From Kutzneria chonburiensis (GTDB lineage Bacteria > Actinomycetota > Actinomycetes > Mycobacteriales > Pseudonocardiaceae), in assembly GCF_028622115.1 (NCBI RefSeq), contig NZ_CP097263.1, forward strand, positions 2,480,001 to 2,544,000: a stretch of DNA of 64,000 nt. The letters run 5' to 3'. Below, one piece after another: positions 1-64,000 of the stretch (its first letter is position 1; the number at the start of each line of letters is the position of its first letter). Under the pieces are notes generated by a model. That model searched no databases. It was not told where the DNA came from and saw nothing but the letters and a program-made list of their open reading frames with translations. The translations under genes and the position numbers were made by a program.

Positions 1-858
1 GGTGTACCGGGCCAGCAGCAGCTGACAGGCCGCCACCAGCACGGCGTACAAGGTCGTGTCGTGCTCACGGGCGAGCTCCGTCAAGCGCGCCGAAAGCGTT
101 GCCGGCAGCCGGAAGTCGTGCACGGCACCGGCCGAGGTCCGCACCGCCGGCCGCGGCCGATCGGTCGGCAGCTCCAGCGGCTCCACTCCGGCCAGCCGCG
201 AGGTCCAGTACTCCAGGTGCTTGTCCAGCGCGCGGCCGCGCTGCCACACGGCGTAGTCCGCGTACTGCACGGTCAGCTCGGCCAGCGTTGCGCCGCCGTA
301 CAGGCGACCCAGCTCGTCGATCATGATACCCATCGAGGCGCCGTCGGTGACCACGTGGTGCGCGGTCAGCAGCAACACGTGGTCCTCGGCGGCCAGCCGG
401 ATCAGAAGCGCCCGCAGCAGCGGGCCTTTCCGCAGGTCGAACGGCCGCGAGTACTCGTCGGCCAGCACCTCGTCCAGGTCGGCCGGCTCCGCGATCACCC
501 GCAGCGGCACGTCGACCGTGTCGGCGATCGACTGCACCGCGACCCCGTCCACAACGGACACCGTGGTACGCAACGACTCGTGCCGGGCGACCAGCGCGCC
601 GATGGCCTGTTCCAGCGCGGCCACGTCGAGGGAACCGGACAGCCGCAGCGCGACGGCGCTGTTGTACTCCGACTCCCCCGGCCGCAACTCGTCCAGGAAC
701 CACAGGCGCTGCTGGGCGTACGACAGCGGCAGCGCCGAGTGGCGATCGGCGCGCGGGATGCCGTCGGACGCCTTCGCCCGCCCGGCGAGACGTCGCCTGA
801 GCTGCTCGCGCAGTTCCGCCGGCAGCGCGTCGATGCGGCTCTGCCTGGATGTCGTCAT
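1..858 (-). CDS. NRPS, N-terminal condensation domain (partial, continues past left edge)
   Basis: The reading frame is open from an ATG at 858 to the window edge. It begins MTTSRQSRID and soon shows the condensation-domain C1 motif LPLSYAQQRLWFLDEL and the catalytic HHxxxDG motif as HHVVTDG near 345-368. The domain is of the LCL class, which fits the preceding NRPS, whose last module has no epimerase. A GAGAG ribosome-binding site lies before the ATG, 27 bp after the stop of the serine hydrolase gene, so this is the fourth gene of the NRPS operon. It should extend the peptide made by the 5760-residue NRPS. Everything after the first ~286 residues is outside the window, so module number and release domain cannot be seen. 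Confidence 0.93.
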   Translation of the reverse strand, partial: MTTSRQSRIDALPAELREQLRRRLAGRAKASDGIPRADRHSALPLSYAQQRLWFLDELRPGESEYNSAVALRLSGSLDVAALEQAIGALVARHESLRTTVSVVDGVAVQSIADTVDVPLRVIAEPADLDEVLADEYSRPFDLRKGPLLRALLIRLAAEDHVLLLTAHHVVTDGASMGIMIDELGRLYGGATLAELTVQYADYAVWQRGRALDKHLEYWTSRLAGVEPLELPTDRPRPAVRTSAGAVHDFRLPATLSARLTELAREHDTTLYAVLVAACQLLLARYT

Positions 859-885
859 GATGTCCGTTTCTCTCGGGTGGGTTCG

Positions 886-2127
886 TCAGCGGCGGGCGGC
901 CACGCGGCCGCCGGTCTGTAGGCCGTTGATCAGGCCGGTCGACGGGTCGCGCAGGAAGCGGCCGCCCAGCACACGCTGGCCGGATTCCGGCTCCAGCACG
1001 GAGAACGCCCAGTCGGAGTGCACCGTCAGCTCCGGGTAGAGCTCGCCGCCGACGCGCAGCACGCCGTCGCCGGCGTCGACGAAGTACTCCATGTCGCCGT
1101 TGGCGTAGCTGCCGGTCAGCCCGGCCGGCATGGGCATCTCGTCCGGGCGATGCGACAGGTCGTAGTCGGCCACGTCGAGCCCGCACGCGCGGAGCCGCTC
1201 GACAAGATCCACCCACAGCGCCGCGCCGGAAACGGCGTTCGTGGTGAGCGCGACGACCTGACCCCCGGCCGGGTCGATGCGCAGGTGGCAGGACGTGCCG
1301 TCGGCGGTGCCATCGTGGCCGACCCACCCGTCGAAGACGGCGAGGCCAAGGCCCCAGCCGTTGGCCAGTCCGAACGGCACGACGCCTGGCACCTGCCGGC
1401 GCATCGTGCGGAGCAGCTGCGGCGACAGCGGCCCGTCGCCGGTGACGTGCATCAGCCCGAACGTCACGAGATCCTCGGCGCTCAAAGCCAGCGCCCCGGC
1501 GCCGGCCTCGACCTCCAGCAACGTCTGCTCGACGGCGACGCCACGGCCGGCGTGACCAGCCATGAAGGTCTGCATCGACCGCTTGCCGCCGGGTTCGACG
1601 GTGAACGCCGGCTCGATGCCCAGCGGCGTCAGCAGCAACGCCTCGACGGCCTCCCACCAGTCCATGCCGGTGATCTCCTCGACCAGCCGGGACAGCAGCA
1701 CGTAGCCGACGTTGGAGTAGGAGAAGCCGACTCCCGGACGTAACACCAGCTCCGCGTCACGGCAGGCCCGTAAGTACTGGCGCGCCGAGGAAGTCTCGCC
1801 GCCCAGCGCCGCCGGCAGGCCGCTGGTGTGACTGAGCAGCTGCCGCACGGTCAGCTTGCCGACCTGCGGGCCGAGCTCCCCCAGGTGCTCGCCCAACCGG
1901 TCCTCCAGATCGAGGTCACCGTCCGCGACCAGCAGCATCGCCAGCGTCGCGGTGAACGGCTTGGTGATCGACCCGATCGGATACTTGCCGTCAACGCCGA
2001 CGGTGATCGTCTCACCGCCGGTGTGCACGGACAGCTGCGCCGCCGGCACGTCGTGCCGGACCATCAGCTCCCGCAACGCCTCCGTGAGGGTTGATCTGTC
2101 CACAACGGACCGGACCGTCGAGGTCAC
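886..2127 (-). CDS. Serine hydrolase, candidate PBP-type thioesterase/peptide cyclase
   Basis: This 413-residue protein has the class C beta-lactamase/PBP fold: S53-I-T-K56 (SxxK nucleophile motif), Y137-S-N139 (YxN) and H271-D-G273 in place of the usual KTG. After about residue 330 there is an extra beta-rich segment that could be a lipocalin-like domain. No signal peptide is seen, so it should act in the cytoplasm. It starts at a GTG with a GGGGAGG site and lies between the MbtH gene and the next NRPS gene. Stand-alone PBP-type thioesterases of the SurE family have this layout, including HxG as the third motif, and release and cyclise nonribosomal peptides in trans. The fold and motifs are read directly. 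The cyclase role is inferred from motif type and position; a resistance or self-protection hydrolase is the alternative. Confidence 0.8.
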   Translation of the reverse strand: MTSTVRSVVDRSTLTEALRELMVRHDVPAAQLSVHTGGETITVGVDGKYPIGSITKPFTATLAMLLVADGDLDLEDRLGEHLGELGPQVGKLTVRQLLSHTSGLPAALGGETSSARQYLRACRDAELVLRPGVGFSYSNVGYVLLSRLVEEITGMDWWEAVEALLLTPLGIEPAFTVEPGGKRSMQTFMAGHAGRGVAVEQTLLEVEAGAGALALSAEDLVTFGLMHVTGDGPLSPQLLRTMRRQVPGVVPFGLANGWGLGLAVFDGWVGHDGTADGTSCHLRIDPAGGQVVALTTNAVSGAALWVDLVERLRACGLDVADYDLSHRPDEMPMPAGLTGSYANGDMEYFVDAGDGVLRVGGELYPELTVHSDWAFSVLEPESGQRVLGGRFLRDPSTGLINGLQTGGRVAARR

Positions 2128-2214
2128 GGCTTGCCTCCCCAGCTCGTCTTCCGGGCCTGGTCTCCCGGCCCTGCTTTCCCAGCCTTGATTTCACTCGCCA
2201 CTGAAGCGATAGTG

Positions 2215-2415
2215 CTATTGATTGGTCGCCATCCACTCGCGCAGGCTGCGCGGGCGCATGTCGGTCCACACCTGGTCGACGTGGTCCATGCACTCCTGCT
2301 TGCCGCCCTGGAAGCCGGTCGGCCGCCAGCCGGCCGGCACCTCGTTGGCCAGCGGCCACAGCGAGTACTGCTCCTCGTCGTTGACCAGCACCTGGTAGTC
2401 GATGTCGTCGCGCAT
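2215..2415 (-). CDS. MbtH-like protein
   Basis: A 66-residue MbtH-family protein with the expected NDEEQYSLWP start and the conserved W-P...G-W...C-M-D-H-V...W-T-D-M-R-P-R-S-L spacing. MbtH proteins bind adenylation domains and support their folding and activity. The ATG at 2415 follows a GAAAGGAAG ribosome-binding site and lies 10 bp after the NRPS stop, so it is co-transcribed and probably serves the A domains of this cluster. Length and motif content are normal for the family. Confidence 0.97.
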   Translation of the reverse strand: MRDDIDYQVLVNDEEQYSLWPLANEVPAGWRPTGFQGGKQECMDHVDQVWTDMRPRSLREWMATNQ

Positions 2416-2424
2416 GGCTTCCTT

Positions 2425-5400
2425 TCAGATGTCCTCGTCGCCGAAGGCGACGCGTTCCAGTTCGAGCAGGACCCGCTCCTCGATGAGCTCGGCGAGCGCG
2501 GTCACGGTCCCGCTGGTCAGCACGTCGCGCGGCGTCAGCTCGACGTCGAACGCGGTGCGGACCATCGAGGTGATGTGCAGGCTGCGCACGGAGTCGCCGC
2601 CAAGGTCGTAGAAGTTGTCGGTGGCGCCGACCCGGTCCAGCCGCAGCGCCTCGGCCCAGATGCCGGCGAGCACCTCCTCGGTCTCGGTCTCCGGCGGCAC
2701 ATAGCCGGTCACCGGAAGTTCGGCGCTGGGTTCCGGCAGCGCGCGGCGGTCGAGCTTTCCGTTGGGGGTCAACGGGAGTTCGTCCAGCGGCACGAAGACC
2801 GACGGCACCATGTGCTCCGGCAGCCGCCCGCTGAGGTGTTCCCGCAGGCCATCGGTGTTGCCGACGACGTAGGCGATGAGCCGCTGGTCGGCGGCGATCA
2901 CCGCGGCTGCCTTGACGTCCGGACGGGCGGTGAGCACGGCCTCGATCTCGCCGGGCTCGACCCGGAACCCGCGGATCTTGACCTGGTTGTCGGCGCGGCC
3001 GAGGAATTCCAGGTCGTCGTCGGCGTTCCAGCGGACCAGGTCGCCGGTGCGGTACATACGCGCGCTGGGCTCGAAGGGGTTGGCCACGAACCGCGAGGCC
3101 GTCAGGCCGGGGCGGTCGAGGTAGCCGCGGGCCAGGCCGATGCCGGACACGTACAGCTCCCCCGGCACGCCGGCCGGCACGGGACGCAGGTTGTCGTCCA
3201 GCACATACGTCTTCGTGTTCCAGATCGGCCGGCCGATCGGCGGTGTGCCGGCTGGCACCAACGGATCGCTCCACGTGGCGACCACAGTGGACTCCGTCGG
3301 CCCGTACGCGTTGATCAACCGGCGGCCGGTAGCCCACCGGGCCACGAGATCCGGCGTGCAGGCGTCGCCGCCGAGTATCAGCGTCCGCAGCGAGGGCAGC
3401 GGCACCTCCGGCACCGTGGCCATGGCGACCGGCGGGACCAGGGCGTGCGTGACCTCGCGGCCGCTGAACACCGCGGCCAGGTGTTCCCCCAGCAACGGGC
3501 CCGGCGGCGGCACGACCAGCGCCGCGCCGGCCGGCAGCGACATGCAGAGTTCCAGCACGGAGGCGTCGAAGCTCGGCGACGCGAACTGGAGCACGCGGTC
3601 GCCGGGGCGGACGTCGAAGTGCTCGATCTCGGCGGCGGAGAAGCTGGCCAGGCCGGCGTGGCTGACCACGACGCCCTTGGGCCGGCCGGTCGAGCCGGAG
3701 GTGTAGATCACGTAGGCCGGGCTGGCCGGGGCCAGCGACCGCGCAACCGGTTCGTCCGAATAGGACGCTTCGGAGCCGTCCAGCACGATGTCGCCGCGAA
3801 CCGCGCCGTCCGGCAACGTGATCGTGAGCACCGGTTGGGCGTCGGTGAGCATGAACTCGATGCGCTCGGCCGGGTAGGCCGGGTCGACCGGCAGGTACGC
3901 GGCCCCGGCCTTGAGCACCGCGAGCTGCGCCACGATGATCTCCAGCGAGCGCGGCAGGGCCAGCGCGACGATCTTCTCCGGCCCGGCGCCGGCGGCGATC
4001 AGCTTGCGGGCCAGCTGGTTGGCCCGCCGGTCGAGCTCGGCGAAGGTCAGCGTGGTGTCGGCCAGTACAGCGATCGCGTCGGGAGTCCGGGCGGCCTGGG
4101 CCTCGATCAGCTCGGGCAGCGTCGCCGGCACCACGACCCGTTCGGTCGCGTTCACGCCGGTCAGCAGGTGTTCCCGCTCCTCGGCGGTGAGCACGTCGAC
4201 ATCGCCGAGACGGGGGTTGTCGCACAACGCTTCCACGACCCGGGTCAGGTGGCCGACCATGCGCCGCACGGTGTTCGGCTCGAACAGCTCCGGGTCGTAG
4301 CCGATGCCCAGCGTCAGGGTCTCCCCCGGCACGCCCACGACGGTCAGCGCATAGTTCGTCGCCTCGGTGGCGTCGAGGTCGCGAATGCCCTGCTCGGAGC
4401 TGACCGGGTAGTTCTCGAACACCACGGCGCTGTCGAACAGGGTCGGCACGCCGGCCAGGGATTGCAGCCGTGACAGCGGAACGTACTCGAACCGCCGCGA
4501 TTCCGCCTGCGCCTGCTGCATCTCGCGCAGCCAGTCCACAGCGGACACTTCACCGTCCACAGTGGCCCGTACCGGCAGCGTGTTGATGAAGATGCCGGCG
4601 ATGTCGTCGGCCCCGGCCAGGTCGGCCGGCCGGCCGGACACGGTCGCCCCGAAGCAGACGTCGCCCTGCCCGCTGTAGCGGGACAGCAGCAACGCCCATG
4701 CGCCCTGGACGACCGCGTTGACGGTCAGCCGGCGGCTGCGGGCGAACTCGGTGACCCGGCCGGCCGCCCGCTCATCCAGCCGCGCCGACACCCACTCGGT
4801 GGAGGCCGTGTCGTGGCTGGTGGTCGGCGTGCGGTCGAACGGCAGTGGCGTCGGGGCCTCGATGCCGGCCAGCGCCTCGCGCCAGTACGTGTCGGCGGCG
4901 TCGAGGTCCTGCCGGCGCAGCCAGGCCACGTAGTCCGAGAACGGCCGCCGCACCGGGGTTTCCTCGGCCAGCACGTCCGACAGCACCTGGAACACCGACC
5001 AGCCGTCGAGCAGCACATGGTGGAAGGACCAGACCACCTGCACCTCGGTGGCCGACAGCCGGGCCAGGGTGATCCGCAGCAACGGTCCGGCACCAAGGTT
5101 GAAGCCCTGGGCCCGGTCGTCGGCCAGCAGGTCGGTCAGCAGCGCCTCGCGGTTGAGGCCCTGCCAGTCGTACATGGTGATCGGCACCTTGACCTGCCGG
5201 TCGACGACCTGGACCGGCTCGGGCACGCCGTCCCACACGATCCGGCTGCGCAGCACCGGCGTCCGGTCCACCACCCGCTGCCACGCCTCGGCCAGCCGCA
5301 GCACGTCCGGCGCGGCCTCGAGCACGAACGCGACCTGCTCGAAGTAGAGGCCACGGTCCTGTTGGGACAGTCCGTGGAACACCATGCCGGCCTGCATGGG

Positions 5401-8400
5401 CGTGAGCGGGTAGATGTCCTCGATCTCCCGGCCGTTGCCGGCGATCCGGTCGACCTGGTGCTGGGCTAGGCCGGCCAGCGGGAAGTCGGACGGCGTGCGG
5501 CCGCCGGCGCCGGGCTCGGCGCAGTGCCGGATGATCTCGTGCAGCGCGGCCACGAGATCACCGGCGAGCCGGCGGACGGTCGACTCGCGGTGCAGTTCCG
5601 TGCAGTACTGCCAGGTCAGCTCCAGCTTGCCGCCCTGGACGACGCCGACGACGTCGAGCTGGTGCGGCCGGCGCTCGTCCGGGCCGATCGCCGAGTCGAG
5701 CGTGCCGGCGTCGGTGAACTGGCCGAGGTAGTTGAAGCTGATCCGCGGCTCGGCGGTGGCGTGGATGAGGCCGGCGACGCCCTTGTTCGGCACCGCGCGG
5801 AGCTGTTCCTTGACCGACTTCAGCGTGTCGGCCCAGCCGCCGCCGATGGTCAGCTCCACGGGGTACATGGAGGTGAACCAGCCGACGGTACGGGACAGGT
5901 CGACGTCGTCGAACAGCTGCTCACGGCCGTGGCCTTCGAGATCGACCAACACCCGGTCGCGCCCGGTCCAGTTGGCCAGCACCCGGCCGAGCGCGGCCAG
6001 CAGCACGTCGTCGACCTGCGTGCGGTAGACGCCGGGCACGTCCTGGAGCAGCGCCCTGGTCTGGATCGCGTCCAATCCGACAACAAGTGTTGTCGTGGTG
6101 GCGAAGGTGTTGGGGCCCTTGCCGTCCGTGGGCAGCGTCGGATCGGCGGTGAGCCCGGTCCAGTGCGCGACCTCGGCCCCGAAGTCGTGCCGGTCGAGCC
6201 GCTGCGACCAGTCACGGAACGAGGTCGTCTTGGGCGGCAACGCCTTCCGGTGGTAGGCCGCTTCCAGGTCCTCGACCAGCACCCGCCACGAGATACCGTC
6301 GACCACCAGGTGGTGCGCGGTGAGCACGAGGACGTTCGGGGCTTCGAGCTTGGCGCTGATCACCGGGCCGTCGGCCAGGTTGATCTCGGCGTCGAGGATC
6401 TCGGCCGGCTCGTCCGGGGCATTGTGCTGCCACCACTGGCCGTCGATCCGGTGGAACCGCATCCGCAAGGCGTCGTGATGTGCGACCACAGTGGACAGTG
6501 CGGCCCGGAGTTGCGGCAGGTCGAAGTCCTGCGGCCACTCGATCCGCATCGACTGCGTGAACGACTCCGGCACCACCGCGCCGTCGAGGTACCAGCGCTG
6601 GATCGGCGTCAGCGGCACTTCACCGCTGACCGCTCCCTGTTCCGCGACGATCTGCACGGCAGCGGTGGCATTGGCCGCTAGCCCGGCGATCGTCGGGTGC
6701 GCGAACAGATCTCGCGGCGTGAGGTTGAGGCCGGCGGCCCGGGCCCGGGAGACGACCTGGATGCTCAGGATGGAGTCGCCGCCGAGTTCGAAGAAGTTGT
6801 CCTCCACGCCGATACGCTCGGCCCCGAGGATCTCCGCCCAGATGGTCGCGAGAATCCGCTCGTTGTCGGTCCGCGGCGGCAGATAGCCAGTCGTGACGGC
6901 GAGTTCGGGGGCCGGCAGCGCCTTGCGGTCGACCTTGCCGTTACGGCTGAGCGGCAGCTCGTCGAGCTGGACGATCGCCGCCGGCACCATGTAGTCCGGC
7001 AACCGCTCGGCCAGGAATTCCTTGAGCCCCTTGGCTTCCCCGACGACGTACCCGACCAGCCGCTTGCGCCCCTCGTCGGTCCGCACGGCCACCACGGCCT
7101 GCTCGACGGCCGGGTGCTCGGCCAGCACGGCCTCGATCTCGCCGAGCTCGATCCGGAAACCCCGCACCTTGACCTGATCATCGGCCCGGCCGACGAACTC
7201 GACCACGCCGTCACGCCAGCGCACCAGGTCGCCGGTCCGATACAGCCGCTCGCCGCTGCCGAACGGATCCGCCACGAACCGCGACGCCGTCAGCCCCGGC
7301 CGGCCGATGTAACCCCGGGCCACGCCGGCACCGCCGATGTACAGCTCCCCCACGGTCCCCGGCGGCACCAGCCGCAAGTCGCCGTCGAGCACGTACAGCC
7401 GCATGTTGTCCAGCGGCGAGCCGATCGGGATCGAATCCGGGACCTGGCCGCGCATCTTGTGCCGGGAGGCGAAGGTCGTGGTCTCGGTCGGCCCGTAGCC
7501 GTCCACCACGCACACACCGCTCGCGATCACGCGCCGAACCGACTCGGCCGGGACGACGTCACCACCCGTCCACACCTCTGTAAGACCCAAAAGGCAGTTA
7601 GGGTCTTGCATCGCGAAGAGACGGAACAGACCAGCGGTCAGCCACATCGCCGTCACGCCCTGCTGCACGGCCCAGCGGATGACCGAGGCATCGACGTCAC
7701 CGGGCGGCGCGACGATCACGCGGCCGCCGTTGAGCAGCGGCACCCACACCTCGTAGGTGGAGGCGTCGAAGGCCTGCGGCGAGTGCAGCAGCGTGGTGCC
7801 GTGGCCGCGGGCGAAGGAACGATCGCGGGCCAGGTCGACGATGTCGGCGTGGGTGACGGCGACCCCCTTGGGCACGCCGGTCGAGCCGGACGTGAACATC
7901 ACGTAGGCCAGGTTGGCCCGGGCAACCTTGACAACAGGTGTTGTCGGAGGCTCGTCGGAAGCAACGTCCTCCAGCACGATTCGCACGCCGGCCAGGTCCA
8001 GGACGGCCTGCTGCCGCGAGGCCGGGGCCCGCAGGTCGAGCGGCACGTACGCGGCGCCGGCCTTGAGCACGGCCAGCTCGGCGATCACCAGGTCGACCGA
8101 GCGCTCGAGGCGCAGCCCGACCCGGTCCTCGACCCCCACGCCGAGCTTGATCAGCCGGTTGGCCAGGCGGTTCGCCCGGGCGTCGAGCTCGCGGTAGGTC
8201 AGCGAATCCACCGCGAGGGCGTCGGGATCCTGCCGGGCGAACGCCGTCAGCACGGTGTCGAAGCTCGGCGCGGTCGCCGTGGCGTTCCACTCCCGCAGCA
8301 CCAGACGGCGCTCGGCCTCGGTGAGCAGATCCAGCTCCCGCACCGGCTTCCCCGGTGCGCGGACGATGGCCGTGAGCACCAGGTCGAGCTGGTCGGCCAG

Positions 8401-11400
8401 GCCATGCACGGTCGACTCGTCGAACAGAGTTGGGTCGTAGTCGAAGCTGACGGCGAGCGTGTCGCCGGGCTGCACGACCACGCTGAGGGGGTAGTTGGTC
8501 GGCTGGACCTCCCCCATGCCGTGCATGCCGATGCCATGGGCGGCAATGGCTTCCTCGTCGAACGGGTAGTTCTCGAACACCAGCAGGCTGTCGAACAGGG
8601 TCGCGCCGACCCAACCCTGGAGCTGGGCCAGCGACACGAAGTCGTACTGCCGGGCCTGCGAGAGCTCCTGCTGCACGGCCCGCAGCCAGTCGGTGACGGA
8701 CTTGCCGTCGTCGACCCGGATCCGGCTCGGCAGGGTGTTGATCACCATGCCGACCATCGACTCCACGCCGGGCAGGTCGGCCGGGCGGCCCGACACCGTG
8801 GTACCGAACACGACGTCACTGCTGCCGCTGCGGCGGGCCAGCAACAGACCCCACGCGGCCTGCACGATCGTGTTCACGGTCAGACCGAGGTTGTGGGCCA
8901 ACGCCTTCAACGGCTCCGCCGCGTAGTCGACACGAACGGTCGCGCACGACTGGGCCCGGTGCGATTCCACCGGCTGGCGGTCGAACGGCAGCGCGGTCGG
9001 GCCTTCCACGCCGTCCAACGCGGTGCGCCAGAAGGACTCCGCCTCAGCCAAGTCCTGAGTGGACAGCCAGCGCAGGTATTCGGCGAACGGCGTCCGGCGC
9101 GCCGGCGTGCCGACGGCCTTGTAGTCCTCGCACACTTCCTGCACCAGCTGGGCGCAGCTCCAGCCGTCCAGCAGCACGTGGTGGAACGTCCAGACCAGCA
9201 GCACCTCATCGGCGGCGAGCCGGGCCAGCGTCACCCGCATCAGCGGGGCGACGGCAAGATCCATGCCGCGGGCGCGGTCGTTGGCCAGCAGTTGCCGCAG
9301 GCGGTCGTCGATGTCGCCGGACGTCCAGTCCAGCACGGTGACCGGCAGCGTGACGTCGCGCTGGACGACCTGCACCGGCTCGGCCAGCCCGTCCCACACG
9401 ATCCGGCTGCGCAGCACCGGGGTCCGGTCGACCAGCCGCTGCCAGGCCGCGCCGAAGGCCGCCGGGTCGTCGATGCCGGTCAGCCGCAGCTGCACCTGGT
9501 TGAAGTAGGCGCCGGAGGAGCCGTCGACCAGGCTGTGGAAGATCATGCCGGCCTGCAACGGCGTCAACGGGTAGATGTCAGCGACGCCGCGGCCGTCGCC
9601 GACCAGTCCGTCCACATCGGACTGAGTGAGGCGGGCCAGCGGGAAGTCGGACGGCGTGCGGCCGCCGACGCCGGGCCGGGCACAGTGCCGGACGATACCG
9701 GCCAGAGCCTCGATCATGGCATCGGCGAGGGCGCGGACCGTCGCCTCGGCGTGCACCTGATCCGAGTAGTACCAGGTCAGGTCCAGGCGATCGTGCTGAA
9801 CCAGCGCGACAACGTCCAGCAGGTGCGGTCGGCGCTGGCCGGGATCGGCGGAGCCGCCGATGGAACCGTCGTCGGTGAACTGGCCGAGGTAGTTGAAGCT
9901 GATCTCCGGGTCGACCGCCGGCGCGGAGCCGGCCAGGTGGCGCAGGGCGCCGTAGCCGACGCCTCGACGCGGCACCGCCCGCAGGTTTTCCTTGACCTGC
10001 TTCAACGTCTGGCCCCAGTCGGCGCTGACGGCCAGCTCGACCGGGAAGATCGACGTGAACCAGCCGACCGTGCGGGACAGGTCGACGTCGTCGAACAGCT
10101 GCTCACGGCCGTGGCCTTCGAGGTCGACCAGCACGCGATCACGGCCGGTCCAGTCGGCCAGCGCGCGGCCGAGCGCACTGAGCAGGACGTCGTTGACCTG
10201 CGTGCGATAGACGGCCGGCACGTCCTGGAGCAGCGCCCGGGTGTGCTCGGCGTCGAGGCTGACGGTGATCGTCCGCGCCGAACCCATGGTGTTGACGCCA
10301 TCGGCGTCGGTCGGCAGCTCGGCGTGGCCGGTCAGGGACGTCCAGTGCGGCAACTCGTCGTCAAAGCCGCCGGCCTTGGTGAAGTCGGCCAGCCGCGTCG
10401 ACCATTCCTGGAACGAGGTGGTCTTGGCCGGCAGGGCCTCGCCGCGCAGCGCTGCGCGCAGATCCTCGGCCAGGATCCGCCACGACACCGTGTCGACGAC
10501 CAGGTGATGAGCTTCGACCAGCAGCTTGTCGCCAACCAACTCGGCCCGCAGCATCGGCCCCTTGAGCAGGTCGAATGCCGGTCCGTCGAGAATCTTGGCC
10601 GGTTCGACCGGCCACGTCCGCTGCCCGTCGGCGAAAGTGGTGCGCAGCGCGTCGTGGTGGGCCAGCAGGACATTGAGGGCCCGGTCCAGTGCCGCGCGGT
10701 CGACGCCGGGCAGATCGAGCAGCATGGACTGGGTGAAGTGCTCGGCGTGCACGGGTTCGGCGTCGAGGAACCAATGCTGGATCGGGGTCAGCGGCGCGTC
10801 ACCGGTCACTGCCCCCTGATCGGCCGTCGCGGTCGTGGCCGTGCCGGCGGCCGCGGCCAGCGCGGCGATCGTGGGGTGTGTGAACAGATCGCCGGGCATC
10901 AGGCTCAGGCCGGCCTGCCGAGCCCGGGACACGACCTGGATGCTGACGATCGAGTCGCCGCCGAGCTCGAAGAAGTTGTCCTCGGCCCCGACACGGTCCA
11001 GGCGCAGCACCTCCGCCCAGATCGCGGCCAGCGTGCGCTCGGCGTCGGTGCCGGGCTCGACGTGCCCGCGGCTGATCTCCGGGGCCGGCAGCGCCTTGCG
11101 GTCGACCTTGCCGGTCGCGCTGAGCGGCAAGGACTCCAGCTCGACGATCACCGCCGGCACCATGTAGTCCGGCAGCCGCTCGGCCAGGAACTCCTTGAGC
11201 CCGTCAGCCTTTCCGACGACGTAACCGATCAAGCGCTTGCGGCCGTCGTCGGTCCGCACGGCCACCACGGCCTGATCGACGGCCGGATGAGCACCCATGG
11301 CCGCCTCGATCTCACCGAGCTCGATGCGGAAGCCACGGATCTTGACCTGGTCGTCGGCGCGGCCGACGAACTCCACCACGCCGTCACGCCATCGGACCAG

Positions 11401-14400
11401 GTCGCCGGTGCGGTACAGGCGATCGCCGTCGCCGAAGGGGTCGGCGACGAACCGGGACGCCGTCAGGCCGGGCTGGTCGCAGTAGCCACGGGCCACGCCG
11501 ACACCGCCGATGAACAGCTCCCCCACCACACCGGGCGGCACCAGGCGCAGATCGGCATCGAGGACGTACAGCCGCATGTTGTCCAGCGGCGTCCCGATCG
11601 GCACCACATCCGGCACCACACCGGTCATCAGGTACCGAGACGCGAAGGTCGTGGTCTCGGTGGGGCCGTAGACGTCCACAACGGACAGTCCGTTGCAAGC
11701 AGCCAACACTCGGCGCAGCGCCTCGGCCGGCACCGCTTCGCCGCCGGTCCAGACCTCGGCCAGCCCGTCGAAGCAGCCCGGATCCTCCTGCGCCACCAGG
11801 CGGAACAGGCCGATGGTGAGGAACAGCGAGGTGATCCCCCGGCCGATCGCCCAGCGAATCACCGCCGGGTCGACGCTGCCCGGCGGGGCGACGATCACGC
11901 GGCCGCCGTTGAGCAGCGGCACCCACAGCTCGTAGGTGGAGGCGTCGAAGGCCTGCGGCGAGTGCAGCAGCACCACCTTGTGGTTACGCCGGAACGCCCG
12001 GTCGGCCGCCAGCGCCACGATGTCCCGGTGCGTGATCGCGACGCCCTTCGGCACGCCGGTCGACCCGGACGTGAACATCACGTACGCCAGGTTGGCCGGG
12101 TGCACCTTGAGCTCAACCGGGCCGTCCGACGCGCCCTCGTCGATCATGGCGATCTGTCCGTTGTGGACGGTCTCGCCGACCGGACGCCAGCGGTCGTCGG
12201 TGATCAGCACCGTCGTGTCGGCGGCGAGCATGCGCAGCCGCTCCTTGGGCGCACGGGCGTCCAGCGGCAGATACGCGCCGCCGGCTTTGAGCACCGCCAG
12301 CTCGGCGACGACCAGCTCCACCGACCGCTCGAGCAGCAGCGCCACCGGCCGGTCCCGCTCGACCCCGAGCTCGATCAGCCGGTGCGCCAACCGGTTCGAC
12401 CGGCGGTCCAGCTCCGCGTAGGTCACGTCGTCAACGGCCAACTCGTGCGGCCGGCGGCGAACCTGGGCGGCGAACAGCTCGACCACGCTCAGTTCGGGCA
12501 GCGGCTGCGCGGTGTCGGTGTAGTCGTGCAACAGCAGGGTTCGCTCGGCGTCGGTAATCATCGGCAGCGCCGCCAGCGGCCGAGCCGGGTCGGCGGCGAT
12601 CTCCTCGATGAGCGCCCGCAACCGATCGGCCAGCGCCGCGATGGTCGTCTCGTCGAACAGGCGCGGGTCGTAGCCGAAGGCCAGGGTCAGCCGGTCGCCG
12701 GGGTAGGCCACCACGGCCAGGGGGTAGTTGGTCGTCTCGACGCCGCGAACGTCGCGCAGGCCGAGTTCGGCGTCCACCGGGTAGTTCTCGAACACCAGGA
12801 TGCTGTCGAACAGCGCGCCGGTCGGCGGGGCGTAGTCGAAGCGCCGGGCCGCCGCCTGCTCGTCCTGTATCCGCCGCAGCCACGGCACCAGCTCACGCGA
12901 CTCGTCAACGTCCACAATGGACGGCAGCGTGGCGATGAAGATGCCGGCGATGTCTTCGGCACCGGCCAGATCGGCCGGGCGACCGGAGACCGTGCTGCCG
13001 AAACACACCTCTCGCTGCCCGCTGTGCCGGGCGAGCAGCAGCGCCCAGGCGCCCTGCACGACCGTGTTGACGGTCAACCCGTTGCGCTGGGCCATTTCCC
13101 GCAGGCCGTCGGCCGGGAAGTCGATTCGCAGGCTGGCCGTGGACTCGGCGTTCCCGGACGGCTGCCGGTCGTAGGGCAGCGGTGTCCGCTCGGCGGTGTG
13201 CTGACGCCAGAACGCCTCCGCCGCCGCAGTGTCCTGTTCGGACAGCCAAGCCACGTAATCCCGGAACGGCCGCCGCGCCGGCAGTTCGTCATCGTGCACG
13301 ACCGCCATCACGTCGGCGAGAACCTGGAACAGGCTCCAGCCGTCCAGCAGCAGATGGTGGAACGTCCACAGCACCCGGGTTTCCACACCCTGGTCGACCA
13401 GGGTCACCCGCATCAGCGGGGCGGTCGACAGGTCCAGCCCGGCCGCCCGATCCTCGGCCAGCAGATCGGCGAAGTCGCCTTCGTAGCGGCGGATCGGCAG
13501 CTTCACACCGCGCCGGACCACCTGGACCGGCCGGTCGACGCCCTCCCATACGATCTCGCTGCGCAGCACCGGCGTCCGGTCGACCACGGTCTGCCAAGCT
13601 GCCGCCAGCTCGTCGGCCCTGGCGTCAACCGTGAAGCTGACCTGCTGGAAGTACGCGCCTTGACCGTGTTCGACCAGGCGATGGAAGACCATGCCGGCCT
13701 GGGTCGGCGTCAGCGGATAGATGTCCTCCACACTCCGGCCGTCGCCGACCAGCCGATCCACTGTGGACTGATCAAGCCCGGCCAGTGGGAAGTCCGACGG
13801 CGTGCGACCACCGGCACCCGACTGTCCACAGTGCTCGATGATCTCCAGGAGCGAGGCGCGAAGGGCGGCGGCCAGTCCCTCGATGGTTGTCGAATTGTGC
13901 CGTACGCCATGGAAGAACGTGAACTCCAGGCAGCCGTTCTCCACCCGGCCTACGACGTCCAGCAGATGCCGACGCGGCGCGGCCGGGTCCTCATGCAGCG
14001 CCATCTCGCCTGCATCGTCGAACTGCCCGAGGTAGTTGAAGCTCACCGACGGCTCGATCGCCGGCACGCTGCCGGCGAAGTAGTGCAGCGCCCCGTACGA
14101 GACACCCTTGTTCGGCACCGACCGCAGCTTTTCCTTGACAGTCTTGAGATCCCGGGCCCAGTCGCCGGCGATCTCCAGCGACACCGGGAAGATGGACGTG
14201 AACCAGCCGACCGTGCGGGAGATGTCGACATCGGGGAACAGGTCCTCGCGGCCGTGCCCCTCCAGGTCGACGACCACGCGCGGGCTGCCGGTCCAGTCCG
14301 ACAGCACGCGACCGAGCGCCGCCAGCAGCACGTCGTTGACCTGCGTGCGATAAACCCCCGGCACGTCCTGCAACAGCGCCCGGGTTTGCGCGGCATCGAG

Positions 14401-17400
14401 CCGCACGCTGACCTCGCGCGTATCGGCGACAGTGTCCTCGCCGACCGTGTCGACGGGGATCGGCACGTCCTCGATCGCGCGCCAGTACTCCGCGTCGCCG
14501 AAGGCGTGGTTGGTCAGCTTGTGCGCCCACTCCTGGAACGAGGTCGTGCGCGGGCCGAGGTCGCCGCCGCGGTAGGCGGTCATCAGGTCCTCGACCAGGA
14601 TCCGCCACGAGATGCCGTCCACCACCAGGTGGTGCACGTACAGCGTGACCTGGTCGGCGGCGGTGATCGCGGCCCTGATCAACGGGCCGGTGGCCAGGTC
14701 GAACACCGGATCCGGCTCGCCCAGCACGGTCACCGGCTCCGCCGCCGAGATGATCTGCCGATCGGTGAACCGCGCCCGCAGCATGTCGTGGTGGTCGACC
14801 AGCGCCTGCAACGCCGGTGCAAGCTTGGCCGCGTCGACCGGCTGATCGAAGGTCGCCACCACGCTCTGCGTGAAGTGGCCCGGCTTGGCCGGCTTCGTGT
14901 CGAGGAACCACCGCTGGACCGGGGTCAGCGGCACCTCGCCCAGCGCCGGCCCGCGCTCGACCAGCTCCCCGACAACAACTGTTGTCGCGAGGGCGGCGAT
15001 GGTCTGGTTGAGGAAGATGTCCCGGGACGACACCTTGAGCCCGGCCTTGGCCGCGCGGGACACGACCTGGATGCTCAGGATCGAGTCGCCGCCCAGCTCG
15101 AAGAAGTTGTCCAGCACGCCGACGCGGGCGACACCCAGCACGTCGACCCAGACCTCGGCCAGCACCCGCTCGGCGTCGGTGCGCGGGGCGACATAGTCGG
15201 TGCCGTGCGCCTCCCAGTCCGGCGCCGGCAGCGCTGCCCGGTCGAGCTTTCCGTTGGGGTTCAACGGGAACTTGTCCAGTTGGACGAAGCCCGCCGGCAC
15301 CATGTACTCCGGCAGCCGGCCGTTGAGGTAGTCGCGCAGACCGTCGGTGGCACCGACGATGTAGCCGACGAGCCGCTTGTGGCCGTTGTCCTCGCGCACG
15401 ACCACCACCGCCTCGGTGACGGCCGGGTGCGCGCGCAGAGCGTTCTCGATCTCGCCGAGCTCGATCCGGAAGCCCCGGATCTTGACCTGGTGGTCGGCGC
15501 GGCCCAGGTACTCCAGCTCGCCGGCGGCGGTCCAGCGCACGAGGTCGCCGGTCAGGTACATGCGGCTGCCGGCCGGGCCGTAGGGATCGGCGACGAAACG
15601 GTCGGCGGTGAGGCCGCCGCGGTTGAGGTAGCCGCGGGCCAATCCGTTGCCACCCAGGCACAACTGGCCGGTCACGCCCGGCGGGACCGGCCGGAACGCC
15701 GAGTCCAGCACGTACGCCTTGGTGTTGGCGATCGGCCGGCCGATGGGCGGGTTCCGGTCCTGGCCGTCATCGAACCAGGCGGTGGCGTAGACCGTGGCCT
15801 CGGTCGGGCCGTAAATATTGGCGATCTTCACGCCGGGCAGCGCCGCCCGAACATCCCGCACCGCCTTGGCCGTCAACGCTTCGCCGGCCAGCACGACGTG
15901 CTCGGGCGTGACCGAGACCGCGCCCTGGGCCAGCAGCTGCGCGAACGCCGACGGCACGCCGCTGACCAGACTGGCCGGCCAGTCCGCGCCGCGCCGCTCG
16001 CCCAGCGCCAGCACGTCCCGGACGACCTCGATGCGGCCGCCGACCATCAGCGGGCAGAGGACCTCGAACACCGAGACGTCGAAGTTGAGCGAGGTCGAGG
16101 CGACCACAGCGGACAGGCCACCAGCACCGAAGTCCTTGGCCGCCCACGCCATCAGATCCACGGCCGTGGCGTGCGTGACGACGACGCCCTTGGGGCGGCC
16201 GGTCGAGCCCGAGGTGTAGATGACGTACGCCGGATGCGCCGGGAGCAACCCGGTGTCGCCGAGATTCTCGCCGCTGCCCGGCAGCTCGCCGACCTCCGTC
16301 AACACGACCACCGGCCGCGCGTCGGCGATCATCAGCTCGCGCCGTTCGGCCGGGTACTTCGGGTCCACCGGCAGGTAGGCCGCGCCGGACTTGAGCACGG
16401 CCAGCACCGCGACGATCATGCGCTCCGACCGCGGCATGGAGATCGCCACCAGCCGTTCCGGGCCCGCGCCTTGCTCAATGAGCCTGCGGGCCAAGCGGTT
16501 CGCACGCTCGTTGAGCTCGCGGTAGGTCAGCTGCCGGCCTTCGCACAGCACCGCGACGGCATCGGGCGTGCGGTCGGCCTGCTGCTCGAACAGCTCCGGC
16601 AGCGTCACCGACGGCACATCGATCACCGGACCCTGCCACTCGGTCAGCACCTGCCGGCGCTCGGCGTCGTCCAGCAGCGGCAGCTCGCCGACCGTGCGCG
16701 CCGGGTCGGCGGCGATGCCGTCCAGCAGCACCCGGAGGTGGCCGGCGATGCGGTCGATCGTGCTGGCGTCGAACAGATCGGTGTTGTACTCGACGGCCGC
16801 GACCAGGCCGCCGTCCCGCGGCACGAACTCGAAGACCAGATCGAAGCGGGCCCTTGGGCGCGGCAGATCGTGCTCGCTGATCCGCAGCTCGTTGGCCGTA
16901 CGGGCCGGCACCATGGCGTTCTGGAGGATGATCAGGGCCTGGGCCAACGGGGTCCGGCTCGGGTCGCGCGCCGGCTGGAGATCGGCGACGACCTGGTCGA
17001 ACGGCAGGTCGGCGTATGCGAAGGCCTCCAGCACCGTCTCACGCGCGTCCGTCAGGAAGTCGGGGAAGCCCTGCGCCGGGTCCACCCATGCCCGCAGCAC
17101 CAGCGTGTTCACGAAGAAGCCGGCAACCCGCTCCAGCTCGGAGTGATCACGCCCGGAGACGACGGTGCCGAGGGCGACCTGCTGCTGGTTGCTGTGCCGT
17201 GCCAAGAGCAGTTGCACGGCGGCGGTCAGCGTCATGAACAGCGTGGCCCCGTGGTCCTGCCCGATCGCCGACAACCGGGTGACCAGGTCGGCCGGCAGGT
17301 CGTAACGGCGGATGGACCCGTTGGTGGTCCGGACCTGCGGGCGGGGACGATCGGTCGACAGCTCCAGCGGGGTGAGGCCGGAGAGCTTGCGCCGCCAGTA

Positions 17401-19707
17401 CGCCAGCTGCCGCTCCCGCAGCCGCGGCGTCAGGCGTTCCCGTTGCCACAGCGCGAAATCCGCGTACTGTACGGTCGGCGTCGGCCGCTCGCCGCCGGTG
17501 TAGCCGGCGATCAGGTCGTCCACCAGCACGCCGACCGACCAGCCATCGGTGATGATGTGGTGCTGGCACAACAGAAGCACGTGGTCGTCGGGGCCGAGTT
17601 CGAGCAGCGACGCCCGGGTCAGCGGGCCCTCACGCAGGTCGAACGGCCGCTCCAGCTCGGCCTCGATGTCGTCGATCCGGTGCAGCGGCAGGGATCCCTC
17701 GTCGTGGATCACCTGGACGATCTCGTCGTCGACGGTGTCGAAGGTCGTGCGCAGCGACTCGTGCCGTGCCACCAACGCCGTCAGCGCCGTCTGGAGGGCA
17801 TCGACGTCGAGCGGGCCGCGCAGGCGCAGGCCGATGGCCGAGTTGTACTCCGTGTCGCCGGCGGTCAGGTCGTTCATCAGCCACAACCGACGCTGCGCCG
17901 GAGAAATCGGCACCGGGCCGGTGCGTGCGACGTGGCGGATCCGGTTCTCGGCGGCGCGAGCCTGGGGCGGCAGCAGCTCGGCGATGCCGGCGACCGTGCG
18001 CGCGTCGAACACGATGCGCGGCGACAGGTCGACGTCGAAGCTGGTCCGGATCCGGGCCAGCAGCTTCGCGCCGAGGATGGAATCCCCGCCCAGCTCGAAG
18101 AAATCGTCGTGCACGCCGACCTCGTCGACGCCGAGCAGCTCTCCCCACAGCCGGGCCAGCACGGACTCCGCCTCGGTGCGCGGTGCCGCGTACTCGGTGC
18201 GCCGGGCAGCCGACCAGTCCGGTTCCGGCAGCGCCTTCCGGTCAAGCTTCCCGTTGGGGCCCAACGGGAACCGCTCCAGCCGCAGGATCGCCGCCGGCAC
18301 CATGTAGTCTGGCAGGGTCGTCGCGAGATGGGCCCGCAGGTCCGCGTCCGTGTCGCCGACGACATAGCCGACGAGGCGCTTCACGCCGGGGCGGTCCTCG
18401 CGGGCGATCACCACGGCGTCGCGGACGCGCGGGTGCTGGCGCAGCGCCGTCTCGATCTCGCCCAGCTCGACCCGGAAGCCGCGGATCTTGACCTGGTGAT
18501 CGGCGCGGCCGACGAACTCCAGCACACCGGCGGCCGTCCAGCGGACCAGGTCGCCGGTGCGGTACATGCGGGCGCCCGGCGCGAACGGGCTGGCGACGAA
18601 CCGTGAAGCGGTCAGGCCCGGACGCTCAAGGTAGCCGCGGGCCAGGCCGATACCTTCGACGTACAGCTCCCCGGTGGCGCCGACACCGACCGGACGAAGA
18701 TCGGCGTCCAGCACGTGGGCCCGGGTGTTCCAGATCGGACGGCCGATGGGCGGGGTGCCGCCCGGGGTCAGCGGGTCGCTCCAGGTGGCGACGACCGTCG
18801 ACTCGGTCGGCCCGTACGAGTTGATCATGCGGCGGCCGGGGGCCCAGCGGCGGACCAGGTCGGCCGGGCAGGCGTCGCCGCCGACGATCAGCGTGCGGAA
18901 GTCGGGCAGCTTCGTGTCCGGCACGGTGGCCAGCGCCACCGGCGGGATCAGCGCGTGCGTGACGCGCTCCCGGCGCAGCACGTCGGCCAGTCGGTCGCCC
19001 AGCAGCGGTCCCGGCGGCGGCACGACCAGCGCCGCGCCGGCCGGCAGCGACATGCACAGTTCCAGGATGGACGCGTCGAAGCTGGGCGAGGAGAACTGGA
19101 GCACGCGGTCGCCGGCGCGCACCTCGTACCGGTCCATCTCGGCCGCGGCGAAGCTGGCCAGGCCGGCGTGCGTGACGACAACACCCTTGGGCCGCCCGGT
19201 GGACCCCGACGTGAAGATCACATACGCGGCGTGGTCGGTGCACTGTGGACCGTCGACCGGCCGATTCGGATGATCGTCGAACAGGCCCGGGGTGTCCAGG
19301 GTGATCAGCGGCACAGCCGCCGGCAGCCGGTCGGCCAGCGTCGCGCGGGTGACGACCAGCACCGGATCGGCGTCGTCGAACATGAGCGAAATTCGCTCTT
19401 TCGGGTAGTCCGGGTCCACCGGCAGGAAGGCCGCGCCGGTCTTGGCCACCGCCAGCTGCGCCGCCACCAGGTCGGCCGAGCGGGGCAGGGCCAGCGCCAC
19501 GATCCGCTCCGGCCGCGCGCCGCGCGCCGCCAGCAGGTGCGCGAGCCGGGTGGCTCGCGCGTCGAGCTCGGCGTAGCTGACCGTGCCGTCCGCCCCCAGC
19601 AGCGCCGGCGCGTCGGGGGTGCGCGCGACCTGCGCCTGCACCAGCTGAGCCAGGGTGCGGGCGGGCAAAGGCCGGTCAGTGGCGTTCCACTCCGGTGGGA
19701 CCGACAT
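2425..19707 (-). CDS. Five-module NRPS: A-T / C-A-T-E / C-A-T-E / C-A-T-E / C-A-T
   Basis: A 5760-residue synthetase. Approximate layout: A1 1-500, T1 (GGDS ~540), C2 ~590-1030 (HHIITDG ~717, LCL type), A2 ~1050-1520, T2 ~1541, E2 ~1590-1990 (HHLVVDG ~1695), C3 from ~1998 (HHLLLDG ~2121, DCL type), A3 ~2440-2890, T3 ~2920, E3 (HHLVVDT ~3070), C4 from ~3380 (HHVLLDG ~3512), A4 ~3840-4280, T4 ~4312, E4 (~4467), C5 from ~4767, A5 ~5230-5680, T5 ~5703. There is no N-terminal C domain (loading module) and no thioesterase. My reading of the ten pocket residues is A1 DALLIGSVVK, A2 DVFSVAIVYK, A3 DAYFWGVTFK, A4 DAYWWGGTFK, A5 DALLIGAVVK. A4 matches valine codes and A3 isoleucine-type codes; A1, A2 and A5 are not assigned. 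The expected order is X1, D-X2, D-Ile-type, D-Val, X5. A carrier domain at the C-terminus hands over to the next NRPS. Confidence 0.97.
6079..6094. repeat. 16-bp palindrome GACAACANNTGTTGTC inside the NRPS gene
   Basis: Perfect palindrome (centre AG) in the module-4 epimerisation region. It is read in the gene as codons ACA ACA CTT GTT GTC, which are unusual for this GC-rich gene. It is one of three copies. Confidence 0.85.
7930..7945. repeat. 16-bp palindrome GACAACANNTGTTGTC inside the NRPS gene
   Basis: Second copy (centre GG), in adenylation domain 4 upstream of the TSGSTG loop. It is read as ACA ACA CCT GTT GTC. Confidence 0.85.
14971..14986. repeat. 16-bp palindrome GACAACANNTGTTGTC inside the NRPS gene
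   Basis: Third copy (centre AC), in the linker between T2 and E2. It is read as ACA ACA GTT GTT GTC. Confidence 0.85.
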
Positions 19708-20154
19708 CGATCAGGGCACCTTTCGGGCACGGGTCATCAGGGCAGGGGACATCGCCAGAACCGGTGACGGCACTGGTCGGTGGAACAGGCAGGCGGAGCC
19801 GCCCGCTGTCAGGCGCGTTCCCGCCCAGGGGATGAGCACAATTCACGGCCGCGCGCCGACACCCACCCGGTTTCCGCTCCGCGCACACGCCACTGCGGTG
19901 GCGATTCCCCTTCGCCTGCGTGCCGCGGGAATGGACAACCGGGTCCCGTCGTCAGCGGACCGCGATCGATGGGCCCGACAGTTGGGGCCACCACAACCGT
20001 CGAGATCCGTAGGCAACGGTGCCCAACGAATCCAGAATGTTCTACCGCCGAATGGAGTATCCCCCGGTGTTCAGTTCTTCGACCGGAACACGCACGTGGG
20101 AACTCCATCGGAAAGGCCGAACTTCACTCAGGCGTGGCAGATTGCTCCATCAGA

Positions 20155-20168
20155 GTGGTTTAAACCAC
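20155..20168. promoter_or_regulatory. Perfect 14-bp palindrome GTGGTTTAAACCAC
   Basis: An uninterrupted 14-bp palindrome in the non-coding region, about 450 bp upstream of the NRPS start. Its size and symmetry are typical of an operator for a dimeric regulator. Confidence 0.55.
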
Positions 20169-20302
20169 AACAGACCGACCGGGAGCAGTAGACGTCCAGA
20201 CCTCTTGCCAGCCCCTAACCCGCTTGAGGTAACCCGCCCGGGGATTCGCTTACACAGTGCGACCCATTCAGGCCCCAGCACAAGGTCATCCGACTTGACA
20301 CG

Positions 20303-20312
20303 GGGTTAACCC
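20303..20312. promoter_or_regulatory. Palindrome GGGTTAACCC
   Basis: A perfect 10-bp palindrome directly after a TTGACA hexamer (20295-20300) and six bases before the inverted repeat at 20318. It sits where a regulator could cover a promoter. Confidence 0.45.
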
Positions 20313-20317
20313 TACAT

Positions 20318-20337
20318 TTCCTACCCGACGGTAGGAA
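20318..20337. promoter_or_regulatory. Inverted repeat TTCCTACC-CGAC-GGTAGGAA
   Basis: Two perfect 8-bp arms separated by 4 bp. The short stem and lack of a T-run make an operator more likely than a terminator. Confidence 0.5.
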
Positions 20338-20340
20338 GTA

Positions 20341-20366
20341 TGCACGTGCACCAAGTCACGATCGTG
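20341..20366. promoter_or_regulatory. Two adjacent 10-bp palindromes
   Basis: TGCACGTGCA (20341-20350) and CACGATCGTG (20357-20366) are both perfect palindromes and follow immediately after the inverted repeat at 20318-20337. They look like part of one compound regulatory site. Confidence 0.4.
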
Positions 20367-20615
20367 CCGTTACGGTGACGTACATCGCATTAGCACGAAA
20401 TTTATGACAGTGGAGCCACACCCCAATCACGAAGAACTCATTACGGTCACGAAGACCGTTACTTCACCCCGCAAGGATTCGCGCTCGGAAACGCCTTCGG
20501 TGCGCGCGCCACCCGTTCGAGTGCATCTTCGCTCCGTTAAACCTTCGGCCGGCCGTGAACCGACTGCGCGCATCGGCCGTGTACCCGGCACCTGAACGGA
20601 GAAGGGAGCCCACCG

Positions 20616-20882
20616 ATGACCACGCCACTGCCGCACCGGGCGATCGCCATCCTCCGCGCCGTCGCCGCCGGTCGCGCCGAACTCACCGACAGCCGCGAGC
20701 CCGACCTGCGGGTCGACGGCCTGCCCTGTTGCGACCAGGCCATGGCCCACGATCTCGTGCACGCCGGCCTGGTGGTCGCCGCCCGGTCCACGAGCACCTG
20801 GATGCCGGCCCGGCTCACACCATCAGGTGAAAGGGCACTGGCCGAGGCCGGTCCACCGCCCGCCCAACGACCCGCCGCCTGA
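20616..20882 (+). CDS. Small hypothetical protein, possibly winged-helix-like
   Basis: An 88-residue ORF starting at an ATG with a strong AGAAGGGAG ribosome-binding site seven bases upstream, which is the main reason to believe it. The sequence begins MTTPLPHRAIAILRAVAAG and its C-terminal part contains LTPSGERALAEAG, a pattern common at the wing of small winged-helix proteins. It has a CC pair near residue 42. It is divergent from the NRPS operon across the palindrome-rich region and could be its local regulator, but nothing beyond position and weak pattern supports that. I do not recognise a named family. Confidence 0.6.
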   Translation: MTTPLPHRAIAILRAVAAGRAELTDSREPDLRVDGLPCCDQAMAHDLVHAGLVVAARSTSTWMPARLTPSGERALAEAGPPPAQRPAA

Positions 20883-20982
20883 CCCCACCCTTGACGTCAC
20901 ATGCGGTCCGGACGTGCCGCAGAGAGGCAAGTACGACGCGCATGTGCCATTCGAAGGTGCGCGGTGGGCGCTGCTCGCGGGG

Positions 20983-22158
20983 TCAGTCGGCGTGAATGCC
21001 GGGCCGGTACTTCGGCACCCGAAGGTGGATCTTCGTGCCGGCCCCGACGGCGGTCTCCACGACGAGGCCGTACTCGTCTCCGTATACCTGGCGCAGGCGC
21101 TCGTCGATGTTGCCGAGGGCGATGCCGGTCTGCTCGTCGGGCTCACCGGCGAGGGTCCGGCGCAGGCGGTCGGGGTCCATGCCGACACCGTCGTCCTCGA
21201 TGCTGATGTGGGCCTCGGCCCCGGCATCGGCGGCCTGGATGCTGATCCGGCCGGGCCCGACCTTGCCCTCCATGCCGTGCCGCACGGCGTTCTCCACCAG
21301 CGGCTGCATGCACAGGAACGGCACGGCCACCGGCAACACTTCGGGCGCGATCTGGAGCGTCACATGGAGTCGTTCGCCGAAACGGGCGCGCTCCAGGGAC
21401 AGGTACTGGTCGATGGACCGGAGCTCCTCGGCCAGCGTGGTGTACTCGCCGTGCCGCCGGAACGAGTAGCGGGTGAACTCGGAGAAGTCGAGCAGCAGCG
21501 TGCGGGCCCGCTCGGGATCGGTCCGCACGTAGGACGCGATGGCGGTGAGCGAGTTGAAGATGAAGTGCGGCGAGATCTGCGCCCGCAGGGCCCGCACCTC
21601 GGCTTCGATGAGCCGTCGCTTGGACCGGTCGAGCTCGGCCAGCTCCAGCTGACCGCCGGCCCAGCGGGCCACCTCGTTGGCCGCCCGCACGAGCCCGGCC
21701 GACGCCTCGGCGGCGTACGCCAGCAGCACGCCGGCGATCCGACCGTCCACATGCAACGGAACCATGACGGCAAAGCGCAGCGGGCACTCGACATCGTCAC
21801 AGGAGACCCGGGCCACGTGCGAACGGCCATGGGTCAGCGCCTGGGCGATGATCTCCAGGGCTTCGGCCGAGTGTTGCTCACCTATGCCGTCCCAGGCCAG
21901 CACCCGTTCGCCGTCGGTCAAGGCCAGGGCCGGAGTGTCAAGCAGGGCACGAAGATGCGGGACGGACCGGCGGGCGGCCTCGGGCATCAGCCCGGCCCGC
22001 AACGGCGGCGCGGCCGACCACGCGGTGTGCAAGGTCTCGTACGTGGCCCGGTCGACGGCGTTGCCGGACTCGCGCAGGGCGTTTCGCAGGCGCCACAACA
22101 ACACCAGCACGGCCAGCGTCATCACGCACAGCAGACCGGCCAGCACAGCGGTCGTCAC
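20983..22158 (-). CDS. LytS-type sensor histidine kinase
   Basis: A 391-residue kinase with one N-terminal membrane helix (about residues 4-23), a GAF-like input region, the His_kinase motif LRAQISPHFIFNSL with phosphoacceptor H198, and a HATPase domain with QPLVENAVRHGM and DDGVGM. There is no multi-span 5TM-LYT domain, so sensing is probably by the single-helix/GAF module. The GTG start overlaps the stop of micro-ORF c by GTGA. It ends the operon of response regulator, DUF485 and symporter genes, and should phosphorylate the LytTR regulator encoded first. Systems of this kind often control uptake of pyruvate or acetate; that function is inferred from the neighbours. Confidence 0.93.
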   Translation of the reverse strand: MTTAVLAGLLCVMTLAVLVLLWRLRNALRESGNAVDRATYETLHTAWSAAPPLRAGLMPEAARRSVPHLRALLDTPALALTDGERVLAWDGIGEQHSAEALEIIAQALTHGRSHVARVSCDDVECPLRFAVMVPLHVDGRIAGVLLAYAAEASAGLVRAANEVARWAGGQLELAELDRSKRRLIEAEVRALRAQISPHFIFNSLTAIASYVRTDPERARTLLLDFSEFTRYSFRRHGEYTTLAEELRSIDQYLSLERARFGERLHVTLQIAPEVLPVAVPFLCMQPLVENAVRHGMEGKVGPGRISIQAADAGAEAHISIEDDGVGMDPDRLRRTLAGEPDEQTGIALGNIDERLRQVYGDEYGLVVETAVGAGTKIHLRVPKYRPGIHAD

Positions 22159-22235
22159 AGCCCCACCTCGCTCACGCCCAGCAGGTCCGCCACCCAGGCC
22201 CCCGCGCTGAACGGTCCCCTCACAAGCCCGGTCAC
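22155..22235 (-). CDS. Micro-ORF c (26 aa), translationally coupled to the kinase
   Basis: GTG start at 22235 within the GTGA that ends micro-ORF b. The 26-residue product begins MTGLVRGPFSAGAW and ends DLLGVSEVGL, and differs from copy b at two residues. Its stop overlaps the kinase GTG (22158) in another GTGA. It is hydrophobic with a few charges; function unknown. That it is translated is inferred from the overlap chain. Confidence 0.6.
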   Translation of the reverse strand: MTGLVRGPFSAGAWVADLLGVSEVGL

Positions 22236-22312
22236 AAGCCCACCCCGCTCACGCCCAGCAGGTCCACGACCCAGGCCCCCGCGCTGAACGGTCCCCTCAC
22301 AAGCCCGGTCAC
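22232..22312 (-). CDS. Micro-ORF b (26 aa)
   Basis: Second of three tandem micro-ORFs. The GTG at 22312 overlaps the stop of copy a, and its own stop overlaps the start of copy c. The product begins MTGLVRGPFSAGAW and ends DLLGVSGVGL. It is too short for usual gene finders. Confidence 0.6.
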   Translation of the reverse strand: MTGLVRGPFSAGAWVVDLLGVSGVGL

Positions 22313-22389
22313 AAGCCCACCCCGCTCACGCCCAGCAGGTCCGCCACCCAGGCCCCCGAGCCCAATGGTGACCTCGCAAGCTCGGTCAC
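22309..22389 (-). CDS. Micro-ORF a (26 aa), coupled to the symporter gene
   Basis: The GTG at 22389 overlaps the symporter stop (22386-22388) as GTGA. The product begins MTELARSPLGSGAW and ends DLLGVSGVGL. The first half has diverged from copies b and c by several amino-acid changes, yet length, frame and both overlaps are kept, which argues against recent neutral duplication alone. Confidence 0.6.
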   Translation of the reverse strand: MTELARSPLGSGAWVADLLGVSGVGL

Positions 22390-24113
22390 GGCGTCTCCTC
22401 CTGGGCCAGCCCGAGCGCCTCCGGGGCGTGCAGCCGGACCATCGTCCGGTTCACCGACGCCGGCACGGTCCGCGGCGTGAGCAGCGAGCCGATGATCATC
22501 ACCGCGAAGCCCAGCGGCACGCTCCACGCCGCCGGCCGGCTGAGCAGATCGTAGACCAGCCCCGATCCGGGTGGCACCAACAGCGTCACCAGCCCGGCGA
22601 CCAGCGCCAACCCGCCGCCGGCGATCATCCCGGCCATCGCCCCGAACGGCGTCAGCCGCCGCCACCAGATCCCCAGCAGCAGCAACGGGCAGAAGGACGA
22701 CGCGGCCACCGCGAAGGCCAGCCCGACGACGTCGGCCAGCGACATGCCCGACACCAGCAGCGCCGCCCCGAACGGCACGATCGCGGCGCAGAAGGCCGCC
22801 ACCCGGAAACCGCGAAGTCCCCGCAGCAGCAACACATCCTGCGACAGCACGCCGGCCACCGACAGCGTCAGCCCCGACGACGTGGACAGGAACGCGGCGA
22901 ACGCCCCGCCGGCCACCAGCGCGCCGAGCAGCTCCCCCAACGTCCCGCCGACCAGTCGTGCCGGCAGCACCAACACCACGGCATCGGTCTGCCCGGTGAG
23001 CAGCAGCTCCGGCGTGTAGATCCGCCCGAGCGCCGCATAGGCCGGCGGCAGCAGGTAGAACACGCCCAGCAGGGCCAGCACGACCACGGTCGTCCGCCGG
23101 GCCTGGCGGCCGTTCGGGTTGGTGTAGAAGCGAACCACCACGTGCGGCAACCCCATGGTGCCGAGGAAAGTGGCGATGATCAGCGAGTACGTGACGTAGA
23201 ACGGGTCGCCGTGCCCCTCCCCGCCCAGCGGCTGCGCCCACAGCGCGTTCGTGTCGGCGGGAATGCCCTTCACCTGCGGTACAACGGATCCGCCCGGGAA
23301 ACCCAGCTCCGCCCCGGCGGAGACCTGATGCGATCCCGGCCCCAGCGACACCGAAGTGCCGGTGTACGACCGGCCGTCCACCTTGCCGGAGACGCGCACC
23401 GACACCCGGGACGGCACCTCGATGTCCACAGTGGTCTGCACGGTCACCTTGGTGTCATTGGGAAACACCGCCGGCACGGATCCGTTGAGCGTCGGCGCGC
23501 CGGCGCCCCGCCAGGCCAGCACCAGGAAGATCACCGGCACGGCCAGCGCCGTCAGCTTCAGCCAGTACTGCACGGCCTGCACGAACGTGATGCTCCGCAT
23601 CCCGCCGGCCATCACGTTCACCGCGACGACCGCCGCCACCAGCAACGCCCCTAGCCAGCCCGGCGCGCCGGTGACGGTCGTCAACGTCAGCCCCGCACCC
23701 TGCAACTGCGGCACCAGGTACAGCCAGCCGATGCCGACCGACAGCACACTGGCCATCCGCCGCACCCGCCGCGACTCCAGCCGCGCCTCGGCGAAGTCCG
23801 GCACCGTGTAGGCGCCAGAACGCCGAAGCGGCGCCGCGACCAACGCCAGCAGCACCAGATAGCCGACGGTGTAACCGATCGGGTACCACAGCATGTCCGG
23901 CCCGTAGGCGAAGATCAGCCCGGCGACGCCGAGGAACGAGGCCGCCGACAGGTACTCGCCGCCGATGGCCGAGGCGTTCCACCACGGCGACACGGTCCGC
24001 GACGCCACGTAGAAGTCCGAGGTGGTACGGGAGATCCGCAGTCCGTAGCCACCGATGAGCAGCGCCGCGACCAGCACCAGCGCCACGAAGACCGCGGAGT
24101 ACGTGCTGCTCAC
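22386..24113 (-). CDS. Sodium:solute symporter (acetate/monocarboxylate type)
   Basis: A 575-residue multi-span membrane protein of the sodium/solute symporter family, similar to ActP/MctC transporters. It shows the SSS-type segment GGEYLSAASFLGVAGL and long hydrophobic helices throughout, with a hydrophilic extracytoplasmic insertion around residues 215-290. It likely imports a small monocarboxylate such as acetate or pyruvate. The GTG start lies 4 bp after the DUF485 stop, and its stop overlaps micro-ORF a. Pairing with a DUF485 partner is typical of actP operons. The exact substrate cannot be read from the sequence. Confidence 0.93.
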   Translation of the reverse strand: MSSTYSAVFVALVLVAALLIGGYGLRISRTTSDFYVASRTVSPWWNASAIGGEYLSAASFLGVAGLIFAYGPDMLWYPIGYTVGYLVLLALVAAPLRRSGAYTVPDFAEARLESRRVRRMASVLSVGIGWLYLVPQLQGAGLTLTTVTGAPGWLGALLVAAVVAVNVMAGGMRSITFVQAVQYWLKLTALAVPVIFLVLAWRGAGAPTLNGSVPAVFPNDTKVTVQTTVDIEVPSRVSVRVSGKVDGRSYTGTSVSLGPGSHQVSAGAELGFPGGSVVPQVKGIPADTNALWAQPLGGEGHGDPFYVTYSLIIATFLGTMGLPHVVVRFYTNPNGRQARRTTVVVLALLGVFYLLPPAYAALGRIYTPELLLTGQTDAVVLVLPARLVGGTLGELLGALVAGGAFAAFLSTSSGLTLSVAGVLSQDVLLLRGLRGFRVAAFCAAIVPFGAALLVSGMSLADVVGLAFAVAASSFCPLLLLGIWWRRLTPFGAMAGMIAGGGLALVAGLVTLLVPPGSGLVYDLLSRPAAWSVPLGFAVMIIGSLLTPRTVPASVNRTMVRLHAPEALGLAQEETP

Positions 24114-24117
24114 AGCG

Positions 24118-24495
24118 TCAGGACTGCTCGACGAGGTCGGCGAACTCCCGCTCGGTCCGCTCCACCCGCCACACGTAGTAGCAGGCGACCAACACGACCA
24201 CCGGGTACACCGCCGCCCCGAGCACCAGCCACGGCAGCGGCAGGCCCAGCACCACCACCGTCTTGGTCAGCGGCACCAGGTTGAACAGCACCGGCAACGC
24301 GGCCAGCGGCCCACACACCAGCAGCACCACCAGCACGCCGAGCCGCAGCTGGGTACGCATCAACGACCGCATGTACAGAGCGCCGACCTCGGACTGCTCG
24401 TCGATCTCCCGCACGATCGGATAGGACCGCGACCGCCGCGCCGCCCGCGTCCACGGGCTGGTGACGACGACCCGCTTCGGCCGCTCCGAGTTCAT
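24118..24495 (-). CDS. DUF485 (YjcH-like) membrane protein
   Basis: A 125-residue protein with a hydrophilic N-terminus and two membrane helices (about residues 53-73 and 85-108), matching the small DUF485 proteins that accompany ActP-type symporters. The ATG at 24495 overlaps the stop of the response regulator by ATGA, so translation is coupled. It is presumed to be an accessory subunit of the symporter. The N-terminal extension of about 45 residues is longer than in the E. coli type. Confidence 0.88.
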   Translation of the reverse strand: MNSERPKRVVVTSPWTRAARRSRSYPIVREIDEQSEVGALYMRSLMRTQLRLGVLVVLLVCGPLAALPVLFNLVPLTKTVVVLGLPLPWLVLGAAVYPVVVLVACYYVWRVERTEREFADLVEQS

Positions 24496-25337
24496 TTGCC
24501 GGCCCGCACCGCGTGCGGCCGGGCCCGCTTGACCAGCAGGTCCCGCAACTGGGGTGTGTGCCGCCGGCTCACGGTCAGCATCGCGCCGCCGATCTTCACC
24601 GACAGCTGGCCGCCGTCCAGCCGCAGCTCCTCCACGTGGGCCAGGGCGATCAGGTGGCTGCGGTGGATCCGCACGAAACCGGCGTCCCGCCAGCGTTCCT
24701 CCAGGCCGGTCAGCGGCGTCCGGACCAGGTAGCTGCCGTTGGCGGTGTGCAGTCGCGCGTAGTCGCCCTGCGCCTCGGCATAGCGCACGTCGGCCAGCCG
24801 CAGGAACCGCGTGATCCCGCCCAGCTCGACCGGGATGACGTCGTCCGGGGTCACCGGCGGCGGCCCAGCCGGCTGTTCCGCCGCCTGTTGCGCCGGCACC
24901 TGCACCGCGCTCGCGATCACCTTGTGCGCCACCCGGTGCACCGCCTCGGCCAGCCGCTGCGGCCTGATCGGCTTGAGCACGTAGTCCAGCGCCTTGAGCT
25001 CGAACGCCTCCACCGCCGACTGGTCGTCCGCGGTGACGAAGACCAGGGCCGGCGGGCTGGCGAACCGGGTCAGCACCCGGGCCAGCTCCATGCCGTTCAG
25101 GCCGGGCATCTTGATGTCCAGGAACACCGCGTCCACCGGCCGGTCCGCATCAGCCGCGCGATGCAGCAGACGCAGCGCCTCGGTGGAGTCCTGGGCACCC
25201 TCGGCCGTGCCCACCCGCGGGTCGGCGCCCAGCAGGTAGACGATCTCCTCCAGCACGGGGAGCTCGTCGTCGACGGCCAGCACTCGCAGCGGCCGGGCCG
25301 ACGGCCCGTCGCACTCCGGGCACGACGCTGGACTCAT
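24492..25337 (-). CDS. LytTR-family response regulator
   Basis: A 281-residue regulator. The receiver domain (about 17-140) has the acidic pair D23-D24, phosphoacceptor D74 in FLDIKMPG and the KP pair in YVLKPI; the LytTR DNA-binding domain spans about 175-275 (DVRYAEAQGDYARLHT, FVRIHRSHLIAL). A short N-terminal extension carries C6-P-E-C9, a CxxC that might bind metal or act as a redox switch. It is the first gene of the minus-strand operon ending in the LytS-type kinase, its likely partner. The promoter should lie between 25338 and 25415. Confidence 0.93.
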   Translation of the reverse strand: MSPASCPECDGPSARPLRVLAVDDELPVLEEIVYLLGADPRVGTAEGAQDSTEALRLLHRAADADRPVDAVFLDIKMPGLNGMELARVLTRFASPPALVFVTADDQSAVEAFELKALDYVLKPIRPQRLAEAVHRVAHKVIASAVQVPAQQAAEQPAGPPPVTPDDVIPVELGGITRFLRLADVRYAEAQGDYARLHTANGSYLVRTPLTGLEERWRDAGFVRIHRSHLIALAHVEELRLDGGQLSVKIGGAMLTVSRRHTPQLRDLLVKRARPHAVRAGK

Positions 25338-25415
25338 GTCTGGCTACCTTAGTCAGCGGGCTGTGGTGAACGGTGGATCGACATTCGCCCCCGGCCGGCC
25401 GGTCCGCCAGGGCGG

Positions 25416-25688
25416 TCACCCATTCGGACGTATCGTACGGCCACCGGCCGCCCGGACGTCGCCCAGGGCGATCTCCAGTTCCAGGAGCGCCTCCTCGGAC
25501 CGTCTCCTGGCCACGTCCACCGACGCCGCCGCGCCCGGCCCGGCCAGCCGCCGGGTCGGCTCACGCAGCGTGGTCAGCAGGTCGGTGAGCACACAGGCCA
25601 TCCGGGCCGCGTCGGCGATCGCCGCCAGCAGCTCCCGCGGGCCGGCCGGGGACTCGTCCGGGAGCGCCGGGGCCGGTTCCTCGCCCAT
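25416..25688 (-). CDS. Hypothetical helical protein (~90 aa)
   Basis: An ORF with a start chosen at the ATG at 25688, behind GGGGGAGAGG. A longer ORF to 25769 exists but adds an unlikely hydrophobic stretch. The product is rich in Ala, Leu, Arg and Glu with probable amphipathic helices (ELLAAIADAARMACVLTDLL; EEALLELEIALGDVRAAGG). No family is recognised. It is divergent from the acyl-AMP ligase cassette and could share its promoter region, which contains TTCCACAGTGGAC. Confidence 0.6.
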   Translation of the reverse strand: MGEEPAPALPDESPAGPRELLAAIADAARMACVLTDLLTTLREPTRRLAGPGAAASVDVARRRSEEALLELEIALGDVRAAGGRTIRPNG

Positions 25689-25862
25689 CCACCCCACCTC
25701 TCCCCCATTTGTTCCACAGTGGACGACCGTCGAGCACACCAACAGTAGAGATGTAGCTTTCGACGACACGACCGGTCAGGGTCCTTGCGCGCCGGACGAC
25801 ACCTGCCGCACGGTGTGCGGAGACGGGGGCGCGATCAGCGGGCGAGCGGTGCGACAAGGACG

Positions 25863-27584
25863 GTGGCGGGTTTGGAGTACTCAGCACTGGCGTCGCTGCA
25901 CGCGCTGGTCCAGGACGACCCGAACCGGCCGCTGCTGACCTTCGTGGACGATGACGGCGCCGACCAGACCTCACTCACCTCCACCGGCATCGCGGCCCGC
26001 GGCGAGGCCGTCGCGGAAGCGCTGCGCCGCTGGGGTTTCGAGCCCGGCGACCGCGCGGTGCTCGTGTACCCGCCGGGTCCGGACTTCGTCATCGCCCTGG
26101 TCGGCTGCCTGATCGCCGGCGTCGTTCCGGTGCCGGTGTACCCACCGGACCCGTTCCGGCTGCGGCAGACCTTGCCCGGCTTCGCCGCCGTGCTCGACGA
26201 CTGCCGGCCGAAGGCGGTGCTCACCGCCAAGGCGTACGACCGGGCCCGCACGGTCGGCGCGGTGGCCGGCGTGTTCGACCGGTCGAAGCCGAGCTGGCCG
26301 CGGATCACCTGGCGGCACACCGACAGCTGCCGCCCGCCCGCTGCTCCGGTCGAGTGGCATTCTCCGGTGGATCCTGATCAGCCGGCACTGCTCCAGTACA
26401 CGTCCGGCTCAACCGGATCGCCACGCGGCGTGGTCATCACGCACGGCAACCTGATCGGCGAGGTCACCGCCAACGCCGTCGACCTCGGCCTCGGCGACGG
26501 GGCCCGCGGCGTGTTCTGGCTACCGCAGTACCACGACTTCGGCCTGATCAGCGTGATCATGTCCACGCTGAGCGGCAACGCGCACACCCGGCTGCTCTCG
26601 CCGCTGGCCTTTCTGCGTCGCCCGGCCGTGTGGTTCGAGGTGATGTCCCGGAGCCGGGCCACGCACACCGCTGCCCCGAACTTCGCCTTCGACCTCGCGG
26701 TCCGCAAGACCACCGTGGAACAACGGGCGGCCTGGGACCTGAGCTCGGTGCGGGTCTTCATGTCGGCGGCCGAGCCCATCCGCCCCGACACCGTCACCTC
26801 CTTCCTGGATGCCTTCGCCCCGTCCGGGCTGCACCGCGACAGCTTCTACGCGGCCTACGGCCTGGCCGAGCACACCGTCAGCGTCACCATGGGTGGTCGC
26901 GGCACGCTCAGCCTGGACCGGGTCAGCCTGGAAGCCGGCCGCGCCGTGCCGGCCCTACCCGACCGACCCGCGCGGACGCTGGTCGGTTGCGGGCGGCTGA
27001 CCAAGTTCGACGCCCGGCTCCGGATCGTCGACCCGGACACCCACGAGGTGCTGCCGCCCTGCCGGGTCGGCGAGATCTGGGTCAGCTCTCGGACCAAGGC
27101 CCTGGGCTACTACGGCCGGCCCGAGCAGACCGAGCACACCTTCCGGGCCCTGGTGGCCGGCGGCGAGGACCCCACGCGCTACCTGCGCACCGGCGACCTC
27201 GGTTTCCTGCACGGCGACGAGCTCTTCGTCACCGGCCGGCTCAAGGACCTCATCATCGTGCGCGGCCGCAACCTGCACCCCGAGGACATCGAGGCCAGCG
27301 TGCGCGACTGCCACCCGGCCATCCGGCCAGGCGGGGTCGCCGCCTTCTCGGTGCCCGCGGAGGAGGGCGAGCGCCTGGTCGTCCTCGTGGAGACGCGCGA
27401 CCGCCGCGCCGACGAGCAAGCCGTCATCGAGGCCGTCACCGACCGCGTGCGGGATGACCACCAGCTGACCTGTGCCCGGGTCGTGGTCGGCCCACAAGGC
27501 CTGGTGCGCAAGACAACCAGCGGCAAGATCCGACGCGGCGCCTGCCGTGCGGCGTTCCTGTCCCAGGAGGGCGTGCCTGCGTGA
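25863..27584 (+). CDS. Fatty acyl-AMP ligase (FAAL)
   Basis: An adenylate-forming enzyme of about 573 residues. The ATP-binding loop TSGSTGSPRGV, the FAAL signature LPQYHDFGLI, YGLAEHT (A5-like), YLRTGDLG and the C-terminal KTTSGKIRR are all present. FAALs activate fatty or other carboxylic acids as acyl-AMP and pass them to a carrier protein instead of CoA. The start is uncertain: GTG at 25863 or TTG at 25872 (better spaced from AAGGA at 25856-25860). Its stop overlaps the GTG of the fusion gene as GTGA, and the fusion contains a carrier domain, the obvious acceptor. Substrate chain unknown. Confidence 0.93.
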   Translation: MAGLEYSALASLHALVQDDPNRPLLTFVDDDGADQTSLTSTGIAARGEAVAEALRRWGFEPGDRAVLVYPPGPDFVIALVGCLIAGVVPVPVYPPDPFRLRQTLPGFAAVLDDCRPKAVLTAKAYDRARTVGAVAGVFDRSKPSWPRITWRHTDSCRPPAAPVEWHSPVDPDQPALLQYTSGSTGSPRGVVITHGNLIGEVTANAVDLGLGDGARGVFWLPQYHDFGLISVIMSTLSGNAHTRLLSPLAFLRRPAVWFEVMSRSRATHTAAPNFAFDLAVRKTTVEQRAAWDLSSVRVFMSAAEPIRPDTVTSFLDAFAPSGLHRDSFYAAYGLAEHTVSVTMGGRGTLSLDRVSLEAGRAVPALPDRPARTLVGCGRLTKFDARLRIVDPDTHEVLPPCRVGEIWVSSRTKALGYYGRPEQTEHTFRALVAGGEDPTRYLRTGDLGFLHGDELFVTGRLKDLIIVRGRNLHPEDIEASVRDCHPAIRPGGVAAFSVPAEEGERLVVLVETRDRRADEQAVIEAVTDRVRDDHQLTCARVVVGPQGLVRKTTSGKIRRGACRAAFLSQEGVPA

Positions 27585-30500
27585 GGCGTGTTTGTGTGGT
27601 GGGTGCTGGCGTCAGCGGGCTGACGGTGGCCCGGGAGCTGGAGCGGCTCGGGCACGCCGTGACGGTGCTGGAGGCGGCCGACCACGTGGGTGGCAAGTGC
27701 GCGTCCATCACCCTTGACGGGCATGCCTTTGATGTCGGCGGGCACGTGTGCACGCTGACCTACCAACGCCTGGCGGCGCTGGTGAGCGAGCTCGGTCTGT
27801 CCATCGAGGACATCACGCCGGTGACCCGACGGCCGTTCCTCACGCCGGACGCGCGTCGGCGGTATGACGCGCTGAAGGCCGAGCAGTTCCCGGACATCGG
27901 CAAGGCGGGGTTGGCGCACTCCGCCCGGGCGCTGGCAATGCCGGTGCGGCAATGGCTTTCCCTGCTGCCGGAGTTCGCTGACACCTTTGAGTTGGGCTAC
28001 ACCTCCTCCGGGTACGGTCGACTGGCCGGCGACCTGCCGGCGCTCTATCTGGTCAAGTACGCCGAGATGACGGGGCTGCTGGCCGACCGGGACGCGTCGG
28101 TGCCGGGCCGGAAGTGGCCGTTCACCATCGCGGGCGGCTTCGGTCAGGTGTGGGAGCGGGTGGCCGCATCGCTCAGCGATGTTCGGTGCGGCGTCACGAT
28201 TTCCGCGATTCGCCGACACGGCACGCGGGTGCTCGTGACCGTCGACGAAGAAACCCTCAGGTTCGACGATCTCGTGCTCACGGTGCCGCTCGACCAGCTA
28301 CTGGCGGTGCTGGACGTCCGCGAGGAAGAACGTGATCTCGCGGGGCGGATCCGGTATCACGACTACCGTACCACCTTCGGCGCGGCCCCGGATCAGCCGC
28401 GAATGGCCTTCACGTTGTACGGCGACACCGCCTATCACCATCGGTACGCCGACAGCGAAGTCTACGCCTGCTACTCCTACGGACCGGCCGATGTGGACGA
28501 CGTCATCGTTGAACGGCAATGGAAGTACATGCCGCACTTCGGGTCGGCCGACGTCGCCGACGGCATCTACGACCGCATCGAGGACCTCCAGGGCCGCCAC
28601 AACACCTACCACGCGGGCAGCCTGCCGGCCTTCGAACTGGTCGAGTGCAACCTCGACCACGCCCACGACCTGGTCGCCCGCCACTTCGGCGGGGATCTCA
28701 CGAACTGGTTGTGCCGCAAGGTGTCCTCCGAGCTCAAACGGCCGGTCGACCCGCAGGCGGCGCTCGCCACGCTGGGCCTGGAGTCCTTGCAGATGGCCAC
28801 CGTGCTGGCCGATCTCTCCGAGCACGTAGGCTATCGGGTGCGGCATTCGCTGCTGCTCGAACTGCACACATTGGACGCCGTCGCCCGGCATCTCGGCGAG
28901 CACCGCGCGGAAGCCGGCGCGGAGAGCCTGGCGCTGACCCTGACCCCACCGCGGCCGTTCTTCTGTATCGGCGGCGCGGTCGGCGCGGCCTATTACCTGC
29001 TGCCACTGGCCCGGGCGATCGGGCCGCAGCAGACGTTCTATGCCTTGCAGAGCCCCGGATTCGATGGTGTCGACGAACCGCTGGACGACGTCGAAGCACT
29101 GGCCCGCCGCTACGTCGAGGAGATCAAGGCAATCCAGCCACACGGCCCGTATCTCATCGGCGGCCACTCGTTCGGCGGTCTGGTCGCCTACGAACTAGGC
29201 CGCCGACTTCGGCAGCAGGGCGACGAAGTGGCGCAGGTGATCCTGATCGACACCTACGTCGCCGAGCCGGGGCAGCCGGAGCCGCCGGCCGACGACGTGG
29301 CGATCATCGAAGAGCTGTGGCGGATGCGCAGCCTCGCCTTCCGCGGCGCGGACGCGCCTCGCCGCCGCGTCGATCAGAGCCTCTCCCCCGCCGAACAGCG
29401 TCGCGAGCTGGCCCGGTTCCTCGGCGCGAGCGGCCCGGCCGACGAGCACATCGGCAACATCATGCGCGTCTACCAGGCCCAACTCGAGGCCATAGTCCGC
29501 TACCAGCCGGGTCCGTCCGACCTCGACGTCACGCTACTCAAGGCCGAGGGCGGCTTCCCGCAGGTGCTGTTCGACGACCGCCACATAGCGCTGCGCCTGG
29601 ACGATCCGGCCAACGGCTGGGAGGCCGTGCGACTCGGTCGGCTCAACGTGATCACCGTGCCGGGCAACCACTTCACGGCGTTCGCCCCGCCCGATCTCAC
29701 CGCGCTCGCCAAGGCGATCAACGACTGCATCGCCAGGATCCCCGCCCCGCAGCCGCCCGCGCAGGCCCGCGTCGAGGCCAGCATCCACCTCAACCCGATG
29801 GACCCTGACTTCCTCCAGGATCCGTACCCGTTCTACCACCTGCTGCGCGATCTCGCGCCGGTCTACCGGGACGACGCCCTCGACGGCTGGGTTCTGACCA
29901 GGCACGCCGAAGTCTCAGCGCTGCTACGGGATCCGTCGGTGATCCGGCCGTCCACCGCCACCCTGTTGACGCGGCTGCCGGCCGAGACGCTGGCCGATCT
30001 CCAGCCGTTCATCGACTGGCTCGACGCCAGCCTGCCGTTCAGCAATCACGGCCACCACGACCGGATGCGGCAGCTCATCACCGGCAGATTCACCGCCCGC
30101 GCGATGGAAGCGCTGCGCGGCGACGTGGAAAAGGCCGTCGCCGAGCTGCTGGACGCGATCGACCGGCCGGGTCCGGTGGAGTTCATGTCCGAGGTGGCGT
30201 ACCCGTTGCCGGGGCGCGTGGTGATGGACCTCGTCGGCGTGCCTCGTTGCGATCAGCCGCAGGTCGCCGAGTGGGGTCGGGACGTGATGGCCGTGCTGGG
30301 GCAAGCCCAGTTCGGCGAGGATCCGGTAGCGACGGCGTACCGCGCCCAGGCCGCCGCCGACGCACTGACGGCGTACGTCAGCGGCATGGTGGCCGACGAC
30401 GACATGGTCACCAACATCATCTCGGTGATCAACGCCGGCCTGGAGACCACCGCGCACTACATCGGCAACAGCGTGCTGGCATTGCTGCGCCACCCCGAAC

Positions 30501-30922
30501 AATACGCGCTGCTGCGTGACGACCCGTCGATCGCCCGGACCGCCGCCGAGGAGCTGCTACGCTACGACTCGCCGGCACCGATCATCACACCACAGCAGGC
30601 CACCGTGGACCTCAAGCTCGGCGGCAAGCGAATTGCCGCTGGGGAACTGGTCTTTCCCGTACTGGGCGCGGCCAATCGCGATCCCGGCCGCTACCCCGAC
30701 CCGGACCGCCTCGACCTGCGCCGTCCCGACGCTGCCGGGCATCTCACGTTCGGCGCGGGCGCACACTACTGCCTCGGCGCGGCGTTGGCCCGCATCGAGG
30801 GACAGGTGCTGTTCCCGGCGCTCGCCGCGCGATTCCCCGGCCTGCGGCTGGCCGAGGAGCCGGCTTTCCGGCCGGATCCGGCGCTGCGGGGCCTCGACCG
30901 GCTCGACATTCTGGTCACCTAG
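27581..30922 (+). CDS. Four-domain fusion: FAD oxidoreductase - carrier protein - thioesterase - cytochrome P450
   Basis: A 1113-residue protein. Residues 1-370 are an FAD-dependent oxidoreductase of the amine-oxidase/phytoene-desaturase type (VVGAGVSG at 6-13, EAADHVGGKC, DVGGH). Residues ~375-445 form a carrier domain with phosphopantetheine Ser402 in LGLESLQM. Residues ~460-720 are an alpha/beta thioesterase with Ser530 in GHSFGG and a late GNHF histidine motif. Residues ~733-1113 are a P450 with I-helix AGLETT, EELLR (ExxR) and heme ligand Cys1064 in FGAGAHYCLG. It is translationally coupled to the acyl-AMP ligase. The simplest reading is that an activated acid is loaded on Ser402, oxidised or desaturated by the FAD domain and P450 while bound, and released by the thioesterase. 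Domain identities are clear; the reaction order and product are inference. Confidence 0.92.
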   Translation: MRRVCVVGAGVSGLTVARELERLGHAVTVLEAADHVGGKCASITLDGHAFDVGGHVCTLTYQRLAALVSELGLSIEDITPVTRRPFLTPDARRRYDALKAEQFPDIGKAGLAHSARALAMPVRQWLSLLPEFADTFELGYTSSGYGRLAGDLPALYLVKYAEMTGLLADRDASVPGRKWPFTIAGGFGQVWERVAASLSDVRCGVTISAIRRHGTRVLVTVDEETLRFDDLVLTVPLDQLLAVLDVREEERDLAGRIRYHDYRTTFGAAPDQPRMAFTLYGDTAYHHRYADSEVYACYSYGPADVDDVIVERQWKYMPHFGSADVADGIYDRIEDLQGRHNTYHAGSLPAFELVECNLDHAHDLVARHFGGDLTNWLCRKVSSELKRPVDPQAALATLGLESLQMATVLADLSEHVGYRVRHSLLLELHTLDAVARHLGEHRAEAGAESLALTLTPPRPFFCIGGAVGAAYYLLPLARAIGPQQTFYALQSPGFDGVDEPLDDVEALARRYVEEIKAIQPHGPYLIGGHSFGGLVAYELGRRLRQQGDEVAQVILIDTYVAEPGQPEPPADDVAIIEELWRMRSLAFRGADAPRRRVDQSLSPAEQRRELARFLGASGPADEHIGNIMRVYQAQLEAIVRYQPGPSDLDVTLLKAEGGFPQVLFDDRHIALRLDDPANGWEAVRLGRLNVITVPGNHFTAFAPPDLTALAKAINDCIARIPAPQPPAQARVEASIHLNPMDPDFLQDPYPFYHLLRDLAPVYRDDALDGWVLTRHAEVSALLRDPSVIRPSTATLLTRLPAETLADLQPFIDWLDASLPFSNHGHHDRMRQLITGRFTARAMEALRGDVEKAVAELLDAIDRPGPVEFMSEVAYPLPGRVVMDLVGVPRCDQPQVAEWGRDVMAVLGQAQFGEDPVATAYRAQAAADALTAYVSGMVADDDMVTNIISVINAGLETTAHYIGNSVLALLRHPEQYALLRDDPSIARTAAEELLRYDSPAPIITPQQATVDLKLGGKRIAAGELVFPVLGAANRDPGRYPDPDRLDLRRPDAAGHLTFGAGAHYCLGAALARIEGQVLFPALAARFPGLRLAEEPAFRPDPALRGLDRLDILVT

Positions 30923-30930
30923 AATGCGCT

Positions 30931-31614
30931 GTGGCCGTGATGCTCGACGACAAGTACATCCAGGACCGGCACACCATGCATCGGTGGCTGCGATTGCAGG
31001 CGCCGATCTGCGAGGCGGTGCTGCCCGACGGCCGCCGGGTGTGGCTGGTCAGCCGCTACGCCGACGCCTTCGAGGCGCTCAAGCCGTCGCCGGTCGACCC
31101 GGTGCCGGGTGACGTCGACGCGGTGCTCGACGGCCTGGACCACGACTTCGACCTGGTACGGGACTTCGCCGTGCCGGTGGCCGGGGACAACGCGGTCGCG
31201 CACCTGATCGTCAACGGCGTCGTCGATCTGCTGCGGCATCCCGACCAGACCGGGGTGAACGTGGCCGAGCTGTCCCGGCACGACGGCCCGTACGGCATGG
31301 CGCTGCGCACCGCCGACGCCCCGATCGGCCTGGCCGGCATCGAGATCGAGGCCGGCGAGACGATCGCCGTGCTGATCGGCTCGGCCAACCGCGACCCGAT
31401 CATGTTCGACCGCCCGGACGAGCTCGACTTCGGCCGCAACACCACCGGCCACCTCACCCTCGGTGATCACGACGAGCTGGTCGGCACGGCGATAACCAAG
31501 CTGCGCCACCGCTTTCCGGCGCTGGCGCTCAACGGTGAACCGACGCGGCTCGACGACGTGATCGTCAACGGCTATGCCGAGGCCCTTGTCACGACGAGTG
31601 CCGGCCCCGCCTGA
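30931..31614 (+). CDS. P450-like protein without heme cysteine (probable pseudoenzyme)
   Basis: A 227-residue protein that aligns by eye to parts of a cytochrome P450: an N-terminal RYADAFEAL segment, an ExxR-like AELSR-HDG, IEAGETIAVLIGSANRDP and the region before the heme loop (NTTGHLTLGDHDELVG). The expected FGxGxHxCxG is replaced and the cysteine is gone; the I-helix AGxxTT is also missing, and the length is about half of a normal P450. Possible starts are GTG 30931, GTG 30937 and ATG 30940. It follows the fusion gene by 8 bp. Heme-free P450 homologues such as EryCII act as partners of other enzymes; a helper for the fusion P450 is possible, decay is the alternative. It overlaps the convergent membrane-protein gene by 26 bp. 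Confidence 0.8.
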   Translation: MAVMLDDKYIQDRHTMHRWLRLQAPICEAVLPDGRRVWLVSRYADAFEALKPSPVDPVPGDVDAVLDGLDHDFDLVRDFAVPVAGDNAVAHLIVNGVVDLLRHPDQTGVNVAELSRHDGPYGMALRTADAPIGLAGIEIEAGETIAVLIGSANRDPIMFDRPDELDFGRNTTGHLTLGDHDELVGTAITKLRHRFPALALNGEPTRLDDVIVNGYAEALVTTSAGPA

Positions 31615-32371
31615 CCGGCTCGACCGGCGTCTCCATGACCGCGCGGATCAGGTCCCGCACCGCCGCCGCGCGATCCTCCGCTTCGAGCAATATCAGCAGC
31701 CGTTCGGCCGACAGCTGGCGGGAGAACGCGAACGGCTGGGAGAAGTACAGCTGCATCCGCTCGGTGGTGGCCTCCTGGGCCCGGAGAAACGACCGCCCTA
31801 GGTAGGCCGCCAGCGCCGCGCCGATCACGCCGATCGAACCGGCGACGATGGTGATCACCGTCGAGCCGGTCAGCGCCACCACCACGACCGCGGCGACCAG
31901 CACCGCGAAGCCGACGAACACGGCCCGCTGGGCATGGTGAAAACTGCGCTCCGCCTGGAAAGTCGCCAGCGCGTGGTAGTAGTCCAGGCGACGCTGCGTC
32001 AACGCCCACAATACCGTGAGGTCCAGCGGACCCCGCTTGTCGGAGGCTTGCTCGGCCCGCTCAAGCAGCCGACGCGACTCCGCCACCTGCCAGCGCTCGC
32101 TGTGCTCCCGTTGCAGCGCATCGCGATACGCCAACGTGACGAACAGCATCAGCAGCCAGAAGACGACGGCCGTGGCCAGAGCCAGTACCCCATACGGAAT
32201 CAGGTCCGGCAGGTCGAGGCCGAGCGTGATCCCGTGGTCCCGATAGAGCACAAAGGACGCCACGCCAACGGCAACCGCCACCACGACGGTCAGCCAGCCG
32301 CCCCGGCGTTGCCGGCGACGCTCCGGCGACAACCGCCACGACTCCAGGAAATCCACGGTGCCGGCGTCCAC
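31589..32371 (-). CDS. Membrane protein, TRADD-N-associated-like transmembrane domain
   Basis: A 260-residue protein with two pairs of membrane helices (about 23-43 and 57-82; then 147-168 and 170-190). Between them is a soluble helical stretch containing WALTQRRLDYYHALATFQAE before the third helix, which resembles the transmembrane domain found with TRADD-N modules in bacterial signalling and conflict proteins; that match is from memory and moderate. The C-terminus is soluble and basic. GTG start at 32371. It runs convergent to the P450-like gene and overlaps its end. Function unknown. Confidence 0.75.
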   Translation of the reverse strand: MDAGTVDFLESWRLSPERRRQRRGGWLTVVVAVAVGVASFVLYRDHGITLGLDLPDLIPYGVLALATAVVFWLLMLFVTLAYRDALQREHSERWQVAESRRLLERAEQASDKRGPLDLTVLWALTQRRLDYYHALATFQAERSFHHAQRAVFVGFAVLVAAVVVVALTGSTVITIVAGSIGVIGAALAAYLGRSFLRAQEATTERMQLYFSQPFAFSRQLSAERLLILLEAEDRAAAVRDLIRAVMETPVEPVRRGRHSS

Positions 32372-32419
32372 TCGCGAATGCTAGCCAGCACCCCCGAGCC
32401 GCCGACACCTCCAATGGAG

Positions 32420-33394
32420 TCAACCGAACAGCCGGGCCACCGGCCAGGCCGCATCACTCGAGTTGCCTACCACAGTATGAACGAACGCGCCGGACGGATC
32501 GGCCTCGGACCAGAACGAGACACCCGGATCCGAACCCATGACGATCACCGTGTCGGACGACTCGTGCAGCCAGAAGCCCAAGCCGTACCGCAGTGGCCGC
32601 CTGCCTTCGTGCACGCTGCGCGGACGCGTCATCTCCTCGACCCACTTCGACGAGACGACGCGGCCGGCGAAGAAGGACCGCCACAGCGCGTGGAAGTCGG
32701 CTACCGTGGTGTAGATGCCACCGTCGCCGCTGCCGCGCACCGGGAGGTCAAAAACGTTGGTGCGCAAGCCATCCTTGGCCAGATAGCCGAGCGCCGTCCG
32801 CCGGTCCGGCTCGTCGCTGCGCAGGTAGGCCGTGTCCACCAGACCGGCCGGCGCGCACACCCGCTGCGCCACCAGGTCGTGGAACGGGACGCCGCTCGCG
32901 CGTTCGGCGATGAGCGCCAGCACGACAAAGGCGCCGTTGTTGTAGTTGAACCTGGTGCCGGGCGGGAACTTCTGCGGATAGCCGTCCAGGATCGGCACGT
33001 ACTGTTCGGTCGTCTCCAGGTCCTGCGCCGGCACCGGCAGCGACGGGTCGCCGTCCTCGTCGTAGTAGTCGCCGATGCCGGAACGGTGGGACAGCAACTG
33101 TTCCACCGTCACGGCGTCGTCGATCAACGGCAGGTCCGGGCCCAGCACGGACCTCGCCGTCGTCGACAGGCCGAGGGTGCTATCCTCGATCAGCGACACG
33201 ACGGCCAGCCCCGTCAACGCCTTGCCACCACTGGCGATCGCGAACCGAGTGTCCACAGTGTTCGGAACACCCAGCCCGCGATGCGCCATGCCGTACGCCC
33301 GCTCGAACACCGCCGCGCCAGCCTCGTCCAGCCGTACCACGCCGGTGAACGATGTCTCGGCGGCCACGCGGTCCGCCTCGGTCCCCAGGTCCAT
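32420..33394 (-). CDS. Beta-lactamase-fold serine hydrolase
   Basis: A 324-residue class C beta-lactamase/PBP-like protein: S-G-G-K (SxxK) in FAIASGGKALTG, LLSHRSGIGDYY, and Y-N-N (YxN) in FNYNNGAF. The third motif is not a clean KTG or HxG; the equivalent region reads MGSDPGVSF. There is no signal peptide, so it is cytoplasmic. Such proteins include esterases, amidases and D-stereospecific peptidases. It lies alone between a membrane protein gene and the hydrolase-DUF4180 gene (14 bp gap), so it may be the last gene of that operon. Substrate unknown. Confidence 0.88.
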   Translation of the reverse strand: MDLGTEADRVAAETSFTGVVRLDEAGAAVFERAYGMAHRGLGVPNTVDTRFAIASGGKALTGLAVVSLIEDSTLGLSTTARSVLGPDLPLIDDAVTVEQLLSHRSGIGDYYDEDGDPSLPVPAQDLETTEQYVPILDGYPQKFPPGTRFNYNNGAFVVLALIAERASGVPFHDLVAQRVCAPAGLVDTAYLRSDEPDRRTALGYLAKDGLRTNVFDLPVRGSGDGGIYTTVADFHALWRSFFAGRVVSSKWVEEMTRPRSVHEGRRPLRYGLGFWLHESSDTVIVMGSDPGVSFWSEADPSGAFVHTVVGNSSDAAWPVARLFG

Positions 33395-33408
33395 TCGGCC
33401 AGGCTAGG

Positions 33409-34563
33409 TCAGCCGAGCCGGGCCGCCACCTGATTAACGTCGTCCAGGAACCAGATCCGGCTGCCCCGGTTGGACTCCCGGACGTACGCCCGCAGCGGCT
33501 CGCTCCCGGCGAGGTGTTCACCCAGGTCACCGACGATGGCCAGGCTCTTGCCGTAGCCGATGAACTTCTGCGTGAAGTGCCCGAGCAGGGTGGTGCGCAG
33601 GTCGAACACGCCGTCGGCGAACCGCTCCACCGGGATCACCACCAGCGGCACCGGCTGCCCCCAGAGCTGCCCGATGATGTCGACCGCGTCCTGCTCGGTT
33701 GACAGCTTCGGGCCGTCCGGAGCCAGCACGAACGCGGTGGTCCCGCCGATGTCGGTCACTGTGTCAGTCACGGAGGAAACCCCGATCCGCTCGCTCTGGT
33801 CCGGCAGCATGTGCCCGGTGTCGGGCAGCATCACCACGGTCGCGTCGGTCGTGGCGGTCAGCCGCCGCTGGGTCGCCTTGGAGTTCAGCAACTCGTCGCG
33901 GTCGCCGACGATGGCCAGCAGCGGCATGGTCAGCTTGCGCAGCCGGGCGGCGGAGAAGATCGGCATCAGCAGCCGCGGCCGGTAGTGCTCGAACACCATG
34001 CGCAGGTACTTCTCCGGCGGCGACTGGGGCTCCGGCTGCTTGCGGCCCAACAGCCGGCCGAGGAAGAACAGTGCCATCTTGCCGAGCTTCTGGCGGCCGA
34101 TGCCGCCCGGCACCAGCAGCACCATGCGGCTGATCCGTCCCGGTCGACGGGTGGCGCAGTCGATGGCGAACCAGCCGCCCAGGGACGCCGCCACCATCTG
34201 CACCTCGGTCAGGCCCAGACCGGCCAGCACGTCGTCGAACCACTCGGCGTAGGCCGAAGAGCCCAAGGGCGGCCGGGACGGCGCGCTCAGCCCCGGCTCG
34301 CCGATGATGTCCACGGCGTAGAGCCGGAACCGGTCGGCCAGATTTCCCACCACCGACATCCAGCTCAGCGTGTTGCCGGCCGAACCGTGCAGCAGGATCA
34401 CCGGCGGGCCGGTCTCGTTCCCCGACACCATCACGAAGGTGTCACCGTGCCGGGTCGGCACCGTGCGGCGGTCGGCCGGCACCGGCCAGTGCCCCAGCGC
34501 GCGCTCGTAGAACGCGCGGAGCTCCTGGCCACCGGCCTCGGTCTTGTAGATGGTCGCGGTCAC
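33409..34563 (-). CDS. Alpha/beta hydrolase fused to DUF4180
   Basis: The start is set at the GTG at 34563 because it overlaps the stop of the HTH gene as GTGA; the longer ORF to 34593 would overlap more. Residues ~1-265 are an alpha/beta hydrolase (oxyanion region LLHGSAGNTLSW, VAASLGGWFA with the nucleophile Ser, GDRDELL, late DTGHMLP histidine). Residues ~275-384 match DUF4180: STEQDAVDIIGQ, VVIPVERF, LLGHFTQKFIGYGKSLAIVGD, YVRESNRG. DUF4180 is normally a separate small protein, so the fusion is notable. The neighbouring HTH protein is its likely regulator. Reaction unknown. Confidence 0.88.
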   Translation of the reverse strand: MTATIYKTEAGGQELRAFYERALGHWPVPADRRTVPTRHGDTFVMVSGNETGPPVILLHGSAGNTLSWMSVVGNLADRFRLYAVDIIGEPGLSAPSRPPLGSSAYAEWFDDVLAGLGLTEVQMVAASLGGWFAIDCATRRPGRISRMVLLVPGGIGRQKLGKMALFFLGRLLGRKQPEPQSPPEKYLRMVFEHYRPRLLMPIFSAARLRKLTMPLLAIVGDRDELLNSKATQRRLTATTDATVVMLPDTGHMLPDQSERIGVSSVTDTVTDIGGTTAFVLAPDGPKLSTEQDAVDIIGQLWGQPVPLVVIPVERFADGVFDLRTTLLGHFTQKFIGYGKSLAIVGDLGEHLAGSEPLRAYVRESNRGSRIWFLDDVNQVAARLG

Positions 34564-34979
34564 GACTCCCCCTCTGCCAGCAAGGCGATCCACCGCAGCA
34601 GCTCCGCGGTGGTGGTCAGGTCCCCCAGGATGATCAGCTTCAGTCGGCCGCGTACCTCGTCGTACGCGGTCTCGATGCGCAGCGGCTGAGCTTCGTAGCC
34701 CCGCGTGTTGGCCGCCCCGACCGCGCCCATGGCGATCCGGCTGGCGTCCTCCCGGCTGATCGCGTCGATCTCGACGATGGTCGACACCTCCACGTGCCGG
34801 GTCCGCCGGACCTGCGACTCCGCGCCGGTGAAGGCGTCGAGGTCGGCCTGGGCGATCCGGTACTGCTTGCCGATCCTGACCGCCTTGAGCCGGCCGTCAC
34901 GGACGTAGCCGCGGACCGTGCGCACGTGCAGGCCCAGCAGGTCCGCGACCTGCTCCACCGAGTACATCTCCTGGGACAC
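34560..34979 (-). CDS. MerR/excisionase-type HTH regulator with extra C-terminal domain
   Basis: A 139-residue protein. Residues 1-55 are an HTH_17/excisionase-type DNA-binding domain (MYSVEQVADLLGLHVRTVRGYVRDGRL...RIGKQYRI). The remaining ~80 residues form an alpha/beta domain (STIVEIDAISREDASRIA ... LKLIILGDLTTTAELLRWIALL) that may sense a ligand. The start could be the GTG at 34979 or the ATG at 34967. It is translationally coupled to the hydrolase-DUF4180 gene, and a 34-bp dyad lies 22 bp upstream, so autoregulation is likely. Confidence 0.88.
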   Translation of the reverse strand: MSQEMYSVEQVADLLGLHVRTVRGYVRDGRLKAVRIGKQYRIAQADLDAFTGAESQVRRTRHVEVSTIVEIDAISREDASRIAMGAVGAANTRGYEAQPLRIETAYDEVRGRLKLIILGDLTTTAELLRWIALLAEGES

Positions 34980-35001
34980 AAGAGAGAGCGTACCGCATCC
35001 T

Positions 35002-35035
35002 TCCCTATCCGCATCTAATTAACGCACGATAGGGA
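35002..35035. promoter_or_regulatory. Dyad operator TCCCTATC-N6-TAATTA-N6-GATAGGGA
   Basis: Perfect 8-bp arms around a central TAATTA palindrome, all with the same centre (35018.5). It lies just upstream of the HTH gene and is a strong candidate for its own binding site. Confidence 0.65.
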
Positions 35036-35074
35036 GCGATGAGGAAGGTCGGTCCGCAGCCGGCCGCACACAGC

Positions 35075-35110
35075 GACGAGGCCGCGGGGCAGATGCCCCG
35101 CGGCCTCGTC
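35075..35110. terminator. Strong hairpin, 16-bp perfect stem, AGAT loop
   Basis: Stem GACGAGGCCGCGGGGC with a 4-nt loop and exact complement. There is no clear T-run, as is common in actinobacteria. It lies about 170 bp beyond the 3' end of the secreted-protein gene (minus) and shields the HTH operon from readthrough. Confidence 0.75.
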
Positions 35111-35278
35111 TCGTATGCGGTTGACCCCGCCGGTATTTCGACTGAACTAAATCCGACCGGCAAAAAAAGAGAAGAATGTTCGACCGGGCAGCATGGCGGC
35201 GACCGTCCGGTCATATCACAACGGAGAACAATGACGTCGACCGGGTGGGCGCGACGGCGGTGCGCCGACCCGGCCGGC

Positions 35279-35695
35279 TCACTTCACGGTGACGTTCGTG
35301 AGTGACAGTTCGGTCTGCCGACCGTTCCCGTCCACCCACACGATGTCGAAAATCCAGATGTTGCCCGGCTTGCTCGGCGTCACATTCGGCACCGTGAAGT
35401 CGACAGCACCGGAATTGGGATCCACGTTCACGTCGATACGCGTGTTGGGCGCGTGGCCCATCCCGGTCGAGTGCGCGAGCCACAGTTGGACGGCGGTCAC
35501 CTGTGACGCGTACGCGTGGTTGAACGTCCAGGTCGCATGGACCTGCTTGCCCGGAACGAACGTCGTCGTGGACAGGGTGGTGTCCGTGACGACGTCCGAC
35601 AGCGACGGCGGGTTGGCGTGCGCTGCCCCGGTGGATGCGGCGATGACGGCGGCGGCGGAACCGGCGAGCACACCGGCCCGGCGGAAGTACTGCAT
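35279..35695 (-). CDS. Secreted small beta-rich protein
   Basis: About 138 residues from the ATG at 35695 (GGGGG site upstream); an ATG at 35731 would add 12 residues and has no ribosome-binding site. A Sec signal peptide is plain: MQYFRRAGVLAGSAAAVIAA...GAAHA with cleavage after AHA. The mature part (~110 residues) is rich in Thr, Val and Asn with alternating hydrophobic strands and no cysteine, suggesting an Ig- or Kre9-like beta sandwich. It ends in LSLTNVTVK. Role unknown; an exported cell-wall or extracellular protein is likely. The 113 bp upstream contain ACACCGGTGT. Confidence 0.82.
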   Translation of the reverse strand: MQYFRRAGVLAGSAAAVIAASTGAAHANPPSLSDVVTDTTLSTTTFVPGKQVHATWTFNHAYASQVTAVQLWLAHSTGMGHAPNTRIDVNVDPNSGAVDFTVPNVTPSKPGNIWIFDIVWVDGNGRQTELSLTNVTVK

Positions 35696-35844
35696 TTTCT
35701 TGCCCCCAGAGACAAGGCGACGGTACCTCATTATTCGAGCAGATTCGATTCAGTGGCGCAAGGCGGAGAGACCCAGCACACACCGGTGTATACGTTTATG
35801 AATCCGCCGGGTCACCGGAGGTCTAGAACAATTAATGCATTCCT

Positions 35845-36957
35845 TCACCCGTTCGCCGGAAGCCACCGGGTGTCGGTCGTCAGTTCGTGCAGAATCTCGG
35901 GTACCGGGGTGATGCCGATTCCCGGCCCGGTCGGCACCCGGACGTGCCCGTTCTCGATTGTGAACGGCTCGGTGACGTCCCGGTGGAAGTAGCGGTCCGA
36001 CGCCGAGGTGTCGCCCGGCAGGGTGAACCCGGGCAACGAGGCCAGCGCGAGGTTGGCCGCCCGCCCGACGCCGGTCTCCAACATGCCGCCGCACCACACC
36101 GGCACCCCGTGGGCCTGGCAGACGTCGTGCACGCGGCGAGACTCCAGATATCCGCCGACCCGCCCGGGCTTGATGTTGACGATGGCGCACGCGCCGAGGC
36201 TGATCGCGTCGGCCGCGACCTTGGCCGACGTGATCGACTCGTCCAGGCAGACCGGCGTGCGGATCTGCCGGGCCAGCCGGGCATGGCCGAGCAGGTCGTC
36301 CTCGGGCAGTGGCTGCTCGATGAGCAGCAGGTCGAACGGGTCGAGCTTGGCCAGCTGCCGCGCGTCGCCGACGGTGTAGGCGGTGTTGGCATCGACCTGC
36401 AACGGCACGTCGTCGCCGAAGCGCTCCCGCACGGCCCGGACCGGCTCGACGTCCCAGCCCGGCTCGATCTTCAGCTTGATCCGCACGTAACCCTGATCGA
36501 GGTAGCCGCCGACGGCGTCGAGCAGCTGCGGAACGGAATCCATGATGCCGACCGACACCCCGGAGGCCACCCGATCCACGGCGCCGCCCAGATAACGGGC
36601 CAGCGACAGGTCGAGCGACCGCAGTTCGGCGTCGAGAAAAGCCGTCTCCAGCGCGGCTTTGGCCATCTGGTGGCCGTGGAACCGTTGCATGGCCCGGGAA
36701 ACGGCGTGAACGTCCGGATCGGACAGTGCGGCGATCTCCGGGAACAGCACGTGCTCGATCACATGCGCGGCCGCGTCCACGTACTCCGGCGAGTAGACCG
36801 GCGCGGTCATCGCCACGCACTCCGACCAGCCTTCGGCCCGATCGGTGACCAGCCGCAGCAGCAACAGATCGCGCGTGGTCTCGCTGCCGAACGACGTGCG
36901 GAACGTGCCGACCAGCGGCAGCGACGCCCAGCGCAGCTCGAGGCCCTCGATCTTCAC
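35845..36957 (-). CDS. N-acyl/N-succinyl amino acid racemase or o-succinylbenzoate synthase (enolase superfamily)
   Basis: A 370-residue enolase-superfamily enzyme with the full catalytic set: K161-x-K163, metal ligands D189, E214 and D239, and K263 in NIKPGR. These positions are as expected for the MenC/NAAAR group described from Amycolatopsis. The ATG overlaps the stop of the GNAT gene (ATGA at 36954-36957). Pairing with this GNAT family is the hallmark of the N-succinylamino acid racemase route that converts D- to L-amino acids; no other menaquinone gene is nearby, which speaks against a dedicated MenC role. Racemase is therefore the preferred call. Confidence 0.9.
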   Translation of the reverse strand: MKIEGLELRWASLPLVGTFRTSFGSETTRDLLLLRLVTDRAEGWSECVAMTAPVYSPEYVDAAAHVIEHVLFPEIAALSDPDVHAVSRAMQRFHGHQMAKAALETAFLDAELRSLDLSLARYLGGAVDRVASGVSVGIMDSVPQLLDAVGGYLDQGYVRIKLKIEPGWDVEPVRAVRERFGDDVPLQVDANTAYTVGDARQLAKLDPFDLLLIEQPLPEDDLLGHARLARQIRTPVCLDESITSAKVAADAISLGACAIVNIKPGRVGGYLESRRVHDVCQAHGVPVWCGGMLETGVGRAANLALASLPGFTLPGDTSASDRYFHRDVTEPFTIENGHVRVPTGPGIGITPVPEILHELTTDTRWLPANG

Positions 36958-37805
36958 GCGTCCTCCCCGCGGTCCAGCAGATAGCCGCCGTCACGGCTGA
37001 ATCCGGTGATCACCGCGCCGTCGGCGAGCAGGCCGCCGAGCACGTCGCGCACGGCCAGCCGCCAGCGCAGCGCCGTCTCCGGCCGGGCCTTGCGCACGGC
37101 GTAGATGTCCGGCGGAATGCGGACTTCCACGTAGCGGCCCTTGATCTCACCCGGCACCGGCCGCTGGCTGTCGTCGATGTCCAACGCCACCAAGGCATCC
37201 GGCACACGCTCGACCGGATGACCGTCCAGGGCGCGGGCCACCGACGGGTCAGCGAGGTCCCACTCCAACAGGATGCGGTCGCTCTCGTCGCCGGCGTTCA
37301 GCTCGTCGGGCATGTCGCCGTAGAACGACTCCAGGTACACGTGGCAGCGCGCGCCCAGCTTGGCCAGATTGAAGTGTGCATTGCGGGACACCAGCGGGTC
37401 GAACGTCCAGTTGACCATGCGCAGGCCGTTGTCCAGCGCCCACGCCCGCTGATGCGTCTTCAACGCGAAACCGACGCCGCGAACCTGGCCGTCCGGGCGG
37501 ACGCCGGTGATGTGCGAGTGCAGGCTCCTGGTGTCCGGCGGCCCGAAGAATCCCATGGTCGCGCCGACGATCGTGTCGCCGCGGTACGCCGCCGCGACGT
37601 AGCTGCCGATGTGCGACACGACCCGGAGAAGTTCCAGGGTGGCCGTGGGATTGGTCGGGTCCGGCCGCCACACGTCGTCCAGCAGCAGGCGGACCTCTTC
37701 GAGGTCCGGCAGCTCGTGCAGCACCCGCACGGTCACCCCGGCCTGCTCCGCTGCCGTCTCGGCTCTCGAGCGCGCCCGCTCCAGGACTTCCCCCGCCTCG
37801 ATCAT
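36954..37805 (-). CDS. GNAT acyltransferase (COG3375 type), probable D-amino acid N-succinyltransferase
   Basis: A 283-residue GNAT protein with the COG3375-like layout: VRLLLDDVWRPDPTNPTATLELLR, HITGVRPDGQVRGVGFALKTHQRAWALDNG (acyl-CoA site) and a long C-terminal half (YVEVRIPPD). In the known pathway this enzyme N-succinylates D-amino acids, the racemase inverts them, and a desuccinylase frees the L form; no desuccinylase is in the window. The pair lies about 16 kb from an NRPS with three epimerases, but in a separate operon, so a link is speculative. Confidence 0.85.
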   Translation of the reverse strand: MIEAGEVLERARSRAETAAEQAGVTVRVLHELPDLEEVRLLLDDVWRPDPTNPTATLELLRVVSHIGSYVAAAYRGDTIVGATMGFFGPPDTRSLHSHITGVRPDGQVRGVGFALKTHQRAWALDNGLRMVNWTFDPLVSRNAHFNLAKLGARCHVYLESFYGDMPDELNAGDESDRILLEWDLADPSVARALDGHPVERVPDALVALDIDDSQRPVPGEIKGRYVEVRIPPDIYAVRKARPETALRWRLAVRDVLGGLLADGAVITGFSRDGGYLLDRGEDA

Positions 37806-37947
37806 CCGTCATGCCTAGCACAGAAATCGCGGCCCGAGCAGGGCTGCGTCGCGATGGTCCACGCGGGTGACGGGTGTGCCACCGGCCGACGCGCCCGGGA
37901 GCGGTATCCGCGAGACCGGCGGCGGCCCGGGATGGGACAATGGCGGT

Positions 37948-37980
37948 ATGGACAGACTGGTCCTGGAGGCCGCCTGGTGA
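37948..37980 (+). CDS. 10-codon upstream ORF
   Basis: ATG at 37948 reads MDRLVLEAAW and stops in the GTGA that also holds the start of the zinc-ribbon gene. It has no clear ribosome-binding site of its own. It may couple or modulate translation of the next gene, or be chance. Confidence 0.3.
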   Translation: MDRLVLEAAW

Positions 37981-38189
37981 GTGTATTAGGCATTCCCGAT
38001 CCGGATGGCACCGTCGCCCCCTGCCCGGGCTGTGGCCACGCGACCGTGGTCGCGACCACCAGCACCGGCGCGGAGCGGCTGCACTGCGGGACGTACGAGC
38101 CCGTGTGCCGCCCGACCCGGCCCACCACCCGGGTGGCCCGCATGTTCGATCGCCTGACCAAGCTCGTCGGAGGTGACCCGCGTCACTAG
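37977..38189 (+). CDS. Zinc-ribbon miniprotein (70 aa)
   Basis: GTG start at 37977 with GGAGG at 37965-37969 (7-bp spacer). The product carries C16-P-G-C19 and C36...C43 (HCGTYEPVC), a probable four-cysteine zinc site, and a basic C-terminus (ARMFDRLTKLVGG). No family name is assigned. A strong hairpin terminator follows at 38221-38254. The 170 bp upstream are divergent from the GNAT gene. Confidence 0.7.
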   Translation: MSVLGIPDPDGTVAPCPGCGHATVVATTSTGAERLHCGTYEPVCRPTRPTTRVARMFDRLTKLVGGDPRH

Positions 38190-38220
38190 TCGGTCGGAAC
38201 CTCGGCCGATGCGGAACGAG

Positions 38221-38254
38221 ACACGGCGCCGTCCATACCTGGACGGCGCCGTGT
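38221..38254. terminator. Bidirectional hairpin, 15-bp perfect stem
   Basis: ACACGGCGCCGTCCA, loop TACC, and exact complement, followed by GTTTCG. It lies between the convergent zinc-ribbon and ferredoxin genes and can serve both. Confidence 0.85.
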
Positions 38255-38261
38255 TTCGTGT

Positions 38262-38462
38262 TCAGCGCTCGATGAGCGAGATCACCGCGTTCGGGCACAG
38301 CGTCGCGGCCTCGCGCACCGCGGCGGTCTGCTCTTCACCCGGGTCAGCGTCCAGCAGCACGACCAGGCCGCTGTCGGCATCCTGGTCGAACACCGCAGGC
38401 GCGGTCATGGCGCAGACCCCGGAGGCGATGCAGAGGTCGGTGTCGGTCTCGACGTGGATCAC
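38262..38462 (-). CDS. P450-partner ferredoxin, [3Fe-4S]-like
   Basis: A 66-residue ferredoxin from the GTG at 38462, which overlaps the P450 stop as GTGA. It starts VIHVETDTDLC and has C-x5-C (CIASGVC) and a single late CP (TLCPNA): three cysteines, typical of [3Fe-4S] ferredoxins that donate electrons to bacterial P450s. It should serve the P450 encoded just upstream and possibly the P450 domain of the fusion protein. Confidence 0.92.
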   Translation of the reverse strand: MIHVETDTDLCIASGVCAMTAPAVFDQDADSGLVVLLDADPGEEQTAAVREAATLCPNAVISLIER

Positions 38463-39703
38463 GGCGTCTCCTCCCGAACCGGCAGCACGGCGTCGAACAG
38501 CACCGGCAGGTGGGCCGGCCCCGGCACGATGTTGTCCTGCCGCAGCGGGACTTCCGCCACCGGCACCGCGCAGCGCAGCGACGGCACGCGCCGCAGCACC
38601 GTCTCCAGCGCCACCCGAAGCTCCAGGCGGGCCAGCTGCTGGCCGACGCACGCGTGCGGGCCGCGGCCGAAGCTGAGGTGCGAATTGGGTGTACGGGCCA
38701 GGTCGAGCGTCTCCGGGTCCGGGAACACCGACTCGTCGTGGCCGGCGGCGCCGATGCCGGCGATCACGTAGTCGCCCGCCTTGATCTGGACGCCGCCCAT
38801 CTCCGTGTCGGCCACGGCCTGGCGCAGGATGCCCACGTCGCCGGGCAGGAAGCGGACGAACTCGTCGACCGCGGTCGGCGCCAGCGACGGATCCGCGACC
38901 AGCCGGGCCATCTCGGCCGGGAACTCGAACAGAGTCAGCATGATGAAGGTCAGCATGCCGGCGGTGACGTCGAAGCCGGCCGAGATCAGCGCGAAGCCGA
39001 TCGACTCCAGCTCGTCGTCGGTGAACGGCCGGTCGCCGGCCTCGCTGCGGGCGATGATGTGGCTGAGCGCGTCGTCGCCCGGGTTCTCCCGGCGGTCCAC
39101 CAGCAGCTTGCGCACGTACGCCTTGAGCTTGTCGAACGCGGCAGTGGCGATCTCCGGGTCCATGGAGATGTCCAGCGCGGCGGCGGCCGAGTCGTGGAAC
39201 AGCTGGCGGTCCGCGTACGGCACGTCCATCAGGTCGGCGATCACCGCCGTGGTCACGGGCTTGGAGAACAGCTCGTGGAAGTCGACCGGCTGCTCGGCGC
39301 CGGCGATGGCGTCCAGCGCCTCGTCGACGATGCGCTGCACCGACGGCCGTAACGCGTCCATCCGCTTGGCCGCGCCGATCTCGATGCCGAAGGCGCGGCG
39401 GAACCGCAGGTGCTCGGCGCCGTCCATCCGGTTGAAGTCACCGGGCTCCATCGGCTGCGGCGGCCACATCCGCGGCAGCATGTGGTTGATCGAGCCGGCG
39501 GCCGAGCTGAACCGGGTGGTGTCGCTGAGCACGTCCTTGACGTCCTCGTAGCGGTTGACCATCCAGGCGTCGATGCCGGCGGGCGTGCGCACCCGCGCCA
39601 CGGGGCCGTTCAGGTCGGTGTCCTCGTGGCCGGGGGCAGCGGCGAACGGGCAGCCGCGGGCGCGGTCGGCAGCCCGCGCGGACAATTCGGTGTTGACAGA
39701 CAA
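38459..39703 (-). CDS. Cytochrome P450
   Basis: About 414 residues from a TTG at 39703 (GGGAG eight bases upstream); the ORF is open to 39754 but the extension runs through the operator. It has I-helix SAGFDVTAG, heme loop FGRGPHACVGQ with the cysteine ligand, and normal length. It is cytoplasmic and class I, with its own ferredoxin downstream; a ferredoxin reductase must come from elsewhere. The substrate is unknown. A 17-bp inverted repeat at 39740-39756 lies at the expected promoter and suggests local control. Confidence 0.93.
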   Translation of the reverse strand: MSVNTELSARAADRARGCPFAAAPGHEDTDLNGPVARVRTPAGIDAWMVNRYEDVKDVLSDTTRFSSAAGSINHMLPRMWPPQPMEPGDFNRMDGAEHLRFRRAFGIEIGAAKRMDALRPSVQRIVDEALDAIAGAEQPVDFHELFSKPVTTAVIADLMDVPYADRQLFHDSAAAALDISMDPEIATAAFDKLKAYVRKLLVDRRENPGDDALSHIIARSEAGDRPFTDDELESIGFALISAGFDVTAGMLTFIMLTLFEFPAEMARLVADPSLAPTAVDEFVRFLPGDVGILRQAVADTEMGGVQIKAGDYVIAGIGAAGHDESVFPDPETLDLARTPNSHLSFGRGPHACVGQQLARLELRVALETVLRRVPSLRCAVPVAEVPLRQDNIVPGPAHLPVLFDAVLPVREETP

Positions 39704-39739
39704 AGGCCCACTCCCCAATGTGTGGCATTTCCCCGGTAC

Positions 39740-39756
39740 GCGTGACGTCGTCACGC
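39740..39756. promoter_or_regulatory. Operator-like inverted repeat GCGTGACG-T-CGTCACGC
   Basis: Perfect 8-bp arms with a single central T, 37-53 bp upstream of the proposed P450 start. This is the place and size for a repressor site on the P450-ferredoxin operon. Confidence 0.6.
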
Positions 39757-39890
39757 AACCACCATCACGTTATCGGTGTTTACCGAAATTGCCAAGTATT
39801 CATGGGGAGAACGTTCGATCGACCGGGAACGGACGGCCATCGACCAGGCCGAATGGCGATCGGGCCGGTGATCGCGCCAGGGGACGGGAC

Positions 39891-39915
39891 ACGGGCGGCC
39901 GTGGCCGCCGCCCGT
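39891..39915. terminator. Hairpin terminator of the cold-shock gene
   Basis: ACGGGCGGC and GCCGCCCGT, 9-bp arms with a 7-nt loop, starting seven bases beyond the cold-shock stop codon on the minus strand. Confidence 0.6.
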
Positions 39916-39921
39916 CGTCCG

Positions 39922-40302
39922 CTACAGCGAGATGCCGCGGGCCCTGGCCACGTCGGCCACGGTCTCGCGGATACGCACGATCTGCGCCCCGGTCAGGTCC
40001 GGGACCTCGACCAGCAGCGCCTCGGTCAGCTCGGCGCCGAACCCCGACACCGCGCCGCCACCACCCGAACCGCCCGAACCCCGCCCGCCGGACCGACCGG
40101 TCCGCCGCACGTCGACGGCCTTCAGGCCGCGGTCGCCCTCCTCGATCTGGAACTCGACCGTGGTGCCCGGCTTGAACACCGACTTGTCCTCACTGAGGTC
40201 GTTCGCGTGCACGAAAACGTCCTCGCTGCCGGAATCCGGCGCGATGAACCCGAAACCCCGCACGTCGTCGAACCGCAGCACCCGCCCTGTTGCCACACCC
40301 AC
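39922..40302 (-). CDS. Cold-shock domain protein with C-terminal extension
   Basis: About 126 residues; possible starts are TTG 40305, GTG 40302 (best spacing from GAGGTGA) and GTG 40296. Residues ~3-65 are a cold-shock RNA/DNA-binding fold with RNP1 RGFGFIAPD and RNP2 DVFVHAND. A Gly/Ser linker follows and then a ~45-residue helical tail (ELTEALLVEVPDLTGAQIVRIRETVADVARARGISL) not found in minimal CspA. It is probably an RNA chaperone. No partner gene is apparent. Confidence 0.92.
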   Translation of the reverse strand: MGVATGRVLRFDDVRGFGFIAPDSGSEDVFVHANDLSEDKSVFKPGTTVEFQIEEGDRGLKAVDVRRTGRSGGRGSGGSGGGGAVSGFGAELTEALLVEVPDLTGAQIVRIRETVADVARARGISL

Positions 40303-40329
40303 CAACTCTCACCTCGCACAATCCAACCT

Positions 40330-42765
40330 TCAACCGGCTACTGTACCGTCGGGGAGATCAACGGTGAGTCGCCGGTCGGCCACCGAGCGTCCGACCTCGA
40401 GCCGGTGCCCGCCGGGTGCGTCCCGCCAGCCGCCCTCCCGCCACACCTGCCGTGACCGGCGCGGGACGGCGATGACCACGGTGGCCCGCTCGCCAGGGCC
40501 CGCGGTCACCGAGGCGAAACCGGCCAGCCAGCGCGCCGGACGCTCGGCATCGGGCCCGGCCGGTGCGAGATAGGTCTGCACGATCTCGCGACCGGCGCGA
40601 ATGCCGGTATTGCGGACGACAACAGTGACCGTGCCGAGAATGTCGGGCTCGTCGGAAGCTTCGAATTCGGCGGATTCGTACGCCCAATCCGTGTAGCCGA
40701 TTCCGTGACCGAACCAGTACGCCGGTTCGGTGTCGCCACGCTGCCAGGCTCGATAGCCGATGAATACGCCCTCGTCATAGCTCAGCACGCCGTCGGTCGG
40801 CGTCACGGTCAGCACCGGAGCATCCTCGGTGCGCCTGGGCCACGTCGTCGGCAGGCGGCCGCCGGGCTCGGCGACACCGGTCAGCACGTCGGCCAGCGCC
40901 GCCCCGGCCGCCTGGCCCGGAAACCAGGTCAGCAGCACTGCCGCCACGTCGTCCGCCCACGGCATCTCCACCGGCGACCCCGCGTTCACCACGACCACCG
41001 TGCGGGGATTGGCCGCTGCGACCCGGCGCACCAGCTCGTCCTGCGGCCCCGGCAGCGCCAACGTGGTGCGGTCGAAGCCTTCGCTCTCACTCTGGTCCGT
41101 CGTGCCGACCACGACCACCGCGACATCAGCGTCCTTCGCGGCGGCCACCGCCCGCTCGATCCGCCGCTCCGGGTCGGCCTCGGGGCCGCTGTGGCCCAGC
41201 GTCAGGGCGATCCAGACGTACTTGTTGATGCCGCGCTCCAGGCCCAGCGGCGTGAGCCGAAAGCTGACCTGGACCGGCCGCCCGGCTTCGAGATCGACGT
41301 CGAAGCGCCGTTCCCGCGGGTTGAGCACGGCCGTGAACGGGTCGTCGCCGGCCGGCATGTTCGACTCCTCGAACAGAACCGTGCCGGCAATCTCCAGGCG
41401 GGCCTGACCGAGTCCGATGAAGGCGAAGGTCTGCCGGCCGGTCTCGAACGGCGTGAACGTGCCGGCGATCTCCACCGTCCGCACCCGCTTGGGGTCCACT
41501 CCGGCCGGTGCCTCGCCGATCCACCGGATCGAGCCCTGGTCCAGCGGCCCGGACGCGACCTCAACACCGTCGCCGTCCAACGCGATCCAGCGGAGATCCG
41601 CGTTGTCCCCCAACGGAGGCAGCTGCGTGCGTGGGTCCGCGCCGAGCTCGTACACCACGTTCGGGAACACCTGGCGCAGACCGTCCAACGGCGAGATCAC
41701 CTCTTGCGGGTACACCACCGCGCTGCCGCCGCCGAGGATCCGCGCGTCCTTCGCCGCCCCGCCGAGCAACGCCACCATTGGCGATTTGGTGGCGTCCAGC
41801 GGGAGCAAATCCACTGTGTTGTGCAGCAACACGAACGACCTGACCGCCACTTCACGGGCCAGCGACCCGCCGTCGATCGGCTCCGGCAGCGTCGTCACTG
41901 CCGGCTCGACGCCGTCCAGAATGCCCACCCTGGCCGCCAACAGCAGAACCCGACGGACCATCGCATCCACCACCTGCTCCGGCACCCGCCCGTCCCGGAC
42001 GGCCTGCGCCAGATCCCGGCCGAAGGGCGTGATCGGACCGGGCATCGCCACGTCAAGGCCACCTTTCGCGGCCCGCTCGGTGTGCCTGGTCGCCGTCCAG
42101 TCCGAGACGATGAAGCCGTCGAAACCCCACTCGTCACGCAGGATCCCGTTCTGTAGCGGACCATGCTCGGTCATCGTCGCCCCGTTGACCGAGTTGTACG
42201 CCGCCATCACGCCCCACGGCCGCGCCTGCTTGACGATGATCTCGAACGGCGCCAGGTACAGCTCGCGCAGCGTCCGTTCATCAGCGTGAACGTCCACCGT
42301 GTACCGCTGCGTCTCGGAGTCGTTGGCCACGAAGTGTTTCACCGTCGTCGCCACACCCCCGTCCTGCACGCCGCTGACATAGCCCGCGCCGACGAGACCG
42401 GTCAGCAGCGGATCCTCCGAGTAGCACTCGAAATGCCGACCGCCCAACGGGGTCCGGTGCAGGTTCACGGTGGGCGCCAGCAGCACGTGCACGCCCTTGC
42501 GGCGGGCCTCCTGCGCCAACAGCCGGCCGACCTGCCGGGCCAGCTCCGGATCCCAGCACGCGGCCAGCGCCGTCGGGCTGGGCAGCGCCACCGACGGGTC
42601 GTCAGGCGTCTGCCGCGTGCCGCGGACACCGATCGGCCCATCCGACATCACCAGCGAGGCCAGGCCGATCCCCGGCGCCGCCGGCAGCGACCAGCGGTCC
42701 TGCCCGGCCAGCAACGCCGCCTTGGTGTCCAGATCCAGCCGTTCGACCAGCTTGTCGAGATCCAT
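40330..42765 (-). CDS. GH3 beta-glycosidase with PA14-like insertion
   Basis: About 811 residues from the ATG at 42765 (GGGTGGGG upstream). The N-terminal GH3 barrel holds SDGPIGVRG, KHFVANDSE and VSDWTATRH with the nucleophile Asp near 226. The second GH3 domain carries LLNNTV-like LLHNTVDLLPLD and later GTTDQSESEGFDR. A PA14-like module (about 400-510) is inserted and the C-terminus is fibronectin-III-like (ILGTVTVVVRNTG). No signal peptide is seen, so it is intracellular. It likely acts as a beta-glucosidase on small glycosides. Confidence 0.92.
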   Translation of the reverse strand: MDLDKLVERLDLDTKAALLAGQDRWSLPAAPGIGLASLVMSDGPIGVRGTRQTPDDPSVALPSPTALAACWDPELARQVGRLLAQEARRKGVHVLLAPTVNLHRTPLGGRHFECYSEDPLLTGLVGAGYVSGVQDGGVATTVKHFVANDSETQRYTVDVHADERTLRELYLAPFEIIVKQARPWGVMAAYNSVNGATMTEHGPLQNGILRDEWGFDGFIVSDWTATRHTERAAKGGLDVAMPGPITPFGRDLAQAVRDGRVPEQVVDAMVRRVLLLAARVGILDGVEPAVTTLPEPIDGGSLAREVAVRSFVLLHNTVDLLPLDATKSPMVALLGGAAKDARILGGGSAVVYPQEVISPLDGLRQVFPNVVYELGADPRTQLPPLGDNADLRWIALDGDGVEVASGPLDQGSIRWIGEAPAGVDPKRVRTVEIAGTFTPFETGRQTFAFIGLGQARLEIAGTVLFEESNMPAGDDPFTAVLNPRERRFDVDLEAGRPVQVSFRLTPLGLERGINKYVWIALTLGHSGPEADPERRIERAVAAAKDADVAVVVVGTTDQSESEGFDRTTLALPGPQDELVRRVAAANPRTVVVVNAGSPVEMPWADDVAAVLLTWFPGQAAGAALADVLTGVAEPGGRLPTTWPRRTEDAPVLTVTPTDGVLSYDEGVFIGYRAWQRGDTEPAYWFGHGIGYTDWAYESAEFEASDEPDILGTVTVVVRNTGIRAGREIVQTYLAPAGPDAERPARWLAGFASVTAGPGERATVVIAVPRRSRQVWREGGWRDAPGGHRLEVGRSVADRRLTVDLPDGTVAG

Positions 42766-42981
42766 AGGCCCCACCCTGCCAGAACCGTGCCCCGGCCTGG
42801 AACAGCGCGAAACGCGGGCCGACCTGCCCGGTCACTCCTTGCCGGCGGCCGGCGGCTACCGGCCGCGCACCCTGCCCTTCACTCCGAAGGCAGCGTGCCC
42901 CTCCCACACTCGGCGCTGACACCGGCGAAAACACTGGAGTTAACGTGAATTTGCTCAGTACCCGACCGAAAGGGGACATCG

Positions 42982-43161
42982 ATGTCGCCGACAGATCTGG
43001 TGGCACAGTGGCGGACGGTGGCGCATGCGTCGGACAACCCGGCGGGCCCGCTGTACGTGAGCGAGCACGCGGAATCCGAGGTGGCCAACCGCATCCCGCC
43101 GGACACGCTGCACGGCTGCGGCACGGCCTGCACCGGTTCGCGCACCCGGCAATGCTGCTGA
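42982..43161 (+). CDS. Class II lanthipeptide precursor (59 aa)
   Basis: ATG at 42982 with AAGGGGA six bases upstream, seven bases before the LanM gene. The product begins MSPTDLVAQWRTVAHASD, has an acidic middle (VSEHAESEV) and ends TLHGCGTACTGSRTRQCC. The last 18 residues contain all four cysteines and five Ser/Thr, as needed for several (methyl)lanthionine rings, while the first ~40 have no cysteine and look like a leader. There is no obvious double-glycine cleavage site, and the exporter has no peptidase domain, so the leader protease is unknown. Confidence 0.85.
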   Translation: MSPTDLVAQWRTVAHASDNPAGPLYVSEHAESEVANRIPPDTLHGCGTACTGSRTRQCC

Positions 43162-43168
43162 GCCCGCG

Positions 43169-45460
43169 ATGACCGAGGCCGGCGATTTCGACGATTGTCT
43201 TGGCTGCCTGGTCGAGCCGGCACTGGCCGACCTGGATACCGGGCTGCGCGGCATCGCCGGCCTCACCCGCGCCGAAGCGAAGGCGGTGCACGACGGGGCC
43301 GCCGCGGCGCTGCTGGAAACGGTGCGCCGCAAGGTGACCCGCACCCTGGTGTTGGAGTTGAACGCGGCGCGCGTGACCGGCCGGTTGACCGGCGCGGACC
43401 CGGCGGCGCGCTGGAGCGAGTTCCTCGAACTGGCCGCACGGCGCGAGTTCTGGGACTCGCTAACCGAGCACTACCCGACGCTGCTGGCGCGCGTCGATGC
43501 GATCGTAGCAAACCGCTGCGCCGCCGCGCTGGAGCTGGCGACCCGGTTCGCTGCCGACCGCGATCCCGCCCTTGGTGAGCTCCGCGAGGTCACGTTCGGG
43601 GCCGGCGACAGCCACCGCCACGGGCGGACCGTCGCGATCGTCCGGTGTGCCAACGGAAACACCGTCTACAAGCCGCGGCCGGTCGAGGTCGACCGAGCGC
43701 TGTCCTCCTTTCTGTCCACTCTGGACGTCCAGATCCGGGTACCGGACGTTGTCGTCCGCGACGGCTACGGCTGGGCCGAGTTCGTCACCCACCGGCATTG
43801 CGCCGACGACGGCGAGCTACGGGACTTCTATCGCGGTATCGGCCACTGGCTCGCAATCTCCCGGCTGGTCGGCGGCAGCGACCTGCATGCCGAGAATCTG
43901 ATTGCCTGCGGCCCAGTGCCGATCGTCGTCGACTGCGAGACGCTGTTCACGCCGTCCCAACCGATCGAGCCCTCCCGCGGCGGCATCGCCGTCGACAAGG
44001 CCCGCGACCTGGTGGCCAACTCCGTGCTGCGCACCGGTTTGCTGCCCGGTCGTGGCATGGCGCTTGGCTGGCGTGGCGTGGACATGTCGGCCACCGGCTC
44101 GCTGCCCGATCAGCAGCCGGTCACTGAGTTGCCGGTGGTTCTCGGCGTCGGCACGGACACCGCGCACGTGGGCAAAGCCGTGGCGGAGATTCCGTTGGCC
44201 GGCAACCATCCCAGCCCGGAGCCGGTGCTGGCGCGGTACTGGCCGCAGGTACTGGCCGGCTTCGACGAACTGACCGGCCGGCTAACGGCACTGGACCGTG
44301 ACGGCCGGCTGGCAGCGCTGCTGGAGCCGTTCCAAACGTGCGAGATCCGGATCGTCAAGCGCGCCACCGAACAGTACGCGGAAATCGGCCGCATGCTCTG
44401 GCACCCGGTCTCCCTGCACGGTCCGGAACAGGCGATCGAACGTGCGGCGAAGGTCCTGGAGTCGCCCGAGATCGACGATCTGCTGACCGGCGACATCCCC
44501 TTCTACCCCGCCGTTCCCGGCTCGGTCGGCGTCGGGGAGGCGCTGGACCGCTGGCGGCGTGGTGACGTCGAGGTGGAACGGCAGGTGATCCGGGCGGCGC
44601 TGGTCAGCGCGTACCTCAACGACGGTTGGATGCCGGACGAGAAGCCCATGCGCCCCACCGTGATCCGCACCGACGACCTCGACCGGCGTCGCCGCCGGCT
44701 CGCCGCGGAGTTGATGCAACGCCTGGTGCGGGCGGCGATCCGCGGCGCGGACGGGACGGCGACGTGGATCGCGCCGGTGCTGAGCGACACGGGGTGGACC
44801 GTCCGGCCGCTCAGCCAGGACGTGTACGGCGGTTCAGCCGGCGTCGCGATGGTGCTGGCCGGCTATCAGCACGAGGTGGCGGCCGACCGTGCCGATCCCG
44901 TACCGGGCGTCGACTCCCTGCTGGCCGATACCCGGCGCTCGTTCGACGGTGTCACCGCGGACATGACGCAGTGGCGCAAGGATCATCCCGACCATCGGCC
45001 GCCGCAGGTCGGCGCCTATCTGGGCCTCGGCGGGCTGCTGTGGTTCCAGGGCTCGGCCGGAGCCGCCGACCTCGCCGCCGCGGTCGCCGCCGACCAGCAG
45101 TACGACGTGCTCATGGGCATGGCCGGCGCGATCGTGCCGCTGCTCGGTCTCGGCCGAGTCGACGAAGCCCGCGACATCGGCGACCGGCTGGTCGACGCCG
45201 CACAGGTCGTCGACGGCAAGGCCCACTGGGCGTCGATCCGCTGGCCCGCCGGGCTCGGCGGCTTCGCCCACGGCTCGACCGGCATCAGCTGGGCGCTGGA
45301 CCGGCTGGCGTTGGTCACCGGCGACGACCGCTACGCGGCGGTCGCCGAGGCGGCGCAGCGGTACGAGGAATCCCTCTACAAGATCGACCGCAATGGCTGG
45401 CTTGACAACCGCGAAAAGACCGAATCGGCACCGCTTGGTGCCATGGAGCTGCGGGAATAG
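43169..45460 (+). CDS. LanM lanthipeptide synthetase, first part (dehydratase and start of cyclase; frame broken)
   Basis: A 763-codon ORF. The N-terminal dehydratase (DUF4135) shows NTVYKPRPVEVD, GGSDLHAENLI and PIVVDCETLFTP, the expected kinase-like lanthipeptide dehydratase motifs. The LanC-like cyclase begins near residue 545 (DVYGGSAGVAMVLAGY) and includes GFAHGSTGISWAL. The frame then ends LGAMELRE at 45460, before the zinc-binding motifs. At about 45431-45433 the expected continuation is found in the -1 frame. Alone, this product could dehydrate but not cyclise. Whether the break is a mutation, an assembly error or programmed frameshifting is open. Confidence 0.88.
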   Translation: MTEAGDFDDCLGCLVEPALADLDTGLRGIAGLTRAEAKAVHDGAAAALLETVRRKVTRTLVLELNAARVTGRLTGADPAARWSEFLELAARREFWDSLTEHYPTLLARVDAIVANRCAAALELATRFAADRDPALGELREVTFGAGDSHRHGRTVAIVRCANGNTVYKPRPVEVDRALSSFLSTLDVQIRVPDVVVRDGYGWAEFVTHRHCADDGELRDFYRGIGHWLAISRLVGGSDLHAENLIACGPVPIVVDCETLFTPSQPIEPSRGGIAVDKARDLVANSVLRTGLLPGRGMALGWRGVDMSATGSLPDQQPVTELPVVLGVGTDTAHVGKAVAEIPLAGNHPSPEPVLARYWPQVLAGFDELTGRLTALDRDGRLAALLEPFQTCEIRIVKRATEQYAEIGRMLWHPVSLHGPEQAIERAAKVLESPEIDDLLTGDIPFYPAVPGSVGVGEALDRWRRGDVEVERQVIRAALVSAYLNDGWMPDEKPMRPTVIRTDDLDRRRRRLAAELMQRLVRAAIRGADGTATWIAPVLSDTGWTVRPLSQDVYGGSAGVAMVLAGYQHEVAADRADPVPGVDSLLADTRRSFDGVTADMTQWRKDHPDHRPPQVGAYLGLGGLLWFQGSAGAADLAAAVAADQQYDVLMGMAGAIVPLLGLGRVDEARDIGDRLVDAAQVVDGKAHWASIRWPAGLGGFAHGSTGISWALDRLALVTGDDRYAAVAEAAQRYEESLYKIDRNGWLDNREKTESAPLGAMELRE

Positions 45461-45825
45461 GCATCGCCGCGGCCGACCTGTGGCACCGCACCGAGCACCC
45501 CCAGCACCTCGACGTGCTGCGTCGGAGCGCGCAGTCCATGTGGCCGGATAGTTTCGGCTGGAACCACACGTTGTGTCACGGCGACCTTGGCTGTTGGGAG
45601 GTGGTGAAGGAGGCACTTGACGCCGGCGTCGGTCCGGCCGGGTTGTGCAGACGCGAGTTGGACGCCCACGTGATCGGTGGGCTGGAGGAGTTCGGGGCGA
45701 TTTCCGGGCTGGCACGGGACGCCTTCTCCCCCGGCCTGCTCCCGGGCCTGGGCGGAGTGGCGTATCAACTGCTGCGGATGCACCCCGCGTCGGACCTGCC
45801 GTCGGTTTTGTTGCCCCATGCTTGA
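45433..45825 (+). CDS. LanM C-terminal part in the -1 frame (cyclase zinc ligands)
   Basis: Continues LanM from the shift point: AWCHGAAGIGIAAADLW (zinc-ligand Cys) and NHTLCHGDLGCWE (zinc-ligand Cys-His), then GLARDAFSPGLLPGLGGVAYQLLRM, the usual LanC end. Joined to the upstream frame it gives a LanM of about 885 residues, normal for the family. The stop at 45823-45825 overlaps the ABC transporter start by 8 bp. Confidence 0.85.
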   Translation, partial: AWCHGAAGIGIAAADLWHRTEHPQHLDVLRRSAQSMWPDSFGWNHTLCHGDLGCWEVVKEALDAGVGPAGLCRRELDAHVIGGLEEFGAISGLARDAFSPGLLPGLGGVAYQLLRMHPASDLPSVLLPHA

Positions 45826-47701
45826 GCAGGAGCTGGAGTCCCCGTACTGGCGGTTGGACGACGCCCGGGACACCGGACTGGGACTGTGGCAGCTGGTACG
45901 GAGGCTGCCCGGGACCGTTCGGCCCGTGCTGGGCATCATCCGCGCCGCCGCGCCCGGGTCCGCACTCACCGTGCTCTTCCTGCAGCTGGCGTCCGGCGTC
46001 GCCGCGGCCACCGGCCTGTTGGAAGCTGGTGACACGCTCCAGCACCTGCTCAGCGGTGGGGTGCTCGCCGCCGTGGGACCGGTGCTGCTGCTGGCGTCCG
46101 TATATGCGATCAAGGGCGCCCTGGACACCGGCGTGGCACTGGCCCACGCGCGGATCGGCCCGGCGGTGCACCGGGCGGCCGAGCAGCGGCTGATCGCCGC
46201 CGCACTGGCCGTGGAGCTGGTCGCCTACGACGACGACCGGTTCTACGACCGGCTGCACCGCGCCCGCGACCAGGGGCTGGACCATCTCGATCGGGCCAGC
46301 GACAACCTGGTCGAGCTGGTGGGCGCCGGTGTCGGCGTGGTCGCGGCCGGGGTCAGCCTGGCCGTGATGAACCCGGCGCTGCTGCCGGTGCTGGTGCTGG
46401 GACTGCTGCCGCAGGCATGGGCCGTGCTGCGGTCGGCGCGGCTGGGCTACCTGGGCTCCGCACGGACCGTGAGCCTGCTGCGTCGACTGTGGATGGTCAG
46501 CGGTCTGGCGACCGAGCGGGTTTCCGCCGCGGAGTTGCGGGCCTGCCAGGCCGCGCCGTTCGTGCTCGGCGAGTACCGCACGCTCGCCGAGGCGTACCGC
46601 GATCAACGCACGCGGGTCGCCGTGGCACAGGCACGAGTCGGCGCGGTCGGCCGCGCCCTGGCCGGCGTCGGCGTTGCCGTCACCTATGGGGCGCTGCTGC
46701 TGATGCTGGATGCCCAGTGGCTGCCGCTGGCCGTCGCCGGCGCGGCCGTGGTCGCCATCCGGTCGGCCACCGCCGCGCTGACCCGGCTGGTGCTCGCCGC
46801 CAACCAGGTGTTCGAGCAGTCCCTGTACATCGCCGACTACCTCGCCTTCCTCACCGACGCCGACACCCGCCTCCGCCCGGCCGGCACCCTCGCCGCACCC
46901 GCAGCGCCGGAGACGATCACCTTGCACGGAGTGGGCTTCGCCTACCCCGGCAGTGACCCATGCCTGCACGACGTCGACATGGTGATCCGGCGGGGCCAGA
47001 CCGTCGCCCTCGTCGGCGAGAACGGGTCCGGCAAGACCACCTTGGCCAAGCTCATCGCCGGTCTCTACCAGCCGTCCACCGGCTCCATCGACTGGGACGG
47101 CACCGATGCCGCCCTCCTGTCCCCCGACTCGACCGCCGACCGCGTCGTCCTCGTTCCCCAGGACGCCGTGCGGTGGCCCCACACCGCCCGCGCCAACGTC
47201 CGCATCGGCCGGCACGACCTCTCCGACCCCGACGACCTGCTCCTGCGCTCCGCCGCTTCCCTGGCCCGGGCCGACGAGGTCGTCGACGACCTCCCCCATG
47301 GCTGGGACACCGTGCTGTCCAAGTACTTCCGTGGCGGCCGGGAGCTCTCCGGCGGGCAGTGGCAACGCCTCGCCGTCGCTCGCGGCATCTTCCGCGACTC
47401 CCCCGTCCTCGTCTGCGACGAGCCCACGGCTCCCCTCGACGCTCGCGCCGAGTTCGCCGTCTACGAATCCCTCCGCTCCCTGGCCACCGGCCGCACCGTC
47501 GTCCTCATCACCCACCGCCTCGCCAGCGTCCGCCACGCCGACTGGATCTACGTGCTGCACAAGGGAAAAGTCGTCGAGCAGGGCACCCACCCCCAACTAC
47601 TCGCCGCCGGCGGCCGCTACGCCGAGCTCTATTCCCTTCAGGCCCGGGCCTACGCCTCCGAGCAGGACGCCGTTGTGCACGACGAACAAGCACAACGCTG
47701 A
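45818..47701 (+). CDS. ABC transporter, membrane-ATPase fusion (lanthipeptide exporter)
   Basis: About 627 residues from the ATG at 45818; the longer ORF to 45677 is the shadow of LanM. An N-terminal membrane domain (about 40-330) is followed by an ATPase domain with Walker A GENGSGKTT, signature LSGGQWQRLAVARG, Walker B VLVCDEPTAPLDA and the H-loop ITHRLAS. There is no N-terminal C39 peptidase, so it exports but should not cut the leader. Its position directly after LanM supports export of, or immunity to, the lanthipeptide. Confidence 0.92.
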   Translation: MLEQELESPYWRLDDARDTGLGLWQLVRRLPGTVRPVLGIIRAAAPGSALTVLFLQLASGVAAATGLLEAGDTLQHLLSGGVLAAVGPVLLLASVYAIKGALDTGVALAHARIGPAVHRAAEQRLIAAALAVELVAYDDDRFYDRLHRARDQGLDHLDRASDNLVELVGAGVGVVAAGVSLAVMNPALLPVLVLGLLPQAWAVLRSARLGYLGSARTVSLLRRLWMVSGLATERVSAAELRACQAAPFVLGEYRTLAEAYRDQRTRVAVAQARVGAVGRALAGVGVAVTYGALLLMLDAQWLPLAVAGAAVVAIRSATAALTRLVLAANQVFEQSLYIADYLAFLTDADTRLRPAGTLAAPAAPETITLHGVGFAYPGSDPCLHDVDMVIRRGQTVALVGENGSGKTTLAKLIAGLYQPSTGSIDWDGTDAALLSPDSTADRVVLVPQDAVRWPHTARANVRIGRHDLSDPDDLLLRSAASLARADEVVDDLPHGWDTVLSKYFRGGRELSGGQWQRLAVARGIFRDSPVLVCDEPTAPLDARAEFAVYESLRSLATGRTVVLITHRLASVRHADWIYVLHKGKVVEQGTHPQLLAAGGRYAELYSLQARAYASEQDAVVHDEQAQR

Positions 47702-47711
47702 TCCACGGCAG

Positions 47712-49769
47712 TCATTCGGAGGCTGTGCGGTCCTCGGCTCGTCGAAGTGCGCGAACCCAGCCGGCCACGACCGTCCACCATGGCCGTCCTTCGAGCAGCC
47801 GGCACAGTCGGAACAGCCGGCGGATCCTGCGTCGGTGGCGCGGGTGGTGCTCGGTCAGCCGACGCATCGCCAGCCGACGGCTGCCGCCGTCCAGCACCAT
47901 GTCCATCAGCCCGAGCAGGCGCTCACGGGCCTTCGGGTCGTAGTGCGCGGACAGCGCCGCCTCCAACATCAGCTGCAACGCCCTGGCGCCGAATATCTCG
48001 TCCCGCAACACGTGCCAGAACAACGCCACGAGCAGGCGCCGCACGGTCGGCCGGTCCTGCTCGGTCGCCGGCGGAAACCAGAAGTCCGGATCGGGGTCGA
48101 TGCCGGCCAGCGCCCAGCCGACCGACAGGGCGATCGTGCGCAGTCCCTCGGTGCGGTCGGCCTCGTACACCCAGCGGCACATCGCCTGCAACACGGTGAC
48201 CTGGTTGTTCGGCCGCCGAAACTGCTCCCGCACGGCCCAGACCACCCAGTTCTGCTGGTGCCGGCTCTCGGTGCAGCCGATCCGCTTCAGCTGCGTGATG
48301 GCGTTCACCGGGTCCCTGGTGCCGTATGGGAAGCCGTACACCATGGCGGCGGTCGTCTTGCGCCACACGCCGGACCGCTGCTCGATCCAGCGGCCGAGAG
48401 TCTCGTCGACCAGTTCGCGACAGCCGTGCTCAGTGGCCAGCTCCGACAGCGTCATCGCGGCGAACATCCTCTTGCCCACCGAGGGCCGGCCGGCAAAGTC
48501 CCGTACGTAGCTGAGCGGATCGCTCGCCGGAACGGCTCGTACCACTGTGCACAGTGCCGTGACGCCCTTCGCGAATGCCGTGTCCGCCAACCAGTCGGCC
48601 AGCAACGGCTGGAGCGCGGGGTACTGCACCCAGGCGTGGCAGAGCAACGCGTGCGCCCAGTCGTGCCGGGTGAATCGGACGGTCTCCTCGGACAGTCCCG
48701 GATACAGCGCATGGTCCCGCAGCTCCACCTTCGCGCCGATGGTGGCCAGCAGCTCATCGCGCGAGAACCGGAAAACCCGACGTGGCTTGGGTTTCTTGTC
48801 CGCCGGCAACTCGGCCTCGCGGATCGCCTGCTCCAACCGTTCCGCCTCGGCGAACACCCGGTCCGAGGCAAGGTCTTCCAGCACCGCGACGGCCACCATC
48901 GCCACGTACTCGGTCAGCCAGCGCCCGGTGTCGAACCACCGGCCGACCGCACCGGACAGCTTCTCGTTGAACTCGTCGATCGCCTCGTTCTCGCCGAGTT
49001 CGCCGGCCGCCTGCCGAATGGCCAACTCGGCCGCCCGCACCGCCTCGCGTGGCAGCGTGCCGGGCCGCAGCACCGGGCCGAACGTCTCGTCAAGCACGCG
49101 TAGCTGCTTGTCCATCTCCGGGCCGCGTTCCGCGCGCACGCAGGCACGCGCGACCGCCATCGGAGCCGGCGCGCCCAGCCGTACGACCTGATCCATCAGG
49201 GCGTGCGGGACCTCCCTCGGATGGTGCACCAACACCACGAGCCAGCCACCCGCTTCCTTGACGGCGGCACGGACATCGTTGAACTGGAATTCGTCGAACG
49301 ACTGGCGAGCCGGCCAGACGTAGCCGTATCCGCGTTTCAGGCCCTTGGCCCGTTCCCGGTTGAGGTAGCGGGGCGGGTTCAGCTGGGCCACGTCGGTCGC
49401 GCCGACCTCCTGGAGCAGGCGGACCGCGGCGATGAACCACCCGGTCCCGTCGCCGTCGACCAGTACCACACCGTGCCGCCGAAGCCGCCGTTCCGCTTCC
49501 ACGATCCCGGGCCGCTCGATGAAGAACTCACCCGCGGCCGCCAGCTCCTCAGGGGTGGGACGACCGGACACGAGGTCCGGCTCGGCCGGGCCGGCTGGGG
49601 CATGGAGGTGCTGGTGGTCGTGGTGATGCTGCTCGACGCCGCCGTTCACGGTGCCGGCCTGGACCACCGATCGCTGCTCGCCGGTCGCTTCGTTGGTCGT
49701 TGTCGTGCTCTCCGGAACGGTTCTGGTCGGGATGAACTTCTCGTCGCGCGGATCCACCGGTTCGGCCAT
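47712..49769 (-). CDS. Large hypothetical protein with degenerate P-loop (conflict-system-like)
   Basis: About 685 residues from the ATG at 49769 (GGGGTGGG upstream); the ORF is open to 50093. The N-terminus has a Thr-rich linker and the motif VVQAGTVNGGVEQHHHDHQH, of a type frequent ahead of effector modules in actinobacterial conflict proteins. Then VVLVDGDGTGWFIAAVRLL sits where a Walker A loop would be but lacks the GKS/T, and GGWLVVLVHHP could be a degenerate Walker B. The rest is alpha-helical, rich in Trp and Arg (helical-repeat-like). It may be a STAND-like ATPase that lost catalysis, or a structural sensor. It is convergent with the exporter gene (10 bp gap). Confidence 0.75.
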   Translation of the reverse strand: MAEPVDPRDEKFIPTRTVPESTTTTNEATGEQRSVVQAGTVNGGVEQHHHDHQHLHAPAGPAEPDLVSGRPTPEELAAAGEFFIERPGIVEAERRLRRHGVVLVDGDGTGWFIAAVRLLQEVGATDVAQLNPPRYLNRERAKGLKRGYGYVWPARQSFDEFQFNDVRAAVKEAGGWLVVLVHHPREVPHALMDQVVRLGAPAPMAVARACVRAERGPEMDKQLRVLDETFGPVLRPGTLPREAVRAAELAIRQAAGELGENEAIDEFNEKLSGAVGRWFDTGRWLTEYVAMVAVAVLEDLASDRVFAEAERLEQAIREAELPADKKPKPRRVFRFSRDELLATIGAKVELRDHALYPGLSEETVRFTRHDWAHALLCHAWVQYPALQPLLADWLADTAFAKGVTALCTVVRAVPASDPLSYVRDFAGRPSVGKRMFAAMTLSELATEHGCRELVDETLGRWIEQRSGVWRKTTAAMVYGFPYGTRDPVNAITQLKRIGCTESRHQQNWVVWAVREQFRRPNNQVTVLQAMCRWVYEADRTEGLRTIALSVGWALAGIDPDPDFWFPPATEQDRPTVRRLLVALFWHVLRDEIFGARALQLMLEAALSAHYDPKARERLLGLMDMVLDGGSRRLAMRRLTEHHPRHRRRIRRLFRLCRLLEGRPWWTVVAGWVRALRRAEDRTASE

Positions 49770-50164
49770 GCGCCCACCCCCGTCGGTTCGTTCGATGGCG
49801 GAGAGTGTGGGCTCACGGCCGGCGGCGGTCTCCCCGAAAATCGGGACTCCGCCCGGCCCGGTCGACGGGGCGGCCGGCGGGTGGGACGGGTTCCGCGGCG
49901 CACCAACCGGTTCACCCGATCCGGTGACGACATCGCCGGGTGTACGTAGCCGCGGAGAAGTCCTTGGTGTGCCAGGGAAATCTCGCCGTACGTGCGGCAT
50001 TGCCGGACAACGCAAGGAGTGTGTGACGGCCCCGACAGCGACATGGAGGTCATCCGCGGGTAAAGTACAACGTCGGCCCGCGACGGTGAACAAGATCGCT
50101 GAGCGTCCACTGTGGACGAAGCTAACCGGTGCGCCGGGCTACCGGCACCTCGGAGAGGCTTGAA
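49770..50164. promoter_or_regulatory. Divergent intergenic region (395 bp)
   Basis: Lies between the conflict-type gene (minus) and the Pls-like gene (plus). It contains the 13-mer GTCCACTGTGGAC at 50105-50117 and a less GC-rich stretch GGGTAAAGTACAAC near 50060 that may include a -10 element for the plus gene. No further gene is supported here; the long minus-strand ORF extension is not convincing. Confidence 0.5.
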
Positions 50165-53100
50165 TTGACGGCGGTTCAGGATCCGCGCGTTCTCGTTGAG
50201 AACGCGGTGTTCACGACGCGGGGCGAGGCCCCGGCCCGGACGTTGCTGGACGTGGTGGGCGAGACGGCGAGGCAGCATCCCGCGGCGGCCGCGGTGGACG
50301 ACGGCGAGACGACGCTGTCCTACCGGGCGCTGGCCACGGAGGTGGACCGGCTGCGAGGGACGCTGGCGGGCCACGGCATCGGTGTGGGCGACCGAGTGGG
50401 CGTCCGGGCGCCGTCGGGCACGGTGGACCTGTACGTGAGCATCCTGGCGGTGCTGGCGGCGGGTGCGGCGTACGTCCCGGTGGACTTCGAGGACCCGCAG
50501 GAGCGGGCAGACCTCGTCTTCGGCGAGGCCGACGTGTGCGCGGTGATCGGCGCGGGGCGCGAGATCACGCTGACCGGCACGCCGCTGGGGGTGCTGGGCA
50601 CGCCGGGCCTCGACGACGACGCGTGGATCATCTTCACGTCCGGCTCGACGGGCAAGCCGAAGGGCGTGGCGGTCTCGCACCGCGCGGCGGCGGCCTTCGT
50701 GGACGCCGAGGCGGAGCTGTTCCTGGTCGACGAGCCGATCGGCCCCGGCGACCGGGTGCTGGCCGGCCTGTCGGTGGCCTTCGACGCCTCCTGCGAGGAG
50801 ATGTGGCTGGCCTGGCGGCACGGCGCGTGCCTGGTGCCGGCCCCGCGAGCCCTGGTGCGCACGGGTGTCGACCTAGGCCCCTGGCTGGTCGAGCGAGAGA
50901 TCACCATCGTCTCCACGGTGCCGACGCTGGCGGCGCTGTGGCCGGCGGAGGCGCTGGACGAGGTGCGCCTGCTCATCTTCGGCGGCGAGGCGTGCCCGCC
51001 GGAGCTGGCCGAGCGGGTGGCGGTCGAGGGCCGCGAGGTCTGGAACACGTACGGCCCGACCGAGGCCACGGTGGTGGCCTGCGCGGCGCAGCTGACGGGC
51101 GAGGGCCCGGTGCGCATCGGCCTGCCGCTGGACGGCTGGGAGCTGGCGGTCGTCGACCAGCGGGGTGAGCTGGTCCCGATGGGCGAGCAGGGCGAGCTGG
51201 TCATCGGCGGCGTCGGCCTGGCCCGCTACCTGGACCACGCCAAGGACGCGGAGAAGTACGCGCCGCTGCCGGCGATGGGCTGGGACCGCGCCTACCGCAG
51301 CGGTGACCTGGTCCGCGCGGAGCCGGAGGGCCTGCTGTTCGTCGGACGGGCGGACGAGCAGGTCAAGCTGGGCGGCCGCCGGATCGAACTGGGCGAGGTG
51401 GACGCTGCCCTACAGGCGCTGCCGGGCGTTGCCGGCGCAGCGGCGGCGGTCCGCAACGGCACGCTGCTGGTGGGCTACGTAGTGCCGACGACCGACTTCG
51501 ACCGTGAGGCGGCGCTGGAGCGCCTGCGCGCGGCACTGCCGGCGGCCCTGGTGCCGCTGCTGGCTGAGGTGGAGACGCTGCCCACGCGCACGTCGGGCAA
51601 GGTCGACCGCAACGCCCTGCCCTGGCCGCTGCCGCACAGCACGGACACGAGCAAGCTGGCCGGCACGCAGGCGTGGCTGGCCGAGCAGTGGGGCGAGGTG
51701 CTGGGCGTGGCCCCGGCCGAGCCCGACGCGGACTTCTTCGCCAGCGGCGGCAGCAGCCTGGCCGCGGCCCGACTGGTCGGCCTGATCCGGGCCAAGTACC
51801 CGAGCGGCTCGGTCAGCGACATCTACCAGTTCCCGACGCTGCGGGCGATGGCCTCGCGCCTGGACGAGTTCGACGCGAAGGCGCTCAAGGCCCGTACGGT
51901 AGCGCCGACGCCGCGCAAGGCACAGGTCAAGCAGCTGCTGTGGATGCTGCCGCTGACGCTGCTGGTCGGCCTGCGGTGGTCGGTGGCGGCCGCCGCCGGC
52001 AGCACGCTGCTGAACCTGATGGGCGCCGCCTGGGCGCCGACGCTGCCGTGGTGGGCGATCGCGCTGGCCTGGCTGGTGCTGTTCCACCCGGCCGGCCGGG
52101 TGGCCATCGCCGCCGGCAGTGCACGGCTGCTGCTGCGCAAGGTGAAGCCCGGCCGCTACCCCCGCGGCGGAAAGATGCACCTGCGGCTGTGGGCGGCCGA
52201 GCAGCTGGCTGCGGCGACCGGCGCGACCAACCTGACCGGCGCCTGGCTGGCCCGCTATGCCCGCGCGCTGGGTGTGAAGATCGCCGACGGCGTGGACCTG
52301 CACTCGCTGCCGCCCGTGACCGGCCTGCTCAAGCTGGGCAAGGGCAGTGCTGTCGAGCCCGAGGTGGACCTGTCGGGCCACTGGCTGGACGGCGACATCC
52401 TGCACATCGGCAAGATCCGCATCGGCGCCGGCGCGACGGTCGGGGCCCGCAGCACGCTGTTCCCGGGGGCCCGGATCGGCAAGCGCGCGGAGATCGCCCC
52501 CGGCTCCGGCGTCACCGGCTCCGTCCCGGCTGCTCAGCGCTGGTCCGGCGTGCCAGCCGTGCGTGACGGCAAGGCCGAGCACCGCTGGCCCAACAGCCGC
52601 CCGCCGCGCCGCCGGATCTGGGGCTTCGCCTACGGCGCGGCCACGCTGGCGCTCGGCCTGCTGCCGGTTGCCGCAGCCCTGCCCGGCCTGGCGATCGTCG
52701 CGCTGTTCCTGCACGACACGCCCACGCTCGGCTCGGCCCTGCTTGCCGTGCCGGCGGCGACCGTGGCCGCCCTGGTGACGTACGCGCTGCTGGTGCTGGT
52801 CGGCGTGCGGCTGTGCTCGATCGGCCTGCGCGCCGGCTACCACCCGGTGTTCGGCCGGGTCGCCTGGCAGGCGTGGACCACCGAGCGGCTGATGAACATG
52901 GCCCGCACCACGCTGTTCCCGTTGTACGCCAGCCTGTTCACGCCGGTGTGGCTGCGGGCGCTGGGCATGCGGGTCGGTCGCCGGGTGGAGGCGTCCACGG
53001 TGCTGGCGCTGCCGTCCATGACCACGGTCGGCGACGGCGCGTTCCTGGCCGACGACACCATGGTCGGCAGCTACGAGCTGGGCGGTGGCTGGCTGCGCAT

Positions 53101-53992
53101 CGCCAACGCGCGCATCGGCAAGCGGGCCTTCCTCGGCAACTCAGGCATGACCGCGCCGGGCCGGGCGGTGCCCAAGCGCGGCCTGGTCGGCGTGCTCTCG
53201 TCCACGCCGAAGGGCGCCAAGGCCGGCAGCTCCTACCTGGGCATGCCTCCGATCAAGCTGCCGCGGGCCGTCGAGGACGGCGACCAGAGCCGAACCTTCG
53301 ACCCGCCGACCAAGCTGGTCGTGGCTCGCGGCCTGGTGGAGATCTGCCGGGTGCTCCCGGTCATGGCATCGGTGGCGCTGGCCGTGCTGGCGCTGTTCGG
53401 CATCGCCGGTATCGCCAGCGCGCTCGGCTTCGCCGTCGCGGCCCTGCTCAGCGGCCTGGTCCTGGCCCTGTGCGGCGTCGTCGCGGCGACGGTGGCGCTG
53501 GCCGCGAAGTGGCTGCTGGTCGGCCGGTTCAAGGCGGTCGAGCATCCGCTGTGGAGCTCGTTCGTCTGGCGCAACGAGTTGGCCGACACGTTCGTCGAGG
53601 TGCTGGCGGTGCCGTGGCTGGCCGGCTCGGTCGCCGGCACGCCGGTGATGAACGTGTGGCTGCGCGGCCTCGGGGCCCGTATCGGCCGTGGCGCCTGGGT
53701 CGAGACATACTGGTTGCCGGAGGCCGACCTGGTCAGTGTCGGCGCGGGCGCGACCGTGAACCGGGGGTGCGTGGTGCAGACCCACCTGTTCCATGATCGA
53801 ATCATGCGCATGGACGAGGTGACGTTGGCCGCGGGCGCGACGCTCGGCCCGCACGGCATCGTGCTGCCGGGGGCGACCATCGGCGCGGGGACCACGGTCG
53901 GGCCGGCCTCGCTGGTGATGCGGGGCGAGAGCGTGCCGGCCAACACCCGCTGGCTGGGCAACCCGATCTCCGCGTGGAGCAAGCGCGGGTGA
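50165..53992 (+). CDS. Pls/PosA-like membrane NRPS (A-T with terminal membrane/hexapeptide region)
   Basis: About 1275 residues from a TTG at 50165 (GGAGAGG six bases upstream). It has an adenylation domain (about 20-490; [27 protein letters not shown]), a carrier domain with the Ser in FFASGGSSLAAARL (~540), and then a C-terminal ~700 residues with six or more membrane helices alternating with soluble hexapeptide-repeat segments (IGKRAFLGNSGM, GAGATVNRGCVVQ). This is the epsilon-poly-lysine-synthetase-like family with its special terminal domain and no thioesterase; members make poly- or oligo-amino acids at the membrane. The substrate is not assigned. It is coupled to the M1 peptidase by GTGA. 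Confidence 0.92.
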   Translation: MTAVQDPRVLVENAVFTTRGEAPARTLLDVVGETARQHPAAAAVDDGETTLSYRALATEVDRLRGTLAGHGIGVGDRVGVRAPSGTVDLYVSILAVLAAGAAYVPVDFEDPQERADLVFGEADVCAVIGAGREITLTGTPLGVLGTPGLDDDAWIIFTSGSTGKPKGVAVSHRAAAAFVDAEAELFLVDEPIGPGDRVLAGLSVAFDASCEEMWLAWRHGACLVPAPRALVRTGVDLGPWLVEREITIVSTVPTLAALWPAEALDEVRLLIFGGEACPPELAERVAVEGREVWNTYGPTEATVVACAAQLTGEGPVRIGLPLDGWELAVVDQRGELVPMGEQGELVIGGVGLARYLDHAKDAEKYAPLPAMGWDRAYRSGDLVRAEPEGLLFVGRADEQVKLGGRRIELGEVDAALQALPGVAGAAAAVRNGTLLVGYVVPTTDFDREAALERLRAALPAALVPLLAEVETLPTRTSGKVDRNALPWPLPHSTDTSKLAGTQAWLAEQWGEVLGVAPAEPDADFFASGGSSLAAARLVGLIRAKYPSGSVSDIYQFPTLRAMASRLDEFDAKALKARTVAPTPRKAQVKQLLWMLPLTLLVGLRWSVAAAAGSTLLNLMGAAWAPTLPWWAIALAWLVLFHPAGRVAIAAGSARLLLRKVKPGRYPRGGKMHLRLWAAEQLAAATGATNLTGAWLARYARALGVKIADGVDLHSLPPVTGLLKLGKGSAVEPEVDLSGHWLDGDILHIGKIRIGAGATVGARSTLFPGARIGKRAEIAPGSGVTGSVPAAQRWSGVPAVRDGKAEHRWPNSRPPRRRIWGFAYGAATLALGLLPVAAALPGLAIVALFLHDTPTLGSALLAVPAATVAALVTYALLVLVGVRLCSIGLRAGYHPVFGRVAWQAWTTERLMNMARTTLFPLYASLFTPVWLRALGMRVGRRVEASTVLALPSMTTVGDGAFLADDTMVGSYELGGGWLRIANARIGKRAFLGNSGMTAPGRAVPKRGLVGVLSSTPKGAKAGSSYLGMPPIKLPRAVEDGDQSRTFDPPTKLVVARGLVEICRVLPVMASVALAVLALFGIAGIASALGFAVAALLSGLVLALCGVVAATVALAAKWLLVGRFKAVEHPLWSSFVWRNELADTFVEVLAVPWLAGSVAGTPVMNVWLRGLGARIGRGAWVETYWLPEADLVSVGAGATVNRGCVVQTHLFHDRIMRMDEVTLAAGATLGPHGIVLPGATIGAGTTVGPASLVMRGESVPANTRWLGNPISAWSKRG

Positions 53993-55299
53993 GGGGCACG
54001 ATCGGCGCGGACCGGTCCGCCGACTCGTACCTGCCCCAGCACGGCAACGGGGGTTACCGGGTCACGCACTACGACCTGGAGCTGGACTACAAGCCGGGTC
54101 CCGGCCGTCTCGGCGGCCGGGCCCGGCTGGCCGCGCAGGCCCGGGCCGACCTGGCCCAGTTCAGCCTGGACCTGCACGGACTGCGGGTCGAACGGGTGCT
54201 GGTCAACGGCAAGCCGGCCAAGTACAGCCATCGCGGCGACAAGCTGCGGATCACGCCGGCCCGGCCGGTCATGGTCGGGGCGGCGTTCACCGTCGAGGTG
54301 CGCTACGTCGGCACGCCCCGGCCGGTGCGCAGCCCGCACTGGGGCGAGATCGGCTGGGAGCAGCTGGAGGACGGCGCGCTGGTGGCCAGCCAGCCGATCG
54401 GCGCCCCCTCCTGGTTCCCGTGCAACGACCAGCCCGGCGAGAAGGCCACGTACCGGATCGCGGTGACCACGCCGTCGCCGTACACCGTGGTGGCCAACGG
54501 GTCCCTGGTGTCGCGGCGGGTCGGCGGCAGCAGCACCACGTGGGAGTTCGAGCAGCTCGCGCCCATGTCGACGTACCTGGCCACCGTGCAGATCGGCCTG
54601 TACGCCGAGGTCGAGGTGTCGGCCGGGCAGCGGGCGGCCGTGCCACCGCGGCTGGTCGGCGTGTTCGGGCACGACTTCGGCCGGCAGCCGGAGATCATGG
54701 CGGCCTTCGTGAACCTGTTCGGCGCCTACCCGTTCACCGAGTACCACGTGGTGGTGGCCGACGAGGACCTGGACGTGCCGGTGGAGGCGCAGGGGCTGTC
54801 CATCTTCGGTGCCAACCACGTCGACGGGCACCGGGGCAGCGAGCACCTGGTCGCGCACGAGCTGGCCCACCAGTGGTTCGGCAACAGCCTGACCATTGCC
54901 GACTGGCGGCACATCTGGCTGAACGAGGGCTTCGCCACCTACGCCGAGTGGCTGTGGTCGGAGTCCTCCGGCGGTCTGTCGGCGGCCGTGCTGGCCGCCC
55001 GGTCGCACGCCGAGCTGACCCGTCAGCGTCAGGACATCCGCGTCGGCGACCCGGGCGTGCGGCGCATGTTCGACGACCGCGTCTACCAGCGTGGGGCGGT
55101 CACCCTGCATGCCCTTCGGGCACGGATCGGCGACGACGCGTTCTTCGCCGTGTTACGGGAGTGGACCGAGAAGCACCGGCACTCGACCGTGACCACGGAC
55201 AAGTTCATCGCGGTGGCGCAGGAGCACTCGATCAAGCCGCTGGACCGGTTCTTCCGGTCCTGGCTGCAGGACACGGCGCTGCCCCGCAGCGTCGAGTGA
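53989..55299 (+). CDS. M1-family metallopeptidase
   Basis: About 436 residues; the GTG at 53989 overlaps the Pls-like stop (GTGA), and the ORF is open to an ATG at 53974. The zinc motif HELAHQWFG with the downstream Glu (WLNEGFATYAEW) is clear; the substrate-binding GAMEN equivalent reads VEAQGLSIFG, so exopeptidase specificity may differ. No signal peptide is visible. This enzyme next to Pls-like synthetases recurs in actinobacteria as I recall, which suggests processing or degradation of the poly-amino acid. Confidence 0.9.
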   Translation: MRGTIGADRSADSYLPQHGNGGYRVTHYDLELDYKPGPGRLGGRARLAAQARADLAQFSLDLHGLRVERVLVNGKPAKYSHRGDKLRITPARPVMVGAAFTVEVRYVGTPRPVRSPHWGEIGWEQLEDGALVASQPIGAPSWFPCNDQPGEKATYRIAVTTPSPYTVVANGSLVSRRVGGSSTTWEFEQLAPMSTYLATVQIGLYAEVEVSAGQRAAVPPRLVGVFGHDFGRQPEIMAAFVNLFGAYPFTEYHVVVADEDLDVPVEAQGLSIFGANHVDGHRGSEHLVAHELAHQWFGNSLTIADWRHIWLNEGFATYAEWLWSESSGGLSAAVLAARSHAELTRQRQDIRVGDPGVRRMFDDRVYQRGAVTLHALRARIGDDAFFAVLREWTEKHRHSTVTTDKFIAVAQEHSIKPLDRFFRSWLQDTALPRSVE

Positions 55300-55331
55300 G
55301 CCGGGGCCGGGAGCGTTCCCGGCCCCGGCTC
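55298..55331. terminator. Hairpin, 15-bp perfect stem, GCGT loop
   Basis: GAGCCGGGGCCGGGA and its exact complement. The stem begins inside the M1 stop codon and lies between convergent genes, so it can terminate both the Pls-M1 operon and the peptide gene at 55342. Confidence 0.85.
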
Positions 55332-55341
55332 ACCGCCGGAC

Positions 55342-55413
55342 TCAGCTCGCGTCGGCGTTGGCCTCGGCCGAGTCGATCTCGTCGATCATCTTGGTCCAGT
55401 CCTCGATGGACAT
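55342..55413 (-). CDS. 23-residue acidic peptide gene downstream of the PaaK-like ligase
   Basis: ATG at 55413 behind an excellent AAGGAGGGGA ribosome-binding site, 19 bp after the ligase stop, ending in a TGA just before the terminator. The peptide begins MSIEDWTKMIDEIDSAE and ends in DAS; it is acidic and has no cysteine. The strong site, tight spacing and terminator make translation likely. It could be a substrate or precursor peptide of the ligase or a small regulatory peptide. No family known to me. Confidence 0.65.
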   Translation of the reverse strand: MSIEDWTKMIDEIDSAEANADAS

Positions 55414-55432
55414 CCGTCCCCTCCTTCCCTGG

Positions 55433-56719
55433 TCAGTTCTCCAGCAGGTTCACGAAGTTCAGGTGCTTGCCGGCACCGGACTCCGCGAACTCCTCGGCCC
55501 GGGCGCGGCGTAGCCGCACGGGCAGCCGGTGGTGCAGCGCGGCGTTGGCGGCCTCGGCCGCCCGGCGAAGGTCATCGTCGGTGCACCCGGCGGCGGGCAG
55601 CACGAGCACGGTGAGCTCGGTGGTGTCGGCCTGCACCACCTGGAGCCGCTCCAACGGGACCCGGTCGAGCAGCTTGACCAGCCGCAGCACGTCGATGCTG
55701 GATCCGTCGGGCAGCGTGATCGCGCCGTACTGCCGACCGGCGATGAGCCGCAACACCTTCTGGTCCCGCCCGCACGGGCAGCGTTGCGACGACAGGGCGC
55801 CGACGTCGCCGGTGTTGTAGCGGATGAACGGCATCACGGTGTTGAACAGATTGGTCACGACGATGTCGCCCTCGACGCCGTCGGCCACCGGCCGGCCGTC
55901 GGCGTCGACGATCTCGACCCACAGCCGCTCGCCTTCGATGTGGTACGAGCCGAATTCCGGGCACTGGGCGGCGATGGTGCCGGCCTCGTTGGTCCCGTAG
56001 CAGTCGCGGACGGGGGCCTGGAAGTGGTCCTCGATCGCCACTCGGCCGCCGTCGGTGAGCTGTTCACCGAAGGTCTGCACGATCAGCGGCCTCAGGCCGG
56101 GCGCCAGGTCCCGCAGGGCCAGCGCCCGTGAGGGATGGGTGAAGATCGCGTCGGGGGCGAACTCGCGGCAGCGGCGGGCGATCGCGGCTTCGTCGGTCAC
56201 GAGCCCGAATTCGGCGAACCGCAGGAAGCCCGCGGAGGGCAGGGTGTATTCGAACCAGTCGTCGGACTCGGACTTGAAGGGGCGCAGCATCTTCCGGTCC
56301 AGCGGCAGCCCGTAGTCCAACGCCCGGCGCAGGGCCAGCGCGTTCACGTGCACGAAGTGCTCGGAGTTGTGCACGATCTTCAGCGGCACGCCGGTCGTGC
56401 CGGAGGTGACCACCGACGCGCAGTCCTTGGGCTCGATGTCCTCGGCGAAATGGCCGCGGTAGTCGTCCCGGATCCGCTGCTTGGTCACGATCGGCAGCCG
56501 GGCCAACGTCTCGAACGGATCATCGGCCAGCTCCAGGCCATGGGCCCGCATCACCGGCACTGTCCGCAGCACGCAGCCGAGCAACGCCGACAACCGCTCA
56601 CGTTGCAGGTCACGCAACGAACCGGTGCGGGCGCCGTAGTCCAGAAACGCCTGGTACGTACGGCCGAACAGCCTCCCGTGCCGCACGGCATCGACCGCCA
56701 GCGCCTCACGCCGTCCCAT
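55433..56719 (-). CDS. PaaK/CapK-like adenylate-forming ligase
   Basis: About 428 residues from the ATG at 56719 (GGAGGGGAGG upstream). Phenylacetate-CoA-ligase-like fold: VVTSGTTGVPLKIVHNS (ATP loop), YGTNEAGTIAAQCPE, FIRYNTGDVGAL, and a CPCGRD pair that usually binds zinc in this family. It should activate an aryl or other carboxylic acid as an adenylate. There is no CoA-linked pathway gene nearby; the only co-transcribed gene is the 23-residue peptide, so the substrate may not be phenylacetate. Confidence 0.88.
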   Translation of the reverse strand: MGRREALAVDAVRHGRLFGRTYQAFLDYGARTGSLRDLQRERLSALLGCVLRTVPVMRAHGLELADDPFETLARLPIVTKQRIRDDYRGHFAEDIEPKDCASVVTSGTTGVPLKIVHNSEHFVHVNALALRRALDYGLPLDRKMLRPFKSESDDWFEYTLPSAGFLRFAEFGLVTDEAAIARRCREFAPDAIFTHPSRALALRDLAPGLRPLIVQTFGEQLTDGGRVAIEDHFQAPVRDCYGTNEAGTIAAQCPEFGSYHIEGERLWVEIVDADGRPVADGVEGDIVVTNLFNTVMPFIRYNTGDVGALSSQRCPCGRDQKVLRLIAGRQYGAITLPDGSSIDVLRLVKLLDRVPLERLQVVQADTTELTVLVLPAAGCTDDDLRRAAEAANAALHHRLPVRLRRARAEEFAESGAGKHLNFVNLLEN

Positions 56720-56833
56720 GCAACGGCCTCCCCTCCGTCGCATCCGACCCTAATCGATCAACCCGGATCCCCGGGGAAGAGTCACGCTCATGAAATTCCC
56801 TCGCCGACTCCGGGCCACCACCGGGCTTTCCCC

Positions 56834-56839
56834 TAGAAT
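56834..56839 (+). promoter_or_regulatory. -10 element TAGAAT, leaderless start of the MOSC gene
   Basis: TAGAAT ends seven bases before the GTG at 56847, which places the transcript start at or next to the start codon. This supports a leaderless mRNA and decides the start in favour of 56847 over the ATG at 56790. Confidence 0.55.
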
Positions 56840-56846
56840 CGAGGTC

Positions 56847-57359
56847 GTGAGCCGGCACGAGGTGGAGATCATCGCACTGCACGTGTCGCCCGAGCACGCC
56901 CTCGAAGGCCGGCCCGCCGACGGTCCGCGCCCGGATCCCGTTCCGGTGCAGCGAGATCATGTGGAAGTCCGAGCGGGACTCGGGCTGGTCGGCGACCGCT
57001 ACTTCAACCACCGTGCGCACCGCAACGCCGCCGTCACGATCTTCGCGGTGGAGTCGTTGGAGGCGCTGCATCTCGACCCGCCGCCGGACCCGCATGCCGT
57101 GCGCCGCAACATCGTGCTGCGCGGCTTTCCCGTGGACGAGCTGGTGGGCCGGCACTTCACACTGAACGGAATCCGGTTCGAAGGCCACCGCCCGGCCAGT
57201 CCGTGTGCGTGGATGGATGTCGTGGTCGCCCCGGGCGCGTTTCGCGGCCTGCGCGGGCATGGCGGTGTCCGTTGTGTGCCGTTGGACGACGGCGTGCTCC
57301 GCCTCGGCCCGGCCGTGTTGGAAACATCGGCGGCGGAGTCGGTGTTGGCGCAGGCATGA
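56847..57359 (+). CDS. MOSC-domain protein
   Basis: About 170 residues. The MOSC (molybdenum cofactor sulfurase C-terminal) fold is shown by GLGLVGDRYFNHRAHRNAAVTIF, the HAVRRNIVLRGFPVDELVG strand-turn, and the likely sulfur-carrying Cys in PASPCAWMD. MOSC proteins handle sulfur or molybdenum cofactor; several act in detoxifying N-hydroxylated compounds. The stop overlaps the oxidoreductase start (ATGA). Confidence 0.88.
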   Translation: MSRHEVEIIALHVSPEHALEGRPADGPRPDPVPVQRDHVEVRAGLGLVGDRYFNHRAHRNAAVTIFAVESLEALHLDPPPDPHAVRRNIVLRGFPVDELVGRHFTLNGIRFEGHRPASPCAWMDVVVAPGAFRGLRGHGGVRCVPLDDGVLRLGPAVLETSAAESVLAQA

Positions 57360-58423
57360 GCACACTCCTCTCGCCGTTCACGGTGCGCGGCATGACCGCC
57401 CGCAACCGGATCTGGGTGTCGCCGATGTGCCAGTACTCGGCCGTCGACGGCGTGCCCAACGACTGGCACTTCATGCATCTCTGCCAGTTCGCGGCCGGCG
57501 GCGCCGGCCTGGTGATGTCCGAGGCGGCGGCAGTGTCGCCGGAGGGCCGGATCAGTCCGCGTGACGCCGGCATCTGGAACGACGAGCAGGTGGCGGCGTG
57601 GCGGCGAATCGTCGACTTCATTCACGGCCAGGGCGCCAAGGCCGCCATCCAGCTCGGGCACGCCGGCCGCAAGGCGTCCACGCAGCCGCCGTGGCTCGGC
57701 CGCGCCACTGTGCCGGCGGCCGAGGGCGGCTGGCAGTCTGTCGCACCGAGCGCGGTGGCGTTCGGCGACTACGCGACGCCCCGTGAGCTCACCGAGGCGG
57801 AGATTCAGGGCGTGGTGGCCGCTTTCGCCGCCGGTGCCCGGCGTGCGCTGGACGCCGGAGTGGACGCCATCGAGATCCACGCCGCCCACGGCTATCTGAT
57901 CCACGAGTTCTCGTCGCCGCTGTCCAATCTCCGTACCGACGGCTACGGCGGCGATTTCGACGGCCGGGTCCGGTTCATGCTGGAGGTGGCGACGGCCGTC
58001 CGGGCCGAGATCGGCGACGAGGTGCCGCTGTTCACCCGGCTGTCCGCGACCGACTGGGCCGACGGTGGTTGGACCGGCGACGACACCGTGCGACTGGCCC
58101 GCTTGCTGGCTGATCACGGCGTCGACCTGGTCGACGTGTCCTCGGGCGGCCTCACCCCGGCCCAGCGGATCCCACTCGGCCCCGGCTACCAGGTGCCGTT
58201 CGCGCAGCGCGTCAGGGCCGAGGCCAAGGTGCCGACCGGGGCCGTCGGACTGATCACCGAGCCGCAGCAGGCCGAGCAGATCGTCGCCACCGGCGCCGCC
58301 GACGTCGTCTTCCTGGCCCGGGCTCTGCTGCGCGACCCGCACTGGCCGCTCAACGCCGCCCGGGTGCTCGGCGGCGACATCGAGTGGCCGGTCCAGTACG
58401 TCCGGGCGCGGCTGGAAAGATAG
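57356..58423 (+). CDS. Old-Yellow-Enzyme family NADPH:FMN oxidoreductase (YqjM-like)
   Basis: 355 residues from the ATG at 57356, which overlaps the MOSC stop; a longer ORF to 57203 is the shadow of MOSC. It has the YqjM-type features: the regulatory Cys in MCQYSA, QLGHAGRKA, the paired His in IHAAHGYLIHEF, SPLSNLRTDGYGG and GLITEPQQAE. It reduces activated alkenes with NADPH through FMN. Coupling to a MOSC protein suggests a detoxification or redox unit. Confidence 0.93.
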   Translation: MSTLLSPFTVRGMTARNRIWVSPMCQYSAVDGVPNDWHFMHLCQFAAGGAGLVMSEAAAVSPEGRISPRDAGIWNDEQVAAWRRIVDFIHGQGAKAAIQLGHAGRKASTQPPWLGRATVPAAEGGWQSVAPSAVAFGDYATPRELTEAEIQGVVAAFAAGARRALDAGVDAIEIHAAHGYLIHEFSSPLSNLRTDGYGGDFDGRVRFMLEVATAVRAEIGDEVPLFTRLSATDWADGGWTGDDTVRLARLLADHGVDLVDVSSGGLTPAQRIPLGPGYQVPFAQRVRAEAKVPTGAVGLITEPQQAEQIVATGAADVVFLARALLRDPHWPLNAARVLGGDIEWPVQYVRARLER

Positions 58424-58453
58424 ACCGCATCCGCGACGTCAATAGTGGGAGGA

Positions 58454-59383
58454 ATGGCTGTGGCCACCGAGGGTGACCTCATCGCCGAGCGCTACAAGCT
58501 GGTCAGGAAGGTCGGCAGTGGCGCGATGGGCACCGTCTGGCAGGCCCGTGACCAGCTGCTGCGGCGGGACGTCGCGGTCAAGGAGCTGCTCGTCCGCACC
58601 GGCATGACCGAGCTGCAGACCGACGAGGCCCGCAACCGGGCCATGCGGGAGGCGCGGCTGGCCGCCCGGCTGCACCACCCCAACGTCATCTCCATCTACG
58701 ACGTGGTGGAGTACGAGGGCCGGCCGTGCCTGATCATGGAGTACCTGCCCTCGCAGAGCCTGGCCGACCTCATCGCTGAGAACGGTGTGCTGCCGGTCGG
58801 CACCGTGGCCCGCATCGGCACCCAGATCGCCTCCGCGCTGGCCGCCGCGCACACCGCCGGCATCGTGCACCGTGACGTCAAGCCGGCCAACGTGCTGCTG
58901 ACCGGCGACAATGTGGCCAAGCTGACCGACTTCGGCATCTCTCGGGCCGACGGCGACGCCACCGTCACGGCTGCCGGCTTACTCGCCGGCACTCCCGCCT
59001 ACCTGCCGCCCGAGGTCGCCCAGGGCCACGACTCCGTCTTCGCCAGCGACGTCTACGCCCTCGGGGCCATGCTCTACGCCGCCGTCGAGGGTCATCCGCC
59101 GTTCGGCACCGACGACAACGCCGTCGCCCTGCTGCACCGCATCGCCACCGAGGAAGTCCCGCCGCCCGAGCACGCCGTGCCGCTCACCGCCACGCTCGTG
59201 TGGATGCTGCGCCGGGACCCCAAGCACCGGCCCGAGGCCAAGGAGGTCCAGGACGCCCTCGGCGCCCTGGCCGAGTCCATGCCGGCTGAGATGCCCGCAC
59301 CCGCTCCCGTGCCGGTCGAGGAGGCACCCCGGTCGCCGCCGCCGAGGGTCCCGACCGGCGCAAGGTCGTCGCCATCGCGCTGA
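58454..59383 (+). CDS. Ser/Thr protein kinase, cytoplasmic part
   Basis: A kinase domain of ~270 residues with P-loop VGSGAMGTVW, the catalytic Lys in VAVKELL, HRDVKPANVLL, DFGIS and GTPAYLPPE. The start is ATG 58454 (or GTG 58460) next to GGGAGGA. After residue ~278 a Pro-rich linker runs into an early stop at 59383. The membrane helix and extracellular sensor expected for this Pkn type are found immediately after, in the -1 frame (59332-59907). The frame change falls in GGCACCCCGG near 59324-59332. Confidence 0.9.
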   Translation: MAVATEGDLIAERYKLVRKVGSGAMGTVWQARDQLLRRDVAVKELLVRTGMTELQTDEARNRAMREARLAARLHHPNVISIYDVVEYEGRPCLIMEYLPSQSLADLIAENGVLPVGTVARIGTQIASALAAAHTAGIVHRDVKPANVLLTGDNVAKLTDFGISRADGDATVTAAGLLAGTPAYLPPEVAQGHDSVFASDVYALGAMLYAAVEGHPPFGTDDNAVALLHRIATEEVPPPEHAVPLTATLVWMLRRDPKHRPEAKEVQDALGALAESMPAEMPAPAPVPVEEAPRSPPPRVPTGARSSPSR

Positions 59384-59907
59384 TCGTCGGCGCGGTCGTC
59401 ATCGCCATCGTGGTGACGGTCTACGCCCTCAACCAGCCGCAGCCCTCATCCACCGCCGGCAGTCCGTCCACCACCCCGTCGCACACCACGACCGCCTCCA
59501 GCACCACCACGACGCCGGCTCCCACCAGCACCACCACCGGCACGACGACTACGACCAGCACCACCACGACCACGTCCGCCGCCCCACCGCCGGCGGACGT
59601 CAGCAGCCAGCTCACCGCTTTCATCACCGACTACTACAAGCTGATGCCCAACGATCTTCAGGACGGCTGGGGCCACCTCACCGCCGCCTACCAGTCGGGC
59701 ACGGCCGGCGGCTTCGCCGGGTACCAGCAGTTCTGGAGCCAGTTCTCCGGCATCGACCTCAGCGGCATCACTGCCACCCCGCCCGGCACCGTCGTCGCCA
59801 CGCTCACGTACCACTACAAGAACGGCGGCACTCGGGTCGAGCGCACCACCTTCGGCCTCGTCCAGCAGGACGGCGCCTGGAAGATCGCGTCCTCGGTGGT
59901 CGGCTGA
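59332..59907 (+). CDS. Membrane helix plus extracellular NTF2-like sensor of the kinase, in the -1 frame
   Basis: From the frame change the sequence reads a basic stop-transfer (GPDRRK), a membrane helix (VVAIALIVGAVVIAIVVTVY), a Thr/Ser-rich linker of ~50 residues and a ~95-residue domain (LTAFITDYYKLMPNDLQDGW ... DGAWKIASSVVG) with the look of an NTF2-like fold. This is the normal C-terminal half of an actinobacterial sensor kinase. If translated separately, the first start codon is GTG 59410, which would cut the membrane helix; so a frameshift or a broken gene is more likely. Confidence 0.75.
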   Translation, partial: VAAAEGPDRRKVVAIALIVGAVVIAIVVTVYALNQPQPSSTAGSPSTTPSHTTTASSTTTTPAPTSTTTGTTTTTSTTTTTSAAPPPADVSSQLTAFITDYYKLMPNDLQDGWGHLTAAYQSGTAGGFAGYQQFWSQFSGIDLSGITATPPGTVVATLTYHYKNGGTRVERTTFGLVQQDGAWKIASSVVG

Positions 59908-60043
59908 GCGGTTCGGGAATGCCCGAGCGGGTGGCCAGGCGGAATGACCCGCATGGCCCAGCGGTCGGCGAGGCGGCAACAGTTCTGCCGAGATACCCGG
60001 ATTTCGCCTGGTAAACTACGGTTTCCGGTACCGTCGCGCTGGT

Positions 60044-60715
60044 GTGGACGCCACGCCGGGATCCCAAGCAGGAGCCCGAGGCCACGGACGCTCTCGGCCG
60101 CCTGGACGAACCCGCGCCGGACGAGATGCCCATGCCGGTCGAGGACGAGCCCTCGACCGCCGCCTCCCCCGCCGCAAGCTCGTCGCTGTCGCCGTGCGCA
60201 TCGGCGCGGTCGCCGTAGCCGTCGGGGTCACCGTCTACGCCCTCAACCAGCCGCAACCCTCGGTCACCGCCCGCGCTTCATCGCCCACGGCCAAGTCGAC
60301 CACCGCCGCCCCCACCACCACTGCCGCTCCCACCACCACCGACGAGCAATCGCCGGACGAGGACACGGACGACCCGGCGCCCTCGGACGATCCGATCGTC
60401 GCCACGATCACCGCGTACTTCAACTTCCTGCCCGGTGACCCCGACGCCGCCTGGGCCCTCCTCACCACCGACGCGCAGGCCAGTCTGGAGCGCTACGACG
60501 ACGCCCACGCCCGGTATCGACAGGGCTGGGACCAGTACTCCTCCATCCACATCACCCACGTCACCCACGTGAACGCCGACAGCACTTCCGCCACCGTCAT
60601 GTACGACTCCCAGTACAAGGACGGCAGGCCCGGTGGTACCAATCTTTATAGCTACACGGTGGCCAAGGAAGACGGCCAGTGGAAGATCGCCAGCTGGATG
60701 ATGATCGGCGGCTGA
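60044..60715 (+). CDS. Duplicated kinase sensor region (truncated paralogue)
   Basis: A second copy of the kinase 3' half. The bases from about 60033 match the kinase end (LVWTPRRDPKQEPEA versus LVWMLRRDPKHRPEA), then follow a linker, the membrane helix (LVAVAVRIGAVAVAVGVTVYALNQPQP), a Thr-rich linker and the NTF2-like domain ending DGQWKIASWMM. The kinase domain itself is missing. As in the first copy, the kinase-like part and the membrane part are in frames offset by -1. An in-frame GTG at 60044 opens the membrane-part frame; whether it is expressed is unclear. Confidence 0.65.
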   Translation: MDATPGSQAGARGHGRSRPPGRTRAGRDAHAGRGRALDRRLPRRKLVAVAVRIGAVAVAVGVTVYALNQPQPSVTARASSPTAKSTTAAPTTTAAPTTTDEQSPDEDTDDPAPSDDPIVATITAYFNFLPGDPDAAWALLTTDAQASLERYDDAHARYRQGWDQYSSIHITHVTHVNADSTSATVMYDSQYKDGRPGGTNLYSYTVAKEDGQWKIASWMMIGG

Positions 60716-60718
60716 GGG

Positions 60719-62188
60719 CTAGCGGGACAGCTCCAGGGCCAGGAAGAGGTCGACGCGGTCGGCGAACCGGGACAGGTCGCGGGCGGTGAGCTCCTCGACG
60801 CGGCCCATGCGGTAGCGCAGGGTGTTGACGTGCAGATGCAGGCGAGCGGCGGCCTGGCTCCACGAGCCGGAACAGTCGAGGAAGACGCGCAGGGACTCCA
60901 AGAGCTCGGAGTGGTGCTCCTGGTCGTAGGCCCGGACAGGGCCGAGCAGGCGGAGGCAGAAGGACTGGCGGAGCTCGTCGGGCAGGGCGCCGAACAGGAG
61001 CTGGTGGGAAGCGAGCTCGGAGCCGGCGACGACGGCGGCCCGCGATCCGTTGTGGGAAGCGACGTTGCGGGCGTAACGAGCCTCGTCGATCGAGGCGCGC
61101 AGGCGGGAACCGGGGCCGGGGGTGCTGACGCCGAGGGCCAGGCGGCACGAGCCGAGACCGGACTCGATGGCGCGAACGCCGGAGCGCAGCGAGTCGAGCA
61201 AGTCGTTGTCGGCCACGGTGATCGCGACGGCCTCACCGTCCACATCGGTCACGAGGCCGTCGACGAGCTCGTCGAGGACGTCCAACGCGAGACCGGCCTC
61301 GCCGGCAATGGTCATGGACACCACGCACAACCGGTCCTCGGCACCGAAGCCGGCGGCGGTGAGCCGGGCGCTGATGTCGGCGGCGGGCGTGGACTCGTCG
61401 GCCAACAGCCCCAGCAGCTGGGTGGCGGCCCGGCGCCCGACGACCCGGCCGGCGGCCAGGGCGGAGCGTTCCAGGCCGATCAACGTGGCCAGCTCGACGG
61501 CGATCTCGTGATGGTCGGCCGTCCAGTCGGCGACGACCAGCGCCCAGCACGACAGCCGATGCCCGGTGCCTATGGGTAGCACGCGGTAAGACCCAACCTG
61601 GAGTTTGCCTCTTACGAAGCCGGCAGCGACAGTCGGGCCGTCCGGAAGTTCGGCCACGCCGGCCACCACACGGCCGGTCTGGCTGATCACCCAGCACGGA
61701 ACGCCCAGCTCAGCGGCACCGGCGGCGACCAGGCCGTCCAGGCCGCCGCCCTGGCCCAACGCGGCGACCAGGCGGCGGTGGTGCTCCAGGACGGCGCTGG
61801 ACCGGCGGACGTGCTCGGCGGCCAGGGCCGAGACGACCCGCTGGGTGATGGACGTGAACGAGACGTCCAACGGCACGGTGAACAGCCGCACGCCGTGGCG
61901 CTGGCAGGCGTCGACGACGACGTCGAAGGTCACGGGGCCGATCTCGGCGGTGCCGACGCCGAGGGCGGCGACGCCCATCTCGGCGACGGCCGACACGAAG
62001 GCCTCGGCGTCGGCCGGCTCGTGGTACCAGAGCATGCCGGTGAGCACGACCTCGCCGCCGCCCAGGTAGCGGCGCGGGTCACGCAGGTCGGTGATGTAGA
62101 TCCAGCGGAACTCCGGATCGGGCTCGGTCGCGCCGACCAGCAGCCGCAGCCCGAGCGCCGGGTCGGCCAGCAGCTCTCCGAGACGCAC
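60719..62188 (-). CDS. PucR-family transcriptional regulator
   Basis: About 489 residues from the GTG at 62188; a TTG at 62218 would lengthen it through a perfect palindrome and is less likely. The N-terminal PucR domain (LGELLADPALGLRLLVGA ... WIYITDLRDPRRYLGGGEVVLTG) and the C-terminal HTH (WSQAAARLHLHVNTLRYRMGRVEEL) are typical of purine-catabolism regulators. It is divergent from the molybdo-hydroxylase genes, which it probably controls. Confidence 0.9.
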   Translation of the reverse strand: MRLGELLADPALGLRLLVGATEPDPEFRWIYITDLRDPRRYLGGGEVVLTGMLWYHEPADAEAFVSAVAEMGVAALGVGTAEIGPVTFDVVVDACQRHGVRLFTVPLDVSFTSITQRVVSALAAEHVRRSSAVLEHHRRLVAALGQGGGLDGLVAAGAAELGVPCWVISQTGRVVAGVAELPDGPTVAAGFVRGKLQVGSYRVLPIGTGHRLSCWALVVADWTADHHEIAVELATLIGLERSALAAGRVVGRRAATQLLGLLADESTPAADISARLTAAGFGAEDRLCVVSMTIAGEAGLALDVLDELVDGLVTDVDGEAVAITVADNDLLDSLRSGVRAIESGLGSCRLALGVSTPGPGSRLRASIDEARYARNVASHNGSRAAVVAGSELASHQLLFGALPDELRQSFCLRLLGPVRAYDQEHHSELLESLRVFLDCSGSWSQAAARLHLHVNTLRYRMGRVEELTARDLSRFADRVDLFLALELSR

Positions 62189-62202
62189 GCCGAGCAGCCT
62201 AC

Positions 62203-62218
62203 TTGGAGGATCCTCCAA
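62203..62218. promoter_or_regulatory. Perfect palindrome TTGGAGGATCCTCCAA
   Basis: A 16-bp uninterrupted palindrome in the short region between the PucR-type regulator and the xdh-like operon. It is a candidate operator for the regulator on both promoters. Confidence 0.55.
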
Positions 62219-62296
62219 AAGACCCGCCCGATCGGGTCGGCGTTTCGTGCCCTCCGCCGCTAGCAGCCGCCACGGCCGGACTGTGTACTACGTCAC

Positions 62297-63154
62297 GTGG
62301 AATTCCTACGACCGAACTCCCTGGCCGAGGCCCTGGCCGCCAAGGCGGCGCAGCCGGACGCGGTGCCGATCGCCGGCGGCACCGACGTGATGGTCGAGCT
62401 GAACTTCGACCACCGCCGGCCGGCCGCGCTGCTGGACCTCACGCGGGTCGACGAGCTGGCGCAGTGGTCGGTCATGACGAGCGGCACCCGGCTGGGCGCG
62501 GGCGTGCCCTACACGCGGATCATCGCCGAGCTGGGCGACCGCCTGCCGGGGCTGGCCATGGCCTCCCGCACGGTCGGCTCGCCGCAGATCCGCAACCGCG
62601 GCACGGTCGGCGGCAACCTCGGCGCCTCCTCCCCCGCCGGCGACACGCACCCCGTGCTGCTGGCCACGGACGCGATCGTGGAGGTGGCGTCGGTCAGGGG
62701 CACGCGGAAGATCCCGATCGGCGAGTTCTACCGGGGCGTGAAGCGCAACGCGCTCGAGCCGGACGAGCTGATCATCGCCGTGCACCTGCCGACCGGCAGC
62801 GGTCCGCAGCAGTTCAGCAAGGTCGGCACGCGCAACGCCATGGTCATCGCGGTCTGCTCGTTCGGCCTGGCCCTGCACCCGGACGGCCACAAGGTCGGCG
62901 CGGGCATCGGGTCCGCCGGGCCGACGCCGATCCGCGCGGTCGAGGCCGAGCGGTTCGCCGCCGAGGAGCTTTCGTGGGATTCGCCGAAGCCGCTGACCGA
63001 CGGGCTGGCCCGGCGCTTCGGTGAGCTGGTCGCCGCCGCGGCCACACCGATCGACGACGTCCGCGGCACCGCCGCCTACCGCCGGCACGCGCTGTCCGTG
63101 CTGGCCCGCCGCACGCTCACCTGGGCATGGAAGGACTACGCGCGATGCGCCTGA
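62297..63154 (+). CDS. Molybdo-hydroxylase FAD subunit (xanthine dehydrogenase-like)
   Basis: 285 residues from the GTG at 62297. It is the medium FAD-binding subunit of the xanthine dehydrogenase/CO dehydrogenase family: PIAGGTDVMVELN, GSPQIRNRGTVGGNLGASSPAGDTHPVL and a C-terminal CO_deh_flav_C domain. It carries electrons from the iron-sulfur subunit to NAD or another acceptor. It overlaps the next gene by 10 bp. The large molybdopterin subunit is not in the window and should follow to the right or lie elsewhere. Confidence 0.93.
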   Translation: MEFLRPNSLAEALAAKAAQPDAVPIAGGTDVMVELNFDHRRPAALLDLTRVDELAQWSVMTSGTRLGAGVPYTRIIAELGDRLPGLAMASRTVGSPQIRNRGTVGGNLGASSPAGDTHPVLLATDAIVEVASVRGTRKIPIGEFYRGVKRNALEPDELIIAVHLPTGSGPQQFSKVGTRNAMVIAVCSFGLALHPDGHKVGAGIGSAGPTPIRAVEAERFAAEELSWDSPKPLTDGLARRFGELVAAAATPIDDVRGTAAYRRHALSVLARRTLTWAWKDYARCA

Positions 63155-63603
63155 ACGTCACGGTCAACGGGGAGGCCAGGCAGGCTGACGACGTGTGGGA
63201 GGGCGAGAGCCTGCTCTACGTGCTGCGTGAACGGCTCGGCCTCCCGGGCTCGAAGAATGCCTGTGAGCAGGGCGAATGCGGGTCCTGCACGGTGTACCTG
63301 GACGGCGTGCCGGCCTGCTCCTGCCTGGTCGCGGCGGGTCAGGCCGAGGGCCGCGAGGTGCGGACCGTGGAAGGGCTGGCCGAGGGTGACCACCTGGACC
63401 GCGTGCAGCAGTCCTTTGTGGACGCAGGGGCGGTGCAGTGCGGCTTCTGCACGCCGGGGCTGGTGGTCGCCGCTCACGACCTGCTCGAACGGGTGCCGAA
63501 CCCATCTGATCCGGAGATTCGCGAGGCGCTGGCCGGCAACCTGTGCCGCTGCACCGGTTACGAGAAGATCCTGGACGCCGTGCGACTGGCGGCCACCCGA
63601 TGA
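63145..63603 (+). CDS. Molybdo-hydroxylase [2Fe-2S] subunit
   Basis: 152 residues from the ATG at 63145 (MRLNVTVNGE); an ATG six codons earlier is possible. Both iron-sulfur clusters are marked: CEQGECGSCTVYLDG...C in the plant-ferredoxin-type domain, and CGFCTPG ... CRCTGYEKI in the C-terminal helical domain. It is the small subunit partner of the FAD subunit. Confidence 0.95.
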   Translation: MRLNVTVNGEARQADDVWEGESLLYVLRERLGLPGSKNACEQGECGSCTVYLDGVPACSCLVAAGQAEGREVRTVEGLAEGDHLDRVQQSFVDAGAVQCGFCTPGLVVAAHDLLERVPNPSDPEIREALAGNLCRCTGYEKILDAVRLAATR

Positions 63604-64000
63604 GCGTCACGGTCATCGACAACGCGGCCATCGCGACGGTTGACGCCAACGGCACCGAGCATGCCAGCGGCCACATCGTCATCCGCGACGGTCTGATCGA
63701 GAAGGTCGGGAACGGCCCGGTCGAACGACCGGCCGACAACCACGACTTCATCGACGCCCGGGGGCGCCTGGTCACGCCGGGCCTGGTCAACACGCATCAC
63801 CACCTCTACCAGTGGGCGACTCGCGGCTACGCCAAGGACGCCGAGCTCTTCGAGTGGCTGACCACGCTCTACCCGGTGTGGGGCCGGCTGACCGAGGAGG
63901 TCACCCGGGCGGCCGGCGCGGCCGGCATGGCCAAGCTGGCGCTGACCGGCTGCACGACGATCGCCGACCACCACTACGTCTTCCCCGACAACGGCGGCGA
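63600..64000 (+). CDS. Amidohydrolase, 8-oxoguanine/guanine deaminase-like (partial)
   Basis: The ATG at 63600 overlaps the iron-sulfur subunit stop as ATGA and the frame is open to the right edge. The N-terminal segment has the amidohydrolase beta-strands (IVIRDGLIEKVGNG, DARGRLVTPGLVNTHHHLYQ) with the metal-binding HxH as THHHLYQWATRGY, a form typical of 8-oxoguanine deaminase-like enzymes. In a PucR-linked operon a role in purine or oxidised-purine breakdown fits. The active-site half is outside the window. Confidence 0.85.
   Translation, partial: MSVTVIDNAAIATVDANGTEHASGHIVIRDGLIEKVGNGPVERPADNHDFIDARGRLVTPGLVNTHHHLYQWATRGYAKDAELFEWLTTLYPVWGRLTEEVTRAAGAAGMAKLALTGCTTIADHHYVFPDNGG

Follow-up and report, generated by a model that had tools for sequence, protein, structure and literature searches.

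A putative mobile repeat resembling mycobacterial interspersed repetitive units, in three tandem copies at the start codon of a histidine kinase gene in Kutzneria chonburiensis

Mycobacterial interspersed repetitive units (MIRUs) were reportedly described by Supply and colleagues in 1997. MIRU-type repeats serve the typing of tuberculosis strains. In the parts of a 2025 review drawn on here, MIRUs are mobile repeats that insert at start codons and carry an internal ORF coupled with a -4 spacing (PMC12548453). Their size is given as 46-101 bp or 40-100 bp, depending on the account (PMC12548453, PMC2734929, PMC4213456, PMC3914561), and their hosts are either "many mycobacteria" (PMC12548453) or only M. 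leprae and the M. tuberculosis complex (PMC4213456), as far as the portions used of these papers go. Excerpts from the same literature describe three identical 77-bp MIRUs at the senX3-regX3 junction of M. tuberculosis H37Rv (PMC4213456) and report for fpg1 in M. tuberculosis that longer upstream MIRU arrays correlated with higher mRNA (PMC2734929).

Other small repeats of bacterial genomes share some of these properties. The BOX, RUP and SPRITE repeats of Streptococcus pneumoniae are described, in the extract available, as small, interspersed and probably parasitic, with hairpins at the RNA level, and some BOX elements contain expressed ORFs (PMC3049150). The element reported here is likewise a small interspersed repeat with hairpins and an ORF, but the same extract describes neither start-codon insertion nor a coupling cassette for the pneumococcal repeats, which belong to another lineage and have another sequence. 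In REP/RAYT and IS200/IS605-derived elements a hairpin adjoins a tetranucleotide, and in IS200/IS605 the target pairs with an internal guide. Rickettsia palindromic elements are mobile repeats that survive within coding DNA by means of an open frame; they insert inside genes and extend the protein. The element reported here also keeps its frame open, but as a separate coupled ORF with few fusions (loci L057, L294 and L295).

The array and its empty counterparts

The window analyzed here is a stretch of 64,000 nucleotides from Kutzneria chonburiensis. On its minus strand, three 81-nt ORFs and the flanking symporter and kinase genes are linked by four GTGA overlaps, as read directly (Table 1). 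Each micro-ORF consists of GTG, 25 further codons and TGA, and the unit recurs with a period of 77 bp; the arrangement is exactly that first described in a sequence-only reading of the window. Tandem Repeats Finder places the array at 22154-22389 (period 77, 3.1 copies, 90% matches) with a score of 381, the runner-up tandem array in the window scoring 90. Copies b and c are 94% identical, and the three copies have private changes in common, which suggests that the array was probably amplified locally after a single insertion. Copy b had no separate listing in a search with covariance model R2 restricted to the window. Copies a and b have a weaker Shine-Dalgarno, GGTG. The 5' stem of the family is degenerate in the window's own copies, and the 3' hairpin is predicted for copy c too, although copy c is a diverged copy.

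Table 1. Features at and around the symporter/kinase junction (positions in the window)
Feature	Position	Strand	Sequence or support
Copy a, 77-bp element (81 nt with both GTGA ends)	22309..22389	-	MTELARSPLGSGAWVADLLGVSGVGL, then stop; covariance model R2 E 1.6e-13
Copy b, 77-bp element	22232..22312	-	MTGLVRGPFSAGAWVVDLLGVSGVGL, then stop; R2 E 2.3e-8 in whole-genome search
Copy c, 77-bp element	22155..22235	-	MTGLVRGPFSAGAWVADLLGVSEVGL, then stop; R2 E 2.2e-11
GTGA, symporter stop/copy a start (first overlap)	22386..22389	-	read directly
GTGA overlaps, copy a/b and copy b/c	22309-22312, 22232-22235	-	read directly
GTGA, copy c stop/kinase start (insertion point)	22155..22158	-	equals the single GTGA of relatives (four empty sites)
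3' hairpin of copy c, start codon region and Shine-Dalgarno paired	22155..22192	-	predicted fold; family covariation
Shine-Dalgarno GAGGTG of copy c, 5 nt ahead of kinase GTG	22164..22169	-	read directly; family statistics
LytS-like histidine kinase gene, GTGA start as insertion site	20983..22158	-	PF06580 E 6.2e-24, PF02518
Sodium:solute symporter gene (SSF)	22386..24113	-	PF00474 E 4.4e-44
DUF4212-like small subunit, symporter/kinase operon	24118..24495	-	weak Pfam match E 4.5e-4, below cut-off
LytTR response regulator gene, symporter/kinase operon	24492..25337	-	PF00072, PF04397

A DUF485 gene had been proposed next to the symporter; no DUF485 match was reported, and the small upstream gene is DUF4212-like. 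The kinase gene lies 1.3 kb from a single ORF of 5760 codons (window 2425-19707), which we take to encode a non-ribosomal peptide synthetase. Short tandem repeats detected by Tandem Repeats Finder at 59502-59574 (period 30) and 60299-60341 (period 18) have periods that are multiples of three.

In all four other Kutzneria genomes examined (K. buriramensis, Kutzneria sp. CA-103260, Kutzneria sp. 744 and genus genome G002), the symporter/kinase junction is one clean GTGA without the element. The first three of these relatives are the only Kutzneria among the 80 kinase loci listed, none of which contains the element according to a profile search, and in the kinase orthologues L079-L081 the alignment begins at the same GTGA. 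Between the window and the empty relatives the flanks correspond; three units of 77 bp are added at the GTGA and no flanking bases are lost, as expected from the start-codon insertion described for MIRUs. The sequence alone cannot separate a 73-bp insert with a 4-bp duplication from a 77-bp insert behind GTGA. At a second site in the K. chonburiensis genome, a two-copy array, the element is absent from all six other genus genomes; only three of these relatives (L299, L300 and L302) have a single GTGA at the aligned place, while L301 has a shifted GTGA and L303 and L304 have ATGA.

Dispersal and placement on start codons

In the K. chonburiensis genome (10.41 Mb, one contig), copy c has 12 matches, some of them tandem, and the array is matched in six of the seven genus genomes searched, this one included. 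The exception is a 4.7-Mb genus genome, in which the profile model gives 5 weak matches. A nucleotide profile applied to 78 loci identified 74 arrays with a total of 107 distinct copies in six genus genomes, a short dispersed repeat as MIRUs are. Single copies predominate (52 arrays); the 22 tandem arrays comprise 14 doubles, 6 triples, one of four and one of five copies. The exact 17-nt 5' end occurs at 189 sites in six genomes, compared with 0 for the reversed pattern used as control, and covariance model R2 finds 60 matches in K. buriramensis, 78 in Kutzneria sp. CA-103260 and 84 in Kutzneria sp. 744. The 68 arrays compared represent 45 different sites, and copy number at shared sites differs among species (1/1/1/5, 1/2/4 and 1/1/3 copies), which is another property of MIRUs. 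The copies share descent, and these counts are not numbers of independent events. Loci L292 and L297 of the K. chonburiensis genome belong to a shorter subfamily of 72 and 70 nt with a terminal GGAGGCGGCGTGA stretch and a different 3' half.

The element lies predominantly on start codons. With gene positions from a small codon-usage caller trained on six window genes rather than from published annotation, 64 of the 74 Kutzneria arrays are continued in frame, via the terminal DTGA, by a same-strand gene downstream; the simple caller gives no such continuation for 10. The first DTGA doubles as the stop of the upstream gene in 49 of the 74, and most of the remaining gene-entering arrays are on a start codon that no upstream gene overlaps. 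A test of the frame only gave, on the downstream side, 60/68 for Kutzneria and 95/99 order-wide compared with 183/668 for GTGA/ATGA sites of the window as control, and on the upstream side 49/68 and 67/99 compared with 17/668; among the 99 order-wide arrays, orthologous sites are each counted separately and L233/L289, L235/L290 and L225/L291 are the same sites fetched twice. The 4-nt DTGA overlaps on both sides correspond to the coupling described for MIRUs. Of the GTGA/ATGA sites of the window, only 12 are at called starts, compared with 82 wholly intergenic (including those of the array itself) and 585 inside genes. Because the copies are mostly not in intergenic DTGA, random insertion at DTGA followed by mere clearing from genes does not fit. 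Either start codons are preferred for insertion, or they are where copies best survive or remain recognisable.

Beyond the genus, matches to a sequence-only model were present in 63 of the 200 family genomes, from 25 of 46 genera (E up to 0.001), and in 83 of the 298 order genomes (E up to 1e-4). At a laxer E up to 0.01, 147 of the 298 are listed; we prefer the former count since several of the weak matches (E<=0.01; for example, L193 and L195-L199) do not resemble the element. A model with structure (E up to 0.001) extended the range to 35 of 345 genomes and 20 of 127 genera at the class level, K. chonburiensis included, and found a 69-nt relative in 22 of 297 genomes of genus g53, the copy counts per genome in both searches being lower bounds (13-23 candidates scored per genome). 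In the 69-nt branch of g53 (L223-L236, L278-L291), most ends are ATGA; 3' hairpins occur, and tandem arrays have a period of 65. The scattered single matches from a degenerate pattern search of this genus were, in our judgement, uninformative. Among 23 named hosts searched for the element, the three Kutzneria included, Nonomuraea jabiensis had 12 matches, Planobispora longispora and Streptosporangium minutum 10 each, Thermoactinospora rubra 9, Microbispora corallina 5 and Microtetraspora sp. 4; Rhizohabitans arisaemae, Lentzea waywayandensis and L. californiensis had one each, and no match came from Umezawaea, seven other Lentzea, two Spongiactinospora or Sphaerisporangium. The longest array seen, at L257 701-1243 (genome G416), consists of seven consecutive 77-bp copies.

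Reading frame and RNA structure of the element

DTGA is present at both ends in 96 of 107 Kutzneria copies and in 124 of 133 order-wide copies, the latter 124 including 2 from the K. chonburiensis genome and amounting to 106 distinct sequences. Their length is divisible by three in 116 of 124 (98 of 106 distinct sequences), and a clean open frame is found in 114 and missing in 10. At the class level, 119 of the 137 spans among the matches listed from 26 genomes outside Kutzneria are divisible by three; 72, 81 and 84 are the main length classes, and 69, 75, 78, 90, 96 and 108 occur once each. In the distinct copies that have both DTGA ends and a length divisible by three, a set without frame-broken copies, stops in frames 0/1/2 number 2/29/23 in 98 order-wide copies and 0/31/41 in 84 Kutzneria copies. 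Point changes alone say little about nonsense avoidance (0 observed compared with 1.3 expected, P(0) 0.20), and the three-frame comparison is the informative one. All 85 full-length Kutzneria copies are open, 7 of them without the terminal TGA.

A few copies read differently. In Kutzneria sp. 744 (L057, 1512 onward, reverse strand), the reading frame of the element continues directly into the gene downstream, giving an N-terminal fusion. At the same site in Kutzneria sp. CA-103260 (L023 1512-1748), three 78-bp units without internal stops form one repeat ORF, and L012 has a 78-bp in-frame array as in L023. At L294 and L295 of the K. chonburiensis genome (minus strand, near 4844940 and 5176471, respectively), all that is left of the element is its first ~20 to 40 bases, which continue in frame into a gene whose product begins VSELASEP...; the L294 gene is presumably that of a Nudix hydrolase and the L295 gene that of a tRNA dimethylallyltransferase.

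Shine-Dalgarno complementarity of 4 nt or more lies ahead of the terminal start in 99% of the 96 Kutzneria copies and in 100% of the 124 order-wide ones; after shuffling, the shares are 41% and 38%. An alignment of 42 order-wide copies (A2) supports a structure of 19 pairs with 85.3% of cells paired and a covariation of 0.287. Shuffled alignments have means of 75.8% paired and 0.119 covariation, none of 500 has a covariation as high as that observed, and slid versions attain at most 0.106. In hairpin 1 the opening DTGA pairs with an internal complement, and in hairpin 2 the closing DTGA and the Shine-Dalgarno are paired. Where ATG replaces GTG as the start, the partner base tends to change too. 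In the 81-nt class with ATGA ends it follows in four of five cases at the 5' end but in only three of seven at the 3' end, and among 15 distinct copies with differing ends, eight of them scorable at both, there are four with a match at each end and four with a match at one end; the covariation structure was partly derived from sequences scored in this way. The 24 distinct 69-nt copies, all outside alignment A2, have a start base that matches its partner in 24/24 at each end. Single copies are mostly of unremarkable stability (folding z-scores of +0.10 to -2.36 in 6 copies). Rfam gave no family match at gathering score for five element-bearing loci, where only an unrelated tRNA matched.

A reading of the array and its alternatives

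From the sequence comparisons, we consider the array to be most probably (roughly 0.85) a three-copy tandem of an interspersed, MIRU-like mobile element that sits at the GTGA start of the kinase gene and is built for termination-reinitiation. Each copy adds 77 bp at a DTGA tetranucleotide, and the resident upstream ribosome-binding site and stop would then initiate the micro-ORF in place of the gene. A ribosome traversing the micro-ORF would melt the 3' hairpin, in which the following Shine-Dalgarno and start are concealed, halt at TGA and restart on the overlapping GTG. Insertion would thus be nearly silent for the following gene, with every added copy amounting to one further termination-reinitiation step. 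Coupled translation of the micro-ORF would explain why the frame is kept while the peptide varies, why a gene tolerates insertion at its start codon, and how arrays can function with a period, 77, that three does not divide. The frame-changing copies (the L057 fusion and the single repeat ORF of L023) show what would be an alternative outcome of insertion. The sequence-only reading had considered a device that tunes the flow of ribosomes to the kinase. Open frame, frame-preserving lengths, Shine-Dalgarno and hairpinned starts fit such a device anatomically; its function we infer.

The same reading had also suggested a micropeptide duplicated under constraint. A 26-residue product with a role of its own, for example, with the symporter or kinase, would account for a frame that is open in nearly all copies and for residues E3 and P8, which are invariant, and G25, which is nearly so, among the 80 distinct Kutzneria copies (85 of 107 copies, other lengths and weak copies having been dropped). 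But the ORF is missing at this junction in all four relatives, and as an interspersed repeat it precedes many unrelated genes. Deviations are spread almost evenly over the codon positions (158/167/196) of the Kutzneria copies, giving no clear codon-position signal; 28 of 93 unique changes are synonymous compared with 24.2 expected (P 0.12), pN/pS is 0.71 across 27 orthologous pairs, and Pfam has no match for five element peptides. A functional micropeptide is very unlikely on these grounds, and we infer that selection retains the frame, the peptide being largely incidental. Homologous loci without the ORF, which the sequence-only reading took as the mark of a plain tandem repeat, were found; a plain tandem repeat nevertheless does not fit. 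Ordinary slippage, with overlaps that only coincide with the period of 77, agrees with the near identity of copies b and c and with the local amplification that probably made the array, but single copies that share the two ends and the placement relative to start codons are scattered through the genome, and as a full explanation slippage is scarcely credible.

Two further alternatives concern the use and the movement of the element. Copy number could be an adaptive dial of the kinase to symporter ratio rather than the trace of a tolerated insertion, as might be suggested by the different copy numbers at shared sites (1/1/1/5; 1/2/4) and by the fpg1 arrays of M. tuberculosis in the part of that account used here (PMC2734929). 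At this junction, however, only one genome of the five compared has the array, there is no copy-number series and nothing ties the junction to a phenotype, so that such co-option appears unlikely. Alternatively, the element could be non-autonomous and related to IS200/IS605 or REP elements, with a Y1 (HUH) transposase moving it by pairing the tetranucleotide with an internal guide; this would match the hairpin beside each end, the tetranucleotide target, the empty site without lost bases and the pairing of DTGA at both ends with an internal complement, including the four copies whose differing ends both match. The same pairing, however, is expected if mRNA hairpins hide start codons, and the present element differs from those families by its place on start codons. 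The Y1 transposase domain PF01797 is absent from 16 of 19 element-bearing genomes, that of K. chonburiensis included; it occurs in the other three (one a marginal fragment) and in 6 of the 19 genomes that gave no match to the element. A Y1 transposase as the mobiliser is not supported by this distribution, and we regard kinship of this type as quite improbable. At the sensitivity used, the Kutzneria unit had no match in phage or plasmid collections, and the 69-nt unit had none in the plasmid collection.

The MIRU-like reading is favoured by a likeness that extends, in the descriptions excerpted here, to short repeats at many loci, tandem 77-bp units, start-codon insertion and variable copy number; the best-known MIRU case also lies in a two-component operon and also has three 77-bp copies. 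In each of the features compared, the element is like MIRUs as they are described. It differs in host and sequence family, occurring in Kutzneria and other actinobacteria. Shine-Dalgarno, paired starts and multiple-of-three lengths are documented for the present element. Among the papers listed in a literature search, none was relevant to such repeats outside mycobacteria and none linked MIRUs with DTGA. More tentatively, there may be a class-wide actinobacterial family of minimal mobile elements specialised for start codons, of which the MIRUs of tuberculosis would be one branch. Internal guide bases would match DTGA at both ends, an own ribosome-binding site and reinitiation hairpin would make insertions translationally silent, and movement would depend on an enzyme yet to be discovered or on an RNA-based route.

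The element has no entry in Rfam (five loci) or Pfam (five peptides). Soil actinobacteria that share the MIRU architecture, with up to 84 model matches per genome and a clean empty site, offer a comparative and experimental system whose hosts are harmless. Some copies have turned into parts of host proteins (L057, L294 and L295). The findings suggest how a genome parasite may persist at the most sensitive spot of a gene, its start codon, by bringing its own Shine-Dalgarno and a reinitiation hairpin.
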